This document shows, piece by piece, positions 1 through 64,000 of a stretch of 64,000 bases of DNA; positions within the stretch are counted from its first letter, which is position 1; each line of letters opens with the position of its first letter. The notes under the pieces are model-generated. The model was not told the DNA's origin and did no database searches. It saw nothing but the letters and a program-made list of their open reading frames with translations. A program made the position numbers and the translations under genes. Source of the stretch: Stropharia rugosoannulata (taxonomy: Eukaryota > Basidiomycota > Agaricomycetes > Agaricales > Strophariaceae); contig JANCIK010000010.1 of NCBI GenBank assembly GCA_028532985.1, positions 2,418,001-2,482,000 of the forward strand, given 5' to 3'.

Positions 1-1804
1 CCTTCTCTGCTGCGATGATAGCGTCAGCCTCTTCAGCTTGGCGGAGGGCCGCGTCCTCGAAAGCTTGAGATTCGGCTGCATTGAAGGCTTCTAGAGTTAT
101 AGCCTGATCAGGCTGGGGGGCGGGAATGAAGGTGGTGGGGTCAAAGCGCGGGTGCTTTGGGTCATAGAAAGAGGCGGCGGGGGCAACGATGAGGGGATCT
201 TCCACGACGGCGGGGGCACAAAGAGAGGCGTAGGCCTCGTGCAAGCGGTTGAGGTCAAGGCAGCGGAGCGCGTCGAATGTTTCGCAATCACGGAAGCGCG
301 GGCCAATAATGATCCCGGTGGGAAGAGTGAGCGCCATGGCGCGCGCCAGCTGTGAAAGTTCAATTAGTTGACCAAAGAACATGCGCTCAGCGGAGCGGCG
401 CTGCTCTTCAGCCACATGAGCCTGCTCCGTGTAGGCGCTGAGGCGAGCGAAGCCAGACAGAAGGCCTGGAAAGAAAGATTATAAGTCAGAATGATAGATA
501 GTGACGGAAAGTGGACTTACTGGTCAGAGAAGTACGATGCCACAGGGAGGAGTCTTCAATCGTTTTGTCGACCTCCGCGGGCTCGCAACAGAAGAGGCAT
601 TTTCCCTTCTGCTGGGTACTGCAAGTGCAGCAATTCCGTGCCCACCCACGGCAGATGCACTGATGGAGGCCTTCGTTTATACGAGCGTTGAAAGGACGCG
701 CGCAGTGGTTGCACACCATTCCTCGCTGGGGAAGAGTAAACAAGTCAATAAAAATAAAATAAAATAAAAAGCCCAGCGGGCAGATGAGACACGCACGATA
801 ATAGCGCCTTCGAGGCGGGACTCGGAAGGGAGCATGCTCATATCAATGGCGTCGGGGAGGGGGGCACCAGCCAGGGCAAGCTTCGCAGAAAACACAGGAG
901 GCAGGACGTCGAGAATCGGGTAGGTAGACTTGTAAGCAACCTTGTTACTGTCGGGACGGGTATTCGTGATCTCCTCGATTCTGCTGTCAGTCAGGGCCAA
1001 AGGAGGGCCGCCAGCGGAGCGGACGAAAGAAACCCCCGCTGAGGACTCGAGATCCGCCTGGGCTGTGGAAAGATCAGTAAAGAAAAGGGCAAGAAGGGCG
1101 TCGAGAAGAGACATACCAGCAATAGCGGCACTGGCAGCCAGTGCAGCTGGGCGCTGACGTTTGATTGGCTTGGGGAGTGGCGCGGAAGGAACGACGACAA
1201 CAGGGGGAGTGGGAAGGCGCTTCCGCTTATCCTTGCGCACAGCGGGCGACGGAGATGAGGGCCGCTGAACTTCGTCGTCGGAAATCATAATGACATCTTC
1301 TACGGCAGGGGCAGCGCTAAGCAAGAGGGGATCGGGGGAGGGGTGAGGAGCGGAACCCAACAGCGGGCGGGGGCCAGGATTGTCGGTACCGTCCCACTGG
1401 GTGGGGAAGGCGGTTGCGAAGAATTGGAGATAAGAAGCCAAGGGCTGGTAACCGCTGGTAAACCAGCGACGCGCTTGCAGCTTCGGAGCAAGAGAAGGGT
1501 CGTCCGCGATGAGCATGTCGGCCACCGCAGAAAGAAGGATGCACAGTTCGCGTACCCCGCTGTGGTAAAGGCCGTCGGAGCAATGGACACTCAGGTGGTC
1601 TTCGACAGTGTTGTCAATGACCCCCCGGAGATCCTCCAGACGAGCCAACCCATCATCGGAGAGGTCATCAGCGCCGGCCAAGATTTCAAATTCTTGATAG
1701 ATGGCGAGCGCAGGGCAGAGTCGACGGAAACGATCCTGGGCGTCCAATTGTGCGTCCGCGCGCTCTTGAGCACGGCAGCGGCGGTCGAAATTCTTGAGAG
1801 ACAT
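1..1804 (-). CDS. aORF1 of the upstream A copy, 3' end cut by the window edge
   Basis: This is the second copy of the aORF1 gene described at 15620-17578. By offset the exons are 1804-1117, 1062-797, 725-521 and 465-1, with introns at 1063-1116, 726-796 and 466-520. The N-terminus starts MSLKNFDRRC. The Cys-rich segment lies in exon 3. Exon 4 has 9 bp more than the 15.6 kb copy, and the extra bases restore residues that align better with the element-B protein (GPRFRDC against GSHFADC). This copy therefore looks ancestral there and the downstream one derived. The stop codon lies beyond the left edge. The function is unknown. Confidence 0.7.
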
Positions 1805-1886
1805 AGCAGCGAAGAAATTAGAAGAGCGTGCAGGTGGTCTGCAAACGAGGGAAGAAAGGGAATGAGCATCAAGGGAAAGCCAGACC

Positions 1887-1898
1887 CCTGCTTATAAA
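1887..1898 (-). promoter_or_regulatory. TATA-like box of upstream aORF1 copy
   Basis: Read on the minus strand this is TTTATAAGCAGG, 83-94 bp upstream of the ATG at 1804. The same sequence and spacing recur at 17661-17672. Confidence 0.45.
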
Positions 1899-2222
1899 CG
1901 ATAACGCTCGCACTATGGAGGAATTTTCTGGAAGATAAACTACAGTGTGGCGGCGTCACATAAACTTTCAGGCAATCTACATAGAGGGCAGGGGTTTAGA
2001 AGCAGCGGCACGAAGGTGAAAAGGGGAAAGAATATCCTTAAACGGAGAAAGAAACAGATAACAATGAAAGTGGGTATCGGAGACGACCGAGAGCTAAAGA
2101 TAGGCAAATAGGCGCTGGGGAAAGCTGAAAATAGAAAATGAGGTGCTAAAAGTAGACGCGGGGACAGTACTAGGTCTAAAAATACAGGAGGAGCTTGACT
2201 GAGGACAGTCAAAATTTTTAGT

Positions 2223-2232
2223 GAAGGGGAGA
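2223..2232 (+). other. Polypurine tract before LTR A1
   Basis: GAAGGGGAGA abuts the LTR start TGACAGG. The identical tract precedes LTR A2. It belongs to the upstream tandem copy and would prime plus-strand DNA synthesis. Confidence 0.6.
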
Positions 2233-3644
2233 TGACAGGCCTGCGTTTACACCAGGACTGTAAGTGGTCACAGCGGGCGTCTTGGGCTGGAGTGCAGGGG
2301 TGCAGCGGAGCGGTGACTAGCCTGGTCAGCCGTCTCAGTGCTCAGCGCGTGCATCACAAATCATCACGTGTGTGCTCAGCAGGCGATTGTGTGGGGTTCA
2401 GCGGACTGTACGGGCCACAAGTACACAGTTGAAGTACCTGGAATAGCTGTCAGCGGAGCACATAACGGTTACTGTCTTCTCAGCGGGAGACAGGAGTACA
2501 GCTGAGCGGAGAATATCAAAGGCGACGAGCAGGACTGTGTGTAGACGGCGTCTCAAAGGGACTCAGCGGAACACATTACAAAGGCGAAATTTGCCTAAGT
2601 CCACTCGTCAGGTGACCGTGGTGTGCGCTGGAGCGTGTGATGCCCGAGGGAATGAACAATGCACACAGCACGGACTCCGCTGGGGAACTTTGGCAACGGT
2701 GACCAGACCTCGATGACCAAGAAGGAACCGCCCAGCGGAGTTTAACGGCGTCTCTCGGCGGAGGCTGGCCACACAACGGGGTCAGGTCGCGCTCAGCGGA
2801 GTAGCCATCAAAACGCCCAGCGGAGGCACATGTGCTCAGCGGACCTTTGGTCCGGCGTTGCTAGTATTTACTCTCCACCTAAATTAGTACACAGCGCGTC
2901 TATATAAACTTGTAATTGTAACTACGGAAATCAAGCAATTGTCTACCCACTAGATCTGTGTGTTGGGCTCCGTCCCAGACCGTCAGCGGGCTGTGTTTAG
3001 CTTTTGTTAGGGTCTTTACTGTGAAGTTATTGTGAATCATAGAAGTTTTGGATAGCTTCTGGCCACCGGGTCATTTGGAGAGCTCAGCGGGGAGTCAGTG
3101 CAACCGTGTACGAAAACTCGCGCTGTAGTGTTTTGTGAATTGAGACTGCACCACCGGGTGAACGAGGTTCTGGATAGCCTCAGCGGAATAGGACTTTGGA
3201 CAGTCCCAGCGGAACGACTTTGGATAGTCAGCAGAGCGAGGCACAATTGGAATACCAGCTTGTGTGAGCATCTGCATCAGTCACCGGACCTCAAACCCAC
3301 TCAGCGGAATAAGCCCCGCAGAGCCACCATCAAAACTACACATTACTATCGATACCCGGCGCTCAGCGGAGGTCGCCCAGACATTAATCTGAGACTTCTA
3401 GAATTAAACCCCTCCTTAGAAACGAACTTGCAGGCACTGTACAGCGGACATCTGGACTGAACTTACAAGACTCTTAAACATCACAGTCCGCTCAGCGGAG
3501 AGGACCAGGAGAAGCGTAGACATCTATAATCCGTTTAGCTGAAGAGCGTCGCTCGATCTAAGGGATACTAGGATCTCGCTCCGCTGGGGTTGTGTGTGTT
3601 TGTGTCTCTTGTGATTCGAGTCTAGCCCCGCGGCAGACCTCTCA
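2233..3644 (+). repeat. LTR A1, left long terminal repeat of element A (1412 bp)
   Basis: It starts TGACAGGCC and ends GACCTCTCA, so it has TG...CA ends. It is near-identical to 18007-19417 and related to the decayed copy at 30754-32167. Its 3' half aligns with the B-family LTRs. A TATA box lies at 2901-2908. Hand counting gives 20 CAGCGG/CCGCTG words in 1.4 kb, against fewer than one expected by chance. Confidence 0.93.
2901..2908 (+). promoter_or_regulatory. LTR A1 TATA box
   Basis: TATATAAA lies in a stretch conserved between A and B LTRs, which share the downstream sequence around CTACCCACTAGATCTGTG. It is the likely Pol II promoter of the genomic transcript. Confidence 0.6.
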
Positions 3645-3646
3645 TC

Positions 3647-3664
3647 TGGAGCCCACCGCGAGGG
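3647..3664 (+). other. Primer-binding site of element A
   Basis: TGGAGCCCACCGCGAGGG starts two bases after the LTR, as expected for a site pairing with a tRNA 3' CCA end. Element B has the same site with one change (TGGAGCCCACTGCGAGGG at 43631). I cannot name the tRNA from sequence alone. Confidence 0.65.
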
Positions 3665-3826
3665 GTAGGTTCAGAAATCTCATATAGTGTTTCGGGGACC
3701 ACGGCTTAGCGCCTATTACAAAACATTTCAAAAATTTCAAATACAACGGGGACGAGTAACAAGCGAGGCAAATTTCCTGCACCGTCGTCGCTAGCAGAAC
3801 CAGCGGAGGCTAGACCATCATTTGGT
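3665..3826 (+). other. Leader between primer-binding site and gag
   Basis: The leader is non-coding and AT-rich near its end. The stretch after about 3750 is conserved in B. The gag frame stays open upstream of the likely start, so an upstream non-ATG start cannot be excluded. Confidence 0.4.
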
Positions 3827-3829
3827 ATA

Positions 3830-5777
3830 TTGCCTCCAAGCGGGCGATCGACTAGGAGCAAGAAAGACGCTGAGCTTGTGGAACCATTGGTGATTACACC
3901 TACTCGAGATAGAAAAGCGAAGAGGAAAGCAAAGGAAGAGGCGTGGCTACAGATAGAAACACAGGATCTTGCTCAGCGCGTACCAGGAGCGCTTACAGAG
4001 AGTGACTCAGAGCGGGAGGACGGGCCCAGCGGATTCTGGGGACCGCCTTCTGGAATTGAAACAGACGACCGCTCAGCGGACGGAGACATTACGCTTGAAG
4101 TTGCACCATTTGGCTCATCAGATAGCCAAGCTACTCAAGACACACCTCCTCCGTTTTCGGAAGTATTCGAGACTGCTAAGAGATCCGCTCAGCGGACGAC
4201 AGATAATAGTGAGAGTGAGGCCGAGCGCGTGGCCAGAGATATATTTGAAGGAGACTTGTCAGACCTTTCCACAAGTAAACACGAACCGCCCCCTGAAATT
4301 ATCACCATGCCTAAGGAAACGTCTATGCCTGTGCGCGGAGCGCGCGGTGCACCAAGCTTCGACCCCTCTGCTGAGCGTGATGAACTCCCACGCTACTTCG
4401 AGGACTTAGAGGACTGGTTCAAGCGCTGAGGTGACGGAGGATGATGAGAGGAGAGGCTATGTAATCAAATATGTACCCATGCAGACAGCGGAGGAGTGGA
4501 AGAATTTACCAGGCTATGACACCAAGAGTTACGCTGAGCTGAAGAAGATGATCCTCAATGAATATCCTGAGGTGATCAGTATTCAGACGGGGTCCATCGC
4601 GCGCCTAAAGAAGCTGTGCAAGGAGAACCAGCGCATCTCGGAGGAAGACCTCCAGGTGCTGTTGGACTTCAAGCGGGCATTCTTAGCGGAGGCAGCGAAG
4701 TTGACCAAGGCGCCTACCTTGCTGGCCAATCATACACTGGTGACCTACTTCACCAAAAGTCTCACAGCGGGGTTCAGGGAGAGGTTGTTTAACAAGCTGG
4801 ATATCGACTACACTACGAGAACGTCGTTTGACAAGTACCTAAAGGAACGCAATATACCCTTTACGGCGCCAGCGGGGATTCAGGTGGAAGCGCAGACTGA
4901 GGACATGTATCCGCTGAAGCAGGTGGCAGAAATGGCGGAGCAGATGGCGCGCACCAAGAATCCTAGCACTTCGCTCAGCCTGACTCGAGACTCAGCGGAC
5001 AGGCTCATGCCTGTACCTGCCATCAAGACCGAGTCAGCGGAGGTGCATACGCTGTGCGGGGAGATTGAGGACTTGAAGGGTTTTGTAGCGTCGTTTAAAG
5101 ATACGTTGTCGCTGGTAGAAAAGACGGTGGCGAAGTCAAAGGAGACCAATAAGAAGGAGTTGGAAGATATTCTGTGCAATGTAATGTCATCGCGGGCGGC
5201 GCCTGTCGCTGCGCCAGTCCAGCCAGCGGTACCTATGATGCCAATGGGAGGACCAGGTTTCAGCGGAGCGCCGCTGCGTCCGTTTCAATACCAACAGCGA
5301 CCTGAACCGAGGTGCTTCTATTGTAAACAGACGGGACACATCGTAGCGGAGTGTATTGTGAGGCAACAGGATCTGTCCGCTGGGAAGATAATCATTACGG
5401 AAGCTGGAAGGCTCCAGCTGCCAGATGGATCGTCATTACCTTGGGACCCTTCGCGCGCTATCAAAGAACGTGTAGATGAGTGGCACAAGAAGAATGGGCC
5501 GCCAGCGCAGCAGACCTACATGGCGCCGGTACACCCAGCATACATGGGGACTCCGCCGAGCATGGTGTACGCCCAGGTCTACCAACCAGCCAGCTCTCTC
5601 GATGAGACTTATGAGGAGCAAATTCGAACGCTGAAACAGGAGCTGGACAGCCGGAAGGCGTTCTTAAAGGAGCGCTCAGCGGTCAAGACGCCAGAGGAGG
5701 TGATAGAGGAACAGCGGCAGCTGATCGCGACCATGAAAGCGGAGCGGGATGCAGCGCTGAGCCAGGGTTTCGATTGA
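3830..5777 (+). pseudogene. gag of element A (capsid and nucleocapsid), frameshifted
   Basis: This encodes the retroelement structural polyprotein. The first part (3830-4429) is acidic and low-complexity. The second (4431-5777) holds the capsid-like helical region, a CCHC zinc knuckle CFYCKQTGHIVAEC at about 5321-5362 that would bind element RNA, and a charged C-terminal coiled-coil-like tail. Compared with B, two lesions are visible. The B start ATG (43810) is ATA here at 3827-3829, and two bases are missing near 4425, which puts TGA after DWFKR. The gag stop at 5775-5777 overlaps the protease frame and is preceded by a canonical -1 slippery site. Confident as Ty3-type Gag. Confidence 0.85.
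5765..5771 (+). promoter_or_regulatory. -1 ribosomal frameshift heptamer G GGU UUC at the gag/protease junction
   Basis: In the gag frame the codons are CAG GGT TTC GAT TGA. GGGTTTC fits the X XXY YYZ rule exactly, and the protease frame lies at -1. Element B has the same heptamer at 45753-45759, also followed by GAT TGA. This would yield a Gag-Pro fusion from a minority of ribosomes. Confidence 0.65.
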
Positions 5778-7051
5778 GTCTGATGAAGGGAAGCGCGGGC
5801 AGAGTTCAGCGTAGCGGCTCTGATAAACCCAAGAACCCGGAAGACGTAAATAAGAAGCTACCAGTAAGAAGTACACCAAGGACAACTATCGAGGAGGTCG
5901 ACAGCGGAGATGAGGAAGAGTTTATAGAAGAGATTAGTAGACAGGCGCCCAGCGGAGCGGAGAAAAAGAAAGTAAGCTTCGCAGCGCCAGCGCAGAAAGT
6001 TGGGGAGAATAAAAAGCCAGCACAGGTGCCGTATGTAATGGTTCCTCCGCTGCGCGTACCAGAAAAGAGTCGGCCGCCTGTAAGAGAAGCGCCGGTGCCA
6101 GTGATAGAGAAAAGGAAGCCAGCGTATAAGTTGCGCGCGGCCATTGAGGATGAAGCGCAAGCGGACGAAGTCCTTAAGCGTTTAGAGAGCCAGAAAATAG
6201 AGATCACTCAAGGGCAATTATTGGGGATCTCTACAGCGGGGTTTAGGAGGAAGTTTGTCGAGCGTATCATACCGCGCAAAGTTCCGCTGGATGTAAATAC
6301 CATGCGGGTTTTGCAGCTGGATTATGAGGCAGAGGAGTGGGAGATGGACGAGGCCATCGCCCAGCTGAAGCAGGAGAATGAAGAAGAAGAGTTCATGCGA
6401 ATGGACGAGCTCCCAGCGGCGACATTCCTCACTTGCGCGGAGGAGCGCGGTGGATTACAACCCGGCACAATAATCATGGAGGATCCCTATGAGCAATACA
6501 TCTCGACGTTACAACCAGGCGAAAAGCCAAAGGGATTAATTGTGGCACGAGAGTCGCACCATCTCAAGGCGGTATTTCCGCTGATCAATGGGAAAGGCCG
6601 TGCGGAGACTCTGCTCGACAGCGGATCGCAAATAGTGTCTATGGCGCAAGATACTGCGGAGCGACTAGGCTTAAGCTGGGATCCTGACTTTACCATTAGG
6701 ATGCAGAGCGCTAACAAACAAGTCGAGTCGACTAAGGGTTTAGCGCGGAATGTACCTTTTGTGTTCAGCGGACTGACAGTGTACCTACAAGTGCACGTGA
6801 TCAGCGCGGCCGCCTATGAGGTTCTGTTGGGGAAGCCGTTCGAAATTCTCACTGAAAGCAATGTGAAGACGCGCGGGGATGGCACAGTGGAACTTACGCT
6901 GACGGACCCAAACACTCAGCGGAAGCTAGTGGTACCCACGTATAATTGAGGGTGCGGGCCGAAGATACTTCAGCGGGAACCAGATGTGCAGGACTCCAGC
7001 GCAGCGGAGGAGCCGCACGCCGACCAGGATTTTCAGTCCTCGATGATTTGA
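5774..7051 (+). pseudogene. Aspartic protease ORF of element A, one nonsense codon
   Basis: This is the retropepsin-type protease that cleaves the polyproteins. The catalytic region reads LLDSGSQIVSM (DSG-S motif) near 6610-6645, followed by the conserved ILTESNVKTRGDG segment near the end. The N-terminal half is charged, rich in Glu and Lys, and looks like linker. A TGA at 6947-6949 replaces CGA, which is intact in B, and cuts the frame. Without it the ORF would run to TGA at 7049-7051, ending DQDFQSSMI in both elements. The final stop overlaps the pol start as TGATG. Confidence 0.8.
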
Positions 7052-10000
7052 TGCGTCAAGGAGAGGTCGCGTTAATGTTCGAGCGGGATGATAGGACTGG
7101 AAAGATAGAGATAGCGGGGTATGCATTGCCAAAGAAGGGAGGGAGATTTGGCTCCGCTGAGCTGAGAGATGTGTACATGGCTCAAGCTGTGCACGAGGCT
7201 AAGATGGAGGATAAAGAGAAAGCATCAATTTATAAGTACTTTCAGCAAAAGGAATGGCGAGAAAAAGAGACGGTGAAAGGAGAGCCTAGGGGGCAATTCC
7301 GCTCAGCGGACCCCGAGCAAGGCCAGTCCGCGGAAAGGAGTAACTAGAAAGCGGTTAAGTGGTAAGAATGCCACTACTGTAACCGTCTTTGCAGGAAAGA
7401 AATATAAGCCGGTCGCTGACAAGGTCAGGCCCGTTTATCAAGAGCTACCAGAGAAATTCAGGATAGTGAGAGAAATAAAGGGAGATCCGCTGAAAGAAAT
7501 GCCTCCGCTGACGGTACACCCACCAGAGTTTGTACCCACGGGAAGGTACACAGCGGAGCGGAAGGAGGAAATAGATAAAGCGCACGGAGGAGATTTCCTG
7601 TGGCCAGAGGAGCGCAAGCTAGTACATCAGGTGTTCATGCAGCAGAATGAGGCGTTTGCGTGGGATGACACGGAAAAGGGGAGGTTTAGAACAGACTTCT
7701 TCCTGCCGGTAGATATTCCAACGGTAGAACATACGCCGTGGGTACTGAAAAATATACCCATTCCGCCAGGCATGTACGAGCGGGTGTGCAAGTTCATCAC
7801 TACTAAGATCCGCACTGGGACTTATGAACCATCCAGTTCATCATACCGGTCGCGCTGGTTCACAGTAACGAAGAAAGACGGGGTGTCCTTTAGAATAGTA
7901 CACAGCTTAGAGCCGCTGAACGCTGTTACCATCGCACACTCAGGATTGCCACCGGCAGCGGAGAGTTTGGCAGAACACTTCGCTGGGCGTGCGTGCGGCG
8001 GAATACTGGACTTGTATGTAGGTTACGACGAGCGGCTCTTAGCGGAGTCGTCTCGCGACTTAACAACATTCCAGACACCGTTTGGTGCGCTCCGCTTAGT
8101 AACCTTACCAATGGGCTGGACCAATTCTGTACCCATCTTTCATGAAGATGTAACTTATATTCTCCGCGATGAAATACCAGACGTCACGGAGCCGTACATT
8201 GACGATGTGCCTATCCGCTGAGAGGTCTACTGCGTAGCTAGACTCGAAATCGCGAAACACAACACACACACACACACCCAGCGGAGCGAGATCCTATCCC
8301 TTAGATCGAGCGAACGCCCTCAACTAAATGGTAGTATAATCTATGCTCTGCTCTGGTTCCCGTTCTGGGCGTGCGATGCGCACCTCGTGTCCTCTAGTCT
8401 TTGTAATAGCAAGTAGTGCCTGCAAGTTCGTTTGTAAGGAGGGGTTTAATTCTAGTAAATCTCGGATAGAGCCCGGTTGCTAGTGGCGTGCGCTAGGCAA
8501 AATGATGAATGAAATAAGTTGTGTTTAGCAAACGGCTTCGCTGCGCGCACTTCCGGGTCTGGTGACCTCGTGCGATGCGCGGACTCTCCAAAGTCCAACA
8601 ATCCAAGACTCTCCAAAGTCTTTCACCCGGCGGTGCAGTCTCACAGTCTAAACACTACAGTGCGAGTTTCCGTACACGGTTGTACTGACTCCTCACTGAG
8701 CTCTCCAAATGACCCGGTGGCCAGAAGCTATCCAAAACTCCTATAATTCACAGAACACTTCACAGTTAAGACCCTAACAAAAGCTAAACACAGCCCGCTG
8801 ACGGCCTGGGACAGAACCCAGCACACAGATCTAGTGGGTAGACAATTGCTTAAATTACTATAGACAAGGATACAGGTTTATATGCGATGTGCGCATGTGT
8901 ACTAATAATAAGGTAAAGTAAATACTAGCAACGCGCGGCCAAAGGTCCGCGCATCGCTTCCGGGCTTCCCTTCGAGTGTCCTGATCCCTTGGCATTCGCT
9001 GTGCGCATGTCGTTCATTCCCTCGGGCTTTTGCGCGTCTTTTGATGCGCGCCGCCACGGTCACATGATGTGTGGACTTAGACAAATTCTGCCTTTGCGAT
9101 GCGCGCATATGAGATACGCGCACAGCCCTTCACACCGCCTTTGGTATCCGCTCAGCTGTACTCACACCGCTCTTTGCTGGTGCTTAACCATTCTACGCTT
9201 CCCTGATCGCTCGCACAGACGGCCAAACTATGCACTCTAGACTGTGCAGCTCGCTGACCAATCCTTCTCGCGATACGGTGCGCGCAGGCGCTTGTAGTCA
9301 TGATGCTCGCGCGCTGATAGCTATAGACTATGAGGCAGGCTCAACTCTAGTCCCTCTGTGTTTCCCGCGCGCAGCTATCCCACTAGCGGACCTTCTAACT
9401 GTTTACACCCGTAGCCAAAAAGCAGCCCTGTCACCGCGGACCGAAGACACGGTATGAATTAGAGGATGGAGGGTACGAGACGATTCCAGAGAACAGCGGA
9501 ATCAGGCGTTTTGTGTGGGAACACATGCAAAATGTGAATAGGATAGTTCAGCGGATGAAGTACTCAGGAGGGACTTTCAGCGGAAAGAAATCCATATTGT
9601 GTGCAGCGGAGATTGTAGTGGTGGGACACTTATGTACCTACGAGGGTCGAAAGCCAGCGCCAGATAAAGTACACGCTATCCTCAACTGGGGGCCGTGTAA
9701 GAATGTCAGCGATGTGCGCGCCTTCATGGGTACGATGGGGCTCCTGCGTATTTACATCTCAGACTACGCTAAGCGAGCGGAGCACATACAGCGATTGTTG
9801 CGTGGGAAAGAACCCTTCGAGTGGGGGCCAGCGCAGCAAGCCAGTATGGACGCACTGAAGGATGGAGTGCGGAACGCACACTGTGTCAAGCCGCTGGACT
9901 ATACACTGCCAGGACCAATCACGCTGGCAGTAGATACGTCTTGGCGCGCTGTAGGATTTTATATCTACCAGCAAGATCCGCTGAACGCGAAGAAGCGCGT

Positions 10001-12203
10001 GTACGCCCGCTTTGGGTCAATTCTGTTAACTGAGAGGGAACAGCGGTTCTCACAACCAAAGAGAGAGCTATACGGGCTATTGCGAGCGCTGCAGGCGTGC
10101 TATTACTGGCTCATCGGAGCGCGGAAGCTGGTAGTGGAGACGGACGCCAAATATCTCAAAGGGATGTTGGATAATCCAGGCATGGGACCTAACGCTACCA
10201 TTAACCGCTGGATAGACAAGATCCTTATGTACCACTTTCAGCTGAAGCATGTAGCAGGCAAAACGTTTGGCGCGGACGGTCTGTCGCGACGAGAAGGACA
10301 ACCAGGAGATGAAGAGTATGAGCACTCAGCGGAGGATGATGACCAAGAAGTAGGCCCGCTGGAGTACGAGAAAGTGTATGAAGAGGATCCCGATCCACTG
10401 AGTTTAGAAGAGTTCAAGGACCAGATTGACAACTGCGGAGGGTATCTACAAGCTGGATTCCTCAACGAGTTGTTTGATGGTCCCGCTGAGCCAGCTAGAA
10501 CAGAGGCACATTCGGTTGACTGTTTCCAGTTAGAACTGGAGCAGGCCAGAAAAGAGACGAGAGAAGAACAGCGGACAGTGCGTAACTTACTACAGACAGA
10601 GGAGGTGTCGCCCGCTCAGCGGGCGTACTTAGAGAAATTTGTTCTGGCACATGTAATTCCAGAGTCGAAGATAGATGAGTTGGAAGATGAAGAGTACGAT
10701 GAGCGGAACAGAACATCAGCGGGGAAGGACATGGATGATAAGCTGCCAATGATAAGGTATTGGCTGCAAAATCCCAGTACAAGACCCAAGGATATGAGCG
10801 AGCGGGAGTATCAGAATTTCATCCGCAACGCACGAAACTTCTTCTTAGACAAGGATGGACGGATGTACCGGCACTCAGTGGACGAGGCACATAAGCTGGT
10901 AGTTGATCCCGCTCAGCGGACGCGCATGTTGCGCGCCGCGCATGACAGTTTGGGGCACAGAGGCGCATACGCCACACGCAAACTGCTGATGGAGCGCTTC
11001 TGGTGGCCAGAGCTGGAGCGGGATGTCTACTGGTATGTCAAGACATGCCATGTGTGTCAGCTGAGGCAAAAGACGATCATCCAGATTCCGCGGACAGAGA
11101 CACATACGCCGTCCATCTTCCAGCAGCTACACGCGGACACTATGCACATGTCACCTGCCTCGAATGGGTATAACTACATAGTGCACGGACGGTGTGCGCT
11201 GAGCTCATGGGTGGAAGGTCGTCCGCTGAAGAAAGAGAACGCAAGGGCGATAGCGCAGTGGATGTTTGAGGATATTATCTGCCACTGGGGATGTCTTAGA
11301 GAGATAATCACAGATAACGGTGGACCGTTCCGCGCAGCGCTCAAGTACTTAGAAAAGAAGTATGGTATTACAGGGATTACAATCTCAGCATACAACTCTC
11401 AGGCGAACAGAAAGATAGAGCGGCCCCATTGGGACATCAGACAAATGTTGTGGAAAGTGTGTGGAGGTACCGAGGGCGCACATAAGCGCTGGAGCAAGTT
11501 CTTCTACCATGTGCTGTGGGCGGACCGCGTTACAGTGCGCCGCGGATTTGGGTGTTCACCCTTCTTCATGGTCACTGGCGCGCACCCAATACTACCGCTG
11601 GACATCGCTGAAGCGACGTGGCTGGTCAAGTTACCAGATCGGGTACTTACCACAGAGGAGTTAGTAGGGTATCGTGCGCGCGCGCTGGCCAAACATAGGG
11701 ACACAGTGGAGGAGATGCGTCAGCGGGTGTCGAAGATAAAGCGGGATGCTATCAGAGAGTTTGAGCGAAAACACTCCGCTAAGATTAGGGACTATGCGTT
11801 CAAACCCGGCGATGTCGTACTGATGCGTAACTCTGGCATTGAGTCCAGCTTAAATCGCAAAATGTTGGCGCGCTGGAATGGACCATACATTGTTATCGCG
11901 CGGAAGGAAGGTGGCGCTTATCTAGTCGCTGAGCTGGATGGGTCGGTGCTGAAAGACAAAGTTGCAGCATTCCGCTTAATACCCTACTTTGCCAGGCGCC
12001 AGCTGAAGCTGCCAGCGGACTTAGACGATATCATTGATCAAACGCGCGAGAACCTCAACAAGATGATGTCAGCACCAGACTACGAGCCGGCCATACCTAA
12101 AGACTATATCTTTGATGAACCAGGAGTGGCTTCAGGCAGCGGTCAAGTCTCAGCGGACGAAGAAGATGATGATGAGGATGGGTGGGCGGAGCCCGATGCT
12201 TAG
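7051..12203 (+). pseudogene. pol of element A: RT, RNase H, integrase; frameshift and solo-LTR insertion
   Basis: ATG at 7051 overlaps the protease stop (TGATG). The reading begins MRQGEVALMF. About two bases are missing near 7300-7340 relative to B, giving an early stop at 7347. The frame resumes at 7466. Reverse transcriptase carries PYIDDVPI at about 8192-8216. A B-family solo LTR splits the gene at 8219-9433, and the frame resumes exactly after it. RNase H follows (AVDTSWRA; VETDAKYL). Integrase has an HHCC finger (HDSLGHRG ... CHVCQ) and D-D-E residues in HADTMHM, ITDNGGPF and KIERPHWD. A GPF/Y-like C-terminus (KPGDVVLMRNSG, WNGPYIV) and an acidic tail complete it, with no chromodomain. 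Ends TAG 12203. Confidence 0.88.
8219..9433 (-). repeat. Solo LTR of the B family inside pol A (1215 bp)
   Basis: On the plus strand it starts TGAGAGGTC and ends CCCTGTCA, the reverse complement of a TGACAGGG...GACCTCTCA LTR. It is flanked by a 4-bp direct repeat, CCGC (8215-8218 and 9434-9437). Comparison with pol B shows that removing the LTR and one CCGC rejoins the pol frame. It is rich in TGCGC/GCGCA (13 sites by hand) and has retained its CpGs, so it looks young. Confidence 0.93.
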
Positions 12204-12223
12204 AAGCGCAAAGTAGAAAAGGA

Positions 12224-12249
12224 GACCACAATAGAGTATATTGGGTAAA
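12224..12249. promoter_or_regulatory. Conserved element between converging pol and aORF4
   Basis: pol and aORF4 end tail to tail with 120 bp between them. A 26-bp core is nearly identical in B (50152-50177). It contains the near-palindrome CAATANANTATATTG followed by GGGTAAA. It may act in two-way polyadenylation or as a protein site. The role is inferred. Confidence 0.5.
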
Positions 12250-12323
12250 CTAAAGGAGAAAGGTACAAAAGAAACTAGCTAAGGGCCACTTTGAGGCGCT
12301 CAGCGGAGTAATTAAGAGGGCCA

Positions 12324-13637
12324 TCACTGCGGCGCGGGCTCCTCAGCGGGGCTGGTCCCAGTCAAATCCAAGCTGCGCTGTAAAGTCTCTAACTCTTTAA
12401 CAAGCAGAGCGCGGCGCTTCAGGATGAAGTCAATCTTGTGCAAGTCACAGATGATCTCAGCTTGCAAGTCTCCGATGAGACGGCGAGTGACGAGCTCGGA
12501 TGGGTTCCCGGTGTTCAGCGGTTCCTTAATGAGGTTGGTAGCAGCGTCGAGACAGGCATTGACTTTGTCATTCGAAAGAGTAAGATTGGTACCTAAAAGA
12601 AGATGAAGTAGTTCAGCGGACGCAACAGAGAAGAGTGAGGGCAAAGAGCGCACCCTGTACAATGAAAGGAGAATCGGCGAAAGTAGGAACGCCGTCAGCG
12701 CCGAGACGGGCCTTCTTAGAGGAAGCGTCGTGGAACGGTGTGTCGCGCGGAGAGCGCCGGTTGTCAGAGGAGCAGAGTGTCATGCCGCGGCCAAGCGCAC
12801 GAGTGCGATGTCCGCTGGCCTCAGTGCGCTCCCGCTGACATAGAAGTAAGAAAGTAACGAGGGAGGGAAGACGCAACAGAACGAACCTGACGAGGGGTGT
12901 CGGGAGGAGGCGCTGAGCGCTTCTTCGAAGGACTAGGCTCTGGGGTATTCTGGCAGCTAGGTACTCCGCCCTCAGTGGCAGCCTCGATCTTGTCATCGAG
13001 GGCCATCTTTTTAAGGAGGAGGTACAGCTGCATGTTAGTAATATCTAAAGAGAGTGAAGGAAGTCAGTCACACCTTGTCATCATCGGAATCGGGGGATGA
13101 GGTACCTCCAGGGGCAGAGACCGTCTCAGGATCGGCAGCGGAGCGCGAGAGGAGACGAACGTTGCGCTGAGCGGGCGGTTAAAAGAAAATAAAAGGCAGC
13201 AAGTGCATAGCGTACTGGTCCAGTGGGAGTATGCATGCGCTGACGCGAGGCAGCAACTTTCGCTTTAAAACTTGCTCATGCAGAGTGATAAAAGCGTTGG
13301 CAGCAGGAGAGAAAGTGCGGAAGTGGTGATCCGCCTCTAAGGAGGTGTAGATGGCACGCATCTCGTTGAGAATATCAACAGCCTCGCTGTTATTAATGAT
13401 ACGAGTAATGCCGCCGTGGGGATCACGCCAGCGGTTCTAAAAAGTTCGAGTGGTCAGCGGAGTAAAGGACCCAGCGGACCAGCTGAGTGTTGTGCGTACT
13501 AAGTCAATAGCCAGAAGCTCGAGGCTCCCGGTATAGTTGGAAGGCATGGCGGAAGCCAAGCCTCTGATATCTTGGATTAATGCCAGCTGATGCTTGACAT
13601 TACTAAAGTTGTACAGCGGAGCGGGTGCGTTGGACAT
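12324..13637 (-). pseudogene. aORF4 of element A: six-exon antisense gene with a 2-nt insertion
   Basis: Exons from the minus-strand start are 13637-13500, 13436-13216, 13166-13106, 13044-12887, 12834-12654 and 12592-12324. All five introns are GT-AG, 49-63 nt, and match the exon structure of B aORF4. The exon sum is two bases over a multiple of three. The surplus sits near 13262, where A reads two bases longer than B, so this copy is frameshifted. Without it the protein would be about 341 aa. It starts MSNAPAPLYNF, has a basic Pro/Ser-rich centre (PSPSKKRSAPP; SKKARLG) suggesting nuclear localisation, and a helical C-terminus (RRLIGDLQAEIICDL). I do not recognise the family. Confidence 0.7.
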
Positions 13638-14089
13638 GAGTGGCTGAGTGATTGAAAGTATGAGAGTGGGGCATATATATAGGCTCAGCGGAGTGCAGAG
13701 GACCTAATGAGGGGCGGCCAGTGGCGAGGAATGTGGCATCCCAGCGGACCAGACTCCCAGCGGAGTTATGGTATGAACGCTGGAGGTAGAAACAGACCAC
13801 CACATGCAGGCTCGCATAAAACGGGGTGCAGAGCGGGAGCAATTGGTAGACGAAATGAGATCCAGCAGAGAGGCGCGCCTAGCTGAAAGCACTGAGCGGA
13901 GGCTGATCGTGTGATTACCGCATTTGGAAAAATTATGTCCGAATCAGGTATTGGCACCGACAATACATAGTGCCTAACTAGATACTTGTCATTTCAAATA
14001 GCTATGGAGGCACCACATGTAGAGCCATTTACTCTGGTTACTGTGACAAGGGTATTCTACGAAGTAAACCAAGGAAGGGGCGTAATACC
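13638..14089. other. Intergenic region between aORF4 and aORF3
   Basis: It holds the aORF4 promoter (TATA at 13671-13682) and the region downstream of aORF3. CAGCGG words recur near 13690-13770. I see no coding sequence. Confidence 0.4.
13671..13682 (-). promoter_or_regulatory. TATA box of aORF4 (A)
   Basis: On the minus strand this is CTATATATATGC, about 35-45 bp upstream of the aORF4 ATG. A counterpart, ACTATATAAGAT, lies at 52721-52732 in B. Confidence 0.5.
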
Positions 14090-14634
14090 TCAAACATCCT
14101 GACATAATCCTGGTCTCAGCACAGCGGAGAAGGAAGAGAAAAGGGGACAGACGGGGAAGAAGTCCTCCTGGTAGAAATGCTGGGCGGCATAATGGAGGCG
14201 TTGAAAGTGTTCGGTGTGATTAAGAACGCCGTAGCGCTCAGCGTCGTTGGTACCACACAGGCGAAGCACAAGTTCGGTGTAATACAGCTGAGCGCAGAGA
14301 TGAGAAAGAAGCAGTGAATGACAGGTGGACTCGGTCAGCTCTAGGCCGCGCTGCGCGGACTACTCAGTGGGAGTACATGGACAGCGGAAAAGGGGCTTAC
14401 GGCGTGATCTTGAACTCGGTTGAGCAGCGGGAGGCAGACGCTCATAGGTAGCTGTTCCTCCACAGCGGAGTCCAGGATATAGTGAAGGGCAGTTACATAT
14501 ATCCGGCAGACTCGAGCTAGGTCGATGGGAAGGATAGCACTCAGCGGACGCCTGGGCAGAGCGTCGAGACGAAGGATGCGAGGATCTGAATGGGCAACTA
14601 ACAAGAGGTTACTCTCAGCGGACAAAGAGGGCAT
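14090..14634 (-). CDS. aORF3 of element A, two exons, 164 aa, unknown function
   Basis: Exon 1 is 14634-14401 (78 codons) and exon 2 is 14350-14090. The intron is 14351-14400 (50 nt), starting GTAAGC and ending CGCAG. B aORF3 has an exon 1 of exactly the same length and the same splice phase. The protein starts MPSLSAESNLLL. It contains LPRRPLSAIL and CRIYVTALHYIL, then a shared block around CAQLYYTELVLRLCG and QRLHYAAQHFYQEDFFPV. It is predicted soluble and helical, with no known motif. The start is only 63 bp from the aORF2 stop, so the two could share a transcript, though a TATA-like box lies between them. Confidence 0.7.
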
Positions 14635-14660
14635 GTTTACGTATAGAAATACAAGGGATA

Positions 14661-14670
14661 GAATTATATA
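14661..14670 (-). promoter_or_regulatory. TATA box of aORF3 (A)
   Basis: TATATAATTC on the minus strand, 27-36 bp upstream of the aORF3 ATG. B has GTAATATATATGG at 53741-53753. Confidence 0.4.
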
Positions 14671-14697
14671 CGCAGAGTGCCAGCGCAGCGGGACATC

Positions 14698-15166
14698 CTA
14701 ATCAGAGCTGACGTCGTCTACGACGAGCGCGGCATTGGGATCGACTTCGCGAATTTCGGCCTCATTTCGTTCGGAAGAAAGCAGCGGGTGGAAGGGCATG
14801 CCCAGATGACTGTATCGGTCAAGAATGCATAGAGCGGCATTACTGAGTAAGCGAGGATCGAAATGATCATCGCTGAACTTCCTGAGCACGGGCTTCAGAA
14901 ACACGACGGTCATGAGGAACGCCAGGAACTGGCGATTAAAGTCGATGAATCTCAGCGGAAGGGCGATGCGGTCCTGTGGAGATGGTCAGCGGAGGGGACT
15001 CTATGAAACGGAGCCTTACCAGCGCGCAGACAACGGCCTGCGCTGACTGCAAAGGCAGGTGAATCGTAGTTTCAGCGGAGTCTTCGTTGAGCTCAGCATG
15101 GACAGCCAGCTGTTTGAGGATGGAGGTGAACTGGCGTGCAACATTGGTACGCTGGTAGCGTTGCAT
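14698..15166 (-). CDS. aORF2 of element A, two exons, 140 aa, unknown function
   Basis: Exon 1 is 15166-15020 (49 codons) and exon 2 is 14973-14698. The 46-nt intron (14974-15019) starts GTAAGG and ends CCACAG. The B homologue has the same phase and an almost equal length (142 aa). The protein starts MQRYQRTNVARQFTSILKQL. The best conserved part is FSDDHFDPRLLSNAALCILD followed by RYSHLGMPFH, and it ends with an acidic tail (ALVVDDVSSD). It is helical, with no transmembrane segment and no family I can name. The ATG was chosen because the upstream in-frame ATG lies on the far side of the TATA box. Confidence 0.7.
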
Positions 15167-15619
15167 GACAGGTGGGATAAAAAGGAACAAAGAGCTGGTC
15201 AACTGAGGACAGTTGATTTTATAGTGAAGGGGAGAGAGCCCGCAAAAAAATATGGCAGTGGAGCACATGTGGGGAAAAAGAAGTCCACTGAGCGGACCTG
15301 AGAAGAAGATAAAAGTATACCAGCGAACACTCAGCAGAAGAGAAGTCAGCGATTGCTCAGCTGAGAGGAGTCTATAACTTGAAGGGACTTGAGGAACTTC
15401 AAACTCACTTCAGACTCACACAAAGAAGACAAGAACAAAAGAGGCATATTTGATTATAGCAATATCTAATTTACTTTACATATGCCAGATAAAGTAATAA
15501 GGAGCAGGAGAACAAGAAGTATAGAAAAGAGAAATAAGGGCCCCAAGGCCTGACAACCGGCGGAAGCGTGCGCCTGACCTCAATCCCCCTCCGCGGGAAC
15601 CTCGGCGGCGTCTACCTCG
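15167..15619. other. Intergenic region between aORF2 and aORF1
   Basis: It holds the aORF2 promoter and the region downstream of aORF1. About 40 bp at 15193-15236 resemble the polypurine-tract region before LTR A2 (17963-18006). No coding sequence is supported. Confidence 0.4.
15211..15223 (-). promoter_or_regulatory. TATA box of aORF2 (A)
   Basis: On the minus strand this is CTATAAAATCAAC, about 45-57 bp before the ATG. B has ACTATAAATT at 54301-54310 in the same context, with GGACAGTTGA on the plus strand. Confidence 0.55.
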
Positions 15620-17578
15620 CTAGGGACGCGAAGGAGTCAAGAAGGTGCGAACCACAGCGGGGGCTTTGCCTTTGGAAGCAGTAGTGAAGGGCTCGAGGCG
15701 CGAAGTGCTCGCGAACGGAGTGGCGGGAAGAGAGCGTTCCGCGGGAGTTCCTCGCTTGGATGAACGATCCCGTGAGCGTTTGGCCTTCTCTGCTGCGATG
15801 ATAGCGTCAGCCTCTTCAGCTTGGCGGAGGGCCGCGTCCTCGAAAGCTTGAGATTCGGCTGCATTGAAGGCTTCTAGAGTTATAGCCTGATCAGGCTGGG
15901 GGGCGGGAATGAAGGTGGTGGGGTCAAAGCGCGGGTGCTTTGGGTCATAGAAAGAGGCGGGGGCAACGATGAGGATCTTCCACGACGGCGGGGCACAAAG
16001 AGAGGCGTAGGCCTCGTGCAAGCGGTTGAGGTCAAGGCAGCGGAGCGCGTCGAATGTTTCGCAATCACGGCGCGGGCCAATAATGATCCCGGTGGGAAGA
16101 GTGAGCGCCATGGCGCGCGCCAGCTGTGAAAGTTCAATTAGTTGACCAAAGAACATGCGCTCAGCGGAGCGGCGCTGCTCTTCAGCCACACGAGCCTGCT
16201 CCGTGTAGGCGCTGAGGCGAGCGAAGCCAGACAGAAGGCCTGGAAAGAAAGATTATAAGTCAGAATGATAGATAGTGACGGAAAGTGGACTTACTGGTCA
16301 GAGAAGTACGATGCCACAGGGAGGAGTCTTCAATCGTTTTGTCGACCTCCGCGGGCTCGCAACAGAAGAGGCATTTTCCCTTCTGCTGGGTACTGCAAGT
16401 GCAGCAATTCCGTGCCCACCCACGGCAGATGCACTGATGGAGGCCTTCGTTTATACGAGCGTTGAAAGGACGCGCGCAGTGGTTGCACACCATTCCTCGC
16501 TGGGGAAGAGTAAACAAGTCAATAAAAATAAAATAAAATAAAAAGCCCAGCGGGCAGATGAGACACGCACGATAATAGCGCCTTCGAGGCGGGACTCGGA
16601 AGGGAGCATGCTCATATCAATGGCGTCGGGGAGGGGGGCACCAGCCAGGGCAAGCTTCGCAGAAAACACAGGAGGCAGGACGTCGAGAATCGGGTAGGTA
16701 GACTTGTAAGCAACCTTGTTACTGTCGGGACGGGTATTCGTGATCTCCTCGATTCTGCTGTCAGTCAGGGCCAAAGGAGGGCCGCCAGCGGAGCGGACGA
16801 AAGAAACCCCCGCTGAGGACTCGAGATCCGCCTGGGCTGTGGAAAGATCAGTAAAGAAAAGGGCAAGAAGGGCGTCGAGAAGAGACATACCAGCAATAGC
16901 GGCACTGGCAGCCAGTGCAGCTGGGCGCTGACGTTTGATTGGCTTGGGGAGTGGCGCGGAAGGAACGACGACAACAGGGGGAGTGGGAAGGCGCTTCCGC
17001 TTATCCTTGCGCACAGCGGGCGACGGAGATGAGGGCCGCTGAACTTCGTCGTCGGAAATCATAATGACATCTTCTACGGCAGGGGCAGCGCTAAGCAAGA
17101 GGGGATCGGGGGAGGGGTGAGGAGCGGAACCCAACAGCGGGCGGGGGCCAGGATTGTCGGTACCGTCCCACTGGGTGGGGAAGGCGGTTGCGAAGAATTG
17201 GAGATAAGAAGCCAAGGGCTGGTAACCGCTGGTAAACCAGCGACGCGCTTGCAGCTTCGGAGCAAGAGAAGGGTCGTCCGCGATGAGCATGTCGGCCACC
17301 GCAGAAAGAAGGAAGCACAGTTCGCGTACCCCGCTGTGGTAAAGGCCGTCGGAGCAATGGACACTCAGGTGGTCTTCGACAGTGTTGTCAATGACCCCCC
17401 GGAGATCCTCCAGACGAGCCAACCCATCATCGGAGAGGTCATCAGCGCCGGCCAAGATTTCAAATTCTTGATAGATGGCGAGCGCAGGGCAGAGTCGACG
17501 GAAACGATCCTGGGCGTCCAATTGTGCGTCCGCGCGCTCTTGAGCACGGCAGCGGCGGTCGAAATTCTTGAGAGACAT
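15620..17578 (-). CDS. aORF1 of element A: four-exon gene for a 592-aa Cys-rich protein
   Basis: Exons are 17578-16891, 16836-16571, 16499-16295 and 16239-15620. Introns of 54, 71 and 55 nt are all GT-AG, and exon lengths sum to 593 codons with stop. The N-terminus (MSLKNFDRRC) is helical. Residues from about 170 are Pro/Ser-rich, with VIMISDDE, which fits a SUMO-interacting motif, and basic clusters RKDKRKRLP and KPIKRQRP that look like nuclear signals. Exon 3 carries a Cys-rich module (CNHCARPF ... CICRGWARNCCTC ... CLFCC), probably zinc-binding. The C-terminus ends Ser/Lys-rich (ASKGKAPAVV). Element B keeps the order, the Cys pattern and three matching introns. Nuclear DNA- or chromatin-binding is an inference. 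Confidence 0.75.
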
Positions 17579-17996
17579 AGCAGCGAAGAAATTAGAAGAG
17601 CGTGCAGGTGGTCTGCAAACGAGGGAAGAAAGGGAATGAGCATCAAGGGAAAGCCAGACCCCTGCTTATAAACGATAACGCTCGCACTATGGAGGAATTT
17701 TCTGGAAGATAAACTACAGTGTGGCGGCGTCACATAAACTTTCAGGCAATCTACATAGAGGGCAGGGGTTTAGAAGCAGCGGCACGAAGGTGAAAAGGGG
17801 AAAGAATATCCTTAAACGGAGAAAGAAACAGATAACAATGAAAGTGGGTATCGGAGACGACCGAGAGCTAAAGATAGGCAAATAGGCGCTGGGGAAAGCT
17901 GAAAATAGAAAATGAGGTGCTAAAAGTAGACGCGGGGACAGTACTAGGTCTAAAAATACAGGAGGAGCTTGACTGAGGACAGTCAAAATTTTTAGT
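17579..17996. other. aORF1 promoter region, next to LTR A2
   Basis: This 418-bp stretch lies between the aORF1 start and the polypurine tract. Apart from the TATA-like box I see no feature and no coding sequence. Confidence 0.4.
17661..17672 (-). promoter_or_regulatory. TATA-like box of aORF1 (A)
   Basis: TTTATAAGCAGG on the minus strand, 83-94 bp before the aORF1 ATG. It is identical in the upstream copy (1887-1898). Confidence 0.45.
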
Positions 17997-18006
17997 GAAG
18001 GGGAGA
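17997..18006 (+). other. Polypurine tract of element A
   Basis: GAAGGGGAGA immediately precedes LTR A2 and is the expected plus-strand primer. Confidence 0.65.
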
Positions 18007-19417
18007 TGACAGGCCTGCGTTTACACCAGGACTGTAAGTGGTCACAGCGGGCGTCTTGGGCTGGAGTGCAGGGGTGCAGCGGAGCGGTGACTAGCCTGGT
18101 CAGCCGTCTCAGTGCTCAGCGCGTGCATCACAAATCATCACGTGTGTGCTCAGCAGGCGATTGTGTGGGGTTCAGCGGACTGTACGGGCCACAAGTACAC
18201 AGTTGAAGTACCTGGAATAGCTGTCAGCGGAGCACATAACGGTTACTGTCTTCTCAGCGGGAGACAGGAGTACAGCTGAGCGGAGAATATCAAAGGCGAC
18301 GAGCAGGACTGTGTGTAGACGGCGTCTCAAAGGGACTCAGCGGAACACATTACAAAGGCGAAATTTGCCTAAGTCCACTCGTCAGGTGACCGTGGTGTGC
18401 GCGCTGGAGCGTGTGATGCCCGAGGGAATGAACAATGCACACAGCACGGACTCCGCTGGGGAACTTTGGCAACGGTGACCAGACCTCGATGACCAAGAAG
18501 GAACCGCCCAGCGGAGTTTAACGGCGTCTCTCGGCGGAGGCTGGCCACACAACGGGGTCAGGTCGCGCTCAGCGGAGTAGCCATCAAAACGCCCAGCGGA
18601 GGCACATGTGCTCAGCGGACCTTTGGTCCGGCGTTGCTAGTATTTACTCTCCACCTAAATTAGTACACAGCGCGCGTCTATATAAACTTGTAATTGTAAC
18701 TACGGAAATCAAGCAATTGTCTACCCACTAGATCTGTGTGTTGGGCTCCGTCCCAGACCGTCAGCGGGCTGTGTTTAGCTTTTGTTAGGGTCTTTACTGT
18801 GAAGTTATTGTGAATCATAGAAGTTTTGGATAGCTTCTGGCCACCGGGTCATTTGGAGAGCTCAGCGGTCAGTGCAACCGTGTACGAAAACTCGCGCTGT
18901 AGTGTTTTGTGAATTGAGACTGCACCACCGGGTGAACGAGGTTCTGGATAGCCTCAGCGGAATAGGACTTTGGACAGTCCCAGCGGAACGACTTTGGATA
19001 GTCAGCAGAGCGAGGCACAATTGGAATACCAGCTTGTGTGAGCATCTGCATCAGTCACCGGACCTCAAACCCACTCAGCGGAATAAGCCCCGCAGAGCCA
19101 CCATCAAAACTACACATTACTATCGATACCCGGCGCTCAGCGGAGGTCGCCCAGACATTAATCTGAGACTTCTAGAATTAAACCCCTCCTTAGAAACGAA
19201 CTTGCAGGCACTGTACAGCGGACATCTGGACTGAACTTACGAGACTCTCAAACATCACAGTCCGCTCAGCGGAGAGGACCAGGAGAAGCGTAGACATCTA
19301 TAATCCGTTTAGCTGAAGAGCGTCGCTCGATCTAAGGGATACTAGGATCTCACTCCACTGGGGTTGTGTGTGTTGTGTTTCTTGTGATTCGAGTCTAGCC
19401 CCGCGGCAGACCTCTCA
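18007..19417 (+). repeat. LTR A2, right long terminal repeat (1411 bp)
   Basis: TGACAGGCC...GACCTCTCA. It is nearly identical to LTR A1, with small differences (an extra GC at 18402, GGGGAGTC shortened near 18867, two changes near 19240). TATATAAA lies at 18679-18686. The right end abuts Gypsy-2 pol sequence at 19418. Confidence 0.93.
18679..18686 (+). promoter_or_regulatory. LTR A2 TATA box
   Basis: TATATAAA at the same place as in LTR A1. Confidence 0.55.
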
Positions 19418-22400
19418 TCGTACTCAGCCTCCCCGTCGATTAATTCAGGGGGTGGTCGTGCGTAGTTAGGTCCGTGGGCCTCGGTTTCCTTATACGGTTT
19501 GAGTAGTACAATATGAAACACATCATGGATTTTCCAGTGGGCTGGTAGTTTTAATTTATACATAACGGGGGAGAGCACCTCCGTGATCGCAAACAGGCCT
19601 ACGTTTTTCGGAGATATCTTTTTCGATGCGTAATTCATCTTAAGGTTGCGTGCGTCGAGCCAGACCATATCTCCTTTCTTGTAGGTTGGTTAGTCGTGTT
19701 TGGTCCGTTTGATCATTCTTTGTCGCGCTAGTTCGTGAGCAGCCAAGGCTTCTTCTCTGTCTTTCTGAAGCATCTTGAATCTCTCTTCTGCTTCTGGGAA
19801 TTTCGTGTATTTGTACGTGGTTGGGATAGCGATGGGGTTCACTCCCATCTGTAGCTCGAATGGGGTTTTCTGGCGGTCGGCATGTCTTCGGCTGTTGTGG
19901 GTAAAGTCCAACGTTCCTAGTTTTCGGCTCCATGTGGTCGGGTTATTTACGCAAAATATGGAGATGTAAGCTTTGATTTCTTGGTTGAAGTGTTCCACTG
20001 TTCTGTCAGTCTGTGGATGGTATGTGGTGAACAATTTCTGTGTGATGCCGAGTAGTTTCATGAACTCCCTGAAGACTCTTGCAGTAAACCTAGGGTCTCA
20101 ATTGCTGGTGATTGTGTCAGGTAGGCTGTATCTTCTGAACAGGTTGTCAATCAAAAGCTGTGCAATCTCTTCCTTGTTTGCTGTTTTGTTGGTTTTTACA
20201 GTAATTAGCCCCTTAGTAGATTCATGGTCCACTATGGATAGAATGGCGTCGTACCCGTCGCTGTTCGGGAGGTCAGTTATCAAATCCCAAGTGCAATTTG
20301 CAAACGGTCAGTTGGAGGTGGGCGCTTTGATTAGGTTTAGGGTTGGTTTGTTTGGGCACCTGTTTATTTTGAATTCTTGGCAGGTGCCGCAGCCTTTACA
20401 GTAATTTTTGATGAATACCGCCATTCCTGGCCACCAGTATGCTTCCCTCACATTGTTGAGTGTTTCAATTTCTCCTGGGTGGCCTGCGGTTAGGTTGTCG
20501 TGGTAGCGTTGGGTGACTTTCCTTCTGAGGAGAAGGTTGTTGGGTATGTACTGCTTTTCTTGGTAAAACAGTCCCATTTCGCTACTGCTTTGTTCGAGCG
20601 TCCATTCTGGCACTTCCTTTGCTCCTTTCCCCGTGGGGCCATTTAGTAAATCGATAATCCTGTGGGCGAAGTCATCGGTTGTCAGTGCCTGGGAGATTTC
20701 GTCTTGGAGTTCCAGATCTATGTAGTTGATTTCGATCTCTTTGTCGAGGCTAAGTTGTCGTATGGACAATTTTGATAGGGCTTCATTTTGGTATTCAATC
20801 AGCCTTGCGAATAGATCGCCCGGTAGCATAGTAACCTTTTCGTTGTTCTCATTGTTTTTCGGGACGTGATCCGGCCTTCTGGATAGCGCATCAGACTGTA
20901 TCATCTGGGTTCCTGGAGTGTGTTTCATCTCGAAGTCATATTGCGATAGAAGCAGTAGCCATCGTGCTTGTTGTCCGTTTAGTTTCTGCGGGGTGCGATA
21001 GTATGTGAGATTTTTGTGGTCCGAGAGGATTAACAGTTTGTGAGGTCCTCCCATCACGTAGTGTCTCCATTCTGATAGCGCACGAATGATGGCCAGTAGT
21101 TCCCTGTCGTATATCTCGTATTTCCTTTCCGTTGGAGAGAAGGTTTTTGAGATGAATGCGCACGGATGTTTTTGTCCGTTGGTATCCAATTGCATGAGAA
21201 CAGCACTGCTTGCGTATTTTGATGCGTCTGATTCGATGATGAACGGCCTGGTTTGATCTGGCATGGTAAGCACTGGTTGTTCCGTAAAGCACTTCTTGAG
21301 TTCCATGAATGCTTGCTCTGTTTCTTCCATCCACTCGAATTTCTTGTCCTTTTTGAGAAGTTCGTTGAGCAGTCGTGCTATCTCGGAGTAATGACGAATG
21401 AATTTCCTGTAGAAGTTTCCGAATCCTAGGAAGGATCGCACTTGTTTTACGGTTGTCGGGGTTGGCCATTCTAGTAATCCAGCAACTTTCTTAGGGTCCA
21501 TGGCTATCTGTCCTTCTGAAATGATCATCCCGAGATATTCGAGTTGCGTCACTTCAAACTTGCATTTCTCTGGTTTGAGATAGAGATTGTTTTCCTTCAG
21601 GATTTCTAGTACCATTCGCGTATACCGTTCGAGGTCTTCCTTAGTTTGGGCAAAAATCAGAATATCGTCCATGTAGATGATGACGTAGTTCTTTCTGAGA
21701 GGTTCTCGGAACAGGTTGTCCATCATGGCCTGGAAAGTCGCGGGTGAGTTGCACATTCCAAAGAACATGACCTCTGGTTCGAATAGGCCAAATTTTGTGG
21801 TGAAGGCCCCTTTCCATTGGTCTCTGTCATGTATCTGTATGTTGTTGTACCCAGAGCGAAGGTCCAGTTTTGTAAAACATTTGGCCCCTTTCAGTTTGTC
21901 CAATAGGTCCGAGATCAGTGGGAGCAGGTATGCATTTTTTACCGTATGGTTGTTTAGATACCTGTAATCCTGGCAGGGTTGGAGTTTTCTGTCTTTCTTT
22001 CCAACAAAGAAAAAGGGGGATCCCATAGGTGAGTTGGACGGTTTGATGTATCCTTTAGCCAGGTTTTTGTCGATGAATTTACGAGTTTCTTCCTCTTCTC
22101 GAGGATTCAACAGGTAAATTTTAAATGACTTGGGTTCGAAGGTGTCCTTTAGCTCGATCCTGTGATCCCAGGGTTTCCTCTCCGGTAGCCGATCAGCCAT
22201 TTGTTTTCTGAAGATATCCAGAAAATTGTGGTATTCTTCTGGTATCATGTCCTCAAGCGGTTCAGCTGGTTTGTTGTCTTTTGCCAGTTCATGGGAGATG
22301 GTAGTCTTAGCGCGTATCCATGTTTCCGCTTCTGAGTGATCAAGTGTCGCGGTTTGGATGACTGTTTCCAGTAGCTCCCGTTTGTTGCCAGTTTGTCTGT

Positions 22401-23139
22401 TGTCAGTTGCCATGGTTGTCTTATCCTGTCTCCAGGAAATTTCTCCGGTAACCCAGTTGATGTCTGGGTTGTATTTGTTAAGCCATGGGTGTCCTAAGAT
22501 AATGTCCTGTTGGCCGAGTCCTGTAACGAAGAATTCCTCCGTGAATGTCCGTCCTAGTGCTGTAAATGTTAGTACTGCTTTATGTCTGATGGTCCCTCGC
22601 TTGTTCGGCGTTCCGTCCACGTTTTGTACTTTGAGAGGTTGGTCTAGTGGGGTCGTTTTGTTTTTGTTTTTCCGCACATAATTTTGATCAATAAATGATC
22701 CTTCTGCTCCGCAGTCGACGAGGGCGTTATTTTCAATGATTTTATCACTTATACTTTCGATAGGGAATTTTATGGGTAAAGTTGTGTATTTTCGTTCCCT
22801 ATCTACTTGTACATTGTGAATTAAGAAATCCGGAGAAACATACATTGAGCTATTTCTCCTTTTCAAAAATCCTGTTCGTCGTCGGAGTCTGGTGCAGCAG
22901 TCGCTATTTTGGCGCATTCTTTGAAAAATGCGGTGGCGTCTTTTTCGTTTTCCCATTCCATCTGGTTGATGAATTTCTTGGCGGAGTTGAAGTTGAACTT
23001 CCGCGGCTGTTCGGCTTTCTTTGGGGTTTCCTTTTTGTCGTTGTTCCACCATGGTTTGGTGGTTCGGTTTGCGTTGGAGGTCGAGGCTTTCTTTGGGCAG
23101 TCTTTCGCAAGATGCCCGGTTTGTTTGCAATTGAAGCAT
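19418..23139 (-). pseudogene. Gypsy-2 pol: protease, RT, RNase H, integrase; two nonsense codons
   Basis: The open frame 23139-20308 covers protease (LVDCGAEGSFID, a Cys in the usual Ser/Thr place), reverse transcriptase with YMDD (IIYMDDILIFA), RNase H (ESDASKYASS) and the integrase zinc finger (HDNLTAGHPGE ... CKGCGTCQ). TGA after APTSN, where CGA is expected, stops it at 20308. A second TGA after ITSN (near 20099) interrupts the integrase core, which continues with HPQTDRTVEHFNQEI. The end reads GPF-like sequence, then PPPELIDGEAEYDE, the usual lead-in to a chromodomain, where LTR A2 cuts it. Both stops fit C-to-T change at CpG. Confidence 0.88.
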
Positions 23140-24056
23140 GCTCCTTTGCGGAGGAGTTCTCCTCGTTCTGCGAAGGAGAGGGCAGCGACAGCCTTTTCTT
23201 CGTTCTGTTCCCTGGTCTTCTTGACCTCGATGGTGTCAACATCCATCGCAAAAGGGTCCCTGGCGGGCTTGTATCTGCCGCTGTTGGTTCGTTTATAGGT
23301 CATATGTTTGACCTCGTTCATTCGTTCACACGCTTGTTTGTAATTGCGCTCTTGTCTGATGGATCGCTCCTTCCATTCAGAGTAGGTTTCAGGTGGGGAT
23401 TCGTGGAAGAGGAGTTTCTTCCAAGCAGCGGGGTTAAGCGCTTTGCAAAAGAGATTGACTTTTCTTCCGTTGTCAGTGATCCTGGCTTGGTCGGTCAGGA
23501 TTTCGAATTTCGTGATGAACTCCTGGATTGGCATGGATCCTTGTCTGAGTTCCCTCAGTTTCTGCTGGGCATCTAGCTCGAGCTTAGTTCCTGCGAACGC
23601 CGCTTCGATTTTGTCCCTGAAGTGTGCGTATGAGTCGCTGATGACAAGGTTGTCGAGTACAGTTGTGTTCTGGGCAATGTAGTTGTTCTTCCATGGTCCT
23701 GCAGTTCCGTCCTGCATATGCCTGAGGGCGAAAATAATCTTTGAGGCACTGTTGGTGTATCTTCCAGGGTTTGATGCGAAGTGGAGTCTCAAGTTAATGA
23801 GGAATTCGCAACATTTTTCTGGAGCTCTGTTGAACAAGGGTATCTTCACCTTGTCTTCTTTTTCGGGACGGATGGCTTCCGCCTGGGTCCTGGCTATCGT
23901 TGCTTCAGCCAATCTTCGCTCCCTTTCTTCTAGGTTGCGAGTTCTTGTTTCCATTAATTCATTTGCCCGGCGCCATTGTTCCAGGAATTCAGCTGTGACG
24001 GGCGGTGGTGGTGTTTGTTCGGCGGGCTGTTCAAACATGGATCCTTCTCCTTCCAT
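22863..24056 (-). CDS. Gypsy-2 Gag, 397 aa
   Basis: This is an intact capsid and nucleocapsid protein. It starts MEGEGSMFEQ, has a Glu/Arg-rich coiled-coil-like stretch (residues 30-70), a retrotransposon capsid region (CEFLINLRLHF ... FITKFEILTDQARI), and a CCHC knuckle CFNCKQTGHLAKDC near residue 305, with acidic DSDDEQDF at the end. The stop TGA (22863-22865) follows GAT TTT, a run of five T, and pol continues in the -1 frame. Slippage on the T run is possible but not canonical. Gag overlaps the upstream part of the pol frame. Confidence 0.88.
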   Translation of the reverse strand: MEGEGSMFEQPAEQTPPPPVTAEFLEQWRRANELMETRTRNLEERERRLAEATIARTQAEAIRPEKEDKVKIPLFNRAPEKCCEFLINLRLHFASNPGRYTNSASKIIFALRHMQDGTAGPWKNNYIAQNTTVLDNLVISDSYAHFRDKIEAAFAGTKLELDAQQKLRELRQGSMPIQEFITKFEILTDQARITDNGRKVNLFCKALNPAAWKKLLFHESPPETYSEWKERSIRQERNYKQACERMNEVKHMTYKRTNSGRYKPARDPFAMDVDTIEVKKTREQNEEKAVAALSFAERGELLRKGACFNCKQTGHLAKDCPKKASTSNANRTTKPWWNNDKKETPKKAEQPRKFNFNSAKKFINQMEWENEKDATAFFKECAKIATAAPDSDDEQDF

Positions 24057-24216
24057 GTTTGGTAGGAATCTGTCTGGTTCTGTCGAGTATGACTCTGAGG
24101 TTCTAGTTGACTCAGTCGGGGTTGTCGATCTGGTGGTCCAGGGTCTGGTTGCCGTGGTGTTGTTGTATCGGAGTGTTACGAGGTGGGACTCGCAACAATA
24201 AGAGAGTTAGTTCTTT

Positions 24217-24744
24217 TGTTAGGACTTCGAAGACAGAGTCTATAAGTCCTGCACAATCGATCTAATCTCTTGATCGCAAAATCAAAGGTTCAAGGTAATC
24301 TCTTGACGAATGTCTTTGCAAGATGCGAAGACAGAGTCGTGAAGAGAGAGCTAGCTGACTTATGAGCCCTAAGTCAGGGAAAGGTATAAGAGGTATGATT
24401 CTCAAAGAACTAACTGGAGAGTTAGTTCGGTATCTACTACATCTTATATACCTATCAATGTATGTTATAAATAGTTATACACACACATGGAGTCCAAAGG
24501 GGAAGAGTATCGTGGCGAGAAGTGAGTAATGCTCGGGTTCCTCTGCCACGGGTGTGGGATGAGGTTCCACAAGCGCGGGAGAGAGAACTAGTAGTTGTTC
24601 TCTCTCTTGACGAGAATGTAGTTAGTAATACAAGCGCGAGATTGTTCGCTTAAATAAAGTAAGGCAGAGGCAATATGATAAGATGAAAGGATCGTATCAC
24701 GATAAGATAAAGGTAAAAGAAAAGATAGTACGAGTTTCATAACA
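24217..24744 (-). repeat. Gypsy-2 5' LTR (528 bp)
   Basis: On the plus strand it reads TGTTAGGAC ... TTTCATAACA, with TG...CA ends. It matches 29535-30075 over its length. It lies directly upstream of the Gypsy-2 gag in element orientation. Confidence 0.85.
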
Positions 24745-26976
24745 CTAAGTATAACTTTCACAAGGTAATCCAGGGCAGTTCAAGGCATCCTAAGATCCAC
24801 CAGATATAATACCATTCAACAAGTACTATTCAAACTTCTTATACAAAACAAGTTATATATTGACTCTAACTAGACTAGATAATACAGTATTCATGTAGAT
24901 ACATATAATACAACACAGTGATAGGGCACTTATGAAGATGGTAATTCTGCTTGGAATAATGCATTTAAGGGCTCGTTAGAAAGCCTGAAATGACACAAAA
25001 ATGCTTAAAACAACCGCGAGGCAATCAAAGAAGTTGTTCTGGAATTAAAGCCAAATTAGTCCAAGGCAAGGGGATGGAGGAGGATATGGTTACTCACAGG
25101 TATCCAGGAATCTCAAAATTTGTGTAAGGAACGTGTTCCAACCCCACATAAATGGTGAATAAACATGCCAAGTTGCGAAAGCCTTTGTTGAAAATTGAAG
25201 GAGGGAGATGATATTCAAGTTTGCAATAGTAGTTATATGGTCATTAGGGACATCAGATATTGAGGGTGCATTGGATGCAGAAACCTAGACAATTAGTCTA
25301 TACCTATCTGTAGTAAAAGACTCCAAAAAGAATTAGGCAAAAATACGAACAGGAACCCAAGATATGAAGTACTTTACCCTAAGGGAGGAAGGGAAGAAGG
25401 AGCACATGGCGGTTTTTTGGGTTCCAAGCAACAATATAGGGTGTTTGAGGGCTTGTTAGAAAGCTACAATCAAGATGAGTTCATCATGGAAAGAATTAAG
25501 GAGATTGGAGACAAACCTATGTCAGAATCAGAGAAATACATCAAAACTCCAAAGTTGACCAACAACTTGAGGTGCAGGATGCTTGGTTGCTCCATAAATT
25601 AAGCTGTTGCAAGTGCAGGTACATAATGTAATCTTGTAAGTTTTCCCAAAGTTTGAAACACTTAGGATATTCAGAAGCATACCTATAAATTAATTTGTCC
25701 TACCTGGGGGAAGGAGGAGATCCAGATTAAGATCACCCTTAAACTCGTTAAATTGCACAATAAAAGGTACTGTTGGATAGATATTAATGAGACAAATCAG
25801 GAAATGTAAAAATCATACTGTTTGGCTGGGTATTGACAGATATATGAGGAAAAATGTGTCCTAAGGACACTTGACACCTATAAGATGGTACTTAGCAAGT
25901 ACAGGATGGATTGGCATGATCTTGGAGACAGTTGACAGAGGACTAAAATACTCTTGAAGGTTCAAAAGGAATTGGGAGTGAAGATAGACAGGATCTGGAG
26001 TTATTGCACTTTCAAGCAGAGGCAGTCCAGGGACAGGAGGAGCACATCACAGTTGGACGGCTTCTAGGTGTCGGAATCGAACATTCAAGTACTTGATAGA
26101 ATCCCCTAATCTTCAGGAGCTCATATGTGAAAGGAACAATGCAATAAATCCAACACATACCTTTAAAATTGATAAAACATTGGAAATTGGGGGAAGGAGG
26201 GTAACATAGTTGGTTCTCACCTTCCAGGCAACCAAATCCATCAGTATTGAACTCATTAGAATTGCATAATTGCCCACATTCTGAATCTGGGGCGACCAAA
26301 GGCTTGGAAGAAACAGACAACAAGGAAATTGGTGAACTGTTTCAATAGGGGTCTCCAGATGGTCCTAAGTTTACATGTTGAATACTGGTTTGTTATGAAT
26401 GTTCTTGGATGCATTAGAAATGTATAAATGAGCTGAAGACACATCAAAAAACTGTTTGATAATGTGGTTCACTGTTCCGATGATATAAAGCAATCTCTAT
26501 AGGGATGGGCCTATTCCATCCACATTTGCCCTCCTAACATAAATCCAAGCTCTAGACCAGATCTAACAAGATAGCAGCCACCAAGGACTGTCTGAGTAGA
26601 GTAGAGCCTAAGCATACAAAAAAAGTTGAGGAAGGGAAGTGGGGAACATGAGAGTGAAGTGCAAGTGAACTTAAAGGACTTAGTTGATTTAGTGTGATAT
26701 TGGATAGGCTTACATAATCAAATTATTGCACTATTTGAAGTACTTGAATTGGCATGTCACCCACAGAATCTGTATAATTTTATTGTTTGAAAATCATCAA
26801 TGAAGGTGGGAAAAGTCATTCAAGCTGGCTTTATTTCCCCATATTGTGTGAAAATTCAAAGCATGCCAGGGCATGCAAAGGCATCTTATAACATCCTAAA
26901 GTAGTTAAAGGCCCCATCAATTGATGATCTGATCACACTTTCCTAAAGTGCACTCTGATCAAAAGTCTTTTTCATA
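24745..26976. other. AT-rich DNA with no gene I can support
   Basis: There is no long ORF. Minus-strand fragments around 25700-25790 and 26150-26330 resemble each other (a pyrimidine-rich CCTCCTTCCCCCA tract near splice-like GTGAGA and GTATGT sites), which suggests remnants of an intron-rich sequence. No product can be named. Confidence 0.3.
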
Positions 26977-28650
26977 ATGAACATGAGTGACAATGAGGCA
27001 GCTCCAGGCATTACAGAAGGTGGGATGCAAAATGACATAGATACAGACTCAGACTCAGATGTCACAGAGGGAAGAATTAGTGGCATCGATACTACAGGTG
27101 CACACAACATTGGGAACAATAATAACAATTCTGAAGATGGGGAAAGTGAGATGAGTGCCAGTGACAACAATACTACTCCAGACAAACTTGACAAACTTCA
27201 AGATGATGAGGAACTCCAAGTCTGCTGCAATTTATTACAAATGGTGTCAACCTGCAAACAACCTTTCATTAATTACAGAGAAAACCAGAAGGATTGAAAA
27301 GGCTTAAAATCAGAAAGCAGGCTGCTCAGAGTGGCAGGTCTGAAGTTGATGTTCACAGACTTACTCATTGGAACAAACTGACAGATGAGATTTTTGTAAG
27401 TTTTATCATGCATCTCTTTCAGCATCCAAGATTGATACTGGTGTAGATCAATACTCAAAAATGCAATCTGAATATGATGTCCAAGATAAGTCCAAAGGTT
27501 AAACTACAGCATACAATTCAAGCATGGGAACCTCAAGGGAAAGTCCCTTTCTGTCATGTATGTATCACTTTTAAAAGGGTTTTGTAGACTTGAATAATCT
27601 AACTACTTCTTCTAGAATCAAAAAGTGTTGGATACATTAACAAAACTATTTGTGCAAATTAAAGAATGCTACAAATCAGATGGCTAGTCTCTGTACCTCA
27701 AAAACAATAAAAAAACACCCCAAACAGCAGAGTCAAGCATGGAGTCAGTCTTCAAAAATGTCAGTCAAGAAGCCTTCTGTAAAATGGGTCACTTGGAAGT
27801 CCAACAAATCTTGTATTGGCAACATATTGTAGTAACAGGTATCCAGCATGAAAGACAAAGTTTTAAAGACACACTGTTGGACATTGCACCACTGGATTGG
27901 ATCACATCCATCTAAGGTAGAGTTTCTTTTGCACCTTATTACCTACAGCCTTTAACTAACTGTGAGTCTATTATGAAGATCTTAGCATCCCAAAAGGCTC
28001 AGAACAGACATGTACAGGTAAACTATTGGATATTCTCAAAGCTTCTTAGTTAGAGGATTCAAAGATCTTGAATGCCCTGAACTTGAAAGACCCTTTAGCA
28101 GGCATTGCCCTAACCTCTTTCTCACCTCATGTTCATGCAATGGCCATTGTTTTCCATCAGGAAGGATCAAGTAAACAGACAATGTTGACTGAACATCTCC
28201 ATTGGAAGCTAGCTACTAAGGATGCCCATCATGTATAACATATAGACAGTGACAGATATGTGACATTAGTCAATGTTTTGACTGAATATCATACAACCCT
28301 TGTGAAAAGGACCAAGATTAATGGTTAGTTACTATTACTAGTACTATTATCTTTGATATCTGATATTCCTCAATTACTGACATTCACACATTTTACAAGG
28401 TACTGCAATGCTACATGTTCCAGATATATCAAAGGAAGGTCCCTTTGTTCATTTCTTGATTGTCTGCAGTATGGGGATGTTGATCAATATTCTCTTCCCC
28501 ATAACATATACAGTGTGAGGTGTGAAGTTGGGTAGGACTGGTCTGAAAAGCCTGTCTCTAAAGTTCACAATGTGCAAAGGCAACATGTGTACAACAATAG
28601 CATATTGAAGAGGTTTTACTTGTTTTACAACAAGGAGCTTCCTGTGTAAG
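26977..28650 (+). pseudogene. Decayed JmjC-like (cupin) protein gene
   Basis: An acidic N-terminal ORF (26977-27297, MNMSDNEAAPG) is followed by broken frames. Around 27740-27900 one frame reads VFKNVSQEAFCKMGHLEVQ and then HIVVTG and LLDIAPLDWITSI. Around 28100-28280 it reads SFSPHVHAMAIVF, then HHV-stop-HIDSDRYVTLVNVL. The HIDSD stretch resembles the HxD iron-binding motif of JmjC-like proteins that are abundant in agaric fungi. A plausible intron (27556-27615, GTATGT, CTAAC branch, TAG) is present. Several stops and shifts make it non-functional. The family call is from memory of such proteins and is tentative. Confidence 0.4.
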
Positions 28651-29534
28651 AGGTTTAAACAATGGTTTCTAATGTGAACAGGTATGATGTGTATAGGTAG
28701 AATTTAACCCTGAGGGAAGCTGAGGAAGTACAGAGATATTCTACTCCTTAAATACCCATCTGGTTGCCATGCCCAGATCATACCATATACATTCACGAAG
28801 ATCCGACTGCCTATGCTGACTTTATCTTGTCAGAAATCATGCTGCACTACAGCATGCTTCATATCTTGGCTACAAATTTCCTTATCTTCAGAAACCAAGC
28901 CCAAGCACAAGAAATTGTCCTGTGGCCGGATCATCTCCATTTTTACCCCTAAACATACATCTCCTTCAACCCTCTTTCCACACCTATGTCCCTTGTGTTT
29001 GTGTTGAGATTCTTCTGCTTTTTGCTACTACATGCCTGCATATCATCAGAAACCATTGCCATATTTGTCCCAGGTCATATGGATGAGTATTTCCATGTGA
29101 TTGACTCCCTTGTGGGTCCATAGTTACATCAGATTGTTAATATTGATCTGATGTTGTTGGCATCAGAAGTCCAATATTGCTCTGATGCTGTTGTCTTTCT
29201 TGATCAGCTATTGAGTTTGTAATAACATCTTGAGTCTTCCTTGTGCTTGTCTTCTTGTTTCATCATGTACATATTTCATATCTTTGAATAAACTTGCATC
29301 TTCATACCTCAGTCTTCATATTTCGTGCTTCTTCTTGTTCTTTCAGTTTCCAATAGTAGTTTCCATTGTTATGGCAGATATGTTGCTTCTTGTGTATCTA
29401 TGTTCTAAACCTTATGGTTTTTCTTGTTTTCACAAGGGGCCAGCCCCAGCCCCTCACAACAGCTCCTGGGTTACATTATTTAACAAAATGGACTGCAATC
29501 AAGCCAACTCATGGGATTGATATAACATTAATAA
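28651..29534. other. Unassigned AT-rich stretch
   Basis: Short ORFs only. It is T-rich, with repeated TCTTCTTG-like words, and could be 3' sequence of the preceding pseudogene or an old LTR. Nothing firm. Confidence 0.25.
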
Positions 29535-30075
29535 TGTTAGGACTTTGAAGGAAGAGCCTATGAGTCCTGGACAATCAATCTAATCTCTTGATTGTCAAAT
29601 CAAAGGTTTGAGATGATCTCTTGATGAATGTCTTATCAAGTGATGAGACAGAGTCATAAAGAGAGAGCTAGCCAACTTATGAGCCCTAAGTCAAAGAAAG
29701 GTAAAAGAGATGAGATTCTCAAAGAACTAACTGGAGAGTTAGTTCAGTAACTACTACATCTTATATACCTGTCGATGTATGGTATAATTAACTGTAAGAC
29801 TACATGAAGTCCAAAGGGGAAGGAGAGTGAAGTAAGAAGTGGGTAATACTTGGGTTTTGTTACCATGGGTGTGAGACCCGGGTTGCACAAGCACAGGGAA
29901 GAGAACTAGTCCTTGTTTTCTTCCTGAGAAAGGGATTAACATGTAGGAATACAGTTGCAAAATTGTTTGCTAAATAAAAGAGAAAGGGTGATACAATAAG
30001 ATAAAGTAGATCATATCGTGATAAGATAAGGATGAAGAGATCAGATATGCAAAAGATAGTACAGAATTCATAACA
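29535..30075 (-). repeat. LTR of a second Gypsy-2 copy (541 bp)
   Basis: TGTTAGGACTTTG ... TTCATAACA is homologous to 24217-24744. The flanks AATAA and TTACC do not match, so this is not a simple solo LTR. It is most likely the 3' LTR of the minus-strand Gypsy-2b to its right. The sequence next to it reads AGGGGTAA on the minus strand, a weak polypurine tract. Confidence 0.75.
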
Positions 30076-30753
30076 TTACCCCTGTACTAGGATTGATGCT
30101 CTGCATTGATCAAAGAGAATTGCTCCAGTCAGACAGGATGTCGAAGAGGGTTGGGTTATTGTCACAGTTCTCCTCACGAGTCTTGTCTGGGGTTGTTGTT
30201 GGCAGGGGGTCAGATGTGTTTGTCAGTTGGTCAAATTGGGCAATGAGATCACTAATGTCTTCTGAGGGTGTAAAAAATGGGGAGGATCCTTCTGTGGGGT
30301 TTTCAAGGGGAATGTTGATCGTAGGGGATCATTGGTGTACATATTCATGGAGTAATCTGTTTTGTTTGGGGTTGTTCCATTCCTGAGGAATATGGGTACA
30401 TGTATTTATGCGATGTCCAGGTTGATGGCAGTTTCTGCATGGATGCCTGCATATGCATGTGATGTATCTGTATGATCTGCAATTTATATACATGGTTTGA
30501 CCTGGTTCAGGCAATGTCCTAGGGGCATGGGAAGGGAATGTGTGTCATCAGATTATGCACCTATATTGTCCTAGGAGCATGGCCCTTCCTACCTGCAATC
30601 ACACTATTGATTCAGCTGGTCCTTCAGTGCATATGACAGGGTTGGTCTCAAGTACATAAGGCATTGGTTGTAGGGTTACAGGAATACTAGGAGCATGCAA
30701 TGGCAGAGCTTGTGTCAAGATTTTGTATGGAAATACATCCTGTGCTCCTTCGG
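30076..30753 (-). other. Probable 3' internal end of Gypsy-2b, with a CCHC knuckle
   Basis: The minus-strand frame 30514-30329 contains CRNCHQPGHRINTC, an exact CX2CX4HX4C knuckle, followed by HIPQEWNNPKQ. It lies between the LTR and the A-type LTR that breaks Gypsy-2b, so it may be the tail of its polyprotein. No matching region exists in Gypsy-2 because that copy is cut earlier. Confidence 0.4.
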
Positions 30754-32167
30754 TGACAGGCCTGCGTTTACACCAAGGCTGTAAGTGGCCACAGCGGGCA
30801 GTTTGGGCTGGAGTGCAGGGGTACAGCAGAGCAGTGACTAGCCTGGTCAGCCGTCTCAGCGCTCAGCGCATGCATCACAAATCATCATGCATGTGCTCAG
30901 CAGGCGGTTGTGTGGGGTTCCGCAGACTGTACAGACCATAAGTACACAGCTGAAGTACCCGGAATAGCTGTCAGCGGAGCACATAACGGTTACTGTCATC
31001 CCAGCGGAAGGCAGGAGTACAGCTGAGCAGAAAATATCAAAGGCAACGAGCAGGACTGTGTGTAGATGGCGTCTCAAAGGGGCTCAGCAGAACACATCAC
31101 GAAGGCGAGATTTGCCTAAGTCCACTTGTCAGGTGACCGTGGCGCATGCGCTGGAGCATGTGATGCCCGAGGGAATGACTAATGCACACAGCACAGACTC
31201 TGCTGGGGAACTTTGGCAGCAATAACCAGATCTCAATAACCCAGAAGGAACCGCTCAGCGGAGTTTAATGGCATCTCTCAGCGGAGGCTGGCAACACAAC
31301 GAGGTCAGGTTGCGCTCAGCAGAGTAGTCATCAAAATGCCCAGCAGAGGCACATGTGCTCAGCAGACCTTTGGTCCGGCATTGCTAGTATTTACTCTCCA
31401 CCTAAATTAGTACACAGCACGCGTCTATATAAACTTGTAATTGTAACTACAGAAATCAAGCAATTGTCTACCCACTAGATCTGTGTGTTGGGCTTTGTCC
31501 CAGGCCATCAGCAGGCTGTGTTTAGCTTTTGTTAGGGTTTTAACTGTGAAGTGTCTTGCGAATTATAGAAGTTTTGGATAGCTTCAGACCACCAGGTCAT
31601 TTGGAGAGCTCAGCAGGGAGTCAGTGCAACTGTGTACAAAAACTTGCACTGTAGTGTTTTGTGAATTGAGACTGCACTGCTGGGTGAATGAGGTTCTGGA
31701 TAGCCTCAGTGGAATAGGACTTTGGACAGTCCCAGCAGAACAACTTTGGATAGTCAGCAGAGCAGGGCACAATTGGGAATACCAGCTTGTGCGAGCACCT
31801 GCATCAGTCACCGGACCTCAAATCCACTCAGCAGAATAAGCCCTGCAGAGCCACCATCAAAACTATACATTACTATCAATACCCTGTGCTCAGCAGAGGT
31901 TGCCCAGACATTAATCTGAGACTTCTAGAATTAAACCCCTCCTTAAAAACGAACTTGCAGGCACTGTACAGCGGATATCTGGACTGAACTTACAAGACTC
32001 TTAAACATCACAGTCTGCTCAGCAGAGAGGACCAGGAGAAGCATAGACATCTATAATCTGCTTAGCTGAAGAGCATTGCTCGATCTAGGGGATAGAATCT
32101 CACTCTACTGGGGTTGTGTGTGTTGTGTTTCTTGTGATTTGAGTCTAGCCCTGCGGCAGACCTCTCA
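30754..32167 (+). repeat. LTR A', decayed solo LTR of the A family
   Basis: TGACAGGCC...GACCTCTCA, 1414 bp, aligned end to end with LTR A1. Of the CAGCGG words in A1 about six survive here and about thirteen read CAGCAG or its complement, a G-to-A change at CpG. The flanks (TTCGG and GCATC) show no target-site duplication, and the right flank is Gypsy-2b integrase. Confidence 0.9.
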
Positions 32168-33614
32168 GCATCTTGAATCTTTCTTTGGCTTCTGGGAATT
32201 TTGTATACTTGTAAGTGGTTGGTATAGTGATGGGGTTTACTCCCATTTGTAGCTCAAATAGGGTTTTCTGATGGTTGGCATGCCTCCGGCTGTTATGGGT
32301 AAAGTCCAGCATTCCTAGTTTTTGACTCCATGTGGTTGGGTTGTTTATGCAGAATATGGAGATGTAAGCTTTGATTTCTTGGTTGAAGTGTTCCACTGTT
32401 CTGTCAGTCTGTGGATGGTATGTGGTGAACAATTTCTGTGTGATGCCGAGTAGTTTCATGAACTCCCTGAAGACTCTTGCAGTAAACCTAGGGTCTCAAT
32501 TGCTGGTGATTGTGTCAGGTAGGCTGTATCTTCTGAACAGGTTGTCAATCAAAAGCTGTGCAATCTCTTCCTTGTTTGCTGTTTTGTTGGTTTTTACAGT
32601 AATTAGCCCCTTAGTAGATTCATGGTCCACTATGGATAAAATGGTGTCATACCTGTCGCTGTTTGGAAGGTCAGTTATCAGATCCCAGGTGCAATTAGTG
32701 AATGGTTAGTTGGAGGTGGGCACTTTGATTAGGTTTAAGGTTTGTTTGTTTGGGCACCTGTTTATTTTAAATTCTTGGCAGGTGCTGCAACCTTTACAGT
32801 AGTTCTTAATGAATACTGCCATCCCAGGCCACCAGTATATGTCCCTCATGTTGTTGAGTGTTTCAATTTCTCCTGGGTGGCCTGCAGTCAGGTTGTTGTG
32901 GTAGCATTGGGTGATTTTCCTTCTGAGTGGGAGGTTGTTGGGTATGTACTGCTTTTCTTGGTAAAACAGCCCCATTTCACTACTGCTTTGTTCGAGCATC
33001 CATTCCAGGACTTCTTTTGCCCCTTTCCCTGTGGGGTCATTTATCAAATCAATGATCCTGTGGGCAAAGTCGTCTGTTGCCAGTGCCTGAGTGATTTTGT
33101 CCTATAGTTCGAGGTCCATGTAGTTGATCTTGATTTCTTTGTCGAAGTTGAGTTGCCATATGGATAGTTTTGATAGAGCTTTGTTTTGGTATTCTATCAG
33201 CCTTGCGAATAATTCTCCTAGCAATATTGTGACTTTTTTGTCATTTTCATTGTTTCTTGGGATGTGGTCTGGTCTTCTGGATAGTGTGTCAGACAGTATT
33301 ATTTGGGTTCCCGGGGTGTGCTTCATTTCAAAGTCATATTGCAACAAGAGGAGTAACCATCATGCCTGGCATCTGTTTAGTTTCTAAGGCATATGGTAAT
33401 ACATGAGATTTTTGTGATCAGAGAGGACTAGTAATTTGTGGGGTCCTCCCATCATGTAGTGTCTCCATTTGGATAGTGTGCATATGATAGCCAGTAGTTC
33501 CCTGTTGTATATCTTGTATTTCCTTTCTGTTGGGGAGAAAGTTTTTGAGATGAACACACATGGATGTTTCTGTCCATTGTTATCAAGTTGCATAAGAACA
33601 GTGCTGCTAGCATA
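32168..33614 (-). pseudogene. Gypsy-2b pol fragment (RNase H to integrase)
   Basis: Right to left it encodes RNase H (MQLDNNGQKHPC ... KLLVLSDHKNL), the linker with TPGTQIILSDTLSRRPDH, the zinc finger (HNNLTAGHPGE ... CKGCSTCQ) and the integrase core with HPQTDRTVEHFNQEI. Stops and frame breaks are frequent. It breaks off at a MITE on the right and at LTR A' on the left. It is more TG/CA-rich than Gypsy-2, consistent with longer CpG decay. Confidence 0.8.
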
Positions 33615-34556
33615 TTAAAGCAAAGTCTCCAGGTATCAAACTTTTAAAGACTTTTTTATGTCTCTAGGAGTCTCTTGAATGTCTTTTTAAGTGTCCATAA
33701 TGTCTCTAGATGTCTCTAAATGTCTTTTAATGTTACATTTTTGCTTCATAAAAACATGAAAAACATGACCTCATCTTAACCAAATCACTACTACATAGAT
33801 TAGATTGTATTTGTAAGTAGGTAATTAGGTATATTTAAATGTACTTAAGATTTGTCATGAAGTAACTATATTAGTCAGCACCTTACATAAACATACAATG
33901 GCAAATAAACCATCACATTAACTTGGGTACAATAGGAAGGGAAACTTGTGTTGTGGAAATAATTTGCATTTGCCAGGAATTGAACCAACAGCTTCATGCA
34001 TGACTTAAAATCAGCATACTTTTCCCTACACCATGTGCCTGTGTATATAATCACACTGCAGGTCAAATATGATGGTAATGCTCTAGATTACATTAAATTG
34101 TTACATCACAAGTCATTGAATTTAGTCATGTTCAGATGTATTTTATATAAGATTTACAATGTAGATTACAAGTATTAGTTGACAATAGCTATTCATAAGT
34201 CAATTTTTTCCTAGGTTCTTATGTCTTTAAATATCTTTTTGAGTCTTTTTGTAGCTTTTTAATACACTTTATGAGACATTTTTAAAATCTTTTAGAGACA
34301 TAAAAAGATTTATACAATTACATCAATACATTTAAATACTTAAAAAAATTGAAAGACTTTAAAAGACATAAAAAGACCTAAAAAGACATTGGAAGAATTA
34401 CATATTTCCCTAAAGTCTCTAGGAGACCTTTAAAAGTATAAAAAAGACATAAAATTCACCAAAAGACCTATTGATGTCTCAAAAAGACACTAAATTTCCC
34501 AAGAGACACATAGATGTCTCAAAAAGTCTCTTTTCCAAAAAGTGGTTTTCCTGATG
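33615..34556 (-). mobile_element. MITE-like element, copy 1 (one end missing)
   Basis: It is the reverse complement of the 51337-52435 element and lacks about 110 bp at its left end. The right end reads AAAAAGTGGTTTTCCTGATG. It is filled with short direct and inverted AGACAT/GTCTCTAG repeats and has no ORF. A tRNA-like segment lies inside at 33965-34039. Confidence 0.8.
33965..34039 (-). ncRNA. tRNA-like segment in MITE copy 1
   Basis: On the minus strand it is about 74 nt, with an A-box-like TGGTGTAGGG and a B-box GGTTCAATTCC at tRNA spacing. Stems are only partly complementary, so it is a degenerate tRNA-derived promoter rather than a working tRNA gene. Confidence 0.4.
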
Positions 34557-34582
34557 GTGCCTATAAGCATCTGCTTTTAACA

Positions 34583-34606
34583 GGTTATGAGCCCTGCACT
34601 CTGAGC
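34583..34606 (+). other. Copia C1 primer-binding site
   Basis: GGTTATGAGCCCTGC follows the LTR end AACA directly. GGGCTCATAACC is the anticodon-arm sequence of initiator tRNA-Met, the half-tRNA primer type known for Drosophila copia. Confidence 0.65.
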
Positions 34607-35334
34607 AGTCCCTACTCATTACTACTTTCTCTTATTCTCACTCTTCATTCACCTGGGTGGCTTGGTACTTAATCTAACACTCATTCGTGCTTGTTTTGCC
34701 TCGTTGTTTCACGAGCAGGACTGCCATGTCACAACTGTTGTTCTGGTACCACTCTTGTTTTGCCAGCTCAAACAGTGTTCAAGCAATTTGCTCTTTCTCT
34801 TTAAAGGTCTACTGCACTCTCTTGGTTTCATCAGAGACTGCTTCAGCTTTGGGCTTCCCAGAGCTGTTTGCTCTTTTGCACTTTTAGGGCTTCCCTGATC
34901 ATTGCCTCACTCTGTTCTTTTGAGGATCCACTTGCTGCCTGCCAACTGCCACATCACTATGCTCCATTGTTCTTCTGCAATCGACCAGTCTTCACCAAAG
35001 TGCTCAACTCCTCAAGTTAGGACCTCAAAATCTGTTCAGCTCACTGCAGCCTTGTATCAACATTGATTTGGTTCCAACTCAGCATACCATTTCTTTCATC
35101 ATCGATACATTGAGCCCTCAAGTCTCATCTCGATCAGTTGCATTGTTGTCGAGCAATTCACACTTTAGTACCCAAGTGCTCAATTCCTTAAGTTTGCAAC
35201 TCCAATTTTGTTGTTGTTGCCATGTCCCGAGTTCGTCATTGTTACCCCTATAACTTGGCAGTCCTAGGTTTCACATGTTCAACTATTGGCCCATCCACTC
35301 TCACATCAATCACATCTCTCGTTGTTCTGCAATC

Positions 35335-36069
35335 ATGTCTTCTTCATCTACTCCTCAATTCCCCAAATTGAACTCTGTCAACTATCCATCATGGTCTGCA
35401 TCCATGAAGGCCTGGCTTCATTCTCATGGTGTTTGGTGCATTGTTTCTGGTGAATCTACCAAACCTAGACTGTCCTCACCACCTACTGCAGCTGAGGAGA
35501 CTGCACTTGAAGCATGGTTAACAAAATGGGACAAGGCAGCTGGTATCATCTTCCTGGCAGTGGAGAATGACCAAATGATACATCTTAACAATGATTCTGA
35601 CAATCCAGTCAAGATGTGGTTTGCACTTGCATCTGTGCACCTCCAGAAGCATCCTGGTACACACTTCAATGCCTACAATGACCTGTTCTCTATCAGGAAG
35701 CAAGAAGACGAGACCTTGCAGTCCTTGATGAACAGAGTGGACAGTGCCATTTATAGGATCCAGGATTTGCAACCTGAGAAGTACAATATCACCAACTTGG
35801 ATGAAGAACTCACCTGCATGACGCTTATCCGTGCACTACCAGATGAGTACAGCACATTTGCATCGTCTCTGTTGCTTCGAGACACTCTCAACAAGACTGT
35901 GCTGCAACAGGCCTTTGTGACAGAGGAAACACAATGTCAACATCGTGCTGCTGAAGCATCTGCTGTTGCACTTGCACTTGCTGCACGCCAAAAAGCAGTC
36001 TCTGACTTGAATATTGGCCCATGCATGTTTTGCAGGTTAGACAGACACATGCAATCGACCTGCTTTTGA
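35335..36069 (+). CDS. Copia C1 Gag with CCHC knuckle
   Basis: The ATG at 35335 begins MSSSSTPQFPKLNSVNYPSW, typical of Copia Gag in basidiomycetes. The in-frame ATG at 35275 is less likely. A UBN2-like Gag region follows (MKAWLHSHGVW ... SLMNRVDSAIYRIQDL ... LIRALPDEYSTFASSL). It ends with CMFCRLDRHMQSTC, a CX2CX4HX4C knuckle, then TGA two codons later. In a full element this frame continues into protease and integrase. About 244 aa as it stands. Confidence 0.8.
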   Translation: MSSSSTPQFPKLNSVNYPSWSASMKAWLHSHGVWCIVSGESTKPRLSSPPTAAEETALEAWLTKWDKAAGIIFLAVENDQMIHLNNDSDNPVKMWFALASVHLQKHPGTHFNAYNDLFSIRKQEDETLQSLMNRVDSAIYRIQDLQPEKYNITNLDEELTCMTLIRALPDEYSTFASSLLLRDTLNKTVLQQAFVTEETQCQHRAAEASAVALALAARQKAVSDLNIGPCMFCRLDRHMQSTCF

Positions 36070-36631
36070 TTTGAGTGTGCACAGAAAGAGGCAAGGTCGT
36101 CTGCACAACAGGGTGCATTGCAGAAGCAAGGGAAATTGAGGGGAAGAGGGAAGGGCAAGCAGAAGGCAAATGCTGCGAAGGAAGAAAGTGAATCAACTGA
36201 AGAGTTTGCTGGTTCTGCAAGTGCTTGCTCCTCTAATGACTCTGGCATTGACACTGACTATGAATGGCTTGCAGACATGCAGACACGGGCACTACTAGCC
36301 ACATGACGCCTCATCGAGAATGGATGTATGATTACAAGCCTCACATTCCGCCCATTTGTCTTGTAGACCATACTACAGTATACTCAGCTAGTATAGGGTA
36401 AGTTGTCATTTACCCAGTTGTTAATGGGAAGGAAGTGCCTTCTGTAGAGATATCTTGTGTTTTACATGTACCATTGCTTAAGAATAATCTACTTGCATGT
36501 TTATACCTCACCAAACACAAAGGCATGATTATGGAAGTTGATGACAGTACTATGCACTTCAAGCAAAACAGCAAGACTCTGTTCACTGCAATGATTACTG
36601 CATATCACAGTGGTATCCTGAATGCACTCAC
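36070..36631 (+). pseudogene. Copia C1 protease/pre-integrase remnant
   Basis: Broken frames encode a remnant of the protease region (HMTPHREWMYDYKPH) and the pre-integrase block (VLHVPLLKNNLLACLYLTKH). The frame then runs into the 3' LTR, so everything downstream is deleted. Confidence 0.7.
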
Positions 36632-36835
36632 TGTTACATTACATGGATTGGACTTGACCATCAGCAGTAGATTAGATATTGCATACTATAATTAGTACAC
36701 TCCATATATAGTTAATCTCAATTATGGTAGTATATAAGGCATGTACTAGTGTAGATGCCTCTTAATCTCTTACCACCATCATCTCTGTGTGAGTTAGGTT
36801 TGCTCTCTGAACCTGTAAGCAGTCTGCTTTCAACA
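36632..36835 (+). repeat. Copia C1 3' LTR (204 bp)
   Basis: TGTTACATTACA ... CTTTCAACA. It has the same length as, and aligns with, the reverse complement of 59040-59243. Confidence 0.85.
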
Positions 36836-38533
36836 TAATCAACTCCAGGACGTTGACTATAGCCCTTTGCAATGATACAAGCCTTGTAATGCTCCACAGT
36901 GCCATCTGCATGATGCTTGACCTTGAAGACCCAACCAGAACCAATAGCCTTTGCACCAGGTGGCAAGTCAATGATTTCCCATGTGTTGTTCTGCAGCAGT
37001 GTGTTGTACTCTGCATTTGCTGCATCACACTATCTGTCTGCATTGTCGCCCTTGAGTGCCTGCTTGTAGTTCTTGGGATCTCACACAGTAGCAGCACCAG
37101 CAAACTGAACCTCTTCCAAACCTTTGTCAACAGTGTAACTGTCAAGTTTGTTGTTATTGAGGTTGTCTGTCTCAGAAGGCAGCATAGATGGCAGGAGGGG
37201 TACAGCAGCAGGTTTGACTTTCTGCCATTCACCAGGAGGATGAGATTTGCATGTAGTGTGTCTCAAAGGCTCAGAAACAACCTTGGGTTCCATAGGAATG
37301 GGAGGTGCAACAGTACGAGGCAGTTTGGGCACGTTTGGACCAGAATGCTGATCTCATCAAGTTGAGCATGTTGGTGTTTTCGACGATTGCAGAATGCGAT
37401 GCAATGACTACAACTTGACTGTGGTACTGTCAGACTCATCTTTTGATGCCCTATCCGATGGTACTTGACTTGACTTGCTAGGACCAGCAGTTGGACCAGA
37501 ATGCACATGTGATTTCCCAGAATGCAAATTAGGCAGAGTTGAGCACTTTGGTAAACTCAATGATATTGCACCAGTGGTTGGTTTCTGCAAGTTGGGAGTA
37601 GGTGCATCATGTTCTTTGTCAGACAACGAGTCAGATGGTGATGGTCCCGTGGAAGGAGGTGCAGTTGGTGCATCCAAGTTATTGTTGTCCAAGTCAGGCA
37701 AATAGGCAGCAGTTGAATCCTGCCCAGAATCTGGCACATCTGAGATGTGTGCTGTGTCGCCTGTGAATGCTGCATTGCTCCATAAACCTGATAAACTCAT
37801 TTGACATGTCATCCTGCATTGCCTTGATTTTTGTGTTCAGCTGATTCTCTGCATATGCCTTGTACACCTTGAATGCATTAAATGTGTCTGACTTGTGTTT
37901 CAGGAACATGACAGCATGCAGGTGAGTGCTGTTGTTGATGAATGTGATCCAGTAGCAATGTCCCTCAGGCGTAGGCCCTGAGAGTAGACCATGCAAGTCA
38001 GAATGCACCAATTCAAGTGGTTTGGTCAATTTGCAAGTGGAGGTCGGAAATGTGCCAGATGTCATCTTGCCAGCTAAGCATGCTTCGCAAATCGGAGCTG
38101 GCTGCTCTTTCGAGGAGAGCAGCTTGTTGATGTGTGCATGGCTGTGATGTCCGCAACGATGATGCCAGAGCTCTGCATTGAGGGGTAGTGTGGACAACGA
38201 TGAAGCAAAGCACACAGATTCGCAAATGGGACATGTGAGACCATCCAGAATGGTAGAGTGTGATGCATTGATAGTTGCAGTGAAGATGGTCTTGCCAGAG
38301 TGGTTGAAGTACATCTTCTTTGCATCGATCTCAATAAGGATGCCAGAGCGCTTGGTGAGGTACAGACATGCAAGCAGGTTGTTGCGCAACTTGGGGACAT
38401 GCAGAACGCGTTTGATGACTACAGCGTCCGCTTTCTTGCCATTGATGACTGGATGGAACACCACATTGCCAACACCCTCATAGTAGACAATAGAATCATC
38501 TGCAAGACGAATTGGGACACAGTGGGGCTTGTA

Positions 38534-38536
<3 letters not shown>
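36836..38536 (-). pseudogene. Copia C2 fragment (pre-integrase, integrase, RT start)
   Basis: Right to left it reads pre-integrase (RVLHVPKLRNNLLACLYLTK), the integrase zinc finger region (HHRCGHHSHAHINKLL), the integrase start (LVHSDLHGLLSG), a deletion of the integrase end, a Ser/Pro-rich linker, and the RT N-terminus (WVFKVKHHADGTVEHYKA). It has several shifts and stops. The LINE tail cuts it at 38537 and C1 cuts it on the left. In alignment with C4 the LINE entered right after GTACTC. Confidence 0.8.
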
Positions 38537-38564
<28 letters not shown>

Positions 38565-38578
38565 ATTTTTTTTTTTTT
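38537..38578 (-). other. LINE poly(A) tail
   Basis: 41 T with one A on the plus strand, marking the 3' end of the minus-strand LINE. Confidence 0.85.
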
Positions 38579-39382
38579 AAATTTTTTGAAATCCTGGCTT
38601 GCACCAATTTATTACACGGTGTCCAAACACAGTCTGTGCTGTGAAATACATCACAGAATACTACCTACAGTAGATAGGGATACATACTCCCCGGGTGAGA
38701 TGCATTGCATGGAGCAAGCCTAGGCAAGTAATGCATCAGACAAGGTCGAGACACGTGGAAGTGCACATCATGACAGAAAAGCTAGAGGAGGCTCCTTACT
38801 CTGGGATGGCCAAAGTGCCCAGTATGGTTCACCATGCACCGCACCTAAAGGCTTTGTCCGAACCCCTTCTGGTGATGAGACCTGGAAAGCCCCAACAGTC
38901 ACTCATCATGCACCATTTAAGGACAGGGGACAGGCTGATGGGGTGCATGCCATTAACACCAAAGCTGACCAAGACTGGCAATCATCACAATCACTGCAAG
39001 GCCTCCAAAGCTGTTATCCAACCCCAGCAGGGGGAGAGTTAGCAAAGACAGTAGGGTTGTCTCGCAAGAATTTGATAAGCATAGGGAGGTAAGTCGGAAC
39101 ACCATCATGAGAGTGTTTGAGCAGAGGACACTCAAACAGATGTTGTCTGGTCTGGAGGAGGACCCCACAGTCTCAGGAATACTTTTTGTCAATATTGAAG
39201 CACTTAAAGTAAGTGCTGATGGGCGCATGCCCTAGTAGGCACCGGGTCATGCACAATGTGAGAGAAATTGAGTCCCCACAAGATGAGAGCCATGATCCGC
39301 CCTTGGCATATGATGGCTTGATGCAGTGTTCTCCATTGATAGAGTCAAGTTGGAGGAAATTATGTCCTGCATGATCTGTGTC
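38579..39382 (-). other. LINE 3' untranslated region
   Basis: No convincing ORF between the poly(A) tail and the RNase H stop. Confidence 0.5.
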
Positions 39383-42300
39383 TCAAAAGAACAGTTGATG
39401 CCAGGCCCATAATTGTTGATCAGCTACCGCTTTGCGGCAGCTGTCCAGAGAAGAATCCTGGTACCTACCGAGTACCTGGGGTTGAGCCTTTAATAAAAGG
39501 TGAGCTTCATGATGGATGCCCCATTCAGACTTGGATGGGACATCGACAAATGTAATGGAGTGTGAGGGGTCCTTAGAGAACCACTCGCCTAAGACACGAC
39601 AGATGGCCAAGGAATGTCCTTGGCCGGAGTGAATAGAGGGATCCAGGGCTCTCTTGGCAGTGGAGAGAGAGTCCGTGAATAAATGAATGTTAGTGCAGTT
39701 GTTGCATTGCAGTGCACGGACAATGGCATAACAAATGTCTGCTAGCTCAGCATCAGGAGCGAGGACCCTGCCGGCAACATATTTGACATCATCAATATGT
39801 ATGCCATTCTGATATAACACCACACCCGCGAGGGCTTGGTGCAGCTTGCTGGCCGGTACAGAGGCATCTGTGCCAATCAAGATTGCATCCTGTATCTCCT
39901 CTGCTTTCTTGCGAATGGAGTTATAATGTTTATGTCGTGCATTTTTGATGTGGAGGCAAATCCACTCATGGTATGCGACAAGGTTGCTGTCAAAATTGGA
40001 GACGTCCTTGTGTTCAACAGGGATGTACTCAGATCTAGGACAGAAATGAATGCAATTAGGAAATACATCCAAGAGCTGCTTTCCTGGCTGAGCCTCATCC
40101 ACGCACGGAGAGAAAGTCTCAGTCATGAAAGGAAGGTCGATTTGTATATCGGGAGTGCTGCCCCTGAGCTTATCGCAGATACGTTCAGGGATGCAAAAGA
40201 GGGCATGATAGTGGGGAGCACTATTCTTAGCATAAGGGTCTGACAAAAGAGACCTTGTAGGATGAGAGTCCGACAAAGTAGCCATGCAGTAAACAGACCG
40301 AAGTTGAAGCTTACGAAGGTGGAGATGAATAGGCATGAGGCCAGCAATGGCCTAAACGCTGCCAGTGGGTGATGTGCAGAAAGCACCTGTGATCCAAACA
40401 GCGGCTCTACGCTGCATACTAGTAAGGTTCTTCAAGATACCCTCCATTGGGGCAGACTTGTAGTACCAAAGTTTGTAGCCGTATGTTGCAATGGGTAGGA
40501 TGCATGACCTGTAGAGGAGGCATCTCTGTTTAGGAGATAGGCCTCTAGCAGAATTGCCAAGCATGCCCATGGCTTTCACCATGGTCAGTGCTTTGGTGGA
40601 GTAGAAACAGACATGTTCGTGAAACCTAAGCTCATGATCGAAGAAAAATCCCAAATAGCGCCAAATGGGCTTAGGGGTGAGTGGGGTATTTCCGGTGAAT
40701 GGGGCAAACCCAGTGTCCAGAGGAGGATTGAAGCCGTCTCTCGAGTGAGAGAAGTGGAAAAGCTCAGACTTGTTATGTGCCATATGAAGTCCAGCAGCAG
40801 TAAATAAGTCGACAAGGTAGGCATAGCCAGCCTTGAGAATTACGTTGTTGGTGCCTAGATTACCCAATTGAGTAACTAGTGTGCCATCATCAACAAAAGA
40901 GAGGAGCATGGTGTCAACATTCACTGCTTGTATGTCATATATCTTCATGATAGGAGATATGTACATTGAGGACAAAACGGGGGAGAGGGCGGAGCCTTGG
41001 CTGCACCCAACATCTGCCTGTTTAGGGCCAGAAGAGTAATTGTTCCAGAGGTACGAGGTAACTCTGTCGACAAGATAAGAGGCAAAGAATTTCATCACAA
41101 TGTGAGGAAATCCAAGCCTAGCAAGGGTTGCCAACAAGAAATCATGATTGAGCAACAGAAAAAACTGTGCGATGTCAAAAGCCACCACACTAGTTTTGAG
41201 CCCCCTGGCCCATCCTGCACAAACGAGATGGGTAAGGTAGACTCCTGCATCTTCCGTAGAACGTTGGCAGATGCTGCCGAACTGATTCGGATGGACAAGG
41301 TCAAGTTTGATCATGTCAAACTGGAAACGATTAGCGAGGAGCTTTTCCAGAAGTTTACCGAGGGTATTCAGGAACATGATAGGCCTGAAGTCCTTTGGTG
41401 TTGTGTAGGAGGGTTTGTTGGGTTTAGGGATAACCACAGAAACCGATTCCTTAAAGTGTTTAGGCCAGTGGGAAGCACAAATGCACCTGTTAGCTAATGC
41501 TAGGATCATGCTGCGACAGGAGTCGTTGCAAATAATCCTTTTTAAGTGCTGCCATGTAACATGGTCAGGCCCAGGAGGTGAATTGTTAGAACAAGACACC
41601 AGCATGTCAGTCAATTCTAGCTGAGAGAAGTTGATCCATTCCCTGACAGGGACCTGGTCCATTTCTTCAAGAATAGAAACATCACAAACACGGTCAGAGG
41701 CTGTGTTGTATGTGTTGTGGAGTGCATCCCAGAGATCTGGGAGGTTGTGACATGGAGAGCCATTATAGAGAATAGACTCACAAGGAGGGTTTTTATGCTG
41801 TTGAATCAAATTCATGAGATCCCACGGGTGTTTCTTAGATTCTGAGATTTCCTTGATGCAATCATCAAAGAAAACATGTTTAGCATGCCTGGTATTAGCG
41901 CGGAACTTTCTCCAATTTGTAGCAGAGTGATCAGCTTTGTACAAATCAAGGGCATCTTGGCAACCCCAATCCCACCAGGGTTTGGAGTGAGGGACAATAC
42001 GGGCCTCGACAGCATGCTTGTTCCATGCTGTGGAGAAGGCATCAGCAATAGCTGAAGCACACATGTCCACCTGAGCCAGAGTATTAATAGTGCAGCTAAG
42101 AGCACTTATTGATTCCATAATATCTGTAAGAAAGGCCTCTTCAGCCTCGGACCCAGGTTTAATAGATTTTCTGAAAGGTTCAGAAATGGTAAGAGAGAGG
42201 GGCAATGACACTGCTAGAGGGCAGTGATCAGAGGCCAGTTTGAGATCTTCAACTTGCTCGACAAGGCATGTGAGTGAGTCGGAAGTGGGGATGAACATCA

Positions 42301-42438
42301 GGTCGATGACCGATGGGGTAAGCCTTGCATTACACAAAACAAAGGTAGGTCCTGGGTTGCGGAAGCGGCCCAGGCTGAGTGTAAATGTGGATGCCATGTC
42401 AAGCAAACGGTCAGCAGCCCTCCTGTGGTGAGGGATGT
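39383..42438 (-). pseudogene. LINE ORF2: endonuclease end, RT, RNase H; one nonsense codon
   Basis: The long frame (to 40352) starts within the endonuclease/exonuclease domain (LASDHCPLAVSL). It then has RT with IPKPNKPSYTTPKDFRPIMF, GCSQGSALSPVLSSMYI and the catalytic SFVDDGTLV (FVDD), which copies RNA at a nicked target. A TAG at about 40349 interrupts the frame after SPTGSV. It continues in the same frame as AIAGL and IHLHLRKLQLRSVY to RNase H, with catalytic residues in IGTDASVP, AELADICYAI and LFTDSLS. Without this codon the 3' portion would be one frame of about 1,000 aa. Confidence 0.85.
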
Positions 42439-43628
42439 TGACAGGGCTGCTTTTTGGCTACGGGTGTAAACAGTCTGAAGTCCCATTGGTGGGACAGCTG
42501 CGCGCGGGAAAACACAGAGGGACTAGAGTGGAGCCTGACTCATAGTCTATAGCTATCAGCGCGCTTTATGACTATAAGCGCCTGTGCGCACCGTATTGCG
42601 AGAGAGATCGGTCAGCAAGCTGCACAGCCTAAAGTGCATAGTCTGGTCATCCGTGCGAGCGATCGGAGAGGTGTAGAACGGTTAAGCACCAGCGAAGTGC
42701 GGTGTGAGTACAGCTGAGCGAGTACCAAGGGCGGTGTGAAGGGCTGTGCACGCATCTCATGTGCGCACATTGCAAAGGCAGAATTTGCCTAAGTCCACAC
42801 ATCATGTGACCGTGGCGGTGTGCATCAAAAGACGCACAAAAGCCCGAGGGAACAAACAACATGCGCGCAGCGAATGCCAAGGGATCAGGACACTCGAAGG
42901 GAAGCCCGGATGCGATGCACGGACCTTTGGCCGTGCATTGCTAGTATTTACTTTACCTTATTATTAGTACACATGCATGCATCGCATATAAACCTGTATC
43001 CTTGTCTATAGTAATTAAGCAATTGTCTACCCACTAGATCTGTGTACTGGGTTCTGTCCCAGGCCGTCAGCGGGCTGTGTTTAGCTTTTGTTAGGGTTTT
43101 AACTGTGAAGTGTTTTGTGAATCATAGGAGTTTTGGATAGCTTCTGGCCACCGGGTCATTTGGAGAGCTCAGTGAGGAGTCAGTACAACCGTGTACAGAA
43201 ACTCGCACTGTAGTGTTTAGACTGTGAGACTGCACTGCCGGGTGAAAGACTTTGGAGAGTCTGCGCATCGCATGAGGTCACCGGACCCGGAAGTGCACGC
43301 AGCGAAGCCGTTTGCTAAAAACAACTTATTTCATTTTATCATTTTGCCTAGCACATGCCACTAGCAACCAGGCTCTATCTGAGATTTACTAGAATTAAAC
43401 CCCTCCTTACAAACAAACTTGCAGGCACTACTTGTTGTTACAAAGACTAGAGGACACGAGGTGTGCGCATCACATGCCCAGAACGGGAACCAGAGCAGAG
43501 CATAGATTACACTAGCCATTTAGTTGAGGGTGTTTGCTCGATCTAAGGGATAGGATCTCGCTCTGCTGGGTGTGTGTGTGTGTTGTGTTTTTCGTGATTT
43601 CGAGTCTAGCTACACAGTAGACCTCTCA
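42439..43628 (+). repeat. LTR B1 (1190 bp)
   Basis: TGACAGGGCTGC ... GACCTCTCA. It is homologous to 57874-59039 and to the solo LTR at 8219-9433, and shares its downstream half with the A LTRs. It has one CAGCGG word only. Confidence 0.92.
42985..42992 (+). promoter_or_regulatory. LTR B1 TATA box
   Basis: CATATAAA, aligned with TATATAAA of LTR A. Confidence 0.55.
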
Positions 43629-43630
43629 TC

Positions 43631-43648
43631 TGGAGCCCACTGCGAGGG
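43631..43648 (+). other. Primer-binding site of element B
   Basis: TGGAGCCCACTGCGAGGG, two bases after the LTR, one change from element A. Confidence 0.6.
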
Positions 43649-43809
43649 GAAGGTTCAGAAATCTCATTTAGTGTTTCAGGAACTACAGCTTGCGCCTATT
43701 ACAATAAATTACAAAAATTTCAAATAAAACGGGGACGAGTAATAAGCGAGGCAAATTTCCTGCGCCTTCATCGCTCGCCAAGCCAGAAGAAGCCAGACCA
43801 TCCTTTGGA

Positions 43810-45765
43810 ATGGTGCCTTCATGCGAGAGAACCACGAGGAGCAAGAAAGACGCTGAGCTGGTAGAACCGTTGGTAATTACACCGATGAGAGATAGAAAAG
43901 CAAAGAGAAGAGCAAGGGAGGAAGCGCAGTTGCAGATCGAGACTCAGGGATTAGCGCAGCGCATCCCAGGTGCGCTCACCGAAAGCAACTCGGAATTAAG
44001 AGTAGGGGCTAGTGGATTTTGGGGACCACCATCTGGCATTGAATCAGAAGACCAATTAGTGGATGGTGATATTACACTTGAAACTGCACCATTCGGTACT
44101 TCAGATAGCCAAGCTACCCAAGACACCCCTCCTCCATTCTCGGAAGTATTTGGAACTGCTAAGACATCCGCACAGCGCACAGCAGAAAATAGCGAAAGTG
44201 AAGCAGAGCGTGTAGCGAGAGATATATTTGAAGGAGACTTGTCAGATCTCTCAGAAAGCAAATGAAATACACCCCCACGAGAATCAGAAACTATGCCTAA
44301 GGACATGTCCATGCCAGTATGCGGTGCGCGCAGCGCGCCGAGCTTCGATCCTGCTGCAGAGCGCGATGAGCTGCCGCGGTACTTCGAGGATCTGGAGGAT
44401 TGGTTTAAGTGTGCGGAGGTGACGGAGGACAATGAGAAGAGAGGATATGTAATCAAATATGTACCCATGCAGACGGCGGAGGAGTGGAAGAATTTACCAG
44501 GTTATGATACCAAGGGGTATGCGGAGCTCAAGAAAATGATTCTCAACAAGTACCCGGAGGTGATCAGCATTCAGACAGGGTCCATTGCACGGCTCAAGAA
44601 GCTCTGCAAGGAGAATCAGCGCATCTCGGAGGAAGACCTCCAGGTGTTGCTGGACTTCAAGCGCGCGTTCTTGGCCGAGGCTGCTAAGCTCACAAAGGCG
44701 CCTACCTTGCTCGCGAATCATACCTTGGTGACTTACTTCACTAATAGTCTCACTGCGGGGTTCAGGGATCGATTGTTTAATAAACTGGACATTGATTACA
44801 CGACACATGCATCGTTCGACAAGTTCTTGACTGAGCGCAATATACAGTTCACTGCACCTACTGGGGTGACGGTAGAAGCATGCACCGAGGACATGTACCC
44901 TCTCAAACAAGTAGCCGAGATGGCGGAACAAATGGCCTGCACCAAGAACCCAAGCACTACGCTGAGCCTAGGGCACGAGAGCACTGATGGACTTATGCCA
45001 GTGCCCACCATCAAGACTGAGGCCACGGATGTTGGTTCGCTGCACGGAGAGATTGAGGACCTGAAAGGGTTCGTCGCCTCCTTCAAGGATACCTTATTGT
45101 TAGTAGAGAAGACGGTGGCAAAGTCAAAGGAGTTGAGTAAGAAAGAGTTGGAGGACATTATCTGCAATGTCATGGCTGCGTGCGCTGCACCAATGTCGGT
45201 GCCTGTGCAACCAGTAGCCCCCATGATGCCCATGAGCGCACCGAGTTTTGGTGGACTGCCACCTAGGCCCTTCCAATACCAACAATGCCCGGAGCCTCGC
45301 TGCTTCTACTGCAAGCAGACAGGACATGTGGTTGCTGAGTGCATTGTAAGGCAGCAAGACTTGTCAGCAGGGAGGATTGTCATCACGGAGGCGGGGCGCT
45401 TACAGCTACCCGATGGGTCATCAATACCTTGGGACCCTTCGCGTGCGATCAAAGAGTGCATCGACGAATGGCATAAGAAGAACAGGCAGCCCACGCAGCA
45501 AGCATATATGGCACCCATCCATCCCTCGTACATGAGTATGCCTCCTAGCATGGTATACTCACAGATGTACCAACCGGCCAGTTCCTTGGATGAGACCTAT
45601 GAGGAGCAGATACGCGCACTTCAGCAAGAGCTGGAGAGTAAGAAGGCGTTCCTGAAGGAGCGTGCATCGGCGAAGACGCCTGAGGAGGTGATAGAGGAAC
45701 AGTGTCAGTTAATAGCAACTATGAAAGCCGAACATGACGCTGCGCTCAGTCAGGGTTTCGATTGA
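43810..45765 (+). pseudogene. gag of element B, one nonsense codon
   Basis: ATG at 43810 starts MVPSCERTTRSKK. A TGA at 44263-44265 replaces the CAC/CGA seen around this place in A. The rest (44293-45765) is open for 490 aa, with the capsid region, CCHC knuckle CFYCKQTGHVVAEC (about 45304-45345) and the charged tail. The region that is frameshifted in A (DWFKCAEVTEDNEKRG) is intact here, so the two copies complement each other as guides to the original gene layout. The -1 slippery heptamer lies at 45753-45759. Confidence 0.85.
45753..45759 (+). promoter_or_regulatory. -1 frameshift heptamer, element B
   Basis: G GGT TTC followed by GAT TGA, identical to element A. Confidence 0.65.
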
Positions 45766-47018
45766 GTCTGATGAAGGGAAACATGGGCAGAGTTATGTGT
45801 AGTGGCTCTGATAAACCCAAGAACCCGGAGGGTGCAAATAAGAAGTTACCAATCAGAAATATACCCAGAGCATCAGTTGAGGACGCAAGTGATGATGAGG
45901 AAGATGAGTGGCAAGAAGTAGTGGAGGAGCAAGGTGCGCGCAGTGCACCAGTAAAGAAGAAAGTAGTGTTTGAGGTTCCTGCAAAGGCTGGGCCTAGTGC
46001 ACGACCAGCAGCAGTGCCATATGTAATGGTACCTCCGCTGCACGTACCGGAGAAAATAAAACCTAAGGTTAGGGAAGAACCCATACCTGTAGTAGAGAAG
46101 AGGAAACTAGCCTATAAGCTGCGTGCACCTATTGAAGATGAAGCGCAGGCTGATGCAGTCCTCAAGCACTTAGAAAATCAGAAAATTGAGATCATGCAGG
46201 GCCAGTTGTTGGGAATCTCGACTGCAGGTTTCAGAAGAAAGTTCGTTGAGTGCATAGTACCAAGAAAGGTACCATTGGATCTGAACACGATGCACGTACT
46301 ACAATTAGACTACAATGAAGAAGAGTGCAAAGTAGATGAGGCTATCGCGCAGTTAGCAGAAGAAGAAGAGGAAGAGGAGTTCATGCAGATGGATGAGCTA
46401 CCAGTGGCCACTTTCCTTACTTGCTCAGATGAGCACAGCGGACTGCAACCGGGGACCATCATCATGGAAGACCCGTACGAGCAGTACGTCTCGACTCTGC
46501 AGCCAGGCGAAAAGCCTAAGGGACTTATTGTGGCGCGCGAATCGCACCATCTAAAGGCGGTATTTCCGCTCATCAACGGCAAGGGACACGCGGAGACGTT
46601 TCTCGACAGTGGGTCGCAGATTGTGTCAATGGCACAGGATACCGCTGAGCGCTTAGGACTTAGTTGGGACCCGGACTTCACTATACGGATGCAGAGCGCG
46701 AATAAGCAGGCGTGCAACGTACCGTTTGTGTTTAATGGACTGACAGTGTATTTACAAGTGCATGTCATCAGCGCAGCGGCATACGAGGTGCTCTTGGGCC
46801 GGCCGTTCGAGATCCTCACGGAGAGCAATGTGAAGACACGCGGCGATGGGACAGTTGAGCTTACGCTCACCGACCCCAACACACAGCGCAAATTGGTTGT
46901 ACCCACTTATAACCGAGGGTGTGGTCCCAAGATAGTGCAGCGCAAACCTAAGTTGCAGGACCCTGGCACAACGGAAAACCCTAACGCAGATCAGGATTTT
47001 CAATCCTCGATGATTTGA
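45762..47018 (+). CDS. Aspartic protease ORF of element B
   Basis: This is an uninterrupted frame of about 418 aa in the -1 phase relative to gag, probably expressed by frameshifting rather than from its own start. An acidic linker with NPEGANKKLPIRN and a Glu-rich EEEEEEFMQMDELP stretch precedes the catalytic FLDSGSQIVSM, followed by VLLGRPFEILTESNVKTRG. It ends DQDFQSSMI. About six codons present in A (KQVESTKGLA) are shortened here. The stop overlaps the pol ATG. Confidence 0.85.
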   Translation: MSLMKGNMGRVMCSGSDKPKNPEGANKKLPIRNIPRASVEDASDDEEDEWQEVVEEQGARSAPVKKKVVFEVPAKAGPSARPAAVPYVMVPPLHVPEKIKPKVREEPIPVVEKRKLAYKLRAPIEDEAQADAVLKHLENQKIEIMQGQLLGISTAGFRRKFVECIVPRKVPLDLNTMHVLQLDYNEEECKVDEAIAQLAEEEEEEEFMQMDELPVATFLTCSDEHSGLQPGTIIMEDPYEQYVSTLQPGEKPKGLIVARESHHLKAVFPLINGKGHAETFLDSGSQIVSMAQDTAERLGLSWDPDFTIRMQSANKQACNVPFVFNGLTVYLQVHVISAAAYEVLLGRPFEILTESNVKTRGDGTVELTLTDPNTQRKLVVPTYNRGCGPKIVQRKPKLQDPGTTENPNADQDFQSSMI

Positions 47019-50000
47019 TGTGTCAAGGAGAGGTTGCGTTGATGTTTGACAGAGATGATCGCACGGGGAAAATCGAGATAGCGGGGTACGCGCTACCAAA
47101 GAATAAGAAGCGGTTTGGGAGCGCTGAGCTCAGGGATGTATACATGGCTCAAGCAGTACATGAAGCTAAGATGGAGGATAATGAAAAAGAAAGAATATAC
47201 AAGTATTTTCAGCAGCGCGAATGGCGCAAGGAAGAAGTAGTCAAAGGAGAGCCTAGAGGGCAGTTCCATGCATCGCACGAGGAACAGGTCCCTAGTAAAA
47301 GACAAGGAGTAACACGTAAGCGCCTGACTGGCAAGAATGCCACAACCGTGACAGTGCTCGCAGGAAAGAAGTATAAGCCAGTGGCTGAGAAAGTCAGGCC
47401 CGTTTACCAAGATTTACCAGAGAAGTTTAGAATAGTGAGGGAGATTAAAGGGGACCCACTGAAGGACATGCCACAATTGTCACCACATCCGCCAGACTTC
47501 GTACCTACAGGTCGGTACACCGCTGAGTGCATGGAAGGGATTGACAAAGCGCATGAAGGGGATTTCCTGTGGTCCGAGGAGCGCAAGTTGGTGCATCAAG
47601 TTTTCATGCAGCAGAATGAGGTGTTCGCGTGGGATGACACAGAGAAGGGTAGATTCCATACGGACTTCTTCCCTCCAGTAGACATTCCCACTGTAGAGCA
47701 CATGCCTTGGGTATTGAAGAACATTCCGATACCACCTGGGATGTATGAGCGCGTATGTGAATTCATCGCCACCAAGATTCACGCAGGCACGTATGAGCCC
47801 TCGAGCTCATTGTACCGGTCACGCTGGTTCACAGTAACTAAGAAAGACGGGGTCTCGTTCAGGATCGTGCACAGTTTGGAGCCATTGAACGCAGTAACCA
47901 TTGCACATTCAGGGCTACCTCCGGCCGTGGAGAGTCTAGCGGAACACTTTGCGGGGCGCGCATGTGGTGGCATCCTGGACTTGTATGTTGGGTACGATGA
48001 GCGGCTGTTAGCTGAGTCCTCTAGAGACCTGACTACATTCCAGACACCGTTCGGTGCGCTGCGCTTAGTAACCCTACCTATGGGATGGACGAACTCTGTG
48101 CCCATCTTTCATGAGGATGTTGCATATATATTATGCGATGAAATACCTGAAGTTACAGAGCCCTATATAGACGATGTACCTATTAGGGGACCTAAAACAT
48201 GCTATGAGTTAGAAGGAGGAGGATACGAGACAATACCAGAGAATAAGGGAATAAGGAGATTTGTATGGGAGCACATGTTGAATGTCAACAGAATCGTGCA
48301 GTGCATGAAGTATTCGGGAGGAACATTTAGTGGAAAGAAGTCCATACTGTGCGCGGCTGAGATAGTAGTGGTGGGGCACTTGTGCACATACAAAGGGCGA
48401 AAGCCAGCACCTGATAAAGTGCATGTGATCCTCAATTGGGGGCCATGCAAGAACATCAGTGATGTGTGCGCATTCATGGGTACAATGGGTCTGCTCCGTA
48501 TTTACATCTCAGACTATGCGAAGCACACAGAGCACATACAGCGGCTATTGCATGGGAAAGAGCCCTTTGAGTGGGGGCCCGCTCAGCAAGCTAGCATGGA
48601 TTCACTGAAAGACAGTGCGTGCAACGCACATTGCGTGAAACCACTGGACTACACACTACCGGGGCCGATTACTTTGGCTGTAGACACATCCTGGCGAGCA
48701 GTAGGGTTCTATATTTATCAGCAGGACCCACAAGATTCGAAGAAGAGGGTATATGCGCGCTTCAGATCAATACTGTTAACGGAACACGAGCAGCGCTTCT
48801 CACAGCCCAAACAGGAGTTGTATGGACTCTTACGTGCGCTACAAGCCTGTTATTATTGGCTCATCAGTGCGCGCAAGCTGGTGGTGGAAACAGATGCCAA
48901 ATACCTGAAGGGCATGTTGGATAATCCGGGCATGGGCCCTAATGCGACTATTAATCGCTGGATAGATAAAATACTTATGTATCACTTCCAGTTGAAACAT
49001 GTTGCAGGCAAAACCTTTGCTGCAGATGGTTTATCGCATAGGGAAGGGCAACCTAGAGATGAGGCATATGCGCACTCCGAAGAAGATGATGATCAGGCAG
49101 TGGGACCGCTCGAATATGAGAAAGTCTATGAAGATGACCCAGATCCCCTGGACTTTGAGGAATTCAAGGAACAGATCGATGATCGCGGAGGGTATCTATA
49201 TACAGGACTCCTCAACGAGTTGTTTGAAGGTCCCCCTGCGCGCAAGTTACCAGAAGCGCGCTCTATAGGCTGTTTCCAGCAGGAGCTCGAGCATGCACAG
49301 AAAGAGACGGAAGCGGAAAAGCGGGCCATGCGGGAATTCATACAGAAAGAAAGTGTGCCGCTCGCACAGCGCGAGTACTTAGAGAAATTCATACTGGCGC
49401 ATGCGATACCCGACTCCAGAATAGAGGATCTGGAGGATGAAGAGTACGATGAGCGCAACAGGACGTCTGCAGGGAAAGACATGGACGAGAAATTGCCGAT
49501 GATATGCTACTGGTTGCAGAATCCATAGCAGAAGCGACTTGGCTGGTGAAACTACCAGATCGCGTACTGACTACGGAGGAGTTAGTAGGGTATCGTGCGC
49601 GTGCACTAGCCAAACATCACGACACAGTAGAGGAGATGCGCGCACGAGTATCAAAGACGAAAAGAGATGCGATCAGGGCATTTGAAAAGAAGCACTCAGC
49701 TAAAATCCGTGACTATGTGTTTAAGCCAGGAGATGTAGTGCTAATGAGGAACTCGGGCATAGAATCCAGTCTGAACCATAAGATGCTTGCATGATGGAAC
49801 GGGCCTTACATTGTTATTGCACGAAAAGACGGTGGAGCATACTTAGTGGCAGAGATGGATGGCTCTGTGTTGAAGAATAAGGTGGCGGTGTTTCGCCTCA
49901 TTCCCTACTTTGCACGAAGGCAGCTGTGCTTACCGGACGGCTTGGATGATATAATTGATCAGACCAAGGAGAACCTCGCTAAAATGTTAGAGGCACCGGA

Positions 50001-50124
50001 TTATGAACCAGCTATTCCCAAAGATTATATCTTTGACAAGCCTGGTGTATCCTCGGGTAGTGGTGCGCTTACAGTGGAAGAAGATGAAGAAGATGAGGAT
50101 GACTGGGGCGAAGAAGACACTTAG
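47018..50124 (+). pseudogene. pol of element B: RT and RNase H kept, integrase core deleted
   Basis: ATG at 47018 overlaps the protease stop (TGATG). RT is intact, with PYIDDVPIRG, the place where the solo LTR sits in A. RNase H is intact (AVDTSWRAVG; VETDAKYLKG). After WLQNP the frame hits TAG at 49526-49528 and joins sequence equal to A 11605 onward, an internal deletion of about 0.85 kb that removes the zinc finger and the D-D-E core. The C-terminal GPF/Y region (49531-50124) remains, with one TGA at 49793 where A has CGC. The element cannot make its own integrase. Confidence 0.88.
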
Positions 50125-50151
50125 ATGGGCGAGCACTGTAGGAAGAAAAGT

Positions 50152-50177
50152 GACCACAATATAATATATTGGGTAAA
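50152..50177. promoter_or_regulatory. Conserved convergent intergenic element, B copy
   Basis: Counterpart of 12224-12249. GACCACAATA and TATATTGGGTAAA are shared, and it lies between the pol stop and the aORF4 stop. Confidence 0.5.
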
Positions 50178-51336
50178 GAAGACGGGGAATACAAAGAGAG
50201 CTAGCTACAGACGCCCCTTTAAGGCATGCAGCGCACATTGAGCCAGGCTATCTACTGGGCCGGTTTGTCCTCGGTGGCAGTAATGCCAGTAACGTCGAGG
50301 CTGCGCTGCAAGATGACAAGCTGCTCGACGAGGAGCGCACGGTGTTTGAGGATGAAATCGACCTTGTGGAGATCGCAAATGATCTCTGCTTGTAAATCAC
50401 CAATGAGGCGGCGCATCACCAACTCGGAAGGGTTACCCGTATTAAGGGGTTCCTTAAGGAGGTTAGCAGTGGCATCAAGACAAGCATTGACCTTGTCATT
50501 GTCCAAAACGAGAGAAGTGCCTGAGGAAGAAGGGTTAGAAGAGATTAGTAAGAGAGTGGTGCAGTGTGTGCACCTTGCATAATAAAAGGAGAGTCGGGGA
50601 ACGTAGGAACGCCCTCTGAGCCCAGCCTGGCTTTCTTAGGAGAGGCTTCACCTGCGGCGGCGTCACGGAATGAGCGACGAAGCTTGGTCTGACGATAAGT
50701 CATGCCTCGACCAAGGGGACAAGAGCGGTAACCAGGAGTGTCTCCGTGCTCGCGCTGATATTTCTATAAGAATCTAAGTGCGTGCAGCGGAGACAGGTCA
50801 AACACACACCTGTTTAGGAGTATCAGGAGGCGCAGTGCACTTCTTGTTAGGGCTCGGCTCGGGTGTATGCTGCCTGCTGGGAGGACCTCCCTCAGTCACG
50901 GCTTCAACTTTATCGTCCATCTTTTTGAGGAGCATGTAAAGTTGCATGTTAGTGATGTCTGGTAAAGAAGCGAAGGTTAGCCACACCTTGTCATCGTCAG
51001 AGTCAGGAGATGTAGTACCTCCAGGCGCGGAGGCGGTCTCAAGGTCCGCAGTTGCGGAATGCATAAGAACGCGAACATTGCGCTGCGTGCACCAAAAGGG
51101 ATTAAGTGTAGAAAGGGTTAGGAAAGGAAAGATGAGTGCACAGGTCCAGTAGGGGTATGGGTGTGCTGATGAGAAGCGGCAGCCTTGGCCTTGAGGACTT
51201 GTTCATGCAAGTTGATAAATGTGTTGGCGGCAGGGGAGAAGGAGTGAATGTGGTGGTCAGCCTCGAGCGACGTATATATGGCGCGAGTCTCATTCAGGAT
51301 CTCAACAGCTTCATTGTTGTTTATAACACGAGTGAT

Positions 51337-52435
51337 CATCAGGAAAACCACTTTTTGGAAAAGAGACTTTTTGAGACATCTATGTGTCTCTTGGGAAATT
51401 TAGTGTCTTTTTGAGACACCAATATGTCTTTTGGTGAATTTTATGTCTTTTTTATACTTTTAAAGGTCTCCTAGAGACTTTAGGGAAATATGTAATTCTT
51501 CCAATGTCTTTTTAGGTCTTTTTATGTCTTTTAAAGTCTTTCAATTTTTCTAAGTATTTAAATATATTGATGTAATTGTATATATCTTTTTATGTCTCTA
51601 AAAGATTGTAGAAATGTCTTATAAAGTGTATTAAAAAGCTACAAAAAGACTCAAAAAGACATTTAAAGACATAAAAACCTGGGAAAAAATTGACTTATGA
51701 ACAGCTATTGTTAATTATTACTTGTAATCTATATTGTAGGTCTTATATAAAATACATCTGAACATGACTAAATTCAATGACTTGTGATGTAATAAGTTAA
51801 TATAGTCTAGAGCATTACCATCATATTTAACCTGCAGCTAAACCATATACATAGGCACATGGTGTAGGGGAAAGTATGCTGGTTTTAAGTTATGCATGAA
51901 GCTGTTGGTTCAATTCCTGTCAAATGCAAATTATTTCCACAACATAAGTTCCTCTTCCCATTGTCCCCAAGTTAATGTGATGGTTTATTTGCCATTGTAT
52001 GTTTATGTAAGGTGTTGACTAATATAGTTACTTCATGACAAATCTTAAGTACATCTAGATATAACTAATTACTTACTTACAAATATGCTTACAAATACAA
52101 TCTATGTAGTACTGATTTGTCCTAGATGTAGTGATATAAAGTAATGTTTTTGATGTTTTATTAAGCAAAAATGTAACATTAAAAGACATTTAGAGACATC
52201 TAGAGACATTATGGACACATTAAAAAACATTTAGAGACATCTAGAGACATTATGGACACATAAAAAGACATTAAAGAGACTCCTAGAGACATAACAAAGT
52301 CTTTAAAAGTTTGATACCTGGAGACTTTGCTTTAAAAGTCTCCTAGAGACCCAGGTCTCCTGGGGTCTTTTTGAGTCTTTTTAAGTCTTTTTAAAAAATT
52401 AAAAGACTTTTTCTGAAAAAGTGTTTTTCCTGATG
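51337..52435 (+). mobile_element. MITE-like element, copy 2 (1099 bp, complete)
   Basis: The ends are inverted repeats: CATCAGGAAAACCACTTTTT and AAAAAGTGTTTTTCCTGATG. It is flanked by AT on both sides (51335-51336; 52436-52437). The uninterrupted site is seen in element A near 13410. The interior is AT-rich, with many AGACAT/GTCTCTAG words in both directions and a tRNA-like segment, and has no ORF. It is non-autonomous and its superfamily is unclear. Confidence 0.82.
51854..51927 (+). ncRNA. tRNA-like segment in MITE copy 2
   Basis: 74 nt with A-box-like TGGTGTAGGGGAAAGTATGC and B-box GGTTCAATTCC. It is conserved with copy 1 (33965-34039). The acceptor stem pairs at about 5 of 7 positions. 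Confidence 0.4.
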
Positions 52436-52662
52436 ATACCGCCGTGTGCGTCACGCCAGCAGTTCTGCAATTGTGCCAGACGAAGTCAGTAACATACCAC
52501 ACAGGAACCGTGCGATGCATGCACCAAATCGACAGCAAGTAGCTCCAGACTGCCGGTGTAATTCGCAGGAGTGGCAGAGGCCAACCCATGAATGTCCTGG
52601 ATCAGCGAGAGTTAATGCTTGACATTGGTAAAATTAAAGAGAGGAGCATGAGTAGTAGCCAT

Positions 52663-53192
52663 GGTAGTGGTTGAGAACAGTAGGAATAAAGTGCAATGCA
52701 CTTATACAGAGGCAGCAAGCATCTTATATAGTATTCGCTGGGCTGATCAGTGCTGCGCACAGCTGGTGACTGACCAAACAGCAGGCCCAAGGAGTTAAAG
52801 GAGGGACTTTACAAAAAGGTCCAGATGGGTCATAGCACAGGGCTATACCTGTCCAATGTTACATTCACGGAGATTGAGTGGGATGGAAGGGACCTGAATA
52901 CAAGAGCCCATATAGCAACGAGAAGAAGGGGGAAGATTGTGTGTGCATCGCAGCAAAAGAGTGCACGCATCAAGGGAGATGCAGGTCTTTCCCCGTTTGG
53001 CAAAATGATGTCCGCTTTGGGAATTGATGCCGAAAATGCATAACAATGTTACCCAACAGTCTTATTTCAAATACAGGGTCATGACACATGTACCAAGAAA
53101 TAGATGCTAGCTATGAGTATAGATAGTTATCAATGAAGAGACAGCAGAGTGTCAGTTCGGGAATTAAACATCCTAAGAAGTGATTGTCAGGG
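52663..53192. other. Intergenic region between aORF4 and aORF3 of B
   Basis: It holds the aORF4 promoter. A 72-codon plus-strand ORF at 52825 has no support from A. I see no gene. Confidence 0.35.
52721..52732 (-). promoter_or_regulatory. TATA box of aORF4 (B)
   Basis: ACTATATAAGAT on the minus strand, 59-70 bp before the aORF4 ATG. Confidence 0.5.
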
Positions 53193-53712
53193 TCAGCGCA
53201 GCGCACGAGGAGAAAGACCCACAGGAAAGAATTCCTCCTGATAAAAGACCTGGGCGGCATAGTGAAGTTGTTGGAAGTGTTCAGAGTGAGGGAGGATACT
53301 GTAGCGCTCAGCATCAGTAGTACCGCACAAGCACAGGACAAGCTCGCTATAGTGAAGCTGAGCGCACAAGTGCAAGATGCGGGGCGAGTGGCAGGTAGCT
53401 TTGGTCAGCGCCAAAGCCCGCTGCAAAGGATGTCAGAACGGTGCATGAGAACGGTAGCAAAGGGGGACATGCGCGCACCGCATGGTCTTGAACATGACGC
53501 ATCATGTCTAGGCAGATGGTCATGGGAAGCAGCAGTTCAGTCGCAGACTCAAGAACAAAGTGAAGTGTGCCTATGTAGATGCAGCAGACGCGCTCATGGT
53601 CATCAAGCAGAATATCAGCTAGCGCCCGCTTGGGTAGAGCAGCTAAGCGCAGAAAGGCAGGATCAGACCTCGTGTGCTGAAGGAGATTACTTTTGGTATT
53701 AAGGGAGGGCAT
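53193..53712 (-). CDS. aORF3 of element B, two exons, 153 aa
   Basis: Exon 1 is 53712-53479 (78 codons, same as A) and exon 2 is 53420-53193. The 58-nt intron starts GTGCGC and ends TTGCAG. The protein starts MPSLNTKSNLLQH. The conserved blocks LPKRALADIL, CCIYIGTLHFVLES, CAQLHYSELVLCLCG and LHYAAQVFYQEEFFPV match A. It has no stop in the spliced frame although gag, pol and aORF4 nearby are broken. An in-frame ATG upstream (53735) could add a few residues. The function is unknown. Confidence 0.7.
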
Positions 53713-53740
53713 GATGATGAAAGACAGGGTCATTGCTGGA

Positions 53741-53753
53741 CCATATATATTAC
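53741..53753 (-). promoter_or_regulatory. TATA box of aORF3 (B)
   Basis: GTAATATATATGG on the minus strand, 29-41 bp before the aORF3 ATG. Confidence 0.4.
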
Positions 53754-53782
53754 AAAACGATCCATCAGAAACGCGCACGGGC

Positions 53783-54263
53783 TCAATCGTAGCTAATATC
53801 ATCTACTACAAGGGCAGCGTCGGGATCTACGTCTAGAAGGGTGGTCCCTGTTGGTTCCGAGGGTGGGAGATTGTGAAAAGGCATGCCAAGATGGCTGTAC
53901 CGGTCAAGAATGTGAAGAGCGGTGTTGCTGAGCATGCGCACATCGAAATGATCATCGCTGAATCTGCACTGAGCGCGGCCTTTGTAAAACATGATTGTCA
54001 TGACTAAAGACAGGAATTGGCGATTGAAATCAATAAAGCGCAAAGGCAGTGTAATACGATCCTGGAGGAAAACATCAGCAGAGGAAGCGCTTGCATGAAC
54101 ATAAGGACTTTACCAGTGCGTGCACGAGGGACTGAGCAGACTGCAGAGGAAAGTGAAAAGGGCTGTTGTGGCAGTCCTCGGCGAGCTCCGCATGAATGGC
54201 GAGTTGCCTCAATAGCACGGTAAATTGGCGAGCAACAGCAGTGCGCTGATATCGGAGAGCCAT
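53783..54263 (-). CDS. aORF2 of element B, two exons, 142 aa
   Basis: Exon 1 is 54263-54114 (50 codons) and exon 2 is 54061-53783. The 52-nt intron starts GTAAAG and ends CTCCAG, in the same phase as A. It begins MALRYQRTAVARQFTVLLRQ. The block FSDDHFDVRMLSNTALHILD followed by RYSHLGMPFH is nearly the same as in A, and the acidic end ALVVDDISYD is conserved. The spliced frame is open. The family is unknown. Confidence 0.7.
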
Positions 54264-54755
54264 AGCAGAGAGTAAAGAAACTCTCAACTGGGGACAGTTG
54301 AATTTATAGTGGGGGGGAGAGATGGCCTAGCCAAGCAGAGATAAACCTAGGTGCTTAAGGAGATACTGCAGGAAGAACAAGAGCTCAGGGCAGAAGTAAA
54401 AGCTGGCTGGCGCATACACACATGCATGTCTTTCATATGCGTGCATCGCACTTATACTCGCCCACTGTAAAAAGACAGGAGCAGAAGTTAGTGGGCAGAT
54501 ACAAGCAAGTGGACACGGGTCATAGGCGCGCATGGCACTGGTAGCCGCTCAAAAGAAACCAGGCTAGTAGACATCTTAAAAAGGCAGAGAGAACTTAAGA
54601 TCACACAGGAGGAAGATAAGAAGATAATGATAATTCCAAAGCATATAATAGTAAACAAAAACTACTCTACATATGCTAGATAGAATAGTTAGGAAGGGAA
54701 CAGGAAAGAAGTACAAAATGAAAATAAGCGCCAAAATGCGCGCCCTGCAGCAAGA
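54264..54755. other. Intergenic region between aORF2 and aORF1 of B
   Basis: It contains the aORF2 TATA box and a run GTGGGGGGGAGAG like the polypurine tract of A. Nothing coding is supported. Confidence 0.35.
54301..54310 (-). promoter_or_regulatory. TATA box of aORF2 (B)
   Basis: ACTATAAATT on the minus strand, 38-47 bp before the ATG. The neighbouring GGACAGTTGA on the plus strand is shared with A. Confidence 0.55.
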
Positions 54756-56795
54756 CTAGGCCCCCATATTATCGCCATCCTCTTCCTCAGCGGAGACCTC
54801 GGGGCTCGAGTTGTCGACAACGACAGGAGAGGACTTGTAAGACCGAACAGGAGCCTTGCCTTTGCCTTTGCCCTTACCCTTGCCTTTGGAAGTAGCAGAG
54901 CAGACTTTGGAAGCCTTAGAAGGCTGGGGAGCGGGAATAAAAGAAGAAGGATCTTGACAAGGATGGTCGGGGTGATAGAAAGAGGAAGAAGGCAGAGAGT
55001 CAATCGAAGGGCGGGAGTCCAATGGTTGGCAGAGTGCATCGTATGAAGCACAGAGCTGCTTGAGGTCCATAGAATGAAGGGTATCGAATGTTTTGCAGTC
55101 AGCGAAATGGGAGCCAATAATCACATTAGTGGGCAGGGTCATGGCCATAGCCTGCGCGAGCTGCACAAGCTGGATGAGTTCAGCGAAATAGAGGCGCTGA
55201 AGGCCTCGACGAGTTTCCTCAGCAGCGCGCACTTGCTGACTGAAAACTTCAATACAGGCGAAAGAGGCATGTAATTCTAGAAAGAAGGAGAACCATAAGT
55301 AATAGAAGAAAAGAAGAAAAAGGAGATGCGCACACCACGGGGAGAGGTGTGATACCAGCCAGAAGTACCCTCCAAGGCGCTGTCGAGCTCAGGGCCAGTC
55401 ATGGTATGCAGGCAAGGGCCTTGGCCCCCTAGGCGGCAACCCGCGCATTTCCGGCCAGGACTGCGAAGGATGCAAAAGTGCTTCAGTGAGGGAGTGGTGG
55501 AAGAGTCATCCTGAGGGCGGCCGCAAAGTGAGCAAGTGAAACCAGGCTAAGGAAGGAACAATAAATAAATGCTAAAAAGGAGAAAAATAAAGAGACGAAC
55601 GATGATTGCTTCGCGCAGCGCTTCCTCAGGCGGGAGTTGGGCCATGCTTATGGCATCTGGCAAGGGGTCGCCAGCCAGGGCCAGGGACACGTGATAGATG
55701 CCAGGCAGGAGGTTGTAGATGGGGTATGTCGAGTGGTACTGCAACTTGGAGGAATCAACGCCTTTCAGGCGGGGCAGCTCTTCGAGGCCGCTAGGAATCG
55801 CCGCTAAAGGAATGACCTTGGTATGCAAGGCATGTACCTGAGGCACGGGGGGAGAGCCGCGCACGGTGGAGGGCCCCGCTAACGTCTCCTGAATCACTAA
55901 AAACAAAAAGAAAAGAAAAGACGGGTGTCAATTAAAAGGGATAAAGCTGCAAAGAAAGAATACATACCAGCTGCTTTGCGGGTATGCTTGGCTAGGGGAA
56001 TAGCAGGGACAGGCAGGGTGGAGATGGGTACGAGCACGGCGCGCTTGCGTTTGGAAGGAGGAGCAGGCGCAGAATCAACAGCTGGAGGTAATAAGAGGTC
56101 CGGAGAAGGAGAAGGCGGGGGAGGGGTTGGCGAAGGAGCGGCGCGCTTTCGTTTGGCGGCTGCGGCAGGAAGGGGCTCGACTGGCAGGGGATCGGGATCA
56201 GGAGGGGGTGGTGTGGGCGAAGGCGAGGCGCGCCTCTCTTCGACGGGAGGGGCGGGCGTTGAGTCAACGACCACCCCACTGGACTCCCCCATCTCCATGT
56301 CGGCGCTGGTAGACGCAATCGGCACATATTGGAGGCGAGGCTCGGGCTCGTCTCCGGGGGTCCAGAGCAAAGGGAAAGCCGTGGCGAAAGCCCCCCGGTA
56401 TGAGAGAAGCTAAGACACAGGGGCGTGCAGTGCATGTAAGCAGTTGAAGGAGAAATAAAATAAAATAAAATAAAAGACATACTGGTTCGAGCAATGGCTC
56501 TGAGTACCAAGTCGGCCATTTAGTCGGGTCCTGTGCGTCCCGACCGAAGGAGGAGGTTTTGTCGCTTAGGCTCAAGATGGACAAGATGAGCGCGAGCTTG
56601 TGGATGCCGGCATGGTGCGAAAGGTCCTGGGGAAAGGCTAGTAGATGGGCTTCGAGGCCTGCGGCAAGCGAGTCCCGATAGGTGTTGAAGAGGGCCGTCT
56701 GGGTGGCATCGAGAATGTCGAGGTCACCGAGGTCCTCGAACGCATGGAAGTCGGCCAGTGCAGAGCGCAGGCAGTGGAAGCAGTCGACGCCAGGG
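54756..56795 (-). CDS. aORF1 of element B, five exons seen, 5' end lost
   Basis: Exons are about 56795-56483, 56409-55968, 55896-55601, 55546-55336 and 55276-54756. Introns of 73, 71, 54 and 59 nt are GT-AG. Exons 2-5 sum to 490 codons with no stop. The first intron is absent from A and the other three match A in position. The protein has a helical N-part (LGDLDILDATQTALFN), a very Pro-rich centre with KRKRA clusters, a Cys-rich module (CSLCGRP ... CAGCRLG) and a Lys/Gly repeat near the end (GKGKGKGKGKAP). The ATG and promoter are replaced by Copia C3. The retained open frame in an otherwise decayed element is notable. Confidence 0.7.
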
Positions 56796-57600
56796 CATTG
56801 AAAGACGAGTCTGACAGTACCACACCCAAGTTGGAGTCATCGCATTGCATTCCGCAATCGACAAAAACACCAACATGCTCAACTCGACGAGATCAGCATT
56901 CTGCCCCAAACGTGCCCCAACCGCCTCGTACTGTTGCACCTCCCATTCCTGTGGAACCCAAGGTTGTTGCTGAGCCTCTGAGACGCACTACACGTGAATC
57001 TCGACCTCCTGGCAAATGGTGGAAAGTCAAACCTGCTGCTGTGCCCCTCCCACCGTCTTCTGAGACAGACAACCTCGATAATGACGAACTCGACAGTTAC
57101 ACTGTTGATGAAGGTCTGGAAGAGGTTCAGTTTGCTGGTGCTGCTACTGTGTCAGATCCCAAGAACTACAAGCAGGCACTCAAGGGCGACAATGCAGACA
57201 GATGGCAAGATGCAGCAAATGCAGAGTACAACACACTGCTGCAGAACAACACTTGGGAAATCGTCGACTTGCCACCTGGTGCAAAGGCTATTGGTTCTGG
57301 TTGGGTTTTCAAGGTCAAGCGTCATGCAGATGGCACTGTGGAGCGTTACAAGGCTCGTATTGTCGCAAAGGGCTACAGTCAGCATCCTGGAGTCGATTAC
57401 ACCGAAGTCTTTGCTCCCACCTTCTGTCCAGCAACCTTGCGCATGATACTGGCTATTGCAGCTGCAGAGGACCTTGAGCTATGCTCTGTGGATATTTTGT
57501 TAGATTACATGGATTGGACTTGACCATCAGCAGTAGATTAGATATTGCGTACTATATTTAGTATGCTCCATATATAGTCAATCTCGCTTATGGTAGTATA
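56796..57600 (+). pseudogene. Copia C3 fragment (linker, RT start) with partial LTR
   Basis: A Pro-rich linker (PQPPRTVAPPIPVEPK) leads into the RT start (NNTWEIVDLPPGAKAIGSGW; YKARIVAKGYSQHPGVDYTE). After LCSVDIL the frame passes directly into the LTR start TGTTAGATTAC at 57498, and the LTR stops at TA 57599-57600 where a Tc1 remnant begins. The left junction with aORF1 shares AGGGC with the Copia sequence. Confidence 0.8.
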
Positions 57601-57873
57601 CTCGTGATTGACAAAAGTGATCACGATTATGTAATCACGCATGTGTCGCACCAAAAACAAAGAAACTTGTAATTCAGATAACACAGAAACTACACAGTGA
57701 AATTGGTCAAAATTGTATATACATATAGCAAATAATAGTATTTATTGCTTTACAAAGTTAGAAAGGAGTATGACCGACTTTAGCCTTGAGAACAGCCTCA
57801 ACTCTTTGAGGCATACTGGAAATATACTTGTTAATGTCAGAAATCGGTAGCTCCTCCCATGCAGCATGGACGG
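57601..57873 (-). pseudogene. Tc1/mariner transposase C-terminus and terminal repeat
   Basis: Read on the minus strand: AWEELPISDINKYISSMPQR, then VEAVLKAKVGHTPF and a stop, the usual end of Tc1-type transposases, followed by an AT-rich tail ending CAATCACGAG next to TA. The catalytic part is missing because LTR B2 starts at 57874. The insertion at TA fits the family's target. Confidence 0.7.
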
Positions 57874-59039
57874 TGACAGGGCTGCTTTTTGGCTACAGAC
57901 ATAAATTGTCAGAAGTTCCCTTAAAGGGATAGCTGCGCACAGGAAAACACAAGAGGGACTAGAGTTGAGCCTGTCTCGTAGTCTATAGCTATCAGTGCGC
58001 GAGCATCATGACTATAAGCACCTGCACGCACCGTATTGCGAGAAGGATTGGTCAACAAGCTGCACAGTCTAGGGTGCATAGTTTGGCCATCTGTGCTAGT
58101 GATCAGGGAAGTGTAGAACGGTTAAGCACCAGCAAAGAGCGGTGTGAGTACAGCTGAGCGGATACCAAAGGCGGTGTGAAGGGCTGTGCGCGTATCTCAT
58201 ATGCGCGCATCGCAAAGGCAGAATTTGTCTAAGTCCACACATCATGTGACCGTGGCGGCGCACATCAAAAGACGCGCAAAAGCCCGAGGGAATGAACGAC
58301 ATGCGCACAGCGAATGCCAAGGGATCAGGACACTCGAAGGGAAGCCCGGATGCGATGCACAGACCTTTGGCCGCACGTTGCTAGTATTTACTTTACCTTA
58401 TTATTAGTACACATGCGCGCATCGCATATAAACCTGTATCCTTGTCTATAGTAATCTAAGCAATTGTCTACCCACTAGATCTGTGTGCTGGGTTCTGTCC
58501 CAGGCCGTCAGCGGGCTGTGTTTAGCTTTTGTTAGGGTTTTAACTGTGAAGTATTTGTGAATCATAGGAGTTTTGGATAGCTTCTGGCCACCGGGTCAAT
58601 TGGAGAGCTCAGTGAGGAGTCAGTACAACCATGTACGGAAACTCGCACTGTAGTGTTTAGACTGTGAGACTGCACCGCCGGGTGAAAGACTTTGGAGAGT
58701 CTTGGATTTCTGGACTTTGGAGAGTCTGCACATCGAACAAGGTCACCGGACCCTGAAGTGCGCGCAGCGAAGCCGTTCACTAAAACAACTTATTTCATAT
58801 ATCATTTGCCTAGTGCGTGCCTCTGGCAACCGGACTCTATCCGAGATTTACTAGAATTAAACCCCTCCTTACAAACGAACTTGCAGGCACTACTTGCTAT
58901 TACAAAGACTAGAGGAAACGAGGTGCGCACATCGCACGCCCAAAACAGGAACCAGAGCAGAGCATAGATTATACTAGCCATTTAGTTGAGGGCATTCGCT
59001 CAATCTAAGGGATAGGATCTCGCTCCGCTGGGTGTGTGA
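57874..59039 (+). repeat. LTR B2, 3' end cut by Copia C4
   Basis: TGACAGGGCTGC as in B1, aligned along its length to GCTGGGTGTGTG at 59039. The last 60-70 bp are missing because C4 begins. It is either B's 3' LTR or an independent solo LTR in the Tc1 remnant. Confidence 0.88.
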
Positions 59040-59243
59040 TGTTGAAAGCAGACTGCTTACAGGCGCAGAGAGCGAACCTAACTCACACAGAGATGATGGT
59101 GGTAAGAGATTAAGAGGCATCTACACTAGTACATGCCTTATATACTACCATAAGCGAGATTAACTATATATGGAGCGTACTAAATATAGTACGCGATATC
59201 TAATCTACTGCTGATGGTCAGTCCAATCCTATGTAATCTAACA
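59040..59243 (-). repeat. Copia C4 3' LTR (204 bp)
   Basis: In element orientation TGTTAGATTACA ... TGCTTTCAACA. GGTCACGGGGGAG directly before it is the polypurine tract. Confidence 0.88.
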
Positions 59244-59285
59244 CTCCCCCGTGACCAAGGCAGTCTCTATACTACAGTATATACA

Positions 59286-60665
59286 CTATGGTCGAACTCC
59301 CATGTGAGAGCGACAGTAATCTACTTTAACTGCTGAGAGTGGTTTGGTGAGAATGTCAGCCACCTGTTGTGTTGTGGGTATAAACGAGGGTGTGATGACT
59401 CTGTTCTGTACAGCGTCGCGTAACCAGTAGAAACGAAGGTCGAGGTGCTTCATGCATCCGTGGTGCTCTGGGTTCTTCGATACACTGATAGCAGACTGAT
59501 TGTCAATGTGCAGTGTGGAGGGAACCGGAATCGTGTAGCCAAACTCGCGCAGAATGTTGTGCATCCAGGAGATCTCCTTGCCAGCCTCAACTGCAGCCAC
59601 AAACTCAGCTTCAGTGGTAGAGAGTGTCACAATGCTCTGCAATTTGCTAGACCAGCTAATTGCACCACCAGCCATGAGTACGACGTATCCACCTGTAGAG
59701 CGTCCAGTGTCCTTGCAGTCGCCGTGTGCAGCATCACAGTAAGTTGTGAACAGATCTGTACCAAGCAAACAAGAGTAAACCAACTTGTACTCAAGTGTTC
59801 CTTTCAGATACTTGAACAAGTGCTTGACTGCTGTCCAGTGCTGCGGTCCAGGATTGCTGTTAAAGCGTGCGAGGTAAGACACAGTGTGTGCGATGTCAGG
59901 ACGTGTCATTGTGGCGAGATACTGGAGAGAACCGATGGCGCTGAGGTAGGGAACACTTTGCATGAAGTCGATGTCGTCAGAACTGCTTGGTGCCATTGCA
60001 CGAGTTAGCACAGTGCCAGCTGACATGGGAGTGGTGACAGGAATTGCATCTTGCATACTGTAACGTTCAAGCATGTCCAGAATGAACTGGCGCTGGTGAA
60101 GCGAAATCTTGCATTTGCTGCGATCCCTGGTTATGCCAACACCTAGTAGAAACTCCGTAGCACCGAGATCCCTGCATTTGAATCGTGCACTGAGTTGCTT
60201 CACAGCACGGTCAATGGATGAAGTCGATTTGGATGCAAACGTGATGTCGTCAATGTAGATGGGCACGAAAATGCGAACTGTGCCATCTGAGTAGATGTAC
60301 ACTGACCTGTCTGCTTCCACACGCTTGAATCCCATGTCAGTGAGAACTGAATGCAACTTCCTGTTCCATTGCCTAGCTGACTGCTTGAGACCGTAAAGCG
60401 ACTTGCGCAGCTTGCAGACCTTGTTTGGTGCACCTTCGTGAAATCCCTCAGGCTGCAGCATGTAGATGTCCTCATCCAAGTCACCGTTCGTGAATGCAGA
60501 CGAAATGTCCACAGAGCGTAGCTCAAGGTCCTCAGTAGCTGCAATAGCCAGTATCATGCGCAAGGTTGCTGGTCGGAAGGTGGGAGCAACAAAGACTTTG
60601 GTGTAATCGACTCCAGGATGCTGACTATAGCCCTTTGCAACGATACAAGCCTTGTAGCGCTCCAC
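59286..60665 (-). CDS. Copia C4 reverse transcriptase and RNase H (459-aa frame)
   Basis: This is the Copia-type RT that copies element RNA. It has YKACIVAKGYSQHPGVDYTK, SAFTNGDLDEDIYM, QPEGFHEGAPNKVCKLRKSL and the catalytic IYIDDITFA (YIDD where YVDD is usual). It then has the LLGVGITRDRSKCKISLHQR connection and RNase H (CDAAHGDCKDTGRSTGGYVV; TLSTTEAEFVAA; LHIDNQSAI). The frame starts after a TAG (60700) that replaces a Trp codon in GSGWVFKV, so the RT N-terminus lies upstream in the same region. The C-terminus is complete (VKVDYCRSHMGVRP). Confidence 0.88.
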   Translation of the reverse strand: MERYKACIVAKGYSQHPGVDYTKVFVAPTFRPATLRMILAIAATEDLELRSVDISSAFTNGDLDEDIYMLQPEGFHEGAPNKVCKLRKSLYGLKQSARQWNRKLHSVLTDMGFKRVEADRSVYIYSDGTVRIFVPIYIDDITFASKSTSSIDRAVKQLSARFKCRDLGATEFLLGVGITRDRSKCKISLHQRQFILDMLERYSMQDAIPVTTPMSAGTVLTRAMAPSSSDDIDFMQSVPYLSAIGSLQYLATMTRPDIAHTVSYLARFNSNPGPQHWTAVKHLFKYLKGTLEYKLVYSCLLGTDLFTTYCDAAHGDCKDTGRSTGGYVVLMAGGAISWSSKLQSIVTLSTTEAEFVAAVEAGKEISWMHNILREFGYTIPVPSTLHIDNQSAISVSKNPEHHGCMKHLDLRFYWLRDAVQNRVITPSFIPTTQQVADILTKPLSAVKVDYCRSHMGVRP

Positions 60666-60882
60666 AGTGCCATCTGCATGACGCTTGACCTTGAAGACCT
60701 AACCAGAACCGATTGCCTTTGCACCAGGTGGCAAGTCGACGATTTCCCAAGTGTTGTTCTGCTTGAGTGCCTGCTTGTAGTTCTTGGGATCTGACACAGT
60801 AGCAGCACCAGCAAACTGAACCTCTTCCAAGCCTTCATCAACAGTGTAACTGTCGAGTTCGTCATTATCGAGGTCATCAGTC

Positions 60883-62892
60883 TCAGAAGGCGGCGTAGAA
60901 GGCGGGAGGGGCACAGCAGCAGCACTTTGGTAAACTCGATGATTTTGCACCAGTGGTCGGTTTCTGCAAGTTGGGAGTAGGTGCATCGTGTTCCTCATCA
61001 GACGACGAGTCAGATGGTGCTGGTCCCGCCAAAGGAGGTGCAGTTGGTGCGTCCGAGTCATCAGTATCCAAGTCAGGCAAATAGGCAGCAGTTGAATCCC
61101 CCCCAGAATCTGGCACATCTGAGAAGTGTGAAGGCGTGCCCTTTGGGAACAGGTTGATTGGTGAAGTGACCTTCAAACCAGGAAAACTGCGTTCGTCAAA
61201 GATAGCACGTTCTGAGATCACATACTTCTTAGTGGACGGATTGTAGAACTGCCAGCCTTTGTAGCCTGTAGGATAACCAACAAAGATGCACTTCTCAACG
61301 TGTGGTTGCAGTGACTTGCGTTTGTCTCTCTGCACAAAGACGTACGCAGCACAACCAAAAACACGGAGATGGCTCATATCAGGTTTCTTGCCATGCCATG
61401 CAGTGTAGGGAACAGAGTCAGTCAGAGACGACGTAGGTAGCCTGTTCCACACGTGAATGTAAGCAAACACTGCAAGTCGCCAAAACGAGAGTGGGAGCTT
61501 TGCTTCTACAAGCATTGCAGTGACGTGTTCAGCAATAGTGCGATTGGCGCGTTCAGCAACACCATTCTGCTGAGGCCAATTGCATGTGCTGTGTCGTCTG
61601 TGAATGCTGCATTGCTCCATAAACCGTATGAACTCGTTTGACATGTATTCACCAGCCTTGTCATCCTGCATTGCCTTGATTTTCGCATTCAGCTGGTTCT
61701 CTGCATATGCCTTGTACACCTTGAATGCATCAAATGCGTCCGACTTGCGCTTTAGGAACATGACAGCATGCAGGTGAGTGCAGTCGTCGATGAATGTGAT
61801 CCAGTAGCGATGTCCCTCAGGTGTGGGCACTGAGAGCGGACCATGCAAGTCAGAATGCACCAATTCAAGCGGTTTCGTCGATTTGCGAGTTGAGCTCGGA
61901 AATGTACCAGACGTCATCTTGCCAGCTAAGCATGGTTCGCAAATTGGATCTGGTTGCTCTTTCGACGTTACGAGCATGCCAGTGACCAGGTCCTTGGAAA
62001 GCAGCTTGTTGATGTGTGCATGGCTGTGATGTCTGCAACGACGATGCCAGAGCTCTGCATTGAGGGGTAGAGTTGACGACGACGAAGCAGAGCACGCAGA
62101 TTCGCAAATGGGACGTGTGAGACCATCCAGAATGGCAGAGTGCGAGGCATTGATAGTTGCAGTGAAGATGGTCTTGCCAGAGTGGTTGAAGTACATCTTC
62201 TTTGCATCGATCTCAATAAGGATGCCAGAGCGCTTGGTGAGGTACAGACATGCAAGCAGGTTGTTGCGCAACTTGGGGACATGCAGAACGTGTTTGATGA
62301 CTACAGCGTCTGCTTTCTTGCCATTGATGACTGGGTGGAACACCACATTGCCAACACCCTCAGAGTAGACGATAGAATCATCTGCAAGACGAATTGGGAC
62401 ACAGTGAGGTTTGTACTCCACAATCCAGTCTTGATGAGGTGTCATATGGCTAGTTGCACCTGTATCTGCGAGCCAGTCGAAATCGTTGCCTTGTGCGTCA
62501 CCCGTAGCAAGTGCAGACGCAAAACCTGCATACTCGACGATTTGCGACGTCTCCTCTGCTGGGGGCGAAGTAGAGTGTGCCATTTGACCAATAGCTGCCA
62601 GAGTCGACCACATGCTAACTGGGTCATGCAGAATGTGAGCCAATTGTGATTTGAGCTCATTCTGAACATGACTGTGGATGTAGCCAGCAGCAGCAGTCGA
62701 CTTGCTTGTCCATATGTCGTGTGCCTCGATCTCAGCCATAGACGGCGTGAGAGAGAGCACAGGACGCTTGCATTCACCTGTAACCAGACGCCATAGCTCC
62801 TGAGAGCGTAACCATGCTTTCATGTTGCAAGACCAGAGTTGGTAGTTGGCAGTGCTCAGTTTGTCAAACTGAGGTGTTGCGAAGAAACTCAT
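60883..62892 (-). pseudogene. Copia C4 Gag start, protease and integrase (669-aa frame) with deletions
   Basis: It starts MSFFATPQFDKLSTANYQLW. After DPVSMWSTLAAIG the centre and zinc knuckle of Gag are deleted (compare C1), joining QMAHSTSPPAEE. Protease has WLADTGATSHMTP (DTGA). Pre-integrase and the zinc finger HRRCRHHSHAHIN ... CEPCLAG follow. The integrase core has VHSDLHGP, QDDKAGEYMSNEF and GVAERANRTIAEH (D, D, E). A Ser/Pro-rich linker breaks at about 60912, losing the segment present in C3 and C5. The integrase looks complete but no functional Gag can be made. Confidence 0.85.
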
Positions 62893-63586
62893 GATTGCAG
62901 GTGAAGCGACGTGGTGAACGACGTGATATGGTATGAGGTGGTAGCTGAGAATGGCGCAAACGATGTGACAAAGTTGCGAGACGAGCTGGGGTGAGATGCA
63001 CGAGCAGTGGGCAGAACACTTGCAGTATCACAATTAGGCCGAGTTGAGCACTTGCAGTAAAACGTCGATTGCACGAGCAGCAGTGAACCGATTGACACGA
63101 GACTGTGCAAGAGGGTGGTTCAAAGATGCGGAACGTGTGTGATCCAGTTGTGCGAACGACGATGACGATGTGCGAGTGCAGTGAGCAAAACTGTTTCAGA
63201 GTGTCAATTGGACGGAGTTGAGCACTCTGGTGAAGAACAGTGAATTGCGAGTGAACGGCTGATCGTGACGACCTGTGAGTGGGCAAGTGACGAGAGGCAC
63301 GTGTAACGATGAGGTCCTCAAAAGAACCACGTGTTTCGACGATCAGGGAAGCCCGGGGAGCGAAGTCTCTGGTGAACACCAAGAGAGTGCTATTGACCTA
63401 AAACCAAAAGAGGCGGATTGCTCGATAACCGTGCAAGCTGGTGGAACGCAGGTGGTACCAGAACGACGGTCGTGACGTGGCAGTCGTGCTCACGAAAAAA
63501 CGAGGCAAAACGAACGACGATGAGTGTTAGGTTGAATACCAAGCCACTCAGTGGAGAAAGGACAGTAGAGTAGTGATGAGTAGGAT
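62893..63586 (-). other. Copia C4 leader
   Basis: 694 bp between the primer-binding site and the ATG. It contains short GAGCACTTG-like repeats (around 63030, 63215) and no convincing ORF. Confidence 0.45.
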
Positions 63587-63610
63587 GCTCAGAGCGCAGG
63601 GCTCATAACC
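63587..63610 (-). other. Copia C4 primer-binding site
   Basis: On the minus strand GGTTATGAGCCCTGCGCTC follows the LTR directly. As in C1, it matches the anticodon arm of initiator tRNA-Met. Confidence 0.65.
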
Positions 63611-63688
63611 TGTTGAAAGCAGACTGCTTACAGGCGCAGAGAGCGAACCTAACTCACACAGAGATGATGGTGGTAAGAGATTAAGAGG
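63611..63688 (-). repeat. Copia C4 5' LTR, 78 bp left
   Basis: Identical to the start of 59040-59243 as far as TTAAGAGG, then replaced by Copia pol sequence. Confidence 0.85.
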
Positions 63689-64000
63689 GGCACAGCACCA
63701 GGTTTGACTTTCCACCATTTGCCAGGAGGTCGAGATTCACGTGTAGTGCGTCTCAGAGGCTCAGCAACAACTTTGGGTTCCACAGGAATGGGAGGTGCAA
63801 CAGTACGAGGCGGTTTGGGCACGTTTGGGGCAGAATGCTGATCTCGTCAAGTTGAGCATGTTGGTGTTTTCGACGATTGCAGAATGCGATGCAATGACTC
63901 CAACTTGGGTGTGGTACTGTCAGACTCCTCTTTCGACGCCCTATCTGATGGTACTTGACTCGACTTGGTGGGACCAGTGGTTGGACCGGAATACACATGC
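63689..64000 (-). pseudogene. Copia C5 linker fragment, cut by the window edge
   Basis: The minus strand encodes DRASKEESDSTTPKLES, then RRDQHSAPNVPKPPRTVAPP and KWWKVKPGAVP, the linker between integrase and RT that C4 lacks. It joins the C4 LTR within GAGGGGCACAGC, a short shared sequence. Confidence 0.75.

What the first reader, a model, noticed from the sequence alone, without database searches (positions are those of the whole stretch)
12324..17578. Four spliced antisense genes carried by a Ty3-like retroelement
Between pol and the 3' LTR element A has four genes on the opposite strand. Element B has the same four (50252-56795) in the same order with homologous proteins and nearly all introns in matching positions. 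Gag and pol have diverged in parallel, so the block travelled with the element. Antisense extra ORFs are known in some plant Ty3 elements, but a four-gene, intron-containing set is unusual, and I recognise none of the products. Introns survive because antisense genes are not spliced from the genomic RNA.
Basis: partly seen in the sequence, partly recalled or inferred. Interest (0 to 1): 0.93.

Follow-up and report, generated by a model that had tools for sequence, protein, structure and literature searches.

The report
Retrotransposon with four spliced antisense genes
A large family of fungal jumping genes carries four extra, intron-containing genes written backwards between its replication genes and its end repeat, and each family also carries its own dense set of short DNA tags, which suggests that the extra genes let the element recognise and switch on copies of itself.

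Summary
Element A is a Ty3-type LTR retrotransposon with four genes on the opposite strand between pol and the 3' LTR; element B carries the same four. In the 48-Mb genome each gene has 93-99 exon matches, 89-91 of them without a stop. 92 of 94 G4 matches lie beside a pol on the opposite strand. dN/dS is mostly 0.05-0.25, as for pol; splice sites are kept. So this is a mobile, selected gene block, not a host locus.

(2) Each family is studded with its own short motif: A TCCGCTGAG, B TGCGCGCA, C ARCCCGGTWA, each rare in the others. (3) G1's six-cysteine exon averages 87% identity within A but 39% A-to-B. (4) A PPT-hairpin module is duplicated inside the block. (5) A more distant family C has a similarly built block; none was seen in family D (one copy examined).

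Best reading (inferred): a VANC-like self-recognition system for activation or anti-silencing, with G1 as motif reader. No product matches Pfam. Expression and binding are untested.

The parts
2233..3646 (+). 5' LTR of element A (shared with a tandem neighbour copy, whose 3' end is window 1-2232)
4410..8218 (+). gag (zinc knuckle), protease and first part of pol of A
8219..9436 (-). solo B-type LTR inserted in pol of A (not part of the system)
9437..12203 (+). rest of pol of A: RNase H, integrase
12324..13637 (-). G4: six exons 13637-13500, 13436-13216, 13166-13074, 13027-12887, 12834-12654, 12592-12324; frameshifted in A, open in other copies
14090..14634 (-). G3: exons 14634-14401 and 14350-14153 (possible third exon 14098-14090)
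   Evidence: third exon by eye from A against B
14698..15166 (-). G2: exons 15166-15020, 14973-14698, 140 aa
15620..17578 (-). G1: exons 17578-16891, 16836-16571, 16499-16295, 16239-15620; helical N-terminus, disordered middle, six-cysteine module, C-terminal part; hypervariable between copies
16295..16499 (-). G1 exon 3: six-cysteine module CX2C-X14-16-C-X8-C-X2-C-X7-C, proposed motif reader
15199..15240 (+). internal hairpin + polypurine-tract module, second copy of the one at the 3' LTR edge; overlaps the TATA box of G2
17969..18006 (+). terminal hairpin + polypurine tract at the 3' LTR edge
18007..19419 (+). 3' LTR of A, 15 copies of the A motif TCCGCTG
3647..19419 (.). array of the A-family motif TCCGCTG(AGC), mostly on the minus strand (60 of 72 outside the solo LTR)
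42433..43628 (+). 5' LTR of element B
50252..52662 (-). G4 of B, interrupted by an insertion at 51337-52335
53164..53712 (-). G3 of B
53783..54263 (-). G2 of B
54284..54323 (+). internal hairpin + polypurine-tract module of B
54756..56791 (-). G1 of B, 5' end cut by a Copia-like fragment
57868..59038 (+). 3' LTR of B

Best explanation
Shown: a Ty3-type retroelement family carries a module of four spliced antisense protein genes. G2-G4 each sit behind a TATA box (G1 in only 6 of 13 copies), and the module moves with the element and is under purifying selection. Shown: each of three families bears its own dense array of a short motif (one-way in A and C), and G1, beside the LTR, is a recombining set of old alleles. 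Inferred: the module is a sequence-specific self-recognition system. G1 binds the motif array of its own family through its six-cysteine module; G2, G3 and G4 form a complex with it or assist it; the complex keeps or makes family copies transcriptionally active against host silencing (the CpG decay in B suggests CpG methylation). Being antisense and self-promoted, the genes keep introns through the RNA stage and can be expressed from every copy. New motif/G1 pairs let lineages part.
For: Association and intactness. Selection. Splicing and promoters: (TATA in 20 of 20 G2, 20 of 20 G3, 19 of 19 G4; 7.9% of random windows). Motifs: A TCCGCTGA 39 against 1.4 expected in 14.6 kb; TCCGCTGAGC 789 in the genome against 80 for the reversed control, 69 of the 97 places on contig C1 inside its five A-type elements; B TGCGCGCA 13 and 10 against 0.5 and 0.4 in two B copies; C TATACCGG 9 against 0.3; each family's motif rare or absent in the others and in 21.6 kb of other window DNA. 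Density is kept although positions turn over between G1 alleles; orientation 703 to 140 over 20 copies. The cysteine module is the most conserved tested part of G1 within A (87%), yet only 39% A-to-B, against 76% and 54% for the exon-4 core; its six cysteines are present in 19 of 20 A copies and in the three B-type copies aligned. VANC21 of Arabidopsis VANDAL21 shows the same design: 9-base motif, same orientation, high density, family-specific (PMC5735166, passages).
Against: No binding, expression or silencing data. None of the four proteins matches Pfam or a natural PDB protein by sequence, and the two structure models gave no fold. Unlike VANC targets, the A motif also lies in gag/pol coding DNA (36 of 72). 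The B motif is palindromic, so orientation is not a shared rule. Only three motif/family pairs exist, so the covariation is a correlation. The G1 N-terminus (64% to 38%) and G3 (93% to 55%) also fall much between A and B, so exon 3 is not unique in that. In the island of A itself and of its neighbour L012 the motif count is only 3, which some shuffles of A reach. In the window's B copy alone the 8-mer signal is no stronger than in controls. The motif could be read by a host factor or act on RNA.
Confidence: 0.45

Rival explanations
1. The four genes are accessory regulators of the retro-cycle (like retroviral HBZ or maize Grande gene23) that act on RNA or particles: the motif, read in the genomic RNA, serves packaging, export or translation.
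For: Strong one-strand bias of the A and C motifs and presence in coding RNA fit single-strand recognition. Antisense accessory genes of plant Ty3 elements are discussed as regulators of retrotransposition (PMC7264820, passages).
Against: The B motif is palindromic and its flanked forms are about equally frequent on both strands, which suits double-stranded DNA. The A motif is densest in the LTR (10.6 per kb).
Confidence: 0.25
2. The motif arrays are read by a host factor and are unrelated to the antisense genes, which have some other role such as an envelope-like, transfer or assembly function.
For: Plant Sireviruses have LTR repeated motifs with a CGG-CCG core and multiple PPTs; the passages seen name no element-encoded reader (PMC2829016).
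Against: Three families in one host use three unrelated motifs, which one host factor would not explain; the D sequence examined (2.9 kb), from a copy without the block, shows no array.
Confidence: 0.2
3. The block is captured host DNA without function for the element.
For: Introns and separate promoters look like host genes; no similar protein was found for G1 or G2.
Against: dN/dS mostly 0.05-0.25, more than 90% of exon matches without stops, and conservation across A and B.
Confidence: 0.03
4. G1 hypervariability reflects diversifying or frequency-dependent selection for exclusion between copies or escape from the host, rather than motif recognition.
For: By eye about eight G1 allele classes in 20 copies, dS up to saturation between them, mosaic linkage to G2.
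Against: The cysteine module itself is strongly conserved within A; this rival is compatible with the main reading.
Confidence: 0.25

Closest known systems
Antisense additional ORFs (aORF-3R) of plant Ty3 elements: Grande gene23, RIRE2, Retand
   Same: [quoted passage not shown] gene23 has its own promoter (PMC7264820, passages).
   Different: Here four genes with 10-11 introns, no TRP28 or other Pfam domain, plus a family-specific motif array.
brtn, antisense gene of Boty-like Ty3 elements in Botrytis
   Same: Fungal Ty3 element with an additional antisense gene (title seen as a reference in PMC7264820 and PMC8365987).
   Different: One gene by its title; sequence and structure not seen here, so homology is untested.
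VANC/VANDAL anti-silencing system of Arabidopsis
   Same: Short family-specific motif at high density in one orientation within the element; a relative (VANC6) has different motifs (PMC5735166, passages).
   Different: DNA transposon (recalled), other protein; motifs mainly in non-coding DNA, often in tandem repeats. Here an LTR element, antisense genes, motif also in coding DNA and with near-random flanks.
Sirevirus LTR repeated motifs and multiple PPTs
   Same: Repeated CGG/CCG-type motif in LTRs; extra PPT copies upstream of the 3' LTR; inverted repeat at the PPT (PMC2829016, passages).
   Different: Copia class, plants; here one extra PPT module about 2.8 kb upstream of the LTR in A, inside an antisense gene block, with the whole hairpin copied.
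HTLV-1 HBZ
   Same: Spliced antisense gene transcribed from the 3' end of a retroelement (recalled; PMC7264820 mentions the HTLV antisense promoter inside the 3' LTR).
   Different: A single gene (recalled); no sequence relation tested.

Membership tests
Ty3-type LTR retrotransposon | Two LTRs, gag zinc knuckle, protease, RT/RNase H before integrase, PPT | tested here: met
   (zinc knuckle E 8e-4, just under its cut-off; the piece with the RT core gave no Pfam hit)
Antisense aORF of Ty3 elements (aORF-3R) | Gene between pol and 3' LTR, antisense, in most copies | tested here: met
Antisense aORF of Ty3 elements (aORF-3R) | Shared protein domain such as TRP28 | tested here: not met
   no Pfam match above cut-off for the four products
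brtn of Boty | Sequence homology to brtn | not tested
   sequence not held
VANC/VANDAL | Family-specific short motif, high density, same orientation | tested here: met
   for A and C; B is palindromic
VANC/VANDAL | Motifs confined mainly to non-coding DNA | tested here: not met
   36 of 72 copies in the gag-pol part of A
VANC/VANDAL | Protein homologous to VANC | tested here: inconclusive
   no Pfam match above cut-off; VANC sequences themselves were not compared
VANC/VANDAL | Protein binds the motif and removes silencing marks | not testable with these tools
   needs biochemistry
Zn2Cys6 zinc cluster | Six cysteines CX2CX6C-X5-12-CX2CX6-8C (spacing recalled) and a Zn_clus match | tested here: inconclusive
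   six conserved cysteines but longer first loop; no Zn_clus match; model pLDDT 50
Sirevirus-type extra PPT | Additional PPT upstream of 3' LTR | tested here: met
   internal module in 17 of 20 A-type copies by an exact-stem scan, terminal one in 19 of 20; both in L043 and L044, and in C (L036 and L042); priming not tested

The most novel reading that the evidence does not exclude
An LTR retrotransposon lineage carries a self/non-self recognition system: a spliced antisense gene block whose six-cysteine protein G1 and an array of family-specific 8-10-base tags spread over the element co-evolve, with G1 kept as an exchangeable cassette between two PPT-hairpin modules, so that families with different tags are insulated from one another in the same nucleus.
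Probability: 0.35. Interest if true: 0.92.

Novelty: new variant of a known kind. Interest (0 to 1): 0.8.

Why it matters
Antisense extra ORFs of Ty3 elements are an open puzzle: conserved, of unknown function. Here there are four at once, spliced, with about 90 stop-free exon matches each, next to a quantitative clue to function: family-specific motif arrays, and a cysteine module conserved where the motif is shared and diverged where it is not. If the link holds, sequence-specific self-recognition, described in the papers seen here for Arabidopsis VANDAL transposons, would also exist in fungal LTR elements and would explain why such genes are kept. The predictions (which protein binds which 8-mer) are directly testable.
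Full report
What was checked. The window is G000:C10:2418001-2482000 of an unnamed 48-Mb genome in 20 contigs. Element A has LTRs at about 2233-3646 and 18007-19419 (99.0% identical), a gag zinc knuckle, aspartyl protease, RNase H and integrase, and four genes on the minus strand between pol and the 3' LTR. Element B repeats the arrangement with LTRs only 88% identical, a 1-kb insertion in G4 and a Copia-like fragment over the 5' end of G1.

The block belongs to the element. Genome-wide exon matches: G1 exon 4 99, G2 exon 2 95, G3 exon 1 93, last G4 exon 94, of which 91, 91, 89 and 91 have no stop; a split copy can give more than one row, and the search tool calls its counts lower bounds. 92 of 94 G4 matches have a pol match on the opposite strand within 6 kb, with a median gap of 145 nt; 84 of 92 G2 matches have G4 downstream and 84 of 92 have G1 upstream (three short G2 rows were left out). 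Of 113 pol matches, 93 have G4 beside them; the 20 without are 3 of 87-97% identity and 17 of 44-57% identity. 12 of 99 G1 matches have no G2 nearby; I did not check these for a nearby LTR.

The genes are real and selected. In 20 A-type copies (L011-L030) start codons and splice sites are largely kept. dN/dS against A is low for all four genes and similar to pol; the high ratios (up to 0.91 in G2, 1.13 in G4 exon 2) come from pairs with very few changes. Each of G2, G3 and G4 has a TATA box 11-57 nt before its ATG in every copy in which the start was located (20 of 20, 20 of 20, 19 of 19; G1 6 of 13), against 7.9% of random windows. So these look like separately promoted genes, not one read-through frame.

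G1 is an allelic island. Against A, 15 copies with a full LTR are 93-95% identical there (the neighbour copy L012 99%; three copies had little or no LTR match). G4 is 93-98% and the tested end of pol 95-98%, but G1 exons are 63-93%, often with partial coverage and in one copy with no exon-1 match; G2 and G3 are intermediate (L012, at 98-100% throughout, is set aside). Synonymous divergence reaches saturation in G1 of several copies while it is about 0.1 in pol. The linkage is mosaic: L029 matches L012 in the G1 exon-4 core (97%) but L028 in G2 exon 2 (100%), and L013 is close to A in G3 and G2 exon 2 but far in G2 exon 1 and G1. By eye there are about eight G1 classes among the 20 copies. I read this as recombination between copies plus long-kept alleles, and it corrects the idea that the whole block simply diverged with gag and pol.

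Family-specific motif arrays. TCCGCTG occurs 72 times in 3647-19419 outside the solo LTR, and not once in 26.6 kb of other window DNA (19420-30753, 32168-42432, 59039-64000). The 8-mer TCCGCTGA is seen 39 times where 1.4 are expected. Of the 210 arrangements of the letters TCCGCTG the next most frequent has 24 copies (GTCCGCT) and the median 2. Genome-wide TCCGCTGAGC occurs 789 times against 80 for the reversed control; on contig C1, 69 of the 97 places lie in its five A-type elements and some of the rest form clusters. In 19 A-type G1 islands the count is 3-10 against shuffle means of 0.25-0.95; A itself and L012 have only 3, which is no more than the highest of 20 shuffles in A. In pairs at 58-76% identity only 0-4 positions coincide: density is kept while positions turn over, with the caution that such alignments are uncertain in register. 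The motif sits mostly on the minus strand (703 to 140 over 20 copies). B-type copies carry TGCGCGCA instead (13 and 10 against 0.5 and 0.4 expected); in the window's older B copy it is weaker (10 against 1.1) and forms like TGCACGCA appear. C carries ARCCCGGTWA, with ACCCGG 12 to 1 on one strand. Each is rare or absent in the other families. The D sequence examined (2.9 kb) has no comparable array.

A candidate reader. Exon 3 of G1 contains six cysteines present in 19 of 20 A copies (L020, whose G1 start is also lost, lacks one) and in the three B-type copies aligned. It is the most conserved tested part of G1 within A (mean 87%, against 64% for the N-terminus and 76% for the exon-4 core), yet it drops to 39% between A and B, against 38% and 54%. 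That is what a motif reader would show, but it is a correlation from few families, and G3 also falls from 93% to 55%. The A and C motifs contain CGG, the triplet bound by fungal zinc-cluster proteins (recalled), and the cysteine spacing resembles that class (recalled) with a longer first loop; no Pfam model confirms it and the structure model is unusable.

How it may work. In Arabidopsis, VANC proteins bind a short motif packed in one orientation in their own transposon family and cause loss of silencing marks (PMC5735166, passages; PMC10398659, abstract). The present case has the same outline in an LTR element. Silencing pressure is visible: in B's 5' LTR 17 of 88 CpG sites show transitions, against 11 of 433 other C/G sites and 1 of 488 A/T sites; in its 3' LTR 11 of 80, 14 of 443 and 6 of 497. 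That is the usual mark of methylated CpG. I therefore favour self-recognition for activation or anti-silencing, with G1 as reader, at about 0.45; the RNA-level reading and the host-factor reading remain open.

Replication signals. A hairpin with a 7-bp stem followed by an A/T stretch and a polypurine tract lies at the 3' LTR edge in A, two B-type copies, C and D. A second copy lies inside the block: in A about 2.8 kb from the LTR and just upstream of G2, in B-type copies likewise, in C between the third and fourth gene. An exact-stem scan finds the internal copy in 17 and the terminal one in 19 of 20 A-type copies; the same scan gives a few unrelated hits, 4 of them (two overlapping) in 21.6 kb of other DNA. 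Stems differ while staying complementary. In A and B the G1 island lies between the two copies. This may be a second plus-strand primer, as considered for Sireviruses (PMC2829016, passages), and may help cassette exchange; neither is shown.

Verdict. The kind (antisense extra genes in a Ty3 element) is known; the four-gene, spliced form with motif arrays is a new variant as far as the paper searches could show.

Noticed in passing
1-3646 and 15784-19419: Two A-type elements stand in tandem sharing one LTR; their 3' ends are 99.3% identical.
   Followed up: partly
8219-9436: A solo B-type LTR sits inverted inside pol of A.
   Followed up: no
42433-43628: CpG sites of B's 5' LTR show about eightfold excess of transitions over other C/G sites: sign of past CpG methylation.
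   Followed up: partly
51337-52335 and 33615-34556: Two inverted copies (88%) of an about 1-kb repeat, one inside G4 of B; it looks like a non-autonomous DNA transposon (by eye).
   Followed up: no
15199-15240, 17969-18006, 54284-54323: Hairpin plus polypurine tract is duplicated inside the antisense block, with different but still complementary stems.
   Followed up: yes
families A, B, C: All three unrelated family motifs contain CpG; with three cases this may be chance.
   Followed up: no
L042 2940-3152: Cysteine module of the C-family G1-position gene has a sub-threshold match to DUF3716 (E 0.094).
   Followed up: partly
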